Source: Echinarachnius parma
Lineage: Eukaryota > Echinodermata > Echinoidea > Clypeasteroida > Echinarachniidae
NCBI GenBank assembly: GCA_037951105.1
Contig: JBAMJV010007692.1
Coordinates: forward strand, 55,138 to 119,137
Direction of reading: 5' to 3'
DNA: 64,000 bases
A program made the position numbers and the translations under genes. The notes under the pieces are model-generated. The model saw nothing but the letters and a program-made list of their open reading frames with translations. It was not told the DNA's origin and ran no database searches. Below, in pieces: positions 1 through 64,000 of this stretch (within the stretch, counting starts at the first letter, position 1; each line of letters starts with the position of its first letter).

Positions 1-1735
1 CAACGGCACACATGTATTTATTTATAACCCATTAAACATACGAAAAGGGAACCTTACTTTCTCTTGTGTTTTCTTGTCTACCTTGCTTCCTCGTAACTAA
101 AATTAAAATGGTGATATGTTGTGTGAACACGCATTACAAATTCTTTCACAATCTACACCCCACACATTCATATTCCATATTGGTGACCCGACTTTACTTG
201 GAAGCTTGGTTTTACGATATTTAATGTTCCCTGCTTTTTGGACTTGCCTCATTTCAGAACCATTCCTCTCAATTATGTATCGAATGTTTTTATGCTCTTG
301 CATTTATACACGTATTTTCGATGCATTCTTATACCATGTCATGTTTGTTTATTATAGCGACTGCACTGCTATTTACATTACCATGCTTGTTATATTGCTT
401 TCTTTCATGCCCGATTTATAACATGCCATGTTTGTAACCTTTTCTGGTCCGCTATACGTATTCATGTACTAGGTAACAGCGGCGGCCTCCCGCTTTATAA
501 ATAGTGCCACCTTAGATTGTTTTATTGTAACAGCGGCGGCCTCCCGCTTTATAAATAGTGCCACCATTTTCCTGTATATTTGTCGATATTTATATCGTTC
601 CTCATCTGTTCTTCGGCTTCGTCTCTGGTAGGGGAGTACTGTAGCGACCCATACTTCGCTCCTACATGTTGCTTCACCCCGACCTGCTTTTGCCGATCCA
701 GTTATTTCCAGTTTATTACTCTCGGTACTTTTCCAGTTATTTTCCACCACGTGGCTCATACATATTCAGGGTTTCTTCGCGTGTGCGCCCATTCAACCAA
801 TCACGCATCACCATTTCGCCAGCCGCGCTTTTCAACTCCACGTGCCTTTCACCAGTTTCTTCACTCCGATCACCATCTCTCGTTGAGTCAACATCAACTC
901 TAGTTTTCTCTCTCCGCCGTCGAGACCCTTCTGTGGCATGAATCTCCATCATGTCACAGCACCTTTCACGCCGCCCCTAGCGGACTGGATAGTTTCTAGT
1001 GGTACGTTATACGTTATAATCACCGCCGTCTTGTGCCACTGATTCACCACTGGGAGTTTCCACGTCACGATACGCACCGGGCAGTTCTGGCGTACTCACC
1101 TCACAGCTCGACTCACCGTAGCTGGTCTGCTCACGCATCTTCTTAGTCGGCCTACGACAATGGACGATTCACTGTTCCTTCGGCACCGACTCTGATTCCT
1201 GTATTCACCTTTCCTTGGCATCGACCCGTAGAGCGACTCACCGTCTCCGCGTCAACCGCCGCATCATCTTCTTCGTTTCTCGTCTCGACCGCGACCCACG
1301 AGGGTCAACTTCTTCATCAGCGTCGTCACGCGCACTTCGCGGTTCTTCAACCACGTCATCGAAGTCGCGTTTCCACTTTCCAAGTCTCCGCATCATCATC
1401 GCGTGCAGCCCCTTCCTTCGTTCATCAAACCCGCATTTTCGGACTTCAGCAAACATTTACTGTAAGCGATTATTTATTGTCAGGCTTATTTTAATGTATT
1501 TTCGTGCAATATCTTATCCCGTTTATTCATGCATATTCTCATCCCGTTGCAACGGCACACATGTATTTATTTATAACCCATTAAACATACGAAAAGGGAA
1601 CCTTACTTTCTCTTGTGTTTTCTTGTCTACCTTGCTTCCTCGTAACTAAAATTAAAATGGTGATATGTTGTGTGAACACGCATTACAAATTCTTTCACAA
1701 TTTACTCCCCCACACATACTTATCCCACAGGATGA
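1..1735 (+). mobile_element. Fossil LTR-type element (two LTR-like direct repeats, deleted interior)
   Basis: Positions 1 to about 178 recur almost unchanged at 1549-1735. Right after the first copy lies TGGTGACCCGAC (181-192), which looks like a primer-binding site of the kind that follows a 5' LTR. No gag or pol protein is recognisable between the repeats. A 39-bp sequence containing TTTATAAATAG occurs twice in tandem (473-511 and 527-565). The near-identity of the terminal repeats suggests a fairly young insertion. The element is clearly broken, reduced mostly to terminal sequence, and the window starts inside the first repeat, so its true left end is not visible. Family could be Ty3/Gypsy or BEL; I cannot choose. 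An ordinary tandem duplication is the alternative. Confidence 0.45.
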
Positions 1736-2213
1736 TCAAGGGATCAAAGAACGAACCTCGATCGTTGAGTGCGCGCGCACGTCTATGGTCAGGCTAATAT
1801 GAGTACAATGGGACAATGGGGTGGTATATCCATCTAGGCATCTTATGATCTAGACAGAAAAAATCCATCTCGTTATGGAGGGGGTCGTTTAATATTATGA
1901 CGTCATACTACAAGAGAGCGGATGAGCAAAACAAAATCGTCAAAGAACCCTCGAAACATTGGCTGATTTGTTCTGACTACTTATGATCTAAACTCTAGAG
2001 ACCTATATATAAAGCGATGTATTGTAAAAAAAAAAAAAAAAAAAAAAAAAGTTTCGATTTCTTGGTCAGGCGTTGACCAGTTTTGTTCTAGTAATTATTA
2101 AAGGGATGTAGTAATAACTTTGTATATAATGCAACAGGTGATGTATGGTTGATAACATGTGTACCTTTTGTGATCCACTAAGTTATGCGTGAGAATTTTA
2201 TGTTAAATGGGTC
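1736..2213. other. Unique AT-rich flank, no gene seen
   Basis: This stretch lies between the LTR fossil and the first MITE. It holds an A-homopolymer at about 2027-2050 and no open frame or repeat that I can link to anything else in the window. It is outside the duplicated units. Confidence 0.5.
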
Positions 2214-2392
2214 ATAAAGTCAGCGTAATAGGGGTGTAATGCACCGGCGTACTAGTGTGGTGTGGGGGGGGGGGGGGGGGGGGGGGCTCTTGCCATCCCC
2301 AAACGTTTTTGCTCATTACGCCACTGGTGTAATGAGTTAGCGAATATCACTTTGCACAAACGCTCATTACACCCCTATTACGTTGACTTTGT
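2214..2392. mobile_element. Short MITE with about 25-bp terminal inverted repeats
   Basis: The left end AAAGTCAGCGTAATAGGGG and the right end, read in reverse complement, AAAGTCAACGTAATAGGGG form an inverted repeat about 25 bp long. The interior contains a run of 23 G (2264-2286). The homology between unit 1 and the other units begins inside this element, near 2301; units 2-4 keep only its right half. No target-site duplication could be fixed. Confidence 0.6.
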
Positions 2393-3534
2393 ACACAGTT
2401 AATTACAACTTTCCAGTGGATAAATACAAATCCAAGCTATTCAATCGTACTATCTTTTTAACGAAAGGGACATTCGAAGAAAAAAAAACCCTTCTCCGCA
2501 TGCTTCTAATAATCATGGGCGTCGATCACGGGGGGGGGGGGGATATATCCCCCCAATATTTCAGGTGGGGGGGGGGGGGATGGCCTCTGTATTATTATCC
2601 CCCCCCCCCAATATTTGGGGTTAAAAAATATATAACAATTTATTTTTAACATTGAAATAAAGGAGCATTGCCCCCTCTCATTCATAATGTGAAAGTTGTT
2701 ACTATAGTACCACTTTTGATAGTGCTAAACTGCCCAAATCCAAATTTTCCGGAGGGTTGCGCCCCCTGGAACCCCACTAAGGTTATTTCACCCAGTCCCG
2801 GATCTGTACTTATTGAATAGTTTTATTCAGGACTTCTCTCTTGGCACACTTTCAGGCGATCTGGCCACTCTGTGCGTCGGCGCTTCGCTCACTAAAATTG
2901 AGCTAACTATTCAATAGTTAACTGTATTAATTATAGACAACATCTTTATATCTGGATATTACAAATCCCAAAGCTTCCGGGGGCTCCGCCCCTGGACCCC
3001 CAATAAGCTTCCAATGTGGGTATCCCATGACTGATGCTATTCAGGGTTCCATCAGGATGCTTGCAATCTTTGTATCTATCAGGTTAAAGTTCATCTTGGA
3101 CAAGCCCACCTCATAACATGATGCTTGCAATGTGCACTTATTAATCTTCAAATTTCTAAACAGCTAAATTCAAAGCTTTTGGGGCCCCCTATCCCCCCTC
3201 CCCCCCCCCCCCCCCCCCCTCAGTCATAAAAACCCGGGCACGCTGCTGAATTGTCGCTTCGCTCCCTCGCCAGACATGCCAGAGATGGTCAAAATGACGT
3301 ATCATCCCCCCCAATGGCGAGAAGAAATCGACGCCCTTGGTAATAATACTCAACTGGATGCACCCCTCCCCTCCTGGCACCCTCTGATTATGTCAACCAT
3401 GCATGGCTATATACATCAAACTAGATGCATATGGCTGCAAGAACAAGAGATAAGCCGTGCCCAGATTCGGGAAAACTATGGTTATATGAGGTACATAGAT
3501 CGAGAGGTCAAGTGTGACGTCATCAAAGACCTAT

Positions 3535-3845
3535 TTTAGAATGTCCAAATATGAACTAAATTTTCTGAAAGAGCATACAAAATAATGTCCAAATGTTGAA
3601 AAACAATCGATTTATGCTCATCCGAATGAATTTATTTCAATAGGAAATCACTGTTAATTTGCTCTGGTTCATAACGTTACGAACCAGAGCAATTAAAATG
3701 AACAATGATTTCCTATAGAAATCTATTTATTCGGATGGTACGTCATATGTCAGCTAATACGTCACATATTCGATGGATTTTCAACCTTTGGGCATTATTT
3801 TGTATGATTTTTTAAATGAAGTTCAAATTGAGAAGTTCTAAGAAC
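3535..3845. mobile_element. Fold-back MITE with about 140-bp arms
   Basis: The two halves are imperfect inverted repeats meeting near 3673 at GGTTCATAACGTTACGAACC. Outer ends carry TTAGAA followed by an AAAT(A/T)TGAACT-like sequence. It is present at matching places in the other units (about 24960-25262, 40175-40477, 63455-63757). Transcribed, it would give a long hairpin. No protein is encoded. Confidence 0.7.
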
Positions 3846-4329
3846 AGATTTGTATGAAACAAAAGTTCTTCGCCTCTTTGATGGCCAAAAATGTAGTTTT
3901 TAAGTTTTTTAAGTTAAAAAATGAGATGGTGTTTCCCGAAATATGGGACGGTTTTGCCAGAAAATGACGTCGTAATTCACCACACAAGTACTAGACCGTC
4001 AATGTTCTTTCTTGCCGGTTTTCTCATTCGTATAATATAATTGCATTTGTGTTTATCTTTCGTTATGTTGTTCAGGCGCGCCGGAGGCAGTTTTGGATTG
4101 GGGGGGGGGGGGGGGGCAAAACTCGAAGGGGGCTCACGATTTATGTGTTTAGGGGCTCATGCTCAACCACACTCACAGGGTTGCCAGAGGTAAGCATGTA
4201 AGAGTGAGATATTGCGAGGATAAAGCGACCAAGCCCGAGGGAGCGACGTGACTGAGCGCGGGGGGGGGGGGGGGGGGGTGTCCCCCCACGGTAGCAGTAG
4301 AGAGCTTTTGTATTTTGGGACTTGAAATT

Positions 4330-5075
4330 GTGCAATCTGGTGGATAAAAACATAAAATATATGCCACATTATGTATGATAGCTTACAGCCAAAAATGAGT
4401 CCCGAGGGAGCGAAGCGACCGAGGGCTGGGGCAGAGCCAGTGGGGGAGGGTTTGGGAGGGGCTATACCCCTCCCACGTGGAAGATTTTGCATTTATATAC
4501 TTGAATTGGTGCAATCTGACTGGTGCAAACAAACATAAACCATATGCCACATTATGTATGATCCAACAACATAGCTTACAGCCAAAAATTAACCCCGAGG
4601 GAGCGAAGCGACCGAGGCCTGGGGCAGAGCCAGAGGGGGAGGGTTTGGGAGGGGGTATCCCCCTCCCACGGGAAAGATTTTGCATTTATATACTTGAATT
4701 GGTGCAATCTGGTGCAAACAAACATAAACCATATGCCACATTATGTATGATCCAACAACATAGCTTACAGCCAAAAATTAACCCCGAGGGAGCGAAGCGA
4801 CCGAGGGCTGGGGCAGAGCCAGAGGGGGAGGGTTTGGGAGGGGGTATCCCCCTCCCACGGGAAATATTTTGCATTTATATACTTGAATTGGTCCAATCTG
4901 GTGCATACAACCATAAACCATATGCCACATTATGTATATGATCCAACAACATAGCTTACAGCCAAAAATGAGCCCCGCGGGAGCGAAGCGACCGAGGGCC
5001 GGGGCAGCGCCAGAGGGGGAGGGTTTGGGAGGGGGTATCCCCCTCCCACGGGGAAGATTTTGCATTTATATACTT
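4330..5075. repeat. Tandem array of about 190-bp monomers (4 copies)
   Basis: Monomers are marked by the core CGAGGGAGCGAAGCGACCGA (or a CGCGGG variant) at 4403, 4596, 4785 and 4976. Each contains the hairpin GGGAGGGGGTATCCCCCTCCC-like sequence and an AT-rich linker. Open frames on both strands here, rich in proline and arginine, are by-products of the repeat. The same array has 4 monomers in unit 2 and 5 in unit 3. Confidence 0.85.
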
Positions 5076-5282
5076 GAAATAGTGTAATTTGGTGCATGTC
5101 ACACAAATAGTCAGAACAATGGCAGCCTACACAGAACTACGTGGACCAGTAAAGAAAACCCCACCCCAGACGGTACCATACGCAAGTTACACAACAAATT
5201 TAAATAATTTGTTTGCGTGCGAAGCGCGCATCAAAAACTTAAACAAAAAGTATGAATTAGTTTTTAAACGTTAGAATTAACA

Positions 5283-5374
5283 AGTATTTTCTTTTTTTCT
5301 TTCCCACTCTTCTTTCTTTTCTTTTTCTTTTTCTTTCTTTCTTTCTTTTTTTTTTTTTGGGGGGGGGGGGGGGG
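5283..5374 (+). repeat. Polypyrimidine tract followed by a G run
   Basis: About 70 bases of T and C with CTTT/CTTTTT periodicity run directly into a run of about 16 G. The counterparts are at about 26855-26946 and 42252-42332, with different tract lengths. The sequence is a candidate triplex/H-DNA former. Confidence 0.7.
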
Positions 5375-5569
5375 AATATTGGAGGGGCAAAAACTTGTTC
5401 TGCCCCCCCACTTTTTGGATTGGGGGGGCCCCCCTGCCCCCCCCCCCCCCCCACTTCCGGCGCAAATGATGTTGTTTGTATGTTCTTTACTTATCTGTAA
5501 ATATCCATGTTATAATTATGTATGTGTTTTATATGACGACTGGAATGAATAAATACAAAATAAAATTTT

Positions 5570-5735
5570 GCCCGAATGTAACATGACTTTGCCCGAATAT
5601 GACATGAGTTCGCCCAAATATGACATGACGGATTTTCCCGAATCTGAGGTGTTTTTTGCCCGAACATGGTAGTTTTCAAAACTCCAGCAGGAGGGCTGCA
5701 GCCACCAGCCCCCCGCCTCCTACGCCTTCGGTGCA
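5570..5735 (-). repeat. Dispersed repeat with iterated TTCGGGCAAA motif
   Basis: On the minus strand the block starts with GGAGGCGTAGGCGGGGGGC, then GGAGTTTTGAAAAC, then four or five degenerate units of TTCGGGCAAA...CATGTCATA spaced about 20-25 bases. The same family appears in the opposite orientation at 13640-13960, next to the TRIM gene, so this is a dispersed element and not a local satellite. Counterparts: 27161-27330 and 42535-42705. Confidence 0.6.
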
Positions 5736-6468
5736 TTGGAATCAATAGTCATGAACATAATAGACACTTACTTTTTTCACGTATTCATTACATTACTTAC
5801 ATACAATATCCAGACAACATTGTTTATTAACCATCCGGTTCAAAGTACATACTATGCATTATTAAAGTGATCCATTATACTTTGTCAAATTCAACCAAAA
5901 TCATTTGGACGGGCATTTAGAGCTTTCACTCTTCCCTTGTACCAACGTTGTTTGGCTTATGGCAACAAAACAGTACAGTAATTTTTAGATTGTCTCCCTG
6001 ATTATGGAGATATTTATGATATGAATTTAATCCTATATAATTATATGACTCGCAAAAAGCTCGGAAAAGTTTGTTCGATCATATCTCCTTTCATAATGCC
6101 GAAAATATACATTGACATACATAGAAACATTGTATGTCATTTAATGATATGAATATTGAACGCTTTTGTTGTTGTTGTGCACGCGGGCTGGAAAGATTCA
6201 GTGGCATGACTGATTGGATTTGGGGAGGAGGGGGGGGGGGGGGTGGGGCACCCGAATTATTTTGAGGCACATCTTATATTTATTTATTTGTACGAAGATT
6301 TCCCCCTTTAAGTTTGTTATTATGTTTCCAAATATATTTCGGGGGGGGGGGGGGGGGCACGTGCCTCCCGTTGATACCCCACTGGAAGGATATGCGTAAA
6401 ACACCGAGCACTGCCAAGTTCAGGCATGGATTACTATAGTTGTCGTTTTACCAAAGCGCGTAGTGAAA
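5736..6468. other. Upstream region of HNMT-like gene A
   Basis: AT-rich sequence conserved across units 1-3, containing two G runs (about 6229-6243 and 6342-6357) whose lengths vary between units. The promoter of the HNMT-like gene should lie here. I see no clear TATA box near the start codon, so no promoter is called. Confidence 0.35.
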
Positions 6469-8389
6469 ATGGCGTCGTCTTCTACTTCTAGCTCTACTGG
6501 GACTGATAGGACCTCATCGGATGCAACGGATACATTCGTTGGTTTGTTTGAAGATCCCACACGGTACAGCCAAGCTTATCGGACAGTCCTCCGATACGCA
6601 GATTATTACGAAGTGGTTGACAACTGGTATAGCAACATATTCCCGAGGGATATTGTTGACAAATTGGCGCCCAAGGACCAGCCCATACGCATTCTAGGCG
6701 TTGGCAGCGGAGCAGGTATATAATATAGTACAAAACAACTGTCTGTATAAATATTATGGGGCATTCTTTGGTCAATATTTCGTTTGCGTTTCGTATCGTT
6801 CTGTTTATGAAATATCCACTGAAATACAACAAAAGAGCATATAATACAGTTATTGGCTATACTTTGCTAGAATGCTCCCAAGAGAGCGAAAATGCATGTC
6901 ATATTTATACATTGTAATATATTCATCGATCGAGTGAGTGTTTAGTTAGGATTTGTATTGTTATCAGGCCTTTTATTATTATCATTATCTATCCGGCGCT
7001 CTTTAAAATCTTAAATGTAATATCCTTATACGGCTGTTAAAACATTATGGGGGAGGACGACCGTCGACAATTTATGATCAAAGACACTTGGAGATAATAA
7101 TTGAAGATGATGGTAACTCAGCCTCCTTATTTTCTAATAACATTATATCATGCAGGTGAGATAGACCTGAAGATAGCGTTGAGCATCCAGGCTCGATGGA
7201 ACAAGGTTCACAACACCGTCGTTGACCCATCACAAGATCAGAACGACCTGTACCGCCAGCTCCTGAAGACGACGACGGATGAAGGCGTGCATAACATCAT
7301 TTACGACTTCAGGCAGCAGACGATCGAAGAGTACCGCCAGGAAGAGGCGAACAGAGGAAGAAAGTTTGATTTCATCTCCATCGTTCACTGCTTGTACCAC
7401 GTACGAGATTATGACGACACAGTTGGATACCTGTACGAATGTCTGGAGGAAGGAGGGATCCTTCTCTGTGTGTCTTGCACAGGTTATTATTAAATGATTA
7501 TCCTTTCCCTATAACTTTCAAATTAGAATAGAAAAAGTAGACTAATTTTACTTTGTCCCTGTGGCGATTCCGTTCGTATATATATACTAACACTTTCCGT
7601 TTACTAGAACAATAATCATTCATTCTTGCTCACTAATCACTTAGTAATCAGTCAAACATGTCTTAGATTTTGTGGCAACCTGTTTATGGCAGCAAACCTG
7701 CCTAAAGTGGCCACCAAAAGTCGTCCCTTTATAAAACAAAACTAGTGTTATGGAACCTGTCTATAGAGGTCACCTGTTTACAGTGGTCATTTGTCTTGTC
7801 TCCCGTAAATAGGTGATTATTATGCACATGTTTGTTTGTCATCATTTTGGGTATTTCCCCTGACAATATCAACCCCAAACCGCCATGCAGCTACGCCGTA
7901 CGATACCAATCACGATTTAAATATATAGCTACTGCTACATCATAGGAATCGCGAGGAATTTCATAATTAAATTGTGGTTAGAAATAAGACTTTTCGCTTA
8001 TCTGTTAATATTCTTTATAATCCAAATCAGAATCCGCCAGTTACACAGTCATCCAGAAGACGCTCCCTCAGACGTGTACTCCAGTGAATAAACCCATCAC
8101 TTCCAGCGACATCTGCCAGTCCCTTGAGAGGCGAGGAATCACATACCAGACGTCCCCTCAGGACGTGAAGTTCGACCTGACCAAACACCTGGACAACAGT
8201 GCCCCTTCGGAGGAAACTGATCTCGTCATAGATTTCTTTTCCATGCTCATCGACGTGAAGAACCAGGCGCCGAAGTTTTACCGAGAGTTCGTCAACTTCT
8301 TGACGTCCGATCCGAGAGGCGTGAAGCGCACCGATGACGGCAAGCTGATTTTAGATGGTAGTGCTGAGGCAGTGTTTGTCCAGAAATAG
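6469..8389 (+). CDS. Histamine N-methyltransferase-like SAM-dependent methyltransferase, copy A
   Basis: Three exons: 6469-6715, 7156-7482 and 8031-8389, joined in phase 1 at both junctions through GT-AG introns (440 and 548 bp), giving 310 residues; human HNMT has 292. The start is the ATG in GTGAAAATGG. Residues 23-60 match the N-terminal helix region of HNMT (LF.D...Y). Residues 75-87 are ILGVGSGAGEIDL, the SAM-binding motif I. VVDPSQDQ (104-111) matches the SAM-ribose region, DFISIVHCLYHVRD (154-167) matches the substrate-facing strand, and ITSSDI lies early in exon 3. Expected role: cytosolic N-methylation of a small amine. In my ungapped alignment the human histamine contacts Glu28, Gln143 and Asn283 correspond to Tyr46, His160 and Gly301, so the substrate is uncertain. 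Exon 3 could start later (after TACTCCAG, also in frame), but the 8031 start restores a segment that human HNMT has. Confidence 0.85.
7664..7810 (+). repeat. Degenerate ACCTG..TA.AGTGG.CACC minisatellite in intron 2
   Basis: Four to five imperfect copies of a roughly 28-bp sequence (AACCTGCCTAAAGTGGCCACC, AACCTGTCTATAGAGGTCACC and CCTGTTTACAGTGGTCA) lie in intron 2. Related sequence returns after the stop codon (8405-8540), first in the same and then in inverted orientation. Found also in copies B and C. Confidence 0.5.
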
Positions 8390-9027
8390 ATCTTGCTAGT
8401 AATACATAGTCAGACCTGTGTAAAGTGACCATCCAAGGGAAACAAGAAAAGAGGCCCCATGGCCTATGCATGTAGACAGGTTCTATTGTATTATTATCCT
8501 CTGCAATGTCACTATAGGCAGGTTGGCTGCGATAGACTGGATGCCAATTAGTGGCAAATCCAAGCTATTTGTCCCATCCGTCACGCTCATCACAAGTCAT
8601 CTTAACTCAATAGTTATAACGTATAATTATGTTTGTAAATAATGTATGGCCTAGCTTTACAGGCCCGGGGGGGGGGGGGGGGGGGGGGGGGGTCATCGCC
8701 GAGACCGAACGTGATCGAGACCGAGACCAATTGGTTTGAGTTAATATAATTTTAATGCAATTAATGTCAACTGGGACGTACCGGACAATCATGACAATAG
8801 TTTACTAATTGTGTCATGTATACGTAATATAATATAATATAGACATCATAATCCATATTTCTAATGATAATAATAATTATTTATTTATAACGCGCATATC
8901 ACATTGTCTCTATGATATATCAAACATATTTATTTTAGTGAATTTCACTTGATGTTTGTTTAAGCAGTGATGGCCTTTAAGTGTTTCAGACTATTGTACA
9001 TTCGTAATGTATAATGAGAACTTACAG

Positions 9028-9272
9028 GGCCCATATTCATAAAACCCCGTTTAGTTTCCTGCTAAATCTATTTTGGATGACGTGGCTACGTATTTAGAAA
9101 ATAATCTTTCAGCTGCCAACTATGATTAACTGATTTAACTCAGTAGGTACCTAAGGGTAACCCAGCTAACCTTAGTTGGGAATCAGGAAATTTGCTCGTT
9201 GATCATTAAACTGTATAATCACAAATGGACTCAGGACGGAACTAAGCTAGTGGGGTTTTATGAATATGGGCC
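9028..9272. mobile_element. MITE with GGCCCATATTCATAAAACCCC ends
   Basis: The termini are about 21-bp inverted repeats: GGCCCATATTCATAAAAC at the left, and its complement at the right ending in ATGAATATGGGCC. Total length is 245 bp with no coding capacity. Flank Y keeps only the right-hand part (around 18595-18690). The identical copy in unit 3 is at 47522-47766. Confidence 0.65.
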
Positions 9273-10301
9273 GAGGACAAAATGTAATATATAGCTCGGA
9301 CTTGACTTCTGCTCCTTACTCCAACACGTCCTATTGCAAAAGTTCCAACATGGTCATGACGGTTAGAAAACTATACACATTAGGATGAGTTTTTGTTATT
9401 TTGTTGTAGTTAGTTTTGTTCACCGTTGTGTCAGTATATTGTTAGCATATGTAAACAGTTAATGTAGCAGTTAATTAGTCTACACTTATGGTATACTGTA
9501 GTTGTGAGTTGTGAGTTAGCTATTTTGTTTACATGCACGAATGCACGATCATCTTAATTAGCTATGGGACTATAACCGAAAGAGGTAGCACTGCAAGTAA
9601 CTGACGGTGTTTGATACACATAATACACAAAAAGCTCTTTTTCATTATCACTTATTGAACATTTTATCACTTAATAATTTTGTATACATTTATCAAAGTA
9701 TAATGTAAATAAGCCACGTATGTGAAGCCGCTAAAGCGAACCTAATGAATGAACAATTATGTCTACTCTTTGTTGAGAGTCAATATGGGGCCTAAAATAA
9801 TGTTCGATATCAGAATCTTATGTTTGATGTCTGTTTAATTATCCCTTATATAATAACTACTAGTATGTACATATTTATCATAGTCTAATGTGAATAAGCC
9901 ACGTATGTGAAGCTGCTAAAGCGAACCTAATGAATGATTATTTCTTTTCTATTTATATAGAGTTAATCATTATTGGGCCTACATTTCCGATCCTAGCAAA
10001 ATCTTCTTCAGAGGCTGACTGAACCCTTTAAAATGTTTTTCAGCATTAGTCTTTCAGATATGTAATGTGCGAAGTTTCTTGAGATAGCAATATCCTTCCA
10101 GGAATTCTGTATACATCCGAGTATATATTTTTAAATGAGTAAACAACACCTATTATAGATACGTTAGATATTTTGTTATTGAAATGGGGTCCAGACCCAT
10201 CTCATTTTTATTATTGGTACTCGGTATTTACACTCACTGTTGAAATGCTGTGTAAAATGGTTGTTGAATCTTTTTATACAACTTTAGGTGTAGCATGAAT
10301 A

Positions 10302-10639
10302 CCCAGCTAGCCACCTGAAGTCGGGCCGATGTCGGAAGTTGGTTGCCGGATGTCGGCATATCGCGGTTGGCTCGAGGTTAAAATGTCCGCCAGCCCAACA
10401 TCGTCACTACGTCATTTTTGTGATATATTGGCATAACGTCAATTTCCGACAATGGCCCAACATCATCTCATGACATGATGTTGGGCCATTGTCGGAAAAT
10501 GATGTTATGCCAATATATCACAAAAATGACGTAGTGACGATGTTGAGCTGGCGGACATTTTAACCTCGAGCCAACCGCGATATGCCGACATCCGGCAACC
10601 AACTTCCGACATCGGCCCGACTTCAGGTGGCTAGCTGGG
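10302..10639. mobile_element. TA-flanked fold-back MITE, near-perfect palindrome
   Basis: Starts CCCAGCTAGCCACCTGAAG and ends with its complement, flanked on both sides by TA. The arms are about 165 bp and almost perfectly complementary, meeting near 10470 (ATCTCATGACATGAT). It is nested in the CACTG-ended element. TA duplication fits the Tc1/mariner group among others; there is no transposase to decide. Confidence 0.75.
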
Positions 10640-10936
10640 TAGTTGTAGAAAGAAGGGTTGTGTAGTGTTGTGATATATATATGTAGTGTTGTGATATATT
10701 GGCATAACGTCAATTTCCGACAATGGCCCAACATCATCTCATGACATGATGTTGGGCCATTGTCGGAAAATGATGTTATGCCAATATATCACAAAAATGA
10801 CGTAGTGACGATGTTGAGCTGGCGGACATTTTAACCTCGAGCCAACCGCGATATGCCGACATCCGGCAACCAACTTCCGACATCGGCCCGACTTCAGGTG
10901 GCTAGCTGGGTAGTTGTAGAAAGAAGGGTTGTGTAA
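10420..10936 (+). repeat. 271-bp tandem duplication including one arm of the palindrome
   Basis: The segment starting GTGATATATTGGCATAACG at 10420 and ending in AAGAAGGGTTGTGTA at about 10663 is repeated from 10691 to 10936, separated by a short GTGTTGTGATATATATATG linker. The result is a central palindrome plus an additional, smaller inverted repeat. Unit 3 carries the same arrangement at 48913-49429. Confidence 0.8.
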
Positions 10937-11039
10937 AGCGGTCATTGTTCAAGCGTTGTTGACAAGTGTTAAATCACGTGATAGTTTCGACCGCGAAATC
11001 ACCGCGACAAAACCCTTTTGTCCCCCAGCAGACCAAGCG

Positions 11040-11114
11040 AACCGAGTTATCGCAGTCAGTAGCGTGTTAGACTTATAACCCAAAGAACCCTGGTTCGATT
11101 CCGACCTTGCCGCT
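11040..11114 (+). pseudogene. tRNA-like sequence, degenerate, resembles tRNA-Ile(UAU)
   Basis: GCAGTCAGTAGCG resembles a D-arm/A box, CTTATAA would be an anticodon loop with anticodon UAU, and GGTTCGATTCC is a perfect B box. The anticodon stem pairs poorly and the 5' half of the acceptor stem does not match the 3' half. It is therefore more likely a decayed tRNA or a tRNA-derived SINE head captured within the CACTG-ended element than a working gene. The copy in unit 3 is at about 49533-49607. Confidence 0.5.
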
Positions 11115-11138
11115 TTTTAGTACAATCCTTTTTGTATT

Positions 11139-11320
11139 TGCTATTTCAACAACAGGGTTGTTGAAATTTATTCTAAACAACAGTTGTTGAAAAATTAAAA
11201 CAACAGTTGTGTAAACTTTAAACAACTGGGGTTGTTGAATGTTTTCAACAACAGTTGTATGGTTCATATGTTAAACAGCGGTTGTTGAAAATGTTCAACA
11301 AGTTGTTGAATTTGTTTACA
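11139..11320. repeat. Cluster of CAACAACAGTTGTTG palindromes
   Basis: About seven AACAACAGTTGTTG-related palindromes or half-sites occur within 180 bp close to the right end of the CACTG-ended element. Left-end sequence near 10260 also has TTGTTGAA. The spacing looks like subterminal repeats. Confidence 0.6.
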
Positions 11321-12863
11321 CAGCTACGTTTTAACAGTGTACTGGAGGCCTACTTGCAAAACTGTTTAGATTATAGTTGTGACATATCAGTCAGCAGCAA
11401 TGGGTATGTGTCTTATGGCCTGGGAATACAACAGTTTTCGTGAAAATAAGAAATCTTTCGAAATATAAATTATGTTTTAAGTGCACATACACAATAATGC
11501 GAGCGGGGAACTTTGGTATCGCTATTGGATTGTGCACACGCACACGCACGCATTCATGTTTGATTATGCCAATTTCTGAACAATTTAGTGCATGGAACAC
11601 AATTAATTACATTTCTCTTCTCTGCAATTGTCCACCAGACAATTGTAAAAGGTCGAGTTCACTTTACACAATAATGTGAGTGGGGGACTTTGATATCATT
11701 ATTGGAATGTGTACACACACACTCACACATTTATGTGTGATTTATCAGCTCTTATTTACCATTTTTAAAACCCATCAAGGACGGTGGCCCACATATTCTA
11801 GGTTGGTAGTCCTACACTTCAGCAATACGAGTTATATGAAGTATACAATGAGAAAGAGCAATATACATTTCTCTATTTTTAGAGCCCTATTTTGTTACTC
11901 TATCTGCTTTAGTTATTTTGTAATGATTTTTATTGTTGCGTAGATCCCTATAATTTGGGAAAATCCGTAAATTGGCAACACAGATTTCGGCTTTCAAAGC
12001 AAATTTGCGGCAAAGTCACTTCATATTTGTCTTATTTTTCCACCTGATTTTATGTCATTTTTGTCAATAAGGGGTTGCCAATTTGTAGAGGAAAATAATG
12101 AATAATTTTGGAATTGATCATTATTTTCTTCTACAAATTAGCTCTCGTCCTTGATGGGTTTAGAATTAATCTTAATTCAATATGTAATCTTAATTGCGAA
12201 ACCTGGATAAATTCCGGCATTAATTACCAGATATTTCACCAATGCAACAATGTACAGCCAAATACAACAAGATCATTTCGCACGGTAAACCACAAATGAG
12301 ACGCAACTCACATGCATTCCAAATAGAAGAACATTACTTTGCGTAATAAAATAATTATGTCACCCACCTCAGTATTTCGTTGAAAACCATATACGTATAA
12401 CAAGCCTGATTTTAACCGGGATTTAGAACAAAAATTCTTGTTTCAATTAACGATTCCACTATTTTTACAGAACATATCTATGTGTTAACAAATTATTGTT
12501 ATTTGCAGATAATTTCTGCCGGTGATGGGTTTATGTATTAGCATTATGATTGTCATAATTACATGCAATTCAAAGTTATATTTTAATTTGATTGACACAT
12601 TGGATGTAAATTGGTGATTGGTCAAACGAATAGCACGTATACCACGAGGAACGTGATATATATGATAAAAGTTATATTCTTTTCTGATATTCCTACTAAT
12701 GTATTGAATCAATAAAAGTGGGAGAAAACAGTAACATCTGCTTTAGATTTGTGTTCCGTTGTTCATTGTCACTCATACGTATAATACATGCACTGTATGA
12801 TGTATACAAACCTGGTTCACTGAACGGGTCATGATTTTATTATTGTGAGGTTGTACATATTAA

Positions 12864-13221
12864 AGGTGCACCTTTAAAGTGTCAGATATTGCCCAAAATG
12901 ACATTTGAGACTTCAATCCTGTACCAAAATCATTGTAAGATATGTCCGAATGATGTGTGAAAGTTTCATTGAAAATGAACACTGCTTTACTGGTTAAAAA
13001 AACCGCGAAGATATGCGTCAACTTTTACAACGGACGTTTATGAGGTTTCCGTTCATTAACGCTTTTGAGCTGAATGATAGATATCGTCATACTAAAGGGG
13101 CACTTGAAAAAATCTCACCCTATTTTTATTCTTCACTTACCATAGCTAAACAACACGGTAGAAGAGAAACGAGGAAGCTCCAAGTAATTTTCGTGGAGTT
13201 AGACACTTTTCAGGCATCCCT
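12864..13221. mobile_element. 358-bp MITE, possible T2/Kolobok relative
   Basis: The ends AGGTGCACCTTTAAAGTGTC and (reverse complement of the right end) AGGGATGCCTGAAAAGTGTC are inverted repeats. The left end is preceded by TTAA. Flank Y (21262), unit 2 (36195) and unit 3 flank Y (about 59760) lack it, so it inserted after flanks X and Y separated. No TTAA remains on the right. The 77-residue open frame inside it is not a recognised protein. Copy in unit 3: 51362-51719. Confidence 0.55.
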
Positions 13222-13639
13222 GGCAATGAGAGATGAACACAATTAATCATCATTGGCTTTATAACTTACTTAAAACTTGCACACACATATGAGTGTTTTT
13301 GTATGTTTCAATGATTAGGCTGGAATGCATATAAAGGGTTAATATGCAAGAGCAAATGAAATAAGTTACCATCATGATAATATATACAAAAAAATATTAC
13401 ACTGAAAATGATATCTTCCTCATTACATTATAGTAAAAGTGTAATTGGAAAAACTATCATAACAAAATAACCTACATTTTTGGGGTTATTTTTGTCTCCC
13501 CGTTTTAACCCTTCAAGACTGGTCCCGATGCCGAAAATACTCAGGCAGGGGTCTATATATTATAGAGAATATAACAGAATCAATCAGTCCTGAACGGGTT
13601 AAGCAGATTTAATTGCATGTTTTCTTAATGGTTAGAAAC

Positions 13640-13960
13640 ATATCGTTGGAGGCGTGGGCGGGGGTTTCGGTTTCAGCCTACCCCCACCCCCCCCCCCCCC
13701 CCCCCCCGGAGTTTTGAAAACGGCCATATTCTGTCAAATCCATTTCATATTCCGGCAAAAAAAAATCATATTAGGGCAAAATAATGTCATAATGCTGAAA
13801 GAATCATGTCATATTCGAGCAAAGTCATGTTACATTTAGGGAAAGTCGGGTCATTTTGAGAGGAATATAATGTTATTTTCGGGCAAAACCGCCTCATACT
13901 CTGGCAAAATCACGTTATATTTCGATTTAACCGGCATCGAAAAGACAATTTTCGGGCATG
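13640..13960 (+). repeat. Dispersed TTCGGGCAAA-type repeat at the TRIM block border
   Basis: GGAGGCGTGGGCGGGGG, a long C run, GGAGTTTTGAAAAC, then degenerate GGGCAAAATAATGTCATA units. It is the same family as 5570-5735 but on the opposite strand. It lies just inside the left border of the TRIM block, where homology with flank Y stops (about 13560). Copy in unit 3: about 52150-52455. Confidence 0.55.
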
Positions 13961-15522
13961 GAAGATGCGAGGACCGTTTCATTTTAGTTTGCATTGTATG
14001 TTTTGTTTGTCAGGTGAAAAGGCGGGAAGAATAATCATTCGGGCAAAAGACCACAGCCCCCTGAGGAAAATATGCCCCTACGCCCATGCATGGCCATGTT
14101 ATTCAAAGGATCTAAATTATATTTATCCGTTTTGCGTGGCAGAATTCTATACCATTCACATGCATGCCATAATATAGTATCATAAACGATTTCAATGATG
14201 CCTAGTGTAGTGTCTACCCAACAAAAATGTTGCCTTTTGAACTTTGAAGTGCAACAATTCAAAGCATTACCAAAATAATATGGAAATAACAGCCGTTAAA
14301 AGACATCACCTTACTAGTTTATTGTAGGTGGGTTTTCCCGTGTGGTTTTCCCCACTTCAGTGTTTTGTATTGGTCAGTATTAACAATGGAGCAAGGCCAC
14401 CAATAATTGTGACAATTGCCATACGGGCGCCATACATTCAGCTCAGAGAGAAAACACAGCCAACAAATCTGAAGAATTACTACTTCTCATGATAACCGAA
14501 ATCCCCAACTATAGCATATAAAAACATGTAGATAATTACACTCATGTTTTTGACGGTCTCCTGCTTCCATACAGCTCTTAGCCTGAACTACTAATGATTG
14601 CAAGTACGTCGATGGCGTAGATACGGGGACACGACGTTTCCCCTAATTTGACATAAACAATAAGAAACATATTCAAAGCGAACATCAGTGGAAATATGAA
14701 TACATAAAGTGGCCCCCAATACGTCCCGTGCCCCAACCCCTAGTCCGACCACGCTACGCCTCTGACGTACGAATACATAACCATGATAACAATCAATGAA
14801 AAACACTTCGCAATGGAAAGTCCAACCTTGAATTGTGTGATCCCGTAAATGACTATTATTATGCAAAACATGTTTTGTTAATGATTCTCTAGATCGAGCA
14901 ACACATTGGTGCATACACATTTTCATAAAAAGCCGTGCCCTTATAATTATTCTTATGCGCATGCGCGTATACATACGGCATTGCTGAGACTCTGTCGCTC
15001 CGAAAGGACTATACAATCATCGATACACAAAGTATTTGGAAGCAAACGAGCAAACAGTTAGTATAATTGATCATGTTTATGGAAATTCCAGACATTGAAA
15101 GTTGAAATTTTCTCGACGTTGGATATTCAAGAACGCAGATACCGACCCAGTTATTACTGCTGATAATCACTCCGTTGATTAAATTAATCAAAGCATTAAA
15201 TGCTTCTTCAAAATCGACGCGTTTGTTTCTGAAGAGCGAGGGTGGACCTTATTTTTAGATGCCATCACTTCTGATGAAATTCAAGGCGCATTTTACGTTA
15301 AAAGGTTGGACACGCATTGCTTTTTATTATATATTGGAACTAATAACTAAATTTCCTTCAAAGACATTTTCAAGCATTGTCAATGTACCTTCCTAAATCG
15401 ACCACTCCTTATTACTGCTAAATTATTGTGCAGGTCATGTTTAACTATTGGAGTAATACAACGGCTTGAATTCTGCGAATTGTATGTGACACTAGGTAAA
15501 CTGGTATACAAGACTTGCAACC
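13961..15522. other. 5' region of TRIM gene 1
   Basis: Single-copy within the unit and nearly identical to 52452-54013. Open frames here (for example 141 codons on the minus strand) match no family I know. A pair of GGGTTTTCCC/GTGGTTTTCCCC boxes lies at 14329-14352. A possible splice acceptor TTATTGTGCAG at about 15424-15434 could join a 5' untranslated exon to the coding exon. No promoter is called. Confidence 0.35.
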
Positions 15523-17652
15523 ATGTCTAACCAAAATTTAGATACCGTTGTTTCGGAAGAGGTGGAGTGCGCTATATGCCTTGAGAGGTTGGACACACCG
15601 CGCATACTGTCGTGCCTTCACAGCTTTTGTGAAAAATGTCTGCTCAAAACTGTCGAGAGCCGATCTGCCTCTGCACCATATAATCCGTCGACATTTGAGT
15701 GTGTCACGTGCAAAGCGACCACGGCTTTACCCAAGAACGACGTTTGTGGATTGAGACTCGACTTCCGCGTAACCAGACTGATAGAGGCTCTCGAAGAAAA
15801 GGAGAAAAGGACCCAGAAACTGACCTGCTCGTCGAAGAAATGCGATGCCTGCGGATGCGCCGACAATGTCGAGGAGTCTTCATTTGCTTTCTGCAAAGAA
15901 TGCAGTCAGCTACTCTGCCGCCGATGTTCATCAGCCCATGCTGGCATTCGAACGACCCAAAGTCACACCGTGAGCAGCATCTCGGATTTGCTTAGCGGTA
16001 AAGTCACTATACAAAGCAAAGTTGATGCTGTAGCAATGTGTCGAAAGCACAACGACGAAAAACTCAAACTGTTCTGCATTACCTGCTCTGAAATAATCTG
16101 CCACGACTGCACGCTCTTTGATCACAGCCGCGAGAAGTATCACACGTTCCATTTCTTGAAAGATTATGTTCCAAATATGAAGAGGGAATTGGCATCAAGG
16201 CTAAAACAGGTTGAAAGCAAAACCCAAGAATTCTCTAAATTCCTTGTGTTGCTGGGCGACGTCGAATCCAATATTGAAGAGAACCAAGTGAAGACGGCGG
16301 ATAAAATCAAGACTTCCGTCGAGGATCACAAATCTCGTGTTAATGGTTTCAACAGCAACATGCTGGAGGAACAAGAAAAGTTCCATGGTGCCCAAGGTGA
16401 GGGAATCAAACAACTCCGTCAACAGACTGAGCAAATGAAGGCACTTTCAGAGAAAAGCTCGGAGATGACGCAGCAAGTTCTGAAGAATCCGAAGGATGTT
16501 ATTGGCATGGCATCCGTGTACAAGAGTCTACTCGAGGCAATGAACAAGACCATAGCAAAGAAGCCGGATGAAAAGAAACTGGAGGATATCAAAAAGGCTG
16601 TTCGAGGGCTGCACTATCACGCAGAGTCTATGCATGCAAAGGTTGGTGAAGTCTGGCCTGGGTGTGCATGTGAGAAAACAAGTAGACTTAAATGCAGCTG
16701 TTCTCCAAAACATATCCAGTTCACTTTAGATGGGAGACTGGCTGTCCTTGGACAGATATTGAATGCGACAGGTCAGAAATACACAGTGCCATTATACACA
16801 CAGGGAAATAGGTGTAGTACTAAGCACTGTAACTGTTCAGCTTACCATTCAGGTTACCATCGTTCCTGTGGTTGCAATGCATGCACTCACTATAATTTTA
16901 GTGAGATATCTTGTTATACCGGTGATGTTATTCAGAAAACCGTTCTTCATCCTATGATCGCAACAACGGCAACGTGCTACCCAAGATGTACCCAGTTTCC
17001 CTATACAATATGGCTTGGAAGCTTGAAGTATGATGACATCAGTAGCTTTGCCACCGTGTCATCAAATCGGTTCGTTATCGCCACTAAAACTGGTAAGCTA
17101 CACCTTCTTGGAGACACCCTTACACAGCTACCGCAAAATATCCCTCAAGGAACTGTCATCACTGACCTAGCAACAGATAGCGACGACAACATCTATGCAG
17201 TCGACGCGAAGGGCCATCAAGTACACGTGTTGCAAGTCGACGGTAGCCTCTCGAAGACGGTGTCTACAGGCACACTAGTTACACCCGACGCAGTAGCAGT
17301 CAACCAGACCAATGTCGACAAGATTGCTGTGACACATCGGGAAGGAGAAGAAACCAAAGTTTCGGTCCTCGACCTACAGGGGAAGGTGGTGTCCTCGATC
17401 CACCGCACAGAATGGAAGGATGTTGCGATCGCCTGCGACGCTAAGCTGATTTACGTCCTCTCGTATGACGCAAACAAGATGACGCTTCAACGGTTCACGA
17501 TGGAAGGCAATCTCGTGGATGAGCTGCTGAAAGATGAGTGTTACACCTGCGAACGTCCACTGATGGCCGTTTCTTCTGTGGGAACTGTTGCGATAGTCAC
17601 AGCGACGGGTAACGACGGAAAGGTTCTCATGACGTCATCACTTTACAAATAG
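15523..17652 (+). CDS. TRIM-type RING/B-box/coiled-coil E3 ubiquitin ligase with C-terminal propeller, gene 1
   Basis: A single uninterrupted frame of 709 residues starting at GCAACCATGTCT. RING finger C3HC4: C16, C19, C31, H33, C36, C39, C60, C63. B-box 1 around C107-H139. B-box 2: C173, H176, C185, C188, C193, C196, H201, H207. Coiled coil about 215-345. A cysteine-rich stretch with CxC pairs lies at 381-464. The C-terminal 250 residues have an NHL-like repeat (ITDLATDSDDNIYAV near 546-560), as in the TRIM2/3/56/71 style of layout. Expected role: E2-dependent ubiquitination of a partner bound by the propeller; such genes are widely expanded in invertebrate deuterostomes, often linked to innate immunity. 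The partner is unknown. No AATAAA is seen in the 200 bases after the stop; the transcript may run into the HNMT-like fragment, which contains ATTAAA. Confidence 0.9.
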   Translation: MSNQNLDTVVSEEVECAICLERLDTPRILSCLHSFCEKCLLKTVESRSASAPYNPSTFECVTCKATTALPKNDVCGLRLDFRVTRLIEALEEKEKRTQKLTCSSKKCDACGCADNVEESSFAFCKECSQLLCRRCSSAHAGIRTTQSHTVSSISDLLSGKVTIQSKVDAVAMCRKHNDEKLKLFCITCSEIICHDCTLFDHSREKYHTFHFLKDYVPNMKRELASRLKQVESKTQEFSKFLVLLGDVESNIEENQVKTADKIKTSVEDHKSRVNGFNSNMLEEQEKFHGAQGEGIKQLRQQTEQMKALSEKSSEMTQQVLKNPKDVIGMASVYKSLLEAMNKTIAKKPDEKKLEDIKKAVRGLHYHAESMHAKVGEVWPGCACEKTSRLKCSCSPKHIQFTLDGRLAVLGQILNATGQKYTVPLYTQGNRCSTKHCNCSAYHSGYHRSCGCNACTHYNFSEISCYTGDVIQKTVLHPMIATTATCYPRCTQFPYTIWLGSLKYDDISSFATVSSNRFVIATKTGKLHLLGDTLTQLPQNIPQGTVITDLATDSDDNIYAVDAKGHQVHVLQVDGSLSKTVSTGTLVTPDAVAVNQTNVDKIAVTHREGEETKVSVLDLQGKVVSSIHRTEWKDVAIACDAKLIYVLSYDANKMTLQRFTMEGNLVDELLKDECYTCERPLMAVSSVGTVAIVTATGNDGKVLMTSSLYK

Positions 17653-17840
17653 ACGGACTTGATGGTGCACTATTGTTAATAATGGTAACATGGACAAATT
17701 CCCTTTTCGGCCCATGACATACCATATAATTTGGAATTCGGGTTGATAATATTTCAGATATATAAGAGAAAGATATATCAGAGAAACATTTTTTTTTTCT
17801 GAAGAAAAAAACATGTATGTACTCGATATTCATGTTATTC

Positions 17841-18202
17841 TTGGGATCCTCCTTTGTGTGTCTTGCACAGCTAGGTTAGTATTAAATTGCTTTCAAATTA
17901 GAATATAAAAAGTAGATTTGCTTTGTCCCTGTCGAGATTCCGCGTGTACAAACACCTTCCGTTTAGAGCAATAATCATTCATTCTTGCTCACTAATTAAT
18001 CAAACCTGTCTTAGATTAAGTGACAACCTTTATAGCAGCAAACCTGCATAAAGTGGTCGCCAAAAATCTTCCCTTAAAAAAAATTGTCTTATGGAACCTG
18101 TTTATAGAGGTCACCTGTCATGTGAAGAACCAGGCGCCAAAGTTTTACCGCGAGTTCGTCAACTTCTTGACGTCCGATCCGACAGTGTTTGTCCAGAAAT
18201 AG
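17841..18202 (+). pseudogene. 3' fragment of the HNMT-like gene downstream of TRIM gene 1
   Basis: 17841-17870 matches the end of exon 2 (GTGTGTCTTGCACAG), followed by intron 2 sequence, then part of exon 3 (18123-18202) encoding VKNQAPKFYREFVNFLTSD and ending in the same FVQK-stop. The first part of exon 3 and an internal stretch of about 50 bp are missing, as are exon 1 and most of exon 2. It cannot encode the enzyme. Its junction with the TRIM block marks the right border of that block. Confidence 0.85.
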
Positions 18203-21200
18203 ATCTTGGTATAGTATTAGTCAACTCAAACCTGTGTAAAGTGACAATCCAAGAGAAACAAAAAAAAGTGGCCCCATGGCCCATGCATGTAGTCAGGTTC
18301 TATTGCGTTATCATTCTCTGCAATGGATCACTTTTGGTGGTCACTATAGGCAGGTTGGCTGCGATAGACTGGAGGCCAATTAGTGGAAAATCCAAGCTAT
18401 TTGTCCCATCCGTCACGCCCATCGCAAGTCATCTTGCAAGTCGTATATGTATTTTGTAGTTTTAGTCTGCTCCTTAGACCCCTTAACTCCCGTTTCAGGG
18501 TTTTTGTAGCTCCAAAGACCCTATATTTGTTGCTTGTCCGTGCGGCAAACCCCCGCCCAAAATAATTCGAGTACCCTCTGGGTAACCAGCTAACCATAGT
18601 TGGGAATCAGGAAATTCGCTCGTTGATAAGTGATCACAAATGGACTCGGGACACAACTAAGCTAGTGGGGTTTTTATGAATATGGGCCGAGGACAAAATG
18701 TAATAAAGAGCTCGGACTTGACTTCTGCTCCAAACTCCAACACATAATACGGCATTGCAAAAGTTCCAACATGGGCATGACGGTAATTTAGAGAACTTTA
18801 CACATTAGGATGAGTTTTTGTTATTTGGTTGTAATTGGTTTTGTTCACTAATTGTGTCATTATTGTTAGCATACTTATGTAACAAGTTAATGTAGCAGTT
18901 AATTAGTCTATACTTTTGGTATACTAGTAGTTGTGAGTTGTCCGTTAACTATTTTTTACATGCACGAATGCACGATCATCTTGATTAGCTATGGGACTAT
19001 AACCGAAATAGTTAACACTGCAAGTTACTGACAGTGTTTGATACACATACTACACAATACATCTCAGTTCATTATTCCTTATATTATAATTATGTCGGTA
19101 TCCATTTATCATTATAGTCTAATGTACTAAAGCCACGTATGTGAAGGTGCGAAAAAGAACCTAATTAATGAACAATTATGTTTACTCTTTGTTGAGAGTC
19201 AATATGGGGCCTAAATGTTTGATCCTAGCAGAATCTTATGTTTGATGTCTGTTCAATTATCACTTATACACTTATATAATAACTACTAGTATGTACATAT
19301 TTATCAGAGTCTAATGTAAATAAGCCACGTATGTGAAGCTACTAAGTTGAACCTAATGAACAATTGTATATTTTCTTTTTTTAGAGAGAGTTAATCATTA
19401 TTGGGCCTACATTTCTGATCCTAGCAGAATCTTCTTCAGAGGCTGACTGAACCCTTTTAAATGTTTTTTTTTTCAGCATTAGTCTTTCAGATATGTAATG
19501 TGCGAAGGTTCTTGAGATAACACTATCCTACCAGGAACTCTGTATACATCTTTAAATTAGTAAATAACAATCATTATAGATACGTTAGATATTTGTTTGT
19601 ATTGAAATGGTAGTTTTGTAGTAGTTAAGACCCGTCTTATTTATATATTATTGGTACTCGGTATCCGTACACTATGGAGGCCTACTTGCAAAACTGTTTC
19701 ATTATAGTTGTGAAATATCAGTCAGCAGCAATGCGTGTGTGCATAGTGCGTCTCATGGCCTGGGAATATAACAGTTTTCGTGAAAATATGAAATCTGTCG
19801 AAATATAAATGATTTTTAAGTGCACAGATACGGTAATGCGATCGGGGGACTTTGGTATCGCTATTCCAGAATGTGCACACGCACACGCACGCATTCATGT
19901 GTGATAATTGTACCCATTTCTGAACAATTTAGTGCATGGAACACAAATAATGTCATTTCTCTTCTGTGCAAAATTATTTCCCCAAGACAGTTGCCAAAAG
20001 TCGAGTTCACTTTACACAATAATGTGAGTGAAGGACTTTAATATCATTATTGGAATGTGTACACAAACACTCGCACATTTATGTGTGATTTATCAGCTAT
20101 GTCATAATTATGTAGTAGTTCTTATTTTCCTTTTTAAAACCATCAAGGTGGGTTGGTAGTCCTACACTTCAGCAAGAAGATAACAAGTTATATAAAGTCT
20201 ACAAGGAGAAGGAGCATTACTTTCTCTATTTTTAGAGCCATATTTTGTTACTCTACAGGCTTTAGTTATTTTTAAAATTATATTATGTGTATTGTTGCGT
20301 AGATCGCTATAATTTAGGAAAACCCGTAAATTGGCAACACATTGTAATGTTTTTAACACAGATTTATGCGTTCAAATTGGCAAATTTGCGCCAAAGTCAC
20401 TTCATATTTGTCTTAAATAATTGTAATTATTAAATATTTTCCACCTATTTTTATGTCATTAAAAGGCAGAACAAAAATTAGGAGTTGCCAACTTGTAGAG
20501 GAATATAATGATAAATTTTGAAATTGATCATTATTTTCCTCTACAAGTTAGCTCTCGTCCTTGATGGGTTTAGAATTAATCTAAATTTAATATGTAATCT
20601 AAGTTGCGAAACCTGGATAAATTCCGGCATAAATTACCAGATATTTCACCAATGCAACAATGTACAGCCAAACAACAAGATCATTTCGCACGGTAAACCA
20701 CAAATGAGATGCAACTCACATGCATTCCAAATAGAAGAACATTACTTTGTGTGATAAAATATGTCACCCACCTCAGTATTTTGTTGAAAACCATATACAA
20801 CAAGCCTGATTTTAACCTGGATTTTAGAAATTATTTTCTTGTTTTAATTAACCATTCCACTATGTTTACAGAACATATATTATGTGTTAACAAATTATTA
20901 TTTGCAGATAATTTCTGCCGGTGATGGGTTTATGTATATAATATTATCATTATAATTGTCATAATTACATGCAATTCAAAGTTATATTTCAATTTAATTA
21001 ATACATTGGATGTAAATTGGTGATTGGTCAAACGTATGCCACGTATATATCACGAGGAACGATGATAAGTATGATAAATGTGCGATTCTTTTCTGATATT
21101 CCTAATGTATATTGAATCAATAAAAGTGGGAGAAAACATAAACATCTGCTTCAAATCTGTGTTCCGTTGTTTATTGTCACTCGTACGGATAAATGCATTG

Positions 21201-22966
21201 TATGATGTATATATACAAACATGGCTCACTGATCGGGTCAGGACTTTTTTTTATTGTGAGGTTTTACGTAAGGCAATAAAAGATAAACAAAATGAATCAT
21301 CATTGGCTTTACAACTTACTTAAAACTTGCACACACATATGGATGTGTGTGTATGTTTCAATGATTATGATGGAATGCGTATGAAGGGTTTATATGCAAG
21401 AGCAAATGGAATAAGTTACCATCATGATAATACCAACAATATTACATTGACAATTATATCTTCCTCATTACATTATAATAAAAGTATAATTGGAAAAAAT
21501 ATGATAACAAAATAACATACATGTTTTTGTTATTTTGTCACCGTTTTAATCCCTTAGACTGGTCCCGATTCCCGAAAATACTCAAGCAGGGGTCTATATA
21601 TTCAGTTGTACTTGCCCAAAAGCTGAATCACGTGGCCCCAAACAAAGACAGACATTACAAATTATGTTCCGTTTGGTTTCCCGTTAAGGCCAGTAGAATA
21701 AGGAATCAATTAAACTTGTTGTCCCGAAGCTAAATGTGTGCAGCCCTGTGCTAATTTTGAGCATTGTCTAGGACATTGACATTTATTAAGCAAGTCTGTC
21801 AACATATCACACTATTTTCCCCAAACACTTGCAAATATCATACACATATCGAAACTGATATTTCACCACCGAAATTAACAGTTTTGCAATTTCTTCTCCA
21901 ACAATGTTAACAAAGTACCTTTCAGATGTGATAAGTTTAAAACTACAATGAAATAAAAACACAGAAAATATGATTCCTGAGGTATTTATAAAGAGTGGAT
22001 GGATGGAAGCGTATTGTTAAGGTGACAAGTTGTCAAGGAAGTTTGCACATAACATGTAGGACAGATTGATGCTGAAAAATCAGCAAGAATATGTATACTG
22101 TTCGTACAAAACAATGTAACGTACATGTAAAAAGTAGTTGTATATTGTATATATTGCACAAAAGAAACTTACTGATGCTTACATCTTGTTTTAAAAAGTA
22201 CTATGTATATCTACACAACAACATGCATAATAATAATAGTGATAATGTTTTCATAGCACACTTTTACATTAACAAACTTCTCTTCTGTACATCTATTTCT
22301 GTTAACAACTCACATTCTAATACCAATTTAAGAATGAACAGTTACACACCATAGATCCATACCAAAAAGTTAACACTCCTACTGTTACATAAACTTGGGG
22401 GGCTCTTGCCCCCCCCCCTCCCCCCCCAAACAAAAAACAACAACAACACAAAAACACACAAAAAAAAACAGTGATTGAAAAAAGTGTATTCTTTAGACAA
22501 GATAACTCAGATTTTACTTCATGTCAAGTCAAATTTCCTTCCTAAGTACCTGCACCAGATTGCATCATTTCAAGTAAACCATTGCAAAAGCACCCTTACC
22601 GTGCACGGACGGACACCCACCTACCATAACACCCTCACATCACATTTCCCCCTCTCGGTCGCTTCGCTCCCTCGGGAATCAGTCTTGTCTACGTCTGGAA
22701 TACTTTGTTCATGTTGTTGTTTCATACATAATGTGGCTTTTGATGCACTGTTTGAAGTGATATGTCACTTTGCGAATATTATTTTGAGGGTGCATATTTT
22801 TTTCTTTATGAAACATAACCTCTTTTCCCGGTCAGTATAGAATCAAGTCCAAAAATGCACTAGCTCCCTACCGAGGGGGAACAACCCCCTCCCACACCCT
22901 CCCCCCGCTCAGTCGCTTCGCTCCCTCGCAATATCCGGCGGTGATGCGGATTTGGTTAAGCCCCAC
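18203..22966. repeat. Flank Y of unit 1, intergenic
   Basis: Diverged copy of flank X lacking its CACTG-ended element and 358-bp MITE, and extending about 1.4 kb further (21600-22966). It has doubled 185-bp repeats (19092, 19290), a G/C-run block at 22396-22428 and two CGCTTCGCTCCCTCG boxes (22650, 22910). No gene is recognised; the open frames of 60-120 codons do not resemble proteins. Confidence 0.65.
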
Positions 22967-25900
22967 AAACGTTTTTGCTCATTACGCCACTGGTGTAATG
23001 AGTTAGCGAATATCACTTTGCACAAACGCTCATTACACCCCTATTACGTTGACTTTGTACACAGTTAATTACAACTTTCCAGTGGATAAATACAAATCCA
23101 AGCTATTCAATCGTACTATCTTTTTAACGAAAGGGACATTCGAAAAAAAACCCTGCTCCGCATGCTTCTAAATTGGTAATAATCATGGGCGTCGATCACG
23201 GGGGGGGGGGGGGGGGGGATAAATCCCCCCCAATATTTCAGGTGGGGGGGATATATGGCCTGTATTATTATTCCCCCCCTCAATATTTGGGGTTAAAACA
23301 TACATAACAATTTATTTTTAGCATTGAAATAAAGGAGCATTGCCCCCTCTCATTCATAATGTAAAAGTTGTTACTATAGTACCACTTTTGATAGTGCTAA
23401 ACTGCCCAAATCCAAATCTTCCGGGGGTTGCGCCCCCTGGAACCCATAATTATTAAGATTATTTCACCCAGTCCCGGCCCTGTACTCATCGAATAGTTTT
23501 ATTCAGGACTTCTCTCTTGGCACACTTTCAGGCGATTCTGGCCCACTCTGTGCGTCGGCGCTTCGCTCACTAAAATTGAGCTAACTATTCAATAGTTAAT
23601 GATGAATAACAGTTATTGGGAAAGTTACAGAAAACATTTATAATTTATCAATATTGTTGAATAAGTATCTAAAAAGGTATTGTGTGGTAAAATCCGAACC
23701 TAACGATGCGTTTAATGCAGAAATATCGGAAGAAATCCAATACCCGCCCGTGAAATGTATAAATCCACCGCCCGTTTGCACCTGTCCGCGCCGCTAGCGC
23801 TGGACTGGAGATATCGACAAGCTGGGGACAAACGCACGCGGTCAATAATGCACGTAGCGTATGCGCGATTCCGCGTTGGCGATATCTATCCGCAGCAGAT
23901 AAATTTATAATTTTGCAAATATATCAATTAGTACGCGGTTTCTTGGCCAAATTTGTATAATCCCATATTAGTAAAACTATATTCTTTCACATGGTTGGTA
24001 ATAAGAGCGTATATTTCATTTTTAGGGGGTGGGGCGTTTCCCACTACTGTCATTCACCTTTAACTGTATAAATTATAGACAACATCTTTATTTCTGGATA
24101 TTACAAATCCCAAAGCTTCCGGGGGCTCCGCCCCCTGGACCCCCAATAAGCTTCCCAACATGGGTATCCCTTGACTTATTCTATTCAGGGTTCCATCGGG
24201 ATGATTGCAATCTATGTATCTATCAGGCTAAAGTTCGTCCATACTTGGACAAAGCCCCCTCATATCATAACATGATGCTTGTAATATGCACTTAATAATC
24301 TTCCAATTTCTAAACAGCTAAATCAAAAGCTAACTAACTAAAGAATAGTTAACTGTATATATTTACAGATAGACAACATCTTTATATCTGGATATTACAA
24401 ATCCCAAAGCTTCCGGGGGCTCCGCCCCTGGACCCCAAATAAGCTTCCCAATGTGGGTTTCCCTTGGCTGATGCTATTCAGGGGTCCATCAGAATGCTTG
24501 CAATCTATGTATCTATCAGGTTAAAGTTCATCTTGGACAAAGCCCACCTCATAACATGATGCTTGCAATGTGCACTTATTAATCTTCCAATTTCTAAACA
24601 GCTAAATTCAAAGCTTTTGGGGCCCCCTATCCCCCCCCCCCCCCCTCAGTCATAAAAACCCGGGCACGCTGCTGAATTGTCGCTTCGCTCCCTCGCCAGA
24701 CATGCCAGAGATGGTCAAAATGACGTATCATCCCCCCCAATGGCGAAAAGAAATCGACGCCCTTGGTAATAATACTCGACTGGATGCACCCCTCCCCTCT
24801 TGGCACCCTCTGATTATGTCAACCATGCATGGCTATATACATCAAACTAGATGCATATGGTTGCAAGAACAAGAGATAAGCCGTGCCCAGATTCGGGAAA
24901 ACTATGATTTATATGAGGTACATAGATCGAGTGGTCAAGTGTGACGTCAACAAAGACCTATTTTAGAATTTCCAAATTTGAACTTCATTTTCTGAAAGAG
25001 CATACAAAATAATGTCCAAATGTTGAAAATCAATCGATTTATGCTCATCCGAATGAATTTATTTAAATAGGAAATCACTGTTAATTTGACCAGTTCATAA
25101 CGTTACGAACCAGAGCAATTAAAATGAACAATGATTTCCTATTGAAATCTATTTATTCGGATGGTCATATGTCAGCTAATACGTCACATATTCGATGGAT
25201 TTTCAACCTTTGGGCATTATTTTGTATGTTTTTTTAAAATGAAGTTCAAATTGAGTTCTAAGAACAGATTTGTATGATGTCACAGCTTCGTTATATTCTA
25301 TTGCATTCATGAACGTAAAGGAGTACATTTTTCTCAGCCAGGAGGGTTTGAGGTCTTTGCCCGAATAATTATCCTTCCCATTCTCACCTGGCAAGGACAA
25401 AGTAGAGAAACAAAAGTTCTTCGCCTCTTTCATGGCCAAAAATGTAGTTTTTAATGTTTAAGTTAAAAAATGAGATGTTGTTTCCCGAAATATGGGACGG
25501 TTTTGCCAGAAAATGACGTCGTAATTCACCACACAAGTACAAGACCGTCAATGTTCTTTCTTGCCGGTTTTCTCATTCGTATAATATAATTGCATTTGTG
25601 TTTATCTTTCGTTATGTTGTTCAGGCGCGCCGGAAGCAGTTTTGGATTGGGGGGGGGGGGGGGGCAAAACTCTAAGGGGGCTCACGATTTATGTGTTTAG
25701 GGGCTCATGCTCAACCACACTCACAGGGTTGCCAGAGGTAAGAGTGAGATATTGCGAGGATAAAGCGACCAAGCCCGAGGGAGCGACGTGACTGAGCGGG
25801 GGGGGGGGGGGGTGTCCCCCCGCCCCCCCCCCCCCCCCCCCCCCCCCCCACGGTAGCAGTAGGGAGCTTTTGCATTTTGGGACTTGAAATTGTGCAATCT

Positions 25901-28053
25901 GGTGGATAAAAACATAAACTATATGCCACATTATGTATGATAGCTTACAGCCAAAAATGAGTCCCGAGGGAGCGAAGCGACCGAGGGCTGGGGCAGAGCC
26001 AGTGGGGGAGGGTTTGGGAGGGGCTATACCCCTCCCACGTGGAAGATTTTGCATTTATATATACCTAGTACTTGAATTGGTGCAATCTGGTGCAAACAAA
26101 CATAAACCATATGCCACATTATGTATGATCCAACAACATAGCTTACAGCCAAACATTAACCCCGAGGGAGCGAAGCGACCGAGGGCTGGGGCAGAGCCAG
26201 AGGGGGAGGGTTTGGGAGGGGGTATCCCCCTCCCACGGGAAAGATTTTGCATTTATATACTTGAATTGGTGCAATCTGGTGCATACAACCATAAACCATA
26301 TGCCACATTATGTATATGATCCAACAACATAGCTTACAGCCAAAAATGAGCCCCGCGGGAGCGAAGCGACCGAGGGCCGGGGCAGCGCCAGAGGGGGAGG
26401 GTTTGGGAGGGGGTATCCCCCTCCCACCGGGAAGATTTTGCATTTATATACTTGAATTGGTGCAATCTGCTACATACAACCATAAACCATATGCCACATT
26501 ATGTATATGATCCAACAACATAGCTTACAGCCAAAAATGAGCCCCGCGGGAGCGAAGCGACCGAGGGCCGGGGCAGCGCCAGAGGGGGAGGGTTTGGGAG
26601 GGGGTATCCCCCTCCCACGGGGAAGATTTTGCATTTATATACTTGAAATGGTGTAATTTGGTGCACGTCACACAAATAGTCAGAGCAATGGCAGCCTACA
26701 CAGAACTACGTGGACCAGTACAGAAAACCCCACCCCAGACGGTACCATACGCAAGTTACACAACAAATTTAAATAATTTGTTTGCGCGCGAAGCGCGCAT
26801 CAAAAACTAAAACAAAAAGTATGAATTAGTTTTTAAACGTTAGAATAACAAGTATTTTCTTTTTTTCTTTCCCACTCTTCTTTCTTTTCTTTTTCTTTCT
26901 CTTTCTTTCTTTCTTTTTTTTTTTTTTTTTTTTTTTTTGGGGGGGCTTATTGGAGGGGCAAAAACTTGTTCTGCCCCCCCCCCACTTTTTGGATTGGGGG
27001 GGGGGGGGAGGGGCGGCCGCCCCCCTGCCCCCCCCCCCCCCCCCACTTCCGGCGCAAATGATGTTGTTTGTATGTTCTTTACTTATCTGTAAATATCCAT
27101 GTTATAATTATGTATGTGTTTTATATGACGACTGGAATGAATAAATACAAAATAAAATTTTGCCCGAATGTAACATGACTTTGCCCGAATATGACATGAG
27201 TTCGCCCGAATATGACATGACGGTTTTTCCCGAATCTGAGGTGTTTTTTGCCCGAACATGGTAGTTTTCAAAACTCCAGCAGGAGGGCTGCAGCCACCAG
27301 CCCCCCGCCTCCTACGCCTTCGGTGCATTGGAATCAATAGTCATGAACATAATAGACACTTACTTTTTTCACGTATTCATTACATTACTTACATACAATA
27401 TCCAGACAACATTGTTTATTAACCATCCGGTTCAAAGTACATACTATGCATTATTAAAGTGATCCACTATACTTTGTCAAATTCAACCAAAATCATTTGG
27501 ACGGGCATTTAGAGCTTTCACTCTTCCCTTGTACCAACGTTGTTTGGCTTATGGCAACAAAACAGTACAGTAATTTTTAGATTGTCTCCCTGATTATGGA
27601 GATATTTATGATATGAATTTAATCCTATATAATTATATGACTCGCAAAAAGCTCGGAAAAATTTGTTCGATCATATCTCCTTTCATAATGCCGAAAATAT
27701 ACATTGACATACATAGAAACATTGTATGTCATTTAATGATATGAATATTGAACGCTTTTGTTGTTGTTGTGCACGCGGGCTGGAAAGATTCAGTGGCATG
27801 ACTGATTGGATTAGGGGAGGGGGTGGGGCACCCGAATTATTTTGAGGCACATCTTATATTTATTTATTTGTACGAAGATTTCCCCCTTTAAGTTTGTTAT
27901 TATGTTTCCAAATATATTTTTTTTTTTTGGGGGGGGGGGGGGCACGTGCCTCCCGTTGATACCCCACTGGAAGGATATGCGTAAAACACCGAGCACTGCC
28001 AAGTTCAGGCATGGATTAGTATAGTTGTCGTTTTACCAAAGCGCGTAGTGAAA
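22967..28053. repeat. Block L of unit 2
   Basis: Counterpart of 2301-6468. Relative to unit 1 it has an additional about 460-bp segment (23600-24060) and a second copy of the GACAACATCTTTAT...GGGGGCTCCGCCCC repeat (24065 and 24352). It also has an additional 130 bp within 25277-25405. It holds four monomers of the ~190-bp array (25900-26650), the polypyrimidine tract (26855-26946) and the TTCGGGCAAA repeat (27161-27330). No gene. Confidence 0.75.
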
Positions 28054-29902
28054 ATGGCGTCGTCTTCTACTTCTAGCTCTACTGGGACTGATAGCACCTC
28101 ATCGGATTGCAACGGATACATTCGTTGGTTTGTTTGAAGATCCCACACGGTACAGCCAAGCTTATCGGACAGTCCTCCGATACGCAGATTATTACGAAGT
28201 GGTTGACAACTGGTATAGCAACATATTCCCGAGGGATATTGTTGACAAATTGGCGCCCAAGGACCAGCCCATACGCATCTAGGCGTTGGCAGCGGAGCAG
28301 GTATATAATATAGTACAAAACAACTGTCTGTATAAATATTATGGGGCATTCTTTGGTCAATATTTCGTTTGCGTTTCGTATCGTTCTGTTTATGAAATAT
28401 CCACTGAAATACAACAAAAGAGCATATAATACAGTTATTGGCTATACTTTGCTAGAATGCTCCCAAGAGAGCGAAAATGCATGTCATATTATATACATTG
28501 TAATATATTCATCGATCGAGTGAGTGTTTAGTTAGGATTTGTATTGTTATCAGGCCTTTTATTATTATCATTATCTATCCGGCGCTCTTTAAAATATTAA
28601 ATGTAATATCCTTATACGGCTGTTAAAACATTATGGGGGAGGACGACCGTCGACAATTTATGATCAAAGACACTTGGAGATAATAATTGAAGATGATGGT
28701 AACTCAGCCTCCTTATTTTCTAATAACATTATATCATGTAGGTGAGATAGACCTGAAGATAGCGTTGAGCATCCAGGCTCGATGGAACAAGGTTCACAAC
28801 ACCGTCGTTGACCCATCACAAGATCAGAACGACCTGTACCGCCAGCTCCTGGAGACGACGACGGATGAAGGCGTGCAGAACATCATTTACGACTTCAGGC
28901 AGCAGACGATCGAAGAGTACCGCCAGGAAAAGGCGAACAGAGGAAGAAAGTTTGATTTCATCTCCATCGTTCACTGCTTGTACCACGTACGAGATTATGA
29001 CGACACAGTTGGATACCTGTACGAATGTCTGGAGGAAGGAGGGATCCTTCTCTGTGTGTCTTGCACAGGTTAGTATTAAATGATTATCCTTTCCCTATAA
29101 CTTTCAAATTATAATAGAAAAAGTAGACTAATTTTACTTTGTCCCTGTGGCGATTCCGTTCGTATATACTAACACTTTCCGTTTACTAGAACAATAATCA
29201 TTCATTCTTGCTCACTAATCACTTAGTAATCAGTCAAACATGTCTTAGATTTAGTGTCAACCTGTTTATGGCAGCAAACCTGCCTAAAGTGGCCACCAAA
29301 AGTGGTCCTTTTATAAAACAAAAATAGGTGATTAGTATGCACATGTTCGTTTGTCATCATTTTGGGTATTTCCCCTGACAATATCAACCCCAAACCGCCA
29401 TGCAGCTACGCCGTACGATACCAATCACCATTTAAATATAGCTACTGCTACATCATAGGAATCGCGAGGAATTTCATAATTAAAATGTGGTTAGAAATAA
29501 GACTTTTCGTTTATCTGTTAATATTCTTTATAATCCAAATCAGAATCCGCCAGTTACACAGTCATCCAGAAGACGTTCCCTCAGACGTGTACTCCAGTGA
29601 ATAAACCCATCACTTCCAGCGACATCTGCCAGTCCCTTGAGAGGCGAGGAATCACATACCAGACGTCCCCTCAGGACGTGAAGTTCGACCTGACCAAACA
29701 CCTGGACAACAGTGCCCCTTCGGAGGAAACTGATCTCGTCATAGATTTCTTTTCCATGCTCATCGACGTGAAGAACCAGGCGCCGAAGTTTTACCGCGAG
29801 TTCGTCAACTTCTTGACGTCCGATCCGAGAGGCGTGAAGCGCACCGATGACGGCAAGCTGATTTTAGATGGTAGTGCTGAGGCAGTGTTTGTCCAGAAAT
29901 AG
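28054..29902 (+). pseudogene. HNMT-like methyltransferase copy B, frame broken in exon 1
   Basis: Exons as in copy A: 28054-28300, 28742-29068 and 29544-29902, with GT-AG sites kept. Exon 1 has one additional T (TCATCGGATTGCAACGG) and, about 160 bases later, one missing T (CGCATCTAGG). The shifted frame between them reaches a TGA soon after the first change. Exons 2 and 3 are fully open, with only a few substitutions (for example K120E and E146K). Either the copy recently died, or the two single-base changes are assembly errors in a functional gene; the intact exons 2 and 3 keep both readings open. Confidence 0.75.
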
Positions 29903-29934
29903 ATCTTGCTAGTATACATAGTCAAACTTGTGCA

Positions 29935-30048
29935 GGGGCGTATATAACGGGGGGGGGGGGGGGGGGGGGGGTCACTAGCTCACAAGGTGGGGGGGGGGGG
30001 GGGGTGGCATGTACAATCACCCCCCCCCCCCCCAGGTTTTTAGGGAAG
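29935..30048 (+). mobile_element. hAT-type terminal fragment at a deletion junction
   Basis: Starts CAGGGGCGTATATAACGGGG and runs through GCTCACAAGGTGGGG to CAGGTTTTTAGGGAAGGA. The same sequence, in reverse orientation, forms the right end of the hAT element at 33600-33702. On its left is the 3' flank of the HNMT-like gene (unit 1 position about 8419); on its right is flank Y (about 19092). It therefore sits exactly where about 10.7 kb is missing. Confidence 0.75.
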
Positions 30049-31199
30049 GACATTTATCATTATAGTCTAATACAAAAGCCACGTATGTGAAGCTGCGAAA
30101 AAGAACCTAATTAATTAACAATTATGTCTACTCTTTGTTGAGAGTCAATAGGGGTCCTAAATGTTCGATCCTAGCAGAATCTTATGTTTAATGTCTGTTT
30201 AATTATCACTTATAACATAGCTACTAATATGTAAATATTTATCATAGTCTAATGTAAATAAGCCACGTATGTGAAGCTGCTAAAGCGAACCTAATGAACA
30301 ATTATGTATTTTCTTTTTAGAGAGAGTTAAAGGGAGCGTTGAGTATTGGTATTTTCCGAAGTGCCCCCCCAAAATTAATTGTAACTGATTTGATTGATTT
30401 CAATTCCATATGAAAGATCATAAAAAACATGGGAAATAATAATAATTCCCATTCAAATGCTCTCATTGTTCAAAATATTATATAAAAGTGATTGTTTGTG
30501 CACGCTAATTGTGCTTAAAACTATATATATGCAGTGGCGTAGACAGGTTCTTACACCTGGGGGGGATGTTTTGCCGTTCACCGGACCAATACCAATTTGT
30601 GCGCGCCCGAGACCGCCTGCCAAATTTGTTCAAGAACAAGGAAATTGCTTGAAAGTCCTCTTAGTGGGGGGGGGGGGGGAATTAGATGTTGGCCGGAAGC
30701 AGTTTTGGATTGGTGGTGCAAAACCTATGGGGGCTCACGATTTGTGTGTGTAGGAGCTCATGCCCCCTGGGGGGGGGGGGGGGGTACTCACGTATATTGG
30801 GTATACGGGGATGTGCCGCTGGGAAGGGTGACTTTTTCAAGAAAGATCCTTAGACATGGGTCCCCTTTTCATCAAAAAAATCCTTAGACATGGGTCCCTG
30901 TTTTCATATTTCCCCTTTTTTATACAGGATTTTGGGATTTGCGGATGTGAAATTGCAAAATTTGTCAAGCTCGCTACGCTCGCTAACTTAAAACCACAAA
31001 ATTTGTGGGAAATACACCCAAAACATGCGCCGCAGGCGAAAAAAAATCCTTAGTCATGGGTCCATTTTTCGCAAAAGGACCCTTAGATGTGGGTATGGGT
31101 TTGGAGGTCTCAGCCGCACACCCCGTCCGACTATAATCTGAGTACCCCCCCCCCCCCCCCCTCACACATTCACAGTGCTGCCAACTTTGAGCCAGATGT

Positions 31200-31700
31200 G
31201 AAAGCGAGACATTGCAAGAGCTGCGAAGCGACCAAGCCCGAGGGAGTGAAGTGACTGAGCGGGGGGAGGGGGTGTCCCCATCCCACGGTAGGGAGCTTTT
31301 GCATTTTTGGACTTGACATTGTGCAATCTGGTGCTTACCTAGATAGGAAATTCGGGCTTAACATTGACTGTATCTGGGAAAGCGTGTTATGATTTGATCG
31401 ACCAGAAATGTTAAATATATTTTCAAGAAGAAAACAAATAATTGACGCACTGATACATATGCTCCCCAACACAGGGAGCGAAGTGACTGAGCGGGGGGGG
31501 GGGGGGGGGGGGGAGGGGTATCCCCCTCCCACGGTAGGGAGCTTTTGCATTTTTGGACTTGAAATTGTGCAATCTGGTGCTTACCTAGATATGAATTATT
31601 CGGGCTTAACATTGACTGTATCTGGGAAAGCGTGTTATGATTTGATCGACCAGAAATTTTAAATATATTTTCACGAAGAAAACAAATAATTGACACACTA
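31200..31700 (+). repeat. Two tandem 249-bp units
   Basis: The segment with CTTACCTAGATA...TTGATCGACCAGAAAT occurs at 31399 and again at 31648, in each case preceded by a G-rich GACTGAGCGGGG block and GGGAGCTTTTGCATTTTTGG. It is related to the ~190-bp monomers of block L by its GTGCAATCTGGTGC linker. Confidence 0.7.
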
Positions 31701-31742
31701 ATAAATATGCACCCCAATACACACACAAATATTGTATTTATA

Positions 31743-33164
31743 TTTAGCGTCATACACAGTTCCAACATCACCATATGCCACATAAACACATATGTGATTA
31801 CAAATTAAGTATACATTTATCATATTACTGATTGCGATCATGATAGTGATATAATATATTACTTGACGGAAAAGATAAATATATCTATAAAAGTGTTTGC
31901 CACTATTGTTAAGTATGATTCTTTCATCGATACAATCATGAATTATATAATACATGTTTATGCTTTGTATAGTAAGGGTGCATGAAAATGATTATTATTG
32001 TAGATTAAATTGTTTGCCTATATTTTATTAGGCATTTGGCGGTTGCAGTACCGATTTGATGAAAACGTAGTACAGTGTTCCCACTTATACTCATATACCA
32101 GCCCTTTATCATGTTTATTAGATTAGTAATAAGATTCAAATTAGATATGAAGATATTTGCCTATACATTGTAAGACTTGATATACATAAGTGTCGTATGG
32201 ATTTAATGACAATATACCAGTTAGAAAAACAACATGGGTTTTTTTTATAATTCCTTAATCATATTATTGTAATTTAGAATAAGTTGTATACCTTTATTTT
32301 CTTGGGCCTGATACAGTAGTATAGATTAACTAAGTATACTGATCTTGTTTAAACAACAATACCTAGACATTCGTTAAAAAATATTATTCAGTTATTGTAG
32401 ATACCTTAATCAAATTATTTTTAGATGAAGTGTATGCCTACATTTTCTATAAATATATATTTGCTATAATTCCTATGTTTTCAAGTTGTTCCTGGTAATG
32501 TTTCTAATTTTGCTGTCACAAACCAAAAATGGTTTTGGTATTTCTTCTCGGGTTTGAGATGAAATATTCTAGATGCTAATACAATTTGTATTTACAATAT
32601 ATAAATAGCGTTGTTTATCATAGTGGACATTTTATGAGTTCCATGTTGATTAAATTAATGAGTAGTTTAATCATGTACTTAGCCAAAGATATGATTATCA
32701 TGAGATACTCATACCCATGTTTACATGGTTTAGAAGGTTAGTTTCATTTCTAATAACAATAATACATCATAGAGTTGTATTATTATATTGAATCGCATAG
32801 CGGACTCCATAATCTGCAATACCATTACGCTGATTTAGTAACGAAAATTTAATTCAAAGGTACGGTTACGTTTGATTGGAGCGCAACTAAAGATATATTC
32901 TCATCATAGAAATGTGTTATTTGCCTTTTTAGAGTTGGATGCTCTTGACAAAGAATACTTGTGTAGTAAAGAAATACTCCCCAATTTTGTCACGGTACAT
33001 GGTTATCATGAATTGGTACTAACCTCAATTGAAAACTGACACAATAGTTGTATTCTTACGGAGTAATAAAAGCCTGAATTATGTATTCAAATCGAAAATA
33101 ATAATCTGAACTCTCGACTGAAATCGTTTAGCGTCATACACAGTTCCAACATCACCATATGCCA
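31743..33164. repeat. AT-rich 1.35-kb block between 38-bp direct repeats
   Basis: A 38-bp sequence starting TTTAGCGTCATACACAGTTC occurs at 31743-31780 and 33127-33164. Between them lies strongly AT-rich DNA without open frames, G runs or similarity to anything else in the window. It looks like an insertion into one copy of a repeat that was duplicated at the insertion point. Confidence 0.6.
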
Positions 33165-33545
33165 TATTACGTATGATCCAACAACATAGCATATTGCCTA
33201 TAATGAGTCCCGAAGGGGGGAAGCTACCGAGGGCTGGGGCAGAGCCAAATAGGGAGGGTTTGGGAAGGGGTATCCCCCTCCCACGGAGAAGATTTTGCAT
33301 TTATATATGTACTTAAATTACGCAATTTGGTGCATGTCACACAGGCAGCCAGAGCAATGCCAGCCTACACTGGAACTACGTGGCCCGGTATACAGAATAA
33401 AATACTCACCCCATACCATACACAAGTTACACAACAAACTGAGATAGTCTGTTCGCGCGCGAAGCGCGCAGCGAAAATTGAAAGTGGATGATTGTATACA
33501 TTACTTTTTGAACGTTAGAATTAACAAGTCTTAGCTCATACAACT
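33140..33545 (+). repeat. Diverged single monomer of the ~190-bp repeat with block L tail
   Basis: Contains ACATAGC, GAGGGCTGGGGCAGAGCC and GGGTATCCCCCTCCCACG, followed by the CAGCCTACAC...GAACTACGTGG and CGCGCGCGAAGCGCGC sequence that follows the array in block L. It is more diverged than the monomers in the arrays. Confidence 0.7.
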
Positions 33546-34429
33546 AATGTTTTCTTTCCCACTCGTATACAGATTACAGATACACACACACAAAATATAT
33601 CCTTCCCTAAAACCTGGGGGGGATGATTGTACATGTCATCCCCCCCACCTTGTGAGGTGGGGGGGATGCATACCCCTCATCCCCCCGTTGTCTACGCCCC
33701 TGTATATATGATACGGTACTTACCACCGAATCACTCTCCAATATGTGATCCAACTATCGGGTGGATTAAAATTATGATTTGTCCCTACGTTCCGCTAAAA
33801 TTCAGTGATTTATATGCGCCTCCTCGACTTCTCTCCGAGTGTTAGCGCGACTCCGAACAGATTTTGAACGAAAGATGATCGCGATGGCCGCCGATGCGAA
33901 CAGCGCTTGCGATACACATGAATGTCCGCGGTAACTATTACCGCGCATAATAGGAGAAGCGCTAGCATTCTCTATATTTAATTTGACTCTTGAGTAGTAA
34001 CGGCTCTTTTTGAATGATAACAGGGGTTTTACTTTGTCGTTTGTAATTCTGTATACTTTTCGAGCATTGTGGAGTTATAACTATTAGTTTGTACCGTAAT
34101 GGTGCAGGTTTTGGTTACTAAAGTTAAGTTTGACCAATACTCAACTATCCCTTTAATCATTATTGGGCCTACATTTCCGATCCTAGCAGAATTTTCTTCA
34201 GAGGCTGACTGAACCCTTTAAAATGTTTTTCAGCATTAGTCTTTTAGATATGTAATGGGCGAAGTTTCTTGAGATAACGATACCCTTCCAGGAATTATGT
34301 ATACATCTTTAAATTAGTAAACAACATTATAGATACGTTAGATATTTGTTTGTATTTAAACTGTAGTTTTGTAGTAGTTTAAGACCCATCTTATTTATAT
34401 TATTGGTACTCGGTAACTATACACTACTG

Positions 34430-34758
34430 GGGGGCGTTGCATAAAACTCAAAGTTGCGTTTGATTTTGCATTTGATCGAACGCAAAATCAAACGCAACTT
34501 TGCGTTTGATCGCAATTGACCGTTGCATAAACATCTGGATCAAACGCAACTTTGCGTTTGATATCAAACGCAAGTTTAATTATGATATGGATCAGACGCA
34601 AAGTTGCGTTTGATATCAAACGCAAAGTTGCGTCTGATTTCAAACTCAAGTCTTTATGCAACGGAGTTGCGTTTAAACGCAAAGTTGCGTTTGATTTTTG
34701 GTGACTTGCGTCAAAAATCAAACGCAACTTTGCGTTTTGAGTTTTATGCAACGCCCCC
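34430..34758. mobile_element. PIF/Harbinger-type MITE, 329 bp
   Basis: Ends GGGGGCGTTGCATAAAACTC and its near-perfect complement, flanked by a CTG duplication (34427-34429, 34759-34761). Three-base CWG or TWA duplications are typical of PIF/Harbinger. The interior is built almost wholly of TTGCGTTTGAT and ATCAAACGCAA repeats in both orientations. It is absent from units 1 and 3 at this site. Confidence 0.75.
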
Positions 34759-34761
34759 CTG

Positions 34762-37700
34762 GAGGCCTACTTGCAAAACTGTTTTAATTATAGTTGTGAA
34801 ATATCAGTCAGCAGCAATGCGTATGTACATAGTACGTCTCATGGCCTGGGAATACAACAGTTTTCGTGAAAATATGAAATCTGTCGAAATATAAATGATT
34901 TTTTAAGTGCACAGACACGGTAATGCGATCGGGGGACTTTGGTTTCGCTATTGGAATGTGCACACACACACATGCACGCATTCATGTGTGATTTGACCCA
35001 TTTCTGCACAATTTAGTGCATGGAACACAATTAATGTAAGTTTTCTTCTCTGCAAAATTATTTTCACAATTGCCAAAGGTCGAGTTCACTTTACACAATA
35101 ATGTGAGTGGAGGACTTTGAATGTGTACACAAACACTCACACATTTATGTGTGATTTATCAAAGAAGGAGCATCAATTTCTCTATTTTTAGAGCCCTATT
35201 TTGTTACTCTACAGGCTTTAGTTATTTTTAAAATTATTTGTATTGTTGTAAGTTGGCAACACATTGTAATGTTTTTAACACAGATTTATGCGTTCAAATT
35301 GGCAAATTTGCGCCAAAGTCACTTCATATTTGTCTTAAATAATTGTAATTATTAAATATTTTCCACCTATTTTTATGTCATTAAAAGGCAGAACAAAAAT
35401 TAGGAGTTGCCAACTTGTAGAGGAATATAATGATAAATTTTGAAATTGATCATTATTTTCCTCTACAAATGAGCTCTCGTCCTTGATGGGTTTAGAATTA
35501 ATCTAAATTTAATATGTAATCTAAGTTGCGAAACCTGGATAAATTCCGGCATAAATTACCAGATATTTCACCAATGCAACAATGTACAGCCAAACAACAA
35601 GATCATTTCGCACGGTAAACCACAAATGAGACGCAAATCACATGCATTCCAAATAGAAGAACATTACTTTGTGTGATAAAATATGTCACCCACCTCAGTA
35701 TTTTGTTGAAAACCATATATATATAACAAGCCTGATTTTAACCTGGATTTTAGAAATTATTTTCTTGTTTTAATTAACCATTCCACTATGTTTACAGAAC
35801 ATATATTATGTGTTAACAAATAATTATTTGCAGATAATTTCTGCCGGTGATGGGTTTATGTATATAATATTATCATTATAATTGTCATAATTACATGCAA
35901 TTCAAAGTTATATTTCAATTTAATTAATACATTGGATGTAAATTGGTGATTGGTCAAACGTATGCCACGTATATATCACGAGGAACGATGATGAGTATGA
36001 TAAATGTGCGATTCTTTTCTGATATTCCTAATGTATATTGAATCAATAAAAGTGGGAGAAAACATAAACATCTGCTTCAAATCTGTGTTCCGTTGTTTAT
36101 TGTCACTCGTACCGATAAATGCATTGTATGATGTATATATACAAACATGGCTCACTGATCGGGTCAGGACTTTTTTTTATTGTGAGGTTGTACGTAAGGC
36201 AATAAGAGATAAACAAAATGAATCATCATTGGCTTTACAACTTATAACTTAAAACTTGCACACACATATGGATGTGTGTGTATGTTTCAATGATTATGAT
36301 GGAATGCGTATGAAGGGTTTATATGCAAGAGCAAATGGAATAAGTTACCATCATGATAATACCAACAATATTACATTGACAATTATATCTTCCTCATTAC
36401 ATTATAATAAAAGTATAATTGGAAAAAATATGATAACAAAATAACATACATGTTTTTGTTATTTTGTCACCGTTTTAATCCCTTAGACTGGTCCCGAAAA
36501 TACTCAAGCAGGGGTCTATATATTCAGTTGTACTTGCCCAAAAGCTGAATCACGTGGCCCCAAACAAAGACAGACATTACAAATTATGTTCCGTTTGGTT
36601 TCCCGTTCAGGCCAGTGGAATGAAAAATCAATTAAACTTGTTGTCCCGAAGCTAAATTTGTGCAGCCCTGTGCTAATTTTGAGAATTGTGTAGGACATTG
36701 ACATTTATTAAGCAAGTCTGTCATCATATCACACTATTTTCCCCAAACACTTGCAAATATCATACACATATCGAAACTGATATTTCACCACCGAAATTAA
36801 CAGTTTTGCAATTTCTTCTCCAACAATGTTAACAAAGTACCTTTCAGATGTGATAAGTTTAAAACTACAATCAAATAAAAACACAGAAAATATGATTCCT
36901 GAGGTATAAAGAGTGGGTGACAAGTTGTCAAGGAAGTTTGCACATAACATGTAGGAAATAATTGCACAAAAGAAACTTACTGATGCTTACATCTTGTTTT
37001 AAACAGTACTATGTATATCTACACAACAACATGCATAATAATAATAGTGATAATGTTTTCATAGCACACTTTTACATTAACAAACTTCTCTTCTGTACAT
37101 CTATTTCTGTTAACAACTCACATTCTAATACCAATTTAAGAATGAACAGTTACACACCATAGATCCATACCAAAAAGTTAACACTCCTACTGTTACATAA
37201 ACTTGGGGGGCTCTTGCCCCCCCCCTCCCCCCTCCCCCCCAAAAAAAAAACAACAACAACACAAAAACAAAAAAAAAAACAGTGATTGAAAAAAGTGTAT
37301 TCTTTAGACAAGATAACTCAGATTTTACTTCATGTCAAGTCAAATTTCCTTCCTAAGTATGCACCAGATTGCATCATTTCAAGTAAACCATTGCAAAAGC
37401 ACCCTTACCGTGCACGGACGGACACCCACCTACCATAACACCCTCACATCACATTTCCCCCTCTCGGTCGCTTCGCTCCCTCGGGAATCAGTCTTGTCTA
37501 CGTCTGGAATACTTTGTTCATGTTGTTGTTTCATACATAATGTGGCTTTTGATGCACTGTTTGAAGTGATATGTCACTTTGCGAATATTATTTTGAGGGT
37601 GCATATTTTTTTCTTTATGAAACATAACCTCTTTTCCCGGTCAGTATAGAATCAAGTCCAAAAATGCACTAGCTCCCTACCGAGGGGGAACGCCCACCGC

Positions 37701-38051
37701 GTTTGTCCTTCGGCAAGACAATTTATCCACTATTGCTGCTCTCTACCCAGGAGTATAAATGGGTACTTGGTCGGGTGTTATTTAGCCTGGGCGCTATCAT
37801 ATGGCTGCCATTGGCTAGTATGCTCCCCGGGGAGTTGAGATGGTGCGCAAGATAATTGTGCGGGTTTGACCTGTACCTGATGACCAAGGGTAATAATAAG
37901 CGCATAGGGACATGCTTGTGCTTATGTGTTATGCGCTATATAAAAGTGGTTAATTATTATTATTAACAACCCCCTCCCACACCCTCCCCCCGCTCAGTCG
38001 CTTCGCTCCCTCGCAATATCCGGCGGTGATGCGGATTTGGTTAAGCCCCAC
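34762..38051. repeat. Flank Y of unit 2, right part
   Basis: Matches 19672-22966 of unit 1 with small deletions (for example a shorter segment around 35160 and 36905-36965). No gene is recognised. A G/C-run block lies at 37206-37240 and CGCTTCGCTCCCTCG boxes lie at about 37466 and 37996. Confidence 0.65.
37692..37965 (+). mobile_element. SINE or LINE 3' fragment with L2/CR1-like tail
   Basis: A 274-bp insertion absent from the other three equivalents (GAGGGGGAACAACCCC is uninterrupted there). It contains CTTCGGCAAGACAATTTATC, CTCTACCCAGGAGTATAAAT and GGGTACTTGG, and ends GCGCTATATAAAAGTGGTTA followed by ATT repeats. That GCGCTATATAA(ATT)n end is characteristic of L2/CR1-type 3' tails shared by many SINEs. 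No tRNA head with A and B boxes is evident, so it is likely 5'-truncated. Confidence 0.65.
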
Positions 38052-41000
38052 AAACGTTTTTGCTCATTACGCCACTGGTGTAATGAGTTAGCGAATATCA
38101 CTTTGCACAAACGCTCATTACACCCCTATTACGTTGACTTTGTACACAGTTAATTACAACTTTCCAGTGGATAAATACAAATCCAAGCTATTCAATCGTA
38201 CTATCTTTTTAACGAAAGGGACATTCGAAAAAAAAACCCTGCTCCGCATGCTTCTAAATTGGTAATAATCATGGGCGTCGATCACGGGGGGGGGTGGATA
38301 AATACAAATCCAAGCTATTCAATCGTACTATCTTTTTAACGAAAGGGACATTCGAAAAAAAAACCCTGCTCCGCATGCTTCTAAATTGGTAATAATCATG
38401 GGCGTCGATCACGGGGGGGGGGGGGGGGGGGATAAATCCCCCCCAATATTTCAGGTGGGGGGGATATATGGCCTGTATTATTATTCCCCCCCTCAATATT
38501 TGGGGTTAAAAAATATATAACAATTTATTTTTAGCATTGAAATAAAGGAGCATTGCCCCCTCTCATTCATAATGTAAAAGTTGTTACTATAGTACCACTT
38601 TTGATAGTGCTAAACTGCCCAAATCCAAATCTTCCGGGGGTTGCGCCCCCTGGAACCCATAATTATTAAGATTATTTCACCCAGTCCCGGCCCTGTACTC
38701 ATCGAATAGTTTTATTCAGGACTTCTCTCTTGGTACACTTTCAGGCGATTCTGGCCCACTCTGTGCGTCGGCGCTTCGCTCACTAAAATTGAGCTAACTA
38801 TTCAATAGTTAATGATGAATAACAGTTATTGGGAAAGTTACAGAAAACATTTATAATTTATCAATTTTGTTGAATAAGTATCTAAAAAGGTATTGTGTGG
38901 TAAAATCCGAACCTAACGATGCGTTTAATGCAGAAATATCGGAAGAAATCCAATACCCGCCCGTGAAATGTATAAATCCACCGCCCGTTTGCACCTGTCC
39001 GCGCCGCTAGCGCTGGACTGGAGATATCGACAAGCTGGGGACAAACGCACGCGGTCAATAATGCACGTAGCGTATGCGCGATTCCGCGTTGGCGATATCT
39101 ATCCGCAGCAGATAAATTTATAATTTTGCAAATATATCAATTAGTACGCGGTTTCTTGGCCAAATTTGTATAATCCCATATTAGTAAAACTATATTCTTT
39201 CACATGGTTGGTAATAAGAGCGTATATTTCATTTTTAGGGGGTGGGGCGTTTCCCACTACTGTCATTCACCTTTAACTGTATAAATTATAGACAACATCT
39301 TTATTTCTGGATATTACAAATCCCAAAGCTTCCGGGGGCTCCGCCCCCTGGACCCCCAATAAGCTTCCCAACATGGGTATCCCTTGACTTATTCTATTCA
39401 GGGTTCCATCGGGATGATTGCAATCTATGTATCTATCAGGCTAAAGTTCGTCCATACTTGGACAAAGCCCCCTCATATCATAACATGATGCTTGTAATAT
39501 GCACTTAATAATCTTCCAATTTCTAAACAGCTAAATCAAAAGCTAACTAACTAAAGAATAGTTAACTGTATATATTTACAGATAGACAACATCTTTATAT
39601 CTGGATATTACAAATCCCAAAGCTTCCGGGGGCTCCGCCCCTGGACCCCAAATAAGCTTCCCAATGTGGGTTTCCCTTGGCTGATGCTATTCAGGGGTCC
39701 ATCAGAATGCTTGCAATCTATGTATCTATCAGGTTAAAGTTCATCTTGGACAAAGCCCACCTCATAACATGATGCTTGCAATGTGCACTTATTAATCTTC
39801 CAATTTCTAAACAGCTAAATTCAAAGCTTTTGGGGCCCCCTATCCCCCCCCCCCCCCCCCTCAGTCATAAAAACCCGGGCACGCTGCTGAATTGTCGCTT
39901 CGCTCCCTCGCCAGACATGCCAGAGATGGTCAAAATGACGTATCATCCCCCCCCAATGGCGAAAAGAAATCGACGCCCTTGGTAATAATACTCAACTGGA
40001 TGCACCCCTCCCCTCTTGGCACCCTCTGATTATGTCAACCATGCATGGCTATATACATCAAACTAGATGCATATGGTTGCAAGAACAAGAGATAAGCCGT
40101 GCCCAGATTCGGGAAAACTATGATTTATATGAGGTACATAGATCGAGTGGTCAAGTGTGACGTCAACAAAGACCTATTTTAGAATTTCCAATATGAACTT
40201 CATTTTCTGAAAGAGCATACAAAATAATGTCTAAATGTTGAAAATCAATCGATTTATGCTCATCCGAATGAATTTATTTAAATAGGAAATCACTGTTAAT
40301 TTGACCAGTTCATAACGTTACGAACCAGAGCAATTAAAATGAACAATGATTTCCTATTGAAATCTATTTATTCGGATGGTCATATGTCAGCTAATACGTC
40401 ACATATTCGATGGATTTTCAACCTTTGGGCATTATTTTGTATGTTTTTTTAAAATGAAGTTCAAATTGAGTTCTAAGAACAGATTTGTATGATGTCACAG
40501 CTTCGTTATATTCTATTGCATTCATGAACGTAAAGGAGTACATTTTTCTCAGCCAGGAGGGTTTGAGGTCTTTGCCCGAATAATTATCCTTCCCATTCTC
40601 ACCTGGCAAGGACAAAGTAGAGAAACAAAAGTTCTTCGCCTCTTTCATGGCCAAAAATGTAGTTTTTAATGTTTAAGTTAAAAAATGAGATGTTGTTTCC
40701 CGAAATATGGGACGGTTTTGCCAGAAAATGACGTCGTAATTCACCACACAAGTACAAGACCGTCAATGTTCTTTCTTGCCGGTTTTCTCATTCGTATAAT
40801 ATAATTGCATTTGTGTTTATCTTTCGTTATGTTGTTCAGGCGCGCCGGAAGCAGTTTTGGATTGGGGGGGGGGGGGGGCAAAACTCTAAGGGGGCTCACG
40901 ATTTATGTGTTTAGGGGCTCATGCTCAACCACACTCACAGGGTTGCCAGAGGTAAGAGTGAGATATTGCGAGGATAAAGCGACCAAGCCCGAGGGAGCGA

Positions 41001-43421
41001 CGTGACTGAACGGGGGGGGGGGGGGGGGGGGGGTGTCCCCCCGCCCCCCCCCCCCCCACGGTAGCAGTAGGGAGCTTTTGCATTTTGGGACTTGAAATTG
41101 TGCAATCTGGTGGATAAAAACATAAACTATATGCCACATTATGTATGATAGCTTACAGCCAAAAATGAGTCCCGAGGGAGCGAAGCGACCGAGGGCTGGG
41201 GCAGAGCCAGTGGGGGAGGGTTTGGGAGGGGCTATACCCCTCCCACGTGGAAGATTTTGCATTTATATATACCTAGTACTTGAATTGGTGCAATCTGGTG
41301 TAAACAAACATAAACCATATGCCACATTATGTATGATCCAACAACATAGCTTACAGCCAAACATTAACCCCGAGGGAGCGAAGCGACCGAGGGCTGGGGC
41401 AGAGCCAGAGGGGGAGGGTTTGGGAGGGGGTATCCCCCTCCCACGGGAAAGATTTTGCATTTATATACTTGAATTGGTGCAATCTAGTGCATACAACCAT
41501 AAACCATATGCCACATTATGTATATGATCCAACAACATAGCTTACAGCGAAAAATGAGCCCCGCGGGAGCGAAGCGACCGAGGGCCGGGGCAGCGCCAGA
41601 GGGGGAGGGTTTGGGAGGGGGTATCCCCCTCCCACCGGGAAGATTTTGCATTTATATACTTGAATTGGTGCAATCTGGTGCAAACAAACATAAACCATAT
41701 GCCACATTATGTATGATCCAACAACATAGCTTACAGCCAAAAATTAACCCCGAGGGAGCGAAGCGACCGAGGGCTGGGGCAGAGCCAGAGGGGGAGGGTT
41801 TGGGAGGGGGTATCCCCCTCCCACGGGAAAGATTTTGCATTTATATACTTGAATTGGTGCAATCTGGTGCATACAACCATAAACCATATGCCACATTATG
41901 TATATGATCCAACAACATAGCTTACAGCCAAAAATGAGCCCCGCGGGAGCGAAGCGACCGAGGGCCGGGGCAGCGCCAGAGGGGGAGGGTTTGGGAGGGG
42001 GTATCCCCCTCCCACGGGGAAGATTTTGCATTTATATACTTGAAATGGTGTAATTTGGTGCACGTCACACAAATAGTCAGAGCAATGGCAGCCTACACAG
42101 AACTACGTGGACCAGTACAGAAAACCCCACCCCAGACGGTACCATACGCAAGTTACACAACAAATTTAAATAATTTGTTTGCGCGCGAAGCGCGCATCAA
42201 AAACTAAAACAAAAAGTATGAATTAGTTTTTAAACGTTAGAATAACAAGTATTTTCTTTTTTCTTTCCCACTCTTCTTTCTTTTCTTTTTCTTTTTCTTT
42301 CTTTCTTTCTTTTTTTTTTTTTTTTGGGGGGGCTTATTGGAGGGGCAAAAACTTGTTCTGCCCCCCCCCCCCAATCCAAAAAGTGAGGAGGGGCGGCTGC
42401 CCCCCTGCCCCCCCCCCCACTTCCGGCGCAAATGATGTTGTTTGTATGTTCTTTACTTATCTGTAAATATCCATGTTATAATTATGTATGTGTTTTATAT
42501 GACGACTGGAATGAACAAATACAAAATAAAATTTTGCCCGAATGTAACATGACTTTGCCCGAATATGACATGAGTTCGCCCGAATATGACATGACGGTTT
42601 TTCCCGAATCTGAGGTGTTTTTTGCCCGAACATGGTAGTTTTCAAAACTCCAGCAGGAGGGCTGCAGCCACCAGCCCCCCGCCTCCTACGCCTTCGGTGC
42701 ATTGGAATCAATAGTCATGAACATAATAGACACTTACTTTTTTCACGTATTCATTACATTACTTACATACAATATCCAGACAACATTGTTTATTAACCAT
42801 CCGGTTCAAAGTACATACTATGCATTATTAAAGTGATCCATTATACTTTGTCAAATTCAAGCAAAATCATTTGGACGGGCATTTAGAGCTTTCACTCTTC
42901 CCTTGTACCAACGTTGTTTGGCTTATGGCAACAAAACAGTACAGTAATTTTTAGATTGTCTCCCTGATTATGGAGATATTTATGATATGAATTTAATCCT
43001 ATATAATTATATGACTCGCAAAAAGCTCGGAAAAGTTTGTTCGATTATATCTCCTTTCACGAAAATATACATTGACATAGTACATAGAAACATTGTATGT
43101 CATTTAATGATATGAATATTGAACGCTTTTGTTGTTGTGCACGCGGGCTGGAAAGATTCAGTGGCATGACTGATTGGATTTAGGGAGGGGGTGGGGCACC
43201 CGAATTATTTTCGAGCACATCTTATATTTATTTATTTTTACGCAGATTTCCCCCTTTAAGTTTGTTATTATGCTTCCAAATTTTTTTTTTGGGGGGGGGG
43301 GGGGGGGTGGCACGTGCCCCCCGTTGATACCCCACTTGAATGATATGCGTAAAACACCGAGCACTGCCAAGTTCAGGCATGGATTACTATAGTTGTTGTT
43401 TTACCAAAGCGCGTAGTGAAA
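38052..43421. repeat. Block L of unit 3
   Basis: Counterpart of block L in unit 2. Private features: a 129-bp tandem duplication (38167-38415) and five monomers in the ~190-bp array (core positions 41173, 41371, 41562, 41751, 41942). The polypyrimidine tract is at 42252-42332. No gene. Confidence 0.75.
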
Positions 43422-46400
43422 ATGGCGTCGTCTTCTACTTCTAGCTCTACTGGGACTGATAGCACCTCATCGGATGCAACGGATACATTCGTTGGTTTGT
43501 TTGAAGATCCCACACGGTACAGCCAAGCTTATCGGACAGTCCTCCGATACGCAGATTATTACGAAGTGGTTGACAACTGGTATAGCAACATATTCCCGAG
43601 GGTTATTGTTGACAAATTGGCGCCCAAGGACCAGCCCATACGCATTCTAGGCGTTGGCAGCGGAGCAGGTATATAATATAGTACAAAACAACTGTCTGTA
43701 TAAATATTATGGGGCATTCTTTGGTCAATAATTATTTCGTTTGCGTTTCGTATCGTTCTGTTTATGAAATATCCACTGAAATACTAGTACAACAAAAGAG
43801 CATATAATACAGTTATTGGCTATACTTTGCTAGAATGCTCCCAAGAGAGCAAAAATGCATGTCATATATACATTGTAATTTATTCATCGATCGAGTGAGT
43901 GTTTAGTTAGGATTTTTATTGTTATCAGGCCTTTTATTATTATCATTATCTATCCGGCGCTCTTTAAAATCTTTAAATTTAATATCCTTATACGGCTGTT
44001 AAAACATTGTGGGGGAGGACGACCGTCGACAATTTATGATCAAAAACATTTGGAGATAATAATTGAAGATGATGGTAACTCAGCCTCCTTATTTTCTAAT
44101 AACATTATATCATTCAGGTGAGATAGACCTGAAGATAGCGTTGAGCATCCAGGCTCGATGGAACAAGGTTCACAACACCGTCGTTGACCCATCGCAAGAT
44201 CAGAACGACCTGTACCGCCAGCTCCTGAAGACGACGACGGATGAAGGCGTTCAGAACATCGTTTACGACTTCAGGCAGCAGACGATCGAAGAGTACCGCC
44301 AGGAAGAGGCGAACAGAGGAAGAAAGTTTGATTTCATCTCCATCGTTCACTGCTTGTACCACGTACGAGATTATGACGACACACTTGGATACCTGTACGA
44401 ATGTCTGGAGGAAGGAGGGATCCTCCTCTGTGTGTCTTGCACAGGTATAGTATTAAATGATTATCCTTTCCCTATAACTTTCAGATTAGAATAGAAAAAG
44501 TAGATTAATTTTACTTTGTCCCTGTGGCGATTCCGTTCGTATATACAAACACTTTCCGTTTACTAGAACAATAATCATTAATAATCATTAATTCTTGCTC
44601 TGGTTGAAAAGATCGTTAACAGTGTTTGGTAGAATAATAGTTGTAAAATCCTTATTAGTATCAAAGTTAAATTATTTATTTTTATCATTACCGAACCCCT
44701 CTGATGAAATTATGAAATTATTACAAAAGTCATTTTTTGAATTTATTTGGAATCATAAACCTGACAAAATAAGTAGGAAACAAATGATACAACCCTATCA
44801 TTTGGGAGGAGCCAAAATGATAGATATATACTCACATGTTCATTCATTGAAAATATCATGGATGAGAAGATACTTTTTTGGTAATATAGATTCTTTTATT
44901 GATAATTTAATGCATACATTTATGCCCCAAAATTGTCAATTGAACCCTACTTTTGGTGATGTTCACTTTTTAAGATTGTCAATAGGTGCAACTAACCCTT
45001 TTTGGAAAAATGTTTTTTTGGCTTATAGTATTTTACAGTCTAAAAGTTTTCGCGATATATCTTGTCAGCCTCTATGGTTTAATAGTCATATTCAGGTGAA
45101 TAACGTGTGTGTATTTTATAGTTCTTGGTACGAAAAGGGTATAATATGTATTAACGATTTGTTAGATGAAGATGGAACTTTTTTGTCACTCAATGAATTT
45201 AAATTGAAATATCAAATTACAGTTAATTTTTTGCAATACTTTGGCCTATGTGAAGCTATTAAATCTGGTTTCAATAACCGTTGTGGTATTTTTGTGAAAA
45301 TGGAACAGCCTTTAAGATTAGATTTAATTTCCCTTATTTGTCAATTTCGAAAAGGATGCTCGCATATATATGCTTTATTATTACAACAAAAAAGGGAAGA
45401 ATGTAAAAGCTATACAAAATGGAAAAGGTTTTTTAATATTGATGAATCCATATGGCAGAAGTATTGTGCTCTTGCATTTAATTGTTCTATTGATGTTAAT
45501 TTACGTTGGTTTCAATTTACAATATTACATAGAATTTTGTTTACAAACGACATATTGTTTAAATTGAACATGGTTGAAACTGAATTATGTTCCTTTTGTA
45601 ATGCTCATACTGAAACAATTACTCATTTATTTTGTGATTGTCAATTTGTTAAAATTATATGGGCAAAACTAGAAAGATGGATTAACATAAGTGCTGGTTG
45701 TAACATACATTTTACAAATGAAAATATATTGTTTGGATTAAGAGGTTTAAATAATAGAGCAATAAACTGTTTATTGTTCGTTAGTAAGCAAATAATATTT
45801 CGAAGTAAACTAGTGAATAAAATACCTGTATTTTCTCAGTTTAAATCAGCTTCAATTTCATATTATAAAAATGAAAAATATATATTTAGTTTGAAAGGTC
45901 ATGGTAAATACTTTGATAAAAAATGGTTTTCCTTGAGAAGTATGTTTTCTGATATTGTTTAATTAGTTATATTTATACAAAAAAATTATACGACGGTTCA
46001 TCTATGGTTCATTTATTGTTATTGTTATGATATGCTTGTAAATGTCATGCTATGTTTAATTTTGTTTTACTTATACCAATAAATGCCCTGTGGAGGGAAA
46101 AAAAAAAAAAAAAAAAAAAAAATTAATTCTTGCTCACTAATCACTTAGTAATCAGTCAAACCTGTCTTAGATTTAGTGGCAACCTGTTTATGGCAGCAAA
46201 CCTGCCTAAAGTGGCCACCAAAAGTCGTCCCTTTATAAAACAAAACCTGTGGAACCTGTCTATAGAGGTCACCTGTTTACAGTGGTCATTTGTCTTGTCT
46301 CCCGTAAATAGGTGATTATTATGCACATGTTTGTTTGTCATCATTTTGGGTATTTCCCCTGACAATATCAACCCCAAACCGCCATGCAGCTACGCCGTAC

Positions 46401-46888
46401 GATACCAATCACGATTTAAATATATAGCTACTGCTACATCATAGGAATCGCGAGGAATTTCATTATTAAATTGTGGTTAGAAATAAGACTTTTCGCTTAT
46501 CTGTTAATATTCTTTATAATCCAAATCAGAATCCGCCAGTTACACAGTCATCCAGAAGACGTTCCCTCAGACGTGTACTCCAGTGAATAAACCCATCACT
46601 TCCAGCGACATCTGCCAGTCCCTTGAGAGGCGAGGAATCACATACCAGACGTCCCCTCAGGACGTGAAGTTCGACCTGACCAAACACCTGGACAACAGTG
46701 CCCCTTCGGAGGAAACTGATCTCGTCATAGATTTCTTTTCCATGCTCATCGACGTGAAGAACCAGGCGCCGAAGTTTTACCGAGAGTTCGTCAACTTCTT
46801 GACGTCCGATCCGAGAGGCGTGAAGCGCACCGATGACGGCAAGCTGATTTTAGATGGTAGTGCTGAGGCAGTGTTTGTCCAGAAATAG
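43422..46888 (+). CDS. HNMT-like methyltransferase copy C (LINE in intron 2)
   Basis: Exons 43422-43668, 44118-44444 and 46530-46888 (247, 327 and 359 nt, the same as copy A) give an intact 310-residue frame. SAM motif GVGSGAGEID spans the exon 1/2 junction. Differences from copy A include R14S, D61V and H128Q. The histamine-contact positions again read Tyr46, His160 and Gly301. Intron 2 is 2085 bp against 548 bp in copy A because of the LINE at 44601-46121 in the same orientation as the gene. The LINE carries its own AATAAA (46078-46083), so premature polyadenylation within the intron is possible. Confidence 0.82.
44601..46121 (+). mobile_element. 5'-truncated non-LTR retrotransposon (L1/Tx1-like LINE)
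   Basis: Target-site duplication ATTAATTCTTGCTC at 44587-44600 and 46122-46135, a poly-A tail (about 46098-46121) and AATAAA just upstream. The open frame runs to 45962 and codes for the C-terminal part of ORF2, after the catalytic reverse transcriptase core: the thumb-like FGRIIVVKSLLVSKLNYLFL segment, PYHLGGAKM, then a CCHC-type zinc-binding motif C332-x2-C335-x8-H344-x4-C349. The frame is fully open from the truncation point to the stop, which suggests a recent insertion. Endonuclease and RT active site are absent. It is not in units 1 or 2. Confidence 0.88.
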
Positions 46889-48727
46889 ATCTTGCTAGTA
46901 ATACATAGTCAGACCTGTGTAAAGTGACCATCCAAGGGAAACAAGAAAAGAGGCCCCATGGCCTATGCATGTAGACAGGTTCTATTGTATTATTATCCTC
47001 TGCAATGTCACTATAGGCAGGTTGGCTGCGATAGACTGGAGGCCAATTAGTGGCAAATCCAAGCTATTTGTCCCATCCGTCACGCTCATCACAAGTCATC
47101 TTAACTCAATAGTTATAACGTATAATTATGTTTGTAAATAATGTATGGCCTAGCTTTACAGGCCCGGGGGGGGGGGGGGGGGGGGGTCATCGCCGAGACC
47201 GAACGTGATCGAGACCGAGACCAATTGGTTTGAGTTAATATAATTTTAATGCAATTAATGTCAACTGGGACGTACCGGACAATCATGACAATAGTTTACT
47301 AATTGTGTCATGTATACGTAATATCATATAATATAGACATCATAATCCATATTTCTAATGATAATAATAATTATTTATTTATAACGCGCATATCACATTG
47401 TCTCTATGATATATCAAACATATTTATTTTAGTGAATTTCACTTGATGTTTGTTTAAGCAGTGATGGCCTTTAAGTGTTTCAGACTATTGTACATTCGTA
47501 ATGTATAATGAGAACTTACAGGGCCCATATTCATAAAACCCCGTTTAGTTTCCTGCTAAATCTATTTTGGATGACGTGGCTACGTATTTAGAAAATAATC
47601 TTTCAGCTGCCAACTATGATTAACTGATTTAACTCAGTAGGTACCTAAGGGTAACCCAGCTAACCTTAGTTGGGAATCAGGAAATTTGCTCGTTGATCAT
47701 TAAACTGTATAATCACAAATGGACTCAGGACGGAACTAAGCTAGTGGGGTTTTATGAATATGGGCCGAGGACAAAATGTAATATATAGCTCGGACTTGAC
47801 TTCTGCTCCTTACTCCAACACGTCATATTGCAAAAGTTCCAACATGGTCATGACGGTTAGAAAACTATACACATTAGGATGAGTTTTTGTTATTTTGTTG
47901 TAGTTAGTTTTGTTCACCGTTGTGTCAGTATATTGTTAGCATATGTAAACAGTTAATGTAGCAGTTAATTAGTCTACACTTATGGTATACTGTAGTTGTG
48001 AGTTGTGAGTTAGCTATTTTGTTTACATGCACGAATGCACGATCATCTTAATTAGCTATGGGACTATAACCGAAAGAGGTAGCACTGCAAGTAACTGACG
48101 GTGTTTGATACACATAATACACAAAAAGCTCTTTTTCATTATCACTTATTGAACATTTTATCACTTAATAATTTTGTATACATTTATCAAAGTATAATGT
48201 AAATAAGCCACGTATGTGAAGCCGCTAAAGCGAACCTAATGAATGAACAATTATGTCTACTCTTTGTTGAGAGTCAATATGGGGCCTAAAATAATGTTCG
48301 ATATCAGAATCTTATGTTTGATGTCTGTTTAATTATCCCTTATATAATAACTACTAGTATGTACATATTTATCATAGTCTAATGTGAATAAGCCACGTAT
48401 GTGAAGCTGCTAAAGCGAACCTAATGAATGATTATTTCTTTTCTATTTATATAGAGTTAATCAGTATTGGGCCTACATTTCCGATCCTAGCAAAATCTTC
48501 TTCAGAGGCTGACTGAACCCTTTAAAATGTTTTTCAGCATTAGTCTTTCAGATATGTAATGTGCGAAGTTTCTTGAGATAGCAATATCCTTCCAGGAATT
48601 CTGTATACATCCGAGTATATATTTTTAAATGAGTAAACAACACCTATTATAGATACGTTAGATATTTTGTTATTGAAATGGATCCAGACCCATCTCATTT
48701 TTATTATTGGTACTCGGTATTTACACT

Positions 48728-49832
48728 CACTGTTGAAATGCTGTGTAAAATGGTTGTTGAATCTTTTTATACAACTTTAGGTGTAGCATGAATACCCAGC
48801 TAGCCACCTGAAGTCGGGCCGATGTCGGAAGTTGGTTGCCGGATGTCGGCATATCGCGGTTGGCTCGAGGTTAAAATGTCCGCCAGCCCAACATCGTCAC
48901 TACGTCATTTTTGTGATATATTGGCATAACGTCAATTTCCGACAATGGCCCAACATCATCTCATGACATGATGTTGGGCCATTGTCGGAAAATGATGTTA
49001 TGCCAATATATCACAAAAATGACGTAGTGACGATGTTGAGCTGGCGGACATTTTAACCTCGAGCCAACCGCGATATGCCGACATCCGGCAACCAACTTCC
49101 GACATCGGCCCGACTTCAGGTGGCTAGCTGGGTAGTTGTAGAAAGAAGGGTTGTGTAGTGTTGTGATATATATATGTAGTGTTGTGATATATTGGCATAA
49201 CGTCAATTTCCGACAATGGCCCAACATCATCTCATGACATGATGTTGGGCCATTGTCGGAAAATGATGTTATGCCAATATATCACAAAAATGACGTAGTG
49301 ACGATGTTGAGCTGGCGGACATTTTAACCTCGAGCCAACCGCGATATGCCGACATCCGGCAACCAACTTCCGACATCGGCCCGACTTCAGGTGGCTAGCT
49401 GGGTAGTTGTAGAAAGAAGGGTTGTGTAAAGCGGTCATTGTTCAAGCGTTGTTGACAAGTGTTAAATCACGTGATAGTTTCGACCGCGAAATCACCGCGA
49501 CAAAACCCTTTTGTCCCCCAGCAGACCAAGCGAACCGAGTTATCGCAGTCAGTAGCGTGTTAGACTTATAACCCAAAGAACCCTGGTTCGATTCCGACCT
49601 TGCCGCTTTTTAGTACAATCCTTTTTGTATTTGCTATTTCAACAACAGGGTTGTTGAAATTTATTCTAAACAACAGTTGTTGAAAAATTAAAACAACAGT
49701 TGTGTAAACTTTAAACAACTGGGGTTGTTGAATGTTTTCAACAACAGTTGTATGGTTCATATGTTAAACAGCGGTTGTTGAAAATGTTCAACAAGTTGTT
49801 GAATTTGTTTACACAGCTACGTTTTAACAGTG
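48728..49832. mobile_element. CACTG-ended element, unit 3 copy
   Basis: Same ends and interior as the element at 10235-11339, including the nested palindrome (48795-49132) and the CAACAACAGTTGTTG cluster. It was carried along by the segmental duplication and is not an independent insertion, since flanks and interior match throughout. Confidence 0.6.
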
Positions 49833-51361
49833 TACTGGAGGCCTACTTGCAAAACTGTTTAGATTATAGTTGTGACATATCAGTCAGCAGCAATGGGTAT
49901 GTGTCTTATGGCCTGGGAATACAACAGTTTTCGTGAAAATAAGAAATCTTTCGAAATATAAATTATGTTTTAAGTGCACATACACAATAATGCGAGCGGG
50001 GAACTTTGGTATCGCTATTGGATTGTGCACACGCACACGCACGCATTCATGTTTGATTATGCCAATTTCTGAACAATTTAGTGCATGGAACACAATTAAT
50101 TACATTTCTCTTCTCTGCAATTGTCCACCAGACAATTGTAAAAGGTCGAGTTCACTTTACACAATAATGTGAGTGGGGGACTTTGATATCATTATTGGAA
50201 TGTGTACACACACACTCACACATTTATGTGTGATTTATCAGCTCTTATTTACCATTTTTAAAACCCATCAAGGACGGTGGCCCACATATTCTAGGTTGGT
50301 AGTCCTACACTTCAGCAATACGAGTTATTTTATATGAAGTATACAATGAGAAAGAGCAATATACATTTCTCTATTTTTAGAGCCCTATTTTGTTACTCTA
50401 TCTGCTTTAGTTATTTTGTAATGATTTTTATTGTTGCGTAGATCCCTATAATTTGGGAAAATCCGTAAATTGGCAACACAGATTTCGGCTTTCAAAGCAA
50501 ATTTGCGGCAAAGTCACTTCATATTTGTCTTATTTTTCCACCTGATTTTATGTCATTTTTGTCAATAAGGGGTTGCCAATTGTAGAGGAAAATAATGAAT
50601 AATTTTGGAATTGATCATTATTTTCTTCTACAAATTAGCTCTCGTCCTTGATGGGTTTAGAATTAATCTTAATTCAATATGTAATCTTAATTGCGAAACC
50701 TGGATAAATTCCGGCATTAATTACCAGATATTTCACCAATGCAACAATGTACAGCCAAATACAACAAGATCATTTCGCACGGTAAACCACAAATGAGACG
50801 CAACTCACATGCATTCCAAATAGAAGAACATTACTTTGTGTAATAAAATAATTATGTCACCCACCTCAGTATTTCGTTGAAAACCATATACGTATAACAA
50901 GCCTGATTTTAACCGGGATTTAGAACAAAAATTCTTGTTTCAATTAACGATTCCACTATTTTTACAGAACATATCTTATGTGTTAACAAATTATTGTTAT
51001 TTGCAGATAATTTCTGCCGGTGATGGGTTTATGTATTAGCATTATGATTGTCATAATTACATGCAATTCAAAGTTATATTTTAATTTGATTGACACATTG
51101 GATGTAAATTGGTGATTGGTCAAACGAATAGCACGTATACCACGAGGAACGTGATATATATGATAAAAGTTATATTCTTTTCTGATATTCCTACTAATGT
51201 ATTGAATCAATAAAAGTGGGAGAAAACAGTAACATCTGCTTTAGATTTGTGTTCCGTTGTTCATTGTCACTCATACGTATAATACATGCACTGTATGATG
51301 TATACAAACCTGGTTCACTGAACGGGTCATGATTTTATTATTGTGAGGTTGTACATATTAA

Positions 51362-51719
51362 AGGTGCACCTTTAAAGTGTCAGATATTGCCCAAAATGAC
51401 ATTTGAGACTTCAATCCTGTACCAAAATCATTGTAAGATATGTCCGAATGATGTGTGAAAGTTTCATTGAAAATGAACACTGCTTTACTGGTTAAAAAAA
51501 CCGCGAAGATATGCGTCAACTTTTACAACGGACGTTTATGAGGTTTCCGTTCATTAACGCTTTTGAGCTGAATGATAGATATCGTCATACTAAAGGGGCA
51601 CTTGAAAAAATCTCACCCTATTTTTATTCTTCACTTACCATAGCTAAACAACACGGTAGAAGAGAAACGAGGAAGCTCCAAGTAATTTTCGTGGAGTTAG
51701 ACACTTTTCAGGCATCCCT
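51362..51719. mobile_element. 358-bp MITE, unit 3 copy
   Basis: Same ends (AGGTGCACC... and ...GGCATCCCT) and same flanks as 12864-13221; duplicated together with flank X. Confidence 0.55.
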
Positions 51720-54013
51720 GGCAATGAGAGATGAACACAATTAATCATCATTGGCTTTATAACTTACTTAAAACTTGCACACACATATGAGTGTTTTTGT
51801 ATGTTTCAATGATTAGGCTGGAATGCATATAAAGGGTTAATATGCAAGAGCAAATGAAATAAGTTACCATCATGATAATATATACAAAAAAATATTACAC
51901 TGAAAATGATATCTTCCTCATTACATTATAGTAAAAGTATAATTGGAAAAACTATCATAACAAAATAACCTACATTTTTGGGGTTATTTTTGTCTCCCCG
52001 TTTTAACCCCTTCAAGACTGGTCCCGATGCCCGAAAATACTCAGGCAGGGGTCTATATATTATAGAGAATATAACAGAATCAATCAGTCCTGAACGGGTT
52101 AAGCAGATTTAATTGCATGTTTTCTTAATGGTTAGAAACATATCGTTGGAGGCGTGGGCGGGGGGTTTCGGTTTCAGCCTACCCCCCCCCCCCCCCCCGG
52201 AGTTTTGAAAACGGCCATATTCTGTCAAATCCATTTCATATTCCGGCAAAAAAAAATCATATTAGGGCAAAATAATGTCATAATGCTGAAAGAATCATGT
52301 CATATTCGAGCAAAGTCATGTTACATTTAGGGAAAGTCGGGTCATTTTGAGAGGAATATAATGTTATTTTCGGGCAAAACCGCCTCATACTCTGGCAAAA
52401 TCACGTTATATTTCGATTTAACCGGCATCGAAAAGACAATTTTCGGGCATGGAAGATGCGAGGACCGTTTCATTTTAGTTTGCATTGTATGTTTTGTTTG
52501 TCAGGTGAAAAGGCGGGAAGAATAATCATTCGGGCAAAAGACCACAGCCCCCTGAGGAAAATATGCCCCTACGCCCATGCATGGCCATGTTATTCAAAGG
52601 ATCTAAATTATATTTATCCGTTTTGCGTGGCAGAATTCTATACCATTCACATGCATGCCATAATATAGTATCATAAACGATTTCAATGATGCCTAGTGTA
52701 GTGTCTACCCAACAAAAATGTTGCCTTTTGAACTTTGAAGTGCAACAATTCAAAGCATTACCAAAATAATATGGAAATAACAGCCGTTAAAAGACATCAC
52801 CTTACTAGTTTATTGTAGGTGGGTTTTCCCGTGTGGTTTTCCCCACTTCAGTGTTTTGTATTGGTCAGTATTAACAATGGAGCAAGGCCACCAATAATTG
52901 TGACAATTGCCATACGGGCGCCATACATTCAGCTCAGAGAGAAAACACAGCCAACAAATCTGAAGAATTACTACTTCTCATGATAACCGAAATCCCCAAC
53001 TATAGCATATAAAAACATGTAGATAATTACAATCATGTTTTTGACGGTCTCCTGCTTCCATACAGCTCTTAGCCTGAACTACTAATGATTGCAAGTACGT
53101 CGATGGCGTAGATACGGGGACACGACGTTTCCCCTAATTTGACATAAACAATAAGAAACATATTCAAAGCGAACATCAGTGGAAATATGAATACATAAAG
53201 TGGCCCCCAATACGTCCCGTGCCCCAACCCCTAGTCCGACCACGCTACGCCTCTGACGTACGAATACATAACCATGATAACAATCAATGAAAAACACTTC
53301 GCAATGGAAAGTCCAACCTTGAATTGTGTGATCCCGTAAATGACTATTATTATGCAAAACATGTTTTGTTAATGATTCTCTAGATCGAGCAACACATTGG
53401 TGCATACACATTTTCATAAAAAGCCGTGCCCTTATAATTATTCTTATGCGCATGCGCGTATACATACGGCATTGCTGAGACTCTGTCGCTCCGAAAGGAC
53501 TATACAATCATCGATACACAAAGTATTTGGAAGCAAACGAGCAAACAGTTAGTATAATTGATCATGTTTATGGAAATTCCAGACATTGAAAGTTGAAATT
53601 TTCTCGACGTTGGATATTCAAGAACGCAGATACCGACCCAGTTATTACTGCTGATAATCACTCCGTTGATTAAATTAATCAAAGCATTAAATGCTTCTTC
53701 AAAATCGACGCGTTTGTTTCTGAAGAGCGAGGGTGGACCTTATTTTTAGATGCCATCACTTCTGATGAAATTCAAGGCGCATTTTACGTTAAAAGGTTGG
53801 ACACGCATTGCTTTTTATTATATATTGGAACTAATAACTAAATTTCCTTCAAAGACATTTTCAAGCATTGTCAATGTACCTTCCTAAATCGACCACTCCT
53901 TATTACTGCTAAATTATTGTGCAGGTCATGTTTAACTATTGGAGTAATACAACGGCTTGAATTCTGCGAATTGTATGTGACACTAGGTAAACTGGTATAC
54001 AAGACTTGCAACC

Positions 54014-56143
54014 ATGTCTAACCAAAATTTAGATACCGTTGTTTCGGAAGAGGTGGAGTGCGCTATATGCCTTGAGAGGTTGGACACACCGCGCATACTG
54101 TCGTGCCTTCACAGCTTTTGTGAAAAATGTCTGCTCAAAACTGTCGAGAGCCGATCTGCCTCTGCACCATATAATCCGTCGACATTTGAGTGTGTCACGT
54201 GCAAAGCGACCACGGCTTTACCCAAGAACGACGTTTGTGGATTGAGACTCGACTTCCGCGTAACCAGACTGATAGAGGCTCTCGAAGAAAAGGAGAAAAG
54301 GACGCAGAAACTGACCTGCTCGTCGAAGAAATGCGATGCCTGCGGATGCGCTGACAATGTCGAGGAGTCTTCATTTACTTTCTGCAAAGAATGCAGTCAG
54401 CTACTCTGCAGCCGATGTTCATCAGCCCATGCTGGCATTCGCACGACCCAAAGTCACACCGTGAGCAGCATCTCGGATTTGCTTAGCGGTAAAGTCACTA
54501 TACAGAGCAAAGTTGATTCTGCAGCAATGTGTCTAAAGCACAACGACGAAAAACTCAAACTGTTCTGCATTACCTGCTCTGAACTAATCTGCCACGACTG
54601 CACGCTCTTTGATCACAGCCGCGAGAAGCGACACAGGTTCAATTTCTTGAAAGATTATGTTCCAAATATGACGAAGGAATTGGTATCAAGGCTAAAACAG
54701 GTTGAAAGCAAAACCCAAGAATTCTCTAAATTCCTTGTGTTGCTGGGCGACGTCGAATCCAATATTGAAGAGAACCAAGTGAAGACGGCGGATAAAATCA
54801 AGACTTCCGTCGAGGATCACAAATCTCGTGTTAATGGTTTCAACAGCAACATGCTGGAGGAACAAGAAAAGTTCCATGGTGCCCAAGGTGAGGGAATCAA
54901 ACAACTCCGTCAACAGACTGAGCAAATGAAGGCACTTTCAGAGAAAAGCTCGGTGATGACGCAGCAAGTTCTGAAGAATCCGAATGATGTTATTGGCATG
55001 GCATCGATGTACAAGAGTCTACTCGAGGCAATGGATAACACCATAGCAAAGAAGCCGGATGAAAAGAAACTGGAGGATATCAAAAAGGCTGTTCGAGGGC
55101 TGCACTATCACGCAGAGTCTATGCATGCAAAGGTTGGTGAAGTCTGGCCTGGGTGTGCATGTGAGAAAACAAGTAGACTTAAATGCAGCTGTTCTCCAAA
55201 ACATATCCAGTTCACTTTAGATGGGAGACTGGCTGTCCTTGGACAGATATTGAATGCGAAAGGTGAGAAATACACAGTGCCATTATACACACAGGGAAAT
55301 AGGTGTAGTACTAAGCACTGTAACTGTTCAGTTTACCATTCAGGTTACCATCGTTCCTGTGGTTGCAATGCATGCACTCACTATAATTTTAGTGAGATAT
55401 CTTGTTATACCGGTGATGTTATTCAGAAAACCGTTCTTCATCCTATGATCGCAACAACGGCAACGTGCTACCCAAGATGTACCCAGTTTCCCTATACAAT
55501 ATGGCTTGGAAGCTTGAAGTATGATGACATCAGTAGCTTTGCCACCGTGTCATCAAATCGGTTCGTTATCGCCACTAAAACTGGTAAGCTACACCTTCTT
55601 GGAGACACCCTTACACAGCTACCGCAAAATATCCCTCAAGGAACTGTCATCACTGACCTAGCAACAGATAGCGACGACAACATCTATGCAGTCGACGCGA
55701 AGGGCCATCAAGTACACGTGTTGCAAGTCGACGGTAGCCTCTCGAAGACGGTGTCTACAGGCACACTAGTTACACCCGACGCAGTAGCAGTCAACCAGAC
55801 CAATGTCGACAAGATTGCTGTGACACATCGGGAAGGAGAAGAAACCAAAGTTTCGGTCCTCGACCTACAGGGGAAGGTGGTGTCCTCGATCCACCGCACA
55901 GAATGGAAGGATGTTGCGATCGCCTGCGACGCTAAGCTGATTTACGTCCTCTCGTATGACGCAAACAAGATGACGCTTCAACGGTTCACGATGGAAGGCA
56001 ATCTCGTGGATGAGCTGCTGAAAGATGAGTGTTACACCTGCGAACGTCCACTGATGGCCGTTTCTTCTGTGGGAACTGTTGCGATAGTCACAGCGACGGG
56101 TAACGACGGAAAGGTTCTCATGACGTCATCACTTTACAAATAG
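54014..56143 (+). CDS. TRIM-type RING/B-box/coiled-coil E3 ubiquitin ligase, gene 2
   Basis: An intact single-exon frame of 709 residues, the same length as gene 1. All RING ligands (C16 to C63) and the B-box 2 ligands C173, H176, C185, C188, C193, C196, H201 and H207 are kept. It differs from gene 1 at 20 residues, all between 122 and 440: A122T, R133S, A169S, V170A, R174L, I191L, Y206R, T208R, H210N, K220T, R221K, A224V, E314V, K324N, V332M, N341D, K342N, T416K, Q418E and A440V. Residues 1-121 and 441-709 are identical. The position in the unit, 5' flank and 3' flank are as for gene 1, including the dead HNMT-like fragment 190 bp downstream. Confidence 0.9.
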   Translation: MSNQNLDTVVSEEVECAICLERLDTPRILSCLHSFCEKCLLKTVESRSASAPYNPSTFECVTCKATTALPKNDVCGLRLDFRVTRLIEALEEKEKRTQKLTCSSKKCDACGCADNVEESSFTFCKECSQLLCSRCSSAHAGIRTTQSHTVSSISDLLSGKVTIQSKVDSAAMCLKHNDEKLKLFCITCSELICHDCTLFDHSREKRHRFNFLKDYVPNMTKELVSRLKQVESKTQEFSKFLVLLGDVESNIEENQVKTADKIKTSVEDHKSRVNGFNSNMLEEQEKFHGAQGEGIKQLRQQTEQMKALSEKSSVMTQQVLKNPNDVIGMASMYKSLLEAMDNTIAKKPDEKKLEDIKKAVRGLHYHAESMHAKVGEVWPGCACEKTSRLKCSCSPKHIQFTLDGRLAVLGQILNAKGEKYTVPLYTQGNRCSTKHCNCSVYHSGYHRSCGCNACTHYNFSEISCYTGDVIQKTVLHPMIATTATCYPRCTQFPYTIWLGSLKYDDISSFATVSSNRFVIATKTGKLHLLGDTLTQLPQNIPQGTVITDLATDSDDNIYAVDAKGHQVHVLQVDGSLSKTVSTGTLVTPDAVAVNQTNVDKIAVTHREGEETKVSVLDLQGKVVSSIHRTEWKDVAIACDAKLIYVLSYDANKMTLQRFTMEGNLVDELLKDECYTCERPLMAVSSVGTVAIVTATGNDGKVLMTSSLYK

Positions 56144-56330
56144 ACGGACTTGATGGTGCACTATTGTTAATAATGGTAACATGGACAAATTCCCTTTTCG
56201 GCCCATGACATACCATATAATTTGGAATTCGGGTTGATAATATTTCAGATATATAAGAGAAAGATATATCAGAGAAACATTTTTTTTTCTGAAGAAAAAA
56301 ACATGTATGTACTCGATATTCATGTTATTC

Positions 56331-56692
56331 TTGGGATCCTCCTTTGTGTGTCTTGCACAGCTAGGTTAGTATTAAATTGCTTTCAAATTAGAATATAAAA
56401 AGTAGATTTGCTTTGTCCCTGTCGAGATTCCGCGTGTACAAACACCTTCCGTTTAGAGCAATAATCATTCATTCTTGCTCACTAATTAATCAAACCTGTC
56501 TTAGATTAAGTGACAACCTTTATAGCAGCAAACCTGCATAAAGTGGTCGCCAAAAATCTTCCCTTAAAAAAAATTGTCTTATGGAACCTGTTTATAGAGG
56601 TCACCTGTCATGTGAAGAACCAGGCGCCAAAGTTTTACCGCGAGTTCGTCAACTTCTTGACGTCCGATCCGACAGTGTTTGTCCAGAAATAG
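56331..56692 (+). pseudogene. 3' fragment of the HNMT-like gene downstream of TRIM gene 2
   Basis: Same truncated structure as 17841-18202: the end of exon 2, intron 2 sequence, then the VKNQAPKFYREF part of exon 3 with an internal deletion. It was present before units 1 and 3 separated. Confidence 0.85.
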
Positions 56693-59600
56693 ATCTTGGT
56701 ATAGTATTAGTCAACTCAAACCTGTGTAAAGTGACAATCCAAGAGAAACAAAAAAAAGTGGCCCCATGGCCCATGCATGTAGTCAGGTTCTATTGCGTTA
56801 TCATTCTCTGCAATGGATCACTTTTGGTGGTCACTATAGGCAGGTTGGCTGCGATAGACTGGAGGCCAATTAGTGGAAAATCCAAGCTATTTGTCCCATC
56901 CGTCACGCCCATCGCAAGTCATCTTGCAAGTCGTATATGTATTTTGTAGTTTTAGTCTGCTCCTTAGACCCCTTAACTCCCGTTTCAGGGTTTTTGTAGC
57001 TCCAAAGACCCTATATTTGTTGCTTGTCCGTGCGGCAAACCCCCGCCCAAAATAATTCGAGTACCCTCTGGGTAACCAGCTAACCATAGTTGGGAATCAG
57101 GAAATTCGCTCGTTGATAAGTGATCACAAATGGACTCGGGACACAACTAAGCTAGTGGGGTTTTTATGAATATGGGCCGAGGACAAAATGTAATAAAGAG
57201 CTCGGACTTGACTTCTGCTCCAAACTCCAACACATAATACGGCATTGCAAAAGTTCCAACATGGGCATGACGGTAATTTAGAGAACTTTACACATTAGGA
57301 TGAGTTTTTGTTATTTGGTTGTAATTGGTTTTGTTCACTAATTGTGTCATTATTGTTAGCATACTTATGTAACAAGTTAATGTAGCAGTTAATTAGTCTA
57401 TACTTTTGGTATACTAGTAGTTGTGAGTTGTCCGTTAACTATTTTTTACATGCACGAATGCACGATCATCTTGATTAGCTATGGGACTATAACCGAAATA
57501 GTTAACACTGCAAGTTACTGACAGTGTTTGATACACATACTACACAATACATCTCAGTTCATTATTCCTTATATTATAATTATGTCGGTATCCATTTATC
57601 ATTATAGTCTAATGTACTAAAGCCACGTATGTGAAGGTGCGAAAAAGAACCTAATTAATGAACAATTATGTTTACTCTTTGTTGAGAGTCAATATGGGGC
57701 CTAAATGTTTGATCCTAGCAGAATCTTATGTTTGATGTCTGTTCAATTATCACTTATACACTTATATAATAACTACTAGTATGTACATATTTATCAGAGT
57801 CTAATGTAAATAAGCCACGTATGTGAAGCTACTAAGTTGAACCTAATGAACAATTGTATATTTTCTTTTTTTAGAGAGAGTTAATCATTATTGGGCCTAC
57901 ATTTCTGATCCTAGCAGAATCTTCTTCAGAGGCTGACTGAACCCTTTTAAATGTTTTTTTTTTTCAGCATTAGTCTTTCAGATATGTAATGTGCGAAGGT
58001 TCTTGAGATAACACTATCCTACCAGGAACTCTGTATACATCTTTAAATTAGTAAATAACAATCATTATAGATACGTTAGATATTTGTTTGTATTGAAATG
58101 GTAGTTTTGTAGTAGTTAAGACCCGTCTTATTTATATATTATTGGTACTCGGAATCCGTACACTATGGAGGCCTACTTGCAAAACTGTTTCATTATAGTT
58201 GTGAAATATCAGTCAGCAGCAATGCGTGTGTGCATAGTGCGTCTCATGGCCTGGGAATATAACAGTTTTCGTGAAAATATGAAATCTGTCGAAATATAAA
58301 TGATTTTTAAGTGCACAGATACGGTAATGCGATCGGGGGACTTTGGTATCGCTATTCCAGAATGTGCACACGCACACGCACGCATTCATGTGTGATAATT
58401 GTACCCATTTCTGAACAATTTAGTGCATGGAACACAAATAATGTCATTTCTCTTCTGTGCAAAATTATTTCCCCAAGACAGTTGCCAAAAGTCGAGTTCA
58501 CTTTACACAATAATGTGAGTGAAGGACTTTAATATCATTATTGGAATGTGTACACAAACACTCGCACATTTATGTGTGATTTATCAGCTATGTCATAATT
58601 ATGTAGTAGTTCTTATTTTCCTTTTTAAAACCATCAAGGTGGGTTGGTAGTCCTACACTTCAGCAAGAAGATAACAAGTTATATAAAGTCTACAAGGAGA
58701 AGGAGCATTACTTTCTCTATTTTTAGAGCCATATTTTGTTACTCTACAGGCTTTAGTTATTTTTAAAATTATATTATGTGTATTGTTGCGTAGATCGCTA
58801 TAATTTAGGAAAACCCGTAAATTGGCAACACATTGTAATGTTTTTAACACAGATTTATGCGTTCAAATTGGCAAATTTGCGCCAAAGTCACTTCATATTT
58901 GTCTTAAATAATTGTAATTATTAAATATTTTCCACCTATTTTTATGTCATTAAAAGGCAGAACAAAAATTAGGAGTTGCCAACTTGTAGAGGAATATAAT
59001 GATAAATTTTGAAATTGATCATTATTTTCCTCTACAAGTTAGCTCTCGTCCTTGATGGGTTTAGAATTAATCTAAATTTAATATGTAATCTAAGTTGCGA
59101 AACCTGGATAAATTCCGGCATAAATTACCAGATATTTCACCAATGCAACAATGTACAGCCAAACAACAAGATCATTTCGCACGGTAAACCACAAATGAGA
59201 TGCAACTCACATGCATTCCAAATAGAAGAACATTACTTTGTGTGATAAAATATGTCACCCACCTCAGTATTTTGTTGAAAACCATATACAACAAGCCTGA
59301 TTTTAACCTGGATTTTAGAAATTATTTTCTTGTTTTAATTAACCATTCCACTATGTTTACAGAACATATATTATGTGTTAACAAATTATTATTTGCAGAT
59401 AATTTCTGCCGGTGATGGGTTTATGTATATAATATTATCATTATAATTGTCATAATTACATGCAATTCAAAGTTATATTTCAATTTAATTAATACATTGG
59501 ATGTAAATTGGTGATTGGTCAAACGTATGCCACGTATATATCACGAGGAACGATGATAAGTATGATAAATGTGCGATTCTTTTCTGATATTCCTAATGTA

Positions 59601-61456
59601 TATTGAATCAATAAAAGTGGGAGAAAACATAAACATCTGCTTCAAATCTGTGTTCCGTTGTTTATTGTCACTCGTACGGATAAATGCATTGTATGATGTA
59701 TATATACAAACATGGCTCACTGATCGGGTCAGGACTTTTTTTTATTGTGAGGTTTTACGTAAGGCAATAAAAGATAAACAAAATGAATCATCATTGGCTT
59801 TACAACTTACTTATAACTTGCACACACATATGGGTGTGTGTGTATGTTTCAATGATTATGATGGAATGCGTATGAAGGGTTTATATGCAAGAGCAAATGG
59901 AATAAGTTACCATCATGATAATACCAACAATATTACATTGACAATTATATCTTCTTCATTACATTATAATAAAAGTATAATTGGAAAAAATATGATAACA
60001 AAATAGCATACATGTTTTTGTTATTTTGTCACCGTTTTAATCCCTTAGACTGGTCCCGAAAATACTCAAGCAGGGGTCTATATATTCAGTTGTACTTGCC
60101 CAAAAGCTGAATCACGTAGCCCCAAACAAAGACAGACATTACAAATTATGTTCCGTTTGGTTTCTCTTTTGGGCCAGTGGAATGAAGAATCAATTAAACT
60201 TGTTGTCCCGAAGCTAAATTTGTGCAGCCCTGTGCTAATTTTGAGAATTGTCTAGGACATTGACATTTATTAAGCAAGTCTGTCAACATATCACACTATT
60301 TTCCCCAAACACTTGCAAATATCATACACATATCGAAACTGATATTTCACCACCGAAATTAACAGTTTTGCAATTTCTTCTCCAACAATGTTAACAAAGT
60401 ACCTTTCAGATGTGATAAGTTTAAAACTACAATCAAATAAAAACACAGAAAATATGATTCCTGAGGTATCAAGAGTGGATGGATGGAAGCGTATTGTTAA
60501 GGTGACAAGTTGTCAAGGAAGTTTGCACATAACATGTAGGACAGATTGATGCTGAAAAATCAGCAAGAATATGTATACTGTTCGTACAAAACAATGTAAC
60601 GTACATGTAAAAAGTAGTTGTATATTGTATATATTGCACAAAAGAAACTTACTGATGCTTACATCTTGTTTTAAAAAGTACTATGTATATCTACACAACA
60701 ACATGCATAATAATAATAGTGATAATGTTTTCATAGCACACTTTTACATTAACAAACTTCTCTTCTGTACATCTATTTCTGTTAACAACTCACATTCTAA
60801 TACCAATTTAAGAATGAACAGTTACACACCATAGATCCATACCAAAAAGTTAACACTCCTACTGTTACATAAACTTGGGGGGCTCTTGCCCCCCCCCCCC
60901 TCCCCCCCCCCCCCAAAAAAAAAAAAACAACAACAACACAAAAACACACAAAAAAAAACAGTGATTGAAAAAAGTGTATTCTTTAGACAAGATAACTCAG
61001 ATTTTACTTCATGTCAAGTCAAATTTCCTTCCTAAGTACCTGCACCAGATTGCATCATTTCAAGTAAACCATTGCAAAAGCACCCTTACCGTGCACGGAC
61101 GGACACCCACCTACCATAACACCCTCACATCACATTTCCCCCTCTCGGTCGCTTCGCTCCCTCGGGAATCAGTCTTGTCTACGTCTGGAATACTTTGTTC
61201 ATGTTGTTGTTTCATACATAATGTGGCTTTTGATGCACTGTTTGAAGTGATATGTCACTTTGCGAATATTATTTTGAGGGTGCATATTTTTTTCTTTATG
61301 AAACATAACCTCTTTTCCCGGTCAGTATAGAATCAAGTCCAAAAATGCACTAGCTCCCTACCGAGGGGGAACAACCCCCTCCCACACCCTCCCCCCGCTC
61401 AGTCGCTTCGCTCCCTCGCAATATCCGGCGGTGATGCGGATTTGGTTAAGCCCCAC
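56693..61456. repeat. Flank Y of unit 3
   Basis: Nearly identical to 18203-22966, with small differences near 60050-60200 and in homopolymer lengths. No gene is recognised. Confidence 0.7.
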
Positions 61457-64000
61457 AAACGTTTTTGCTCATTACGCCACTGGTGTAATGAGTTAGCGAA
61501 TATCACTTTGCACAAACGCTCATTACACCCCTATTACGTTGACTTTGTACACAGTTAATTACAACTTTCCAGTGGATAAATACAAATCCAAGCTATTCAA
61601 TCGTACTATCTTTTTAACGAAAGGGACATTCGAAAAAAAAAACCCTGCTCCGCATGCTTCTAAATTGGTAATAATCATGGGCGTCGATCACGGGGGAGGG
61701 GGGGGGGGGATAAATCCCCCCCAATATTTCAGGTGGGGGGGATATATGGCCTGTATTATTATTCCCCCCCTCAATATTTGGGGTTAAAACACATATAACA
61801 ATTTATTTTTAGCATTGAAATAAAGGAGCATTGCCCCCTCTCATTCATAATGTAAAAGTTGTTACTATAGTACCACTTTTGATAGTGCTAAACTGCCCAA
61901 ATCCAAATCTTCCGGGGGTTGCGCCCCCTGGAACCCATAATTATTAAGATTATTTCACCCAGTCCCGGCCCTGTACTCATCGAATAGTTTTATTCAGGAC
62001 TTCTCTCTTGGCACACTTTCAGGCGATTCTGGCCCACTCTGTGCGTCGGCGCTTCGCTCACTAAAATTGAGCTAACTATTCAATAGTTAATGATGAATAA
62101 CAGTTATTGGGAAAGTTACAGAAAACATTTATAATTTATCAATATTGTTGAATAAGTATCTAAAAAGGTATTGTGTGGTAAAATCCGAACCTAACGATGC
62201 GTTTAATGCAGAAATATCGGAAGAAATCCAATACCCGCCCGTGAAATGTATAAATCCACCGCCCGTTTGCACCTGTCCGCGCCGCTAGCGCTGGACTGGA
62301 GATATCGACAAGCTGGGGACAAACGCACGCGGTCAATAATGCACGTAGCGTATGCGCGATTCCGCGTTGGCGATATCTATCCGCAGCAGATAAATTTATA
62401 ATTTTGCAAATATATCAATTAGTACGCGGTTTCTTGGCCAAATTTGTATAATCCCATATTAGTAAAACTATATTCTTTCACATGGTTGGTAATAAGAGCG
62501 TATATTTCATTTTTAGGGGGTGGGGCGTTTCCCACTACTGTCATTCACCTTTAACTGTATAAATTATAGACAACATCTTTATTTCTGGATATTACAAATC
62601 CCAAAGCTTCCGGGGGCTCCGCCCCCTGGACCCCCAATAAGCTTCCCAACATGGGTATCCCTTGACTTATTCTTTTCAGGGTTCCATCGGGATGATTGCA
62701 ATCTATGTATCTATCAGGCTAAAGTTCGTCCATACTTGGACAAAGCCCCCTCATATCATAACATGATGCTTGTAATATGCACTTAATAATCTTCCAATTT
62801 CTAAACAGCTAAATCAAAAGCTAACTAACTAAAGAATAGTTAACTGTATATATTTACAGATAGACAACATCTTTATATCTGGATATTACAAATCCCAAAG
62901 CTTCCGGGGGCTCCGCCCCTGGACCCCAAATAAGCTTCCCAATGTGGGTTTCCCTTGGCTGATGCTATTCAGGGGTCCATCAGAATGCTTGCAATCTATG
63001 TATCTATCAGGTTAAAGTTCATCTTGGACAAAGCCCACCTCATAACATGATGTTTGCAATGTGCACTTATTAATCTTCCAATTTCTAAACAGCTAAATTC
63101 AAAGCTTTTGGGGCCCCCTATCCCCCCCCCCCCCCCTCAGTCATAAAAACCCGGGCACGCTGCTGAATTGTCGCTTCGCTCCCTCGCCAGACATGCCAGA
63201 GATGGTCAAAATGACGTATCATCCCCCCCCCCCCCCCAATGGCGAAAAGAAATCGACGCCCTTGGTAATAATACTCACTGGATGCACCCCTCCCCTCTTG
63301 GCACCTCTGATTATGTCAACCATGCATGGCTATATACATCAAACTAGATGCATATGGTTTGCAAGAACAAGAGATAAGCCGTGCCAGATTCGGGAAAACT
63401 ATGATTTATATGAGGTACATAGATCGAGTGGTCAAGTGTGACGTCAACAAAGACCTATTTTAGAATTTCCAAATTTGAACTTCATTTTCTGAAAGAGCAT
63501 ACAAAATAATGTCCAAATGTTGAAAATCAATCGATTTATGCTCATCCGAATGAATTTATTTAAATAGGAAATCACTGTTAATTTGACCAGTTCATAACGT
63601 TACGGACCAGAGCAATTCAAATGAACAATGATTTCCTATTGAAATCTATTTATTCGGATGGTCATATGTCAGCTAATACGTCACATATTTGATGGATTTT
63701 CAACCTTTGGGCATTATTTTGTAATGTTTTTTTAAAATGAAGTTCAAATTGAGTTCTAAGAACAGATTTGTATGATGTCACAGCTTCGTTATATTCTATT
63801 GCATTCATGAACGTAAAGGAGTACATTTTCTCAGCCAGGAGGGTTGAGGTCTTTGCCCGAATAATTATCCTTCCCATTCTCACCTGGCAAGGACAAAGTA
63901 GAGAAACAAAAAGTTCTTCGCCTCTTTCATGCAAAAATGTAGTTTTTAATGTTTAAGTAAAAAATGAGATGTTGTTTCCCGAAATATGGGACGGTTTTGC
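61457..64000 (+). repeat. Segmental duplication unit 4 (start only)
   Basis: Start of block L, matching units 2 and 3 closely up to about 63.2 kb. The last 800 bases carry many single-base indels relative to the other units. The HNMT-like gene, if present, would lie beyond the window. Confidence 0.85.

Follow-up and report, generated by a model that had tools for sequence, protein, structure and literature searches.

The window analysed here is a stretch of 64,000 bp (C7681:55138-119137) from an assembly of 1.2 Gb in 14,790 contigs. It holds two copies of a duplication, unit A and unit B, each carrying a TRIM gene (Table 1). When the units are aligned they differ by 71 mismatches and 28 indels in total. 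Outside two divergent patches, one in the TRIM coding sequence and one in non-coding DNA, there are 24 mismatches in 15,751 bp, or 0.15% (99.85% identity, counting mismatches only and keeping indels apart). An inverted self-match at 10300-10641 is overlapped by an exact 247-bp direct repeat, and both units have it (10300-10935 and 48793-49428).

Between the units, positions 30400-33100 are a high-copy interspersed repeat, with many copies at 93-98% identity among the 40 scored of 7780 candidates; the segment was for this reason ruled out as a unique anchor for the other haplotype. Positions 44592-45962 hold a 456-aa open frame, which we take to resemble the C-terminal part of a LINE-type reverse transcriptase. 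Searching the assembly with the upstream flank 13570-15400 returned A, B, a third copy termed C and one further partial copy on the same contig as C (C7216), and no TRIM hit lay beside that partial copy.

Table 1. Positions of the genes, patches, blocks and repeat copies in the window.
Feature	Positions	Strand	Basis
Unit A, first copy of ~18-kb duplication (holds gene A)	7618-25506	+	Self-alignment
Unit B, second copy of ~18-kb duplication (holds gene B)	46122-64000	+	Self-alignment; contig ends there
TRIM gene A, single open frame of 709 aa	15523-17652	+	RING and B-box above Pfam cut-offs; weak NHL match
TRIM gene B, single open frame of 709 aa	54014-56143	+	RING and B-box above Pfam cut-offs; weak NHL match
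Divergent patch of gene A (counterpart 54304-55332 in gene B)	15813-16841	+	28 mismatches, 25 codons
Block 1: 4 sites where A is odd and B = C (largely ancestral states)	15813-15919	+	Three-copy comparison, paralogue polarity
Block 2: 14 sites, C = A	15951-16193	+	Three-copy comparison
Block 3 (end of the coiled coil, and insert): 10 sites where A is odd and B = C	16463-16841	+	Three-copy comparison
Candidate conversion tract in gene B (= 15952-16064 in gene A)	54443-54555	+	Identity to p7681_13
Second divergent patch, non-coding (against 59814-60921)	21323-22431	.	19 mismatches in 1109 bp
Repeat copy D in spacer	35883-36916	.	Matches unit A at 7 sites where B = C differ

Both proteins have an N-terminal RING finger (Pfam zf-C3HC4_2, 35 bits against a cut-off of 27) and two stretches of B-box zinc finger (zf-B_box, 31 and 32.9 bits against a cut-off of 24.1). 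A single NHL stretch at the C terminus, where TRIM-NHL (TRIM2/3-like) proteins have a propeller, is a weak match (13.1 bits, below the cut-off of 20). The B-boxes, B-box 2 included, align with those of TRIM28, whose chains align through the B-boxes as far as about residue 243; the coiled coil named in this text is a putative one after the B-boxes. The close family in this genome has 21 members of full or nearly full length (A, B, C and 18 paralogues), some of them with broken frames. More distant TRIM relatives are also present (a wider protein search scored 63 of 929 candidates). Near-identical copies of such distant genes were found on four contig pairs (L032-L039; 98.8-99.8% identity over 2.6-3.2 kb in all four pairs examined), which suggests unpurged haplotypes standing side by side in the assembly. 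Contig C14600 (L031) carries mitochondrial-type COI and COII frames whose motifs look echinoderm-like, with TGA codons inside and one AAA codon where a conserved motif has Asn.

Divergence and silent sites in the coding patch

An earlier note, made from the letters of the window, had placed about 28 base differences in the coding patch, with 20 amino-acid and about five synonymous changes. The first figure is exact, and the patch thus holds 28 of the 71 mismatches of the duplication; of the 25 codons that differ, 20 change the amino acid and five are silent. All 28 differences are substitutions inside the frame, and both frames stay open. The flanking code, described as almost unchanged, has no mismatch at all in 15523-15812 or 16842-17652, and the nearest ones outside lie at 14541 and 19662. 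When 71 mismatches were placed uniformly 20,000 times, the densest 1029-bp stretch held no more than 16, compared with the 28 observed. The patch is sharp with respect to the coding sequence, as had been claimed, but it is not the only one, because the non-coding patch diverges too.

The gene 2 variants that had been singled out (R206, R208, N210) were found as Y206R, T208R and H210N. In the TRIM28 alignment these residues flank the last histidine of B-box 2, presumably a zinc ligand. The proposed grouping of the changes into three clusters also stood, with only three changes in the third (codons 416, 418 and 440). The 20 changed residues sit at positions that vary across the family (mean entropy 1.04 against 0.55, P = 0.0003), and this fits relaxed constraint or selection alike.

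Within the patch, dN was 0.026 and dS 0.032, giving a dN/dS of 0.83 that is not significantly above 1 (Fisher P = 0.64). The same codons gave 0.40 among 12 of the 18 paralogues, so that the A/B value is about twice that of the family. This comparison by region excluded p245_81 for an internal stop, p245_86 as cut, and p245_50, p7681_34 and p14009_36 for broken frames, as well as p245_59. Amino-acid changes did not significantly exceed the proportion seen in paralogues, either in the whole patch (P = 0.20) or in codons 164-224 (P = 0.055). The dN/dS check that the earlier note proposed thus lends no support to its suggestion of diversifying selection, and the patch does not by itself show selection favouring the changes.

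Silent divergence in the patch was 6.7 over 213.5 silent sites, against 24 mismatches of any kind in 15,751 bp of background, an increase of about 20-fold (P = 1.4e-7, or 2.4e-6 with 6 counted). The remainder of the frame had no change at 256 silent sites, and against it too the increase was significant (P = 0.004). Selection alone cannot explain an increase that includes silent sites, and the DNA of the patch must be older than its flanks. A patch whose common ancestor is older than that of its flanks requires some form of recombination or an assembly error.

Block structure, candidate donor and patchiness of the family

Of the 28 patch sites, copy C matches B at the first 4, then A at 14 and B again at the final 10, and this pattern defines blocks 1 to 3. 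Upstream of about 15957 it is well diverged from both A and B, while over 16842-20965 the only differences among the three copies are five single sites, of which C alone is odd at four and B alone at one, and two one-base indels. An insert of about 1.1 kb in its RING region (L009 ~7050-8180, minus strand) leaves copy C with a long open frame that lacks a normal RING start. C7216 was rejected as a simple haplotig of C7681, as identity between its remaining TRIM genes and those of C7681 reaches no more than 95.0% and 93.1%, compared with 98.8-99.8% in the four likely haplotig pairs; copy C is more likely a further copy of the array.

Judged against the paralogues, the agreement of B and C in block 1 is mainly ancestral state. 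Blocks 2 and 3 each contain derived-looking agreements: three states common to A and C in block 2 (16014, 16043 and 16184) and three common to B and C in block 3 (16494, 16769 and 16774) occur in none of the 18 paralogues. As assembled, these two sets would conflict on any single tree. The switch between the blocks falls within 270 bp that are invariant among A, B and C, and since the phase rests there, the order of blocks 2 and 3 may be an assembly error. The runs probability for the block pattern (7e-7) presupposes that sites are independent and the phase correct, and it does not serve as proof here.

A candidate donor was found for part of block 2. Over 113 bp, including a 16043 state present in 2 of the 18 paralogues, gene B is identical to p7681_13, which lies on the same contig on the opposite strand (C7681:13153-15243). 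The run was significant by global permutation with 21 sequences (P = 0.013; 871 gap-free polymorphic sites) and with 20 (P = 0.006; 756 sites). The smaller set holds 17 of the 18 paralogues, p245_86 being cut at the end of its locus; the close-pair comparisons and trees also used these 17. Over the 243 bases of block 2, B differs from p7681_13 at 14 positions and from A at 14, and A differs from p7681_13 at 20. The shared run could instead be ancestral sequence common to both or a transfer in the other direction.

No whole tract was found in any of the 18 paralogues, and none of them shows the B states at 16093, 16138, 16145 and 16193 or the A states at 15813, 16463, 16543 and 16548. Assembly searches with the patch, with block 2 of B and with block 3 of A gave 24, 23 and 21 matches and no unknown close copy, and import of the whole patch from one assembled paralogue was rejected. 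Neither these searches nor the 18 paralogues provided an assembled donor for block 1, block 3 or the rest of block 2. The earlier note had proposed a search for a donor paralogue with the gene 2 variants (R206, R208, N210); the gene 2 bases at 16138 and 16145, which make R206 and R208, are in none of the 18 assembled paralogues. Its proposal of conversion from a third TRIM paralogue is supported as regards exchange, by the silent divergence, the three-copy conflict, the candidate tract and the patchiness of the family, and has a candidate donor for part of one block. It had also named a dN/dS near or below 1 with no donor as an outcome that would refute the idea; our results come close to that outcome, except that a candidate donor exists for part of a block.

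Similar patchiness was seen elsewhere in the family. Significant shared, conversion-like tracts were detected in 13 of 210 pairs, three of them among A, B and C and one borderline (0.0495), while the other 197 pairs gave none. The paralogues p245_81 and p14009_36 are 17% divergent in the 5' flank; through codon 163 they differ at 19 of 489 bases, and the remainder of the gene has two differences. At the tested polymorphic sites p7681_34 is identical to p12349 in 15540-15927 and p7216_50 in 16609-17125, so that it looks like a chimera of the two (5' part and middle, respectively); its frame is broken near codon 512 (L016, L017, L013). FastTree trees built from four segments place A, B and C beside different neighbours, and they are at odds over the grouping of C with A and B in codons 1-96. 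Local similarity that breaks the overall phylogeny, the mark of ectopic conversion, was therefore observed for part of block 2 (B and p7681_13), for other pairs and in the segment trees.

In the second patch, unit A agrees with repeat copy D at seven sites in 21343-21687 where B and C share a different state, and A alone differs at seven further sites in 21695-22431. Positions 21323, 21686, 21986 and 22419 fit neither pattern. This patch is the same kind of divergence as the coding one, with a matching partner in the window over part of its length.

Origin of the patch and parallels in other families

We consider a recent tandem duplication combined with short-tract ectopic conversion from diverged members of the array, most of them not in the assembly, to be the best explanation (probability about 0.6). 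A TRIM gene of the array would have been copied very recently together with about 18 kb of flanking DNA, and around that copying short coding stretches would have been overwritten by ectopic gene conversion or an equivalent non-allelic exchange, the donors being older, diverged members of the same array. The outcome would be the patch of several percent between copies that are otherwise nearly identical. In this account we infer which way sequence was transferred, that donors are missing, in what order the events took place and that the blocks are separate tracts. The process is of a known kind and is an ordinary way in which clustered genes are reshuffled.

An unlikely rival is an artefact of assembly or polishing, in which the copies or haplotypes are real and mixed reads have swapped blocks or made the flanks look identical. 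The near-identical TRIM contig pairs, the position of the block switch in an invariant gap and the end of the second unit at the contig end are consistent with this, as is the history of sea urchin Sp185/333 genes, which are reported to have been assembled into hybrid genes (PMC5103432). On the other hand, both frames are open with in-frame substitutions throughout, the patch itself, block order apart, is independent of phase, and the background differences together with the 28 indels show that the units were told apart. Somewhat less probable again are old allelic versions of the patch, kept by balancing or diversifying selection against homogenisation, with flanks made young by duplication and exchange and with A and B having fixed different versions. 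The raised dN/dS relative to the paralogues, the near-threshold value for codons 164-224, the family-variable positions of the changed residues and the states with no assembled donor would all fit; however, the amino-acid excess is not significant, relaxed constraint also predicts variable positions, and a similar second patch lies in non-coding DNA.

That diversifying selection has acted since the duplication on nothing but point mutations is highly improbable. The proportion of amino-acid changes among the changed codons speaks for it, while the silent sites are raised as well, dN/dS is below 1 and many B states are those of other paralogues. The silent-site test rejects it, unless a hotspot of mutation were restricted to the patch. 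Under the preferred explanation, duplication with short-tract conversion, the imported tracts are visible because the flanks are near-identical, and the locus cautions that divergence rich in amino-acid changes is not, between fresh duplicates, necessarily a sign of positive selection.

In TRIM5alpha, B-box 2 trimers form the three-fold vertices of a lattice and the B-box packs on the coiled coil (PMC4936894). By analogy the A/B changes, which lie around the last B-box 2 histidine and near both ends of the coiled coil, could touch assembly of the ligases. It is conceivable, if quite improbable, that the B-box 2/coiled-coil part is an exchanged cassette, so that conversion in the array keeps reshuffling an assembly surface without altering RING or C-terminal domain between sisters, and sister E3 ligases would form distinct homo-assemblies. 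If so, the animal would gain combinatorial variety from a TRIM array, comparable to Sp185/333.

Our literature search found vertebrate TRIM studies and work on Sp185/333, with no study of conversion in an echinoderm TRIM array among the matches listed; this locus would offer a clean example of mosaic evolution for a TRIM array whose reading frames are single-exon, apparently outside the vertebrates. The nearest parallel is Sp185/333 (SpTransformer) of the purple sea urchin. Its clustered genes are reported to lie in near-identical segmental duplications, have mosaic coding sequences for which conversion was proposed, and have a known history of assembly-made hybrids, so the parallel extends to the risk and serves as a warning (PMC5103432, PMC8634487). 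Sp185/333 encodes a protein family unrelated to TRIM; its element mosaic lies in exon 2, GA/GAT repeats flank the genes, and almost no pseudogenes are reported for it (PMC5103432, PMC8634487), whereas several of our TRIM copies are broken.

Fish finTRIM, btr and trim35 are likewise large duplicated TRIM families with recombination breakpoints, and the RING-B-box part of finTRIM was reported to be under positive selection (PMC2657112, PMC3137616). These fish families end in B30.2 domains, and selection was shown mainly there (PMC2657112, PMC3137616); in contrast, our genes have a weak C-terminal NHL match and selection is not significant. The young TRIM genes of primate chromosome 11 are also recent segmental duplicates for which a conversion event was proposed; it is reported to have made two copies identical over >6 kb, and conversion was judged not extensive (PMC3228819), whereas here divergence is the local exception.
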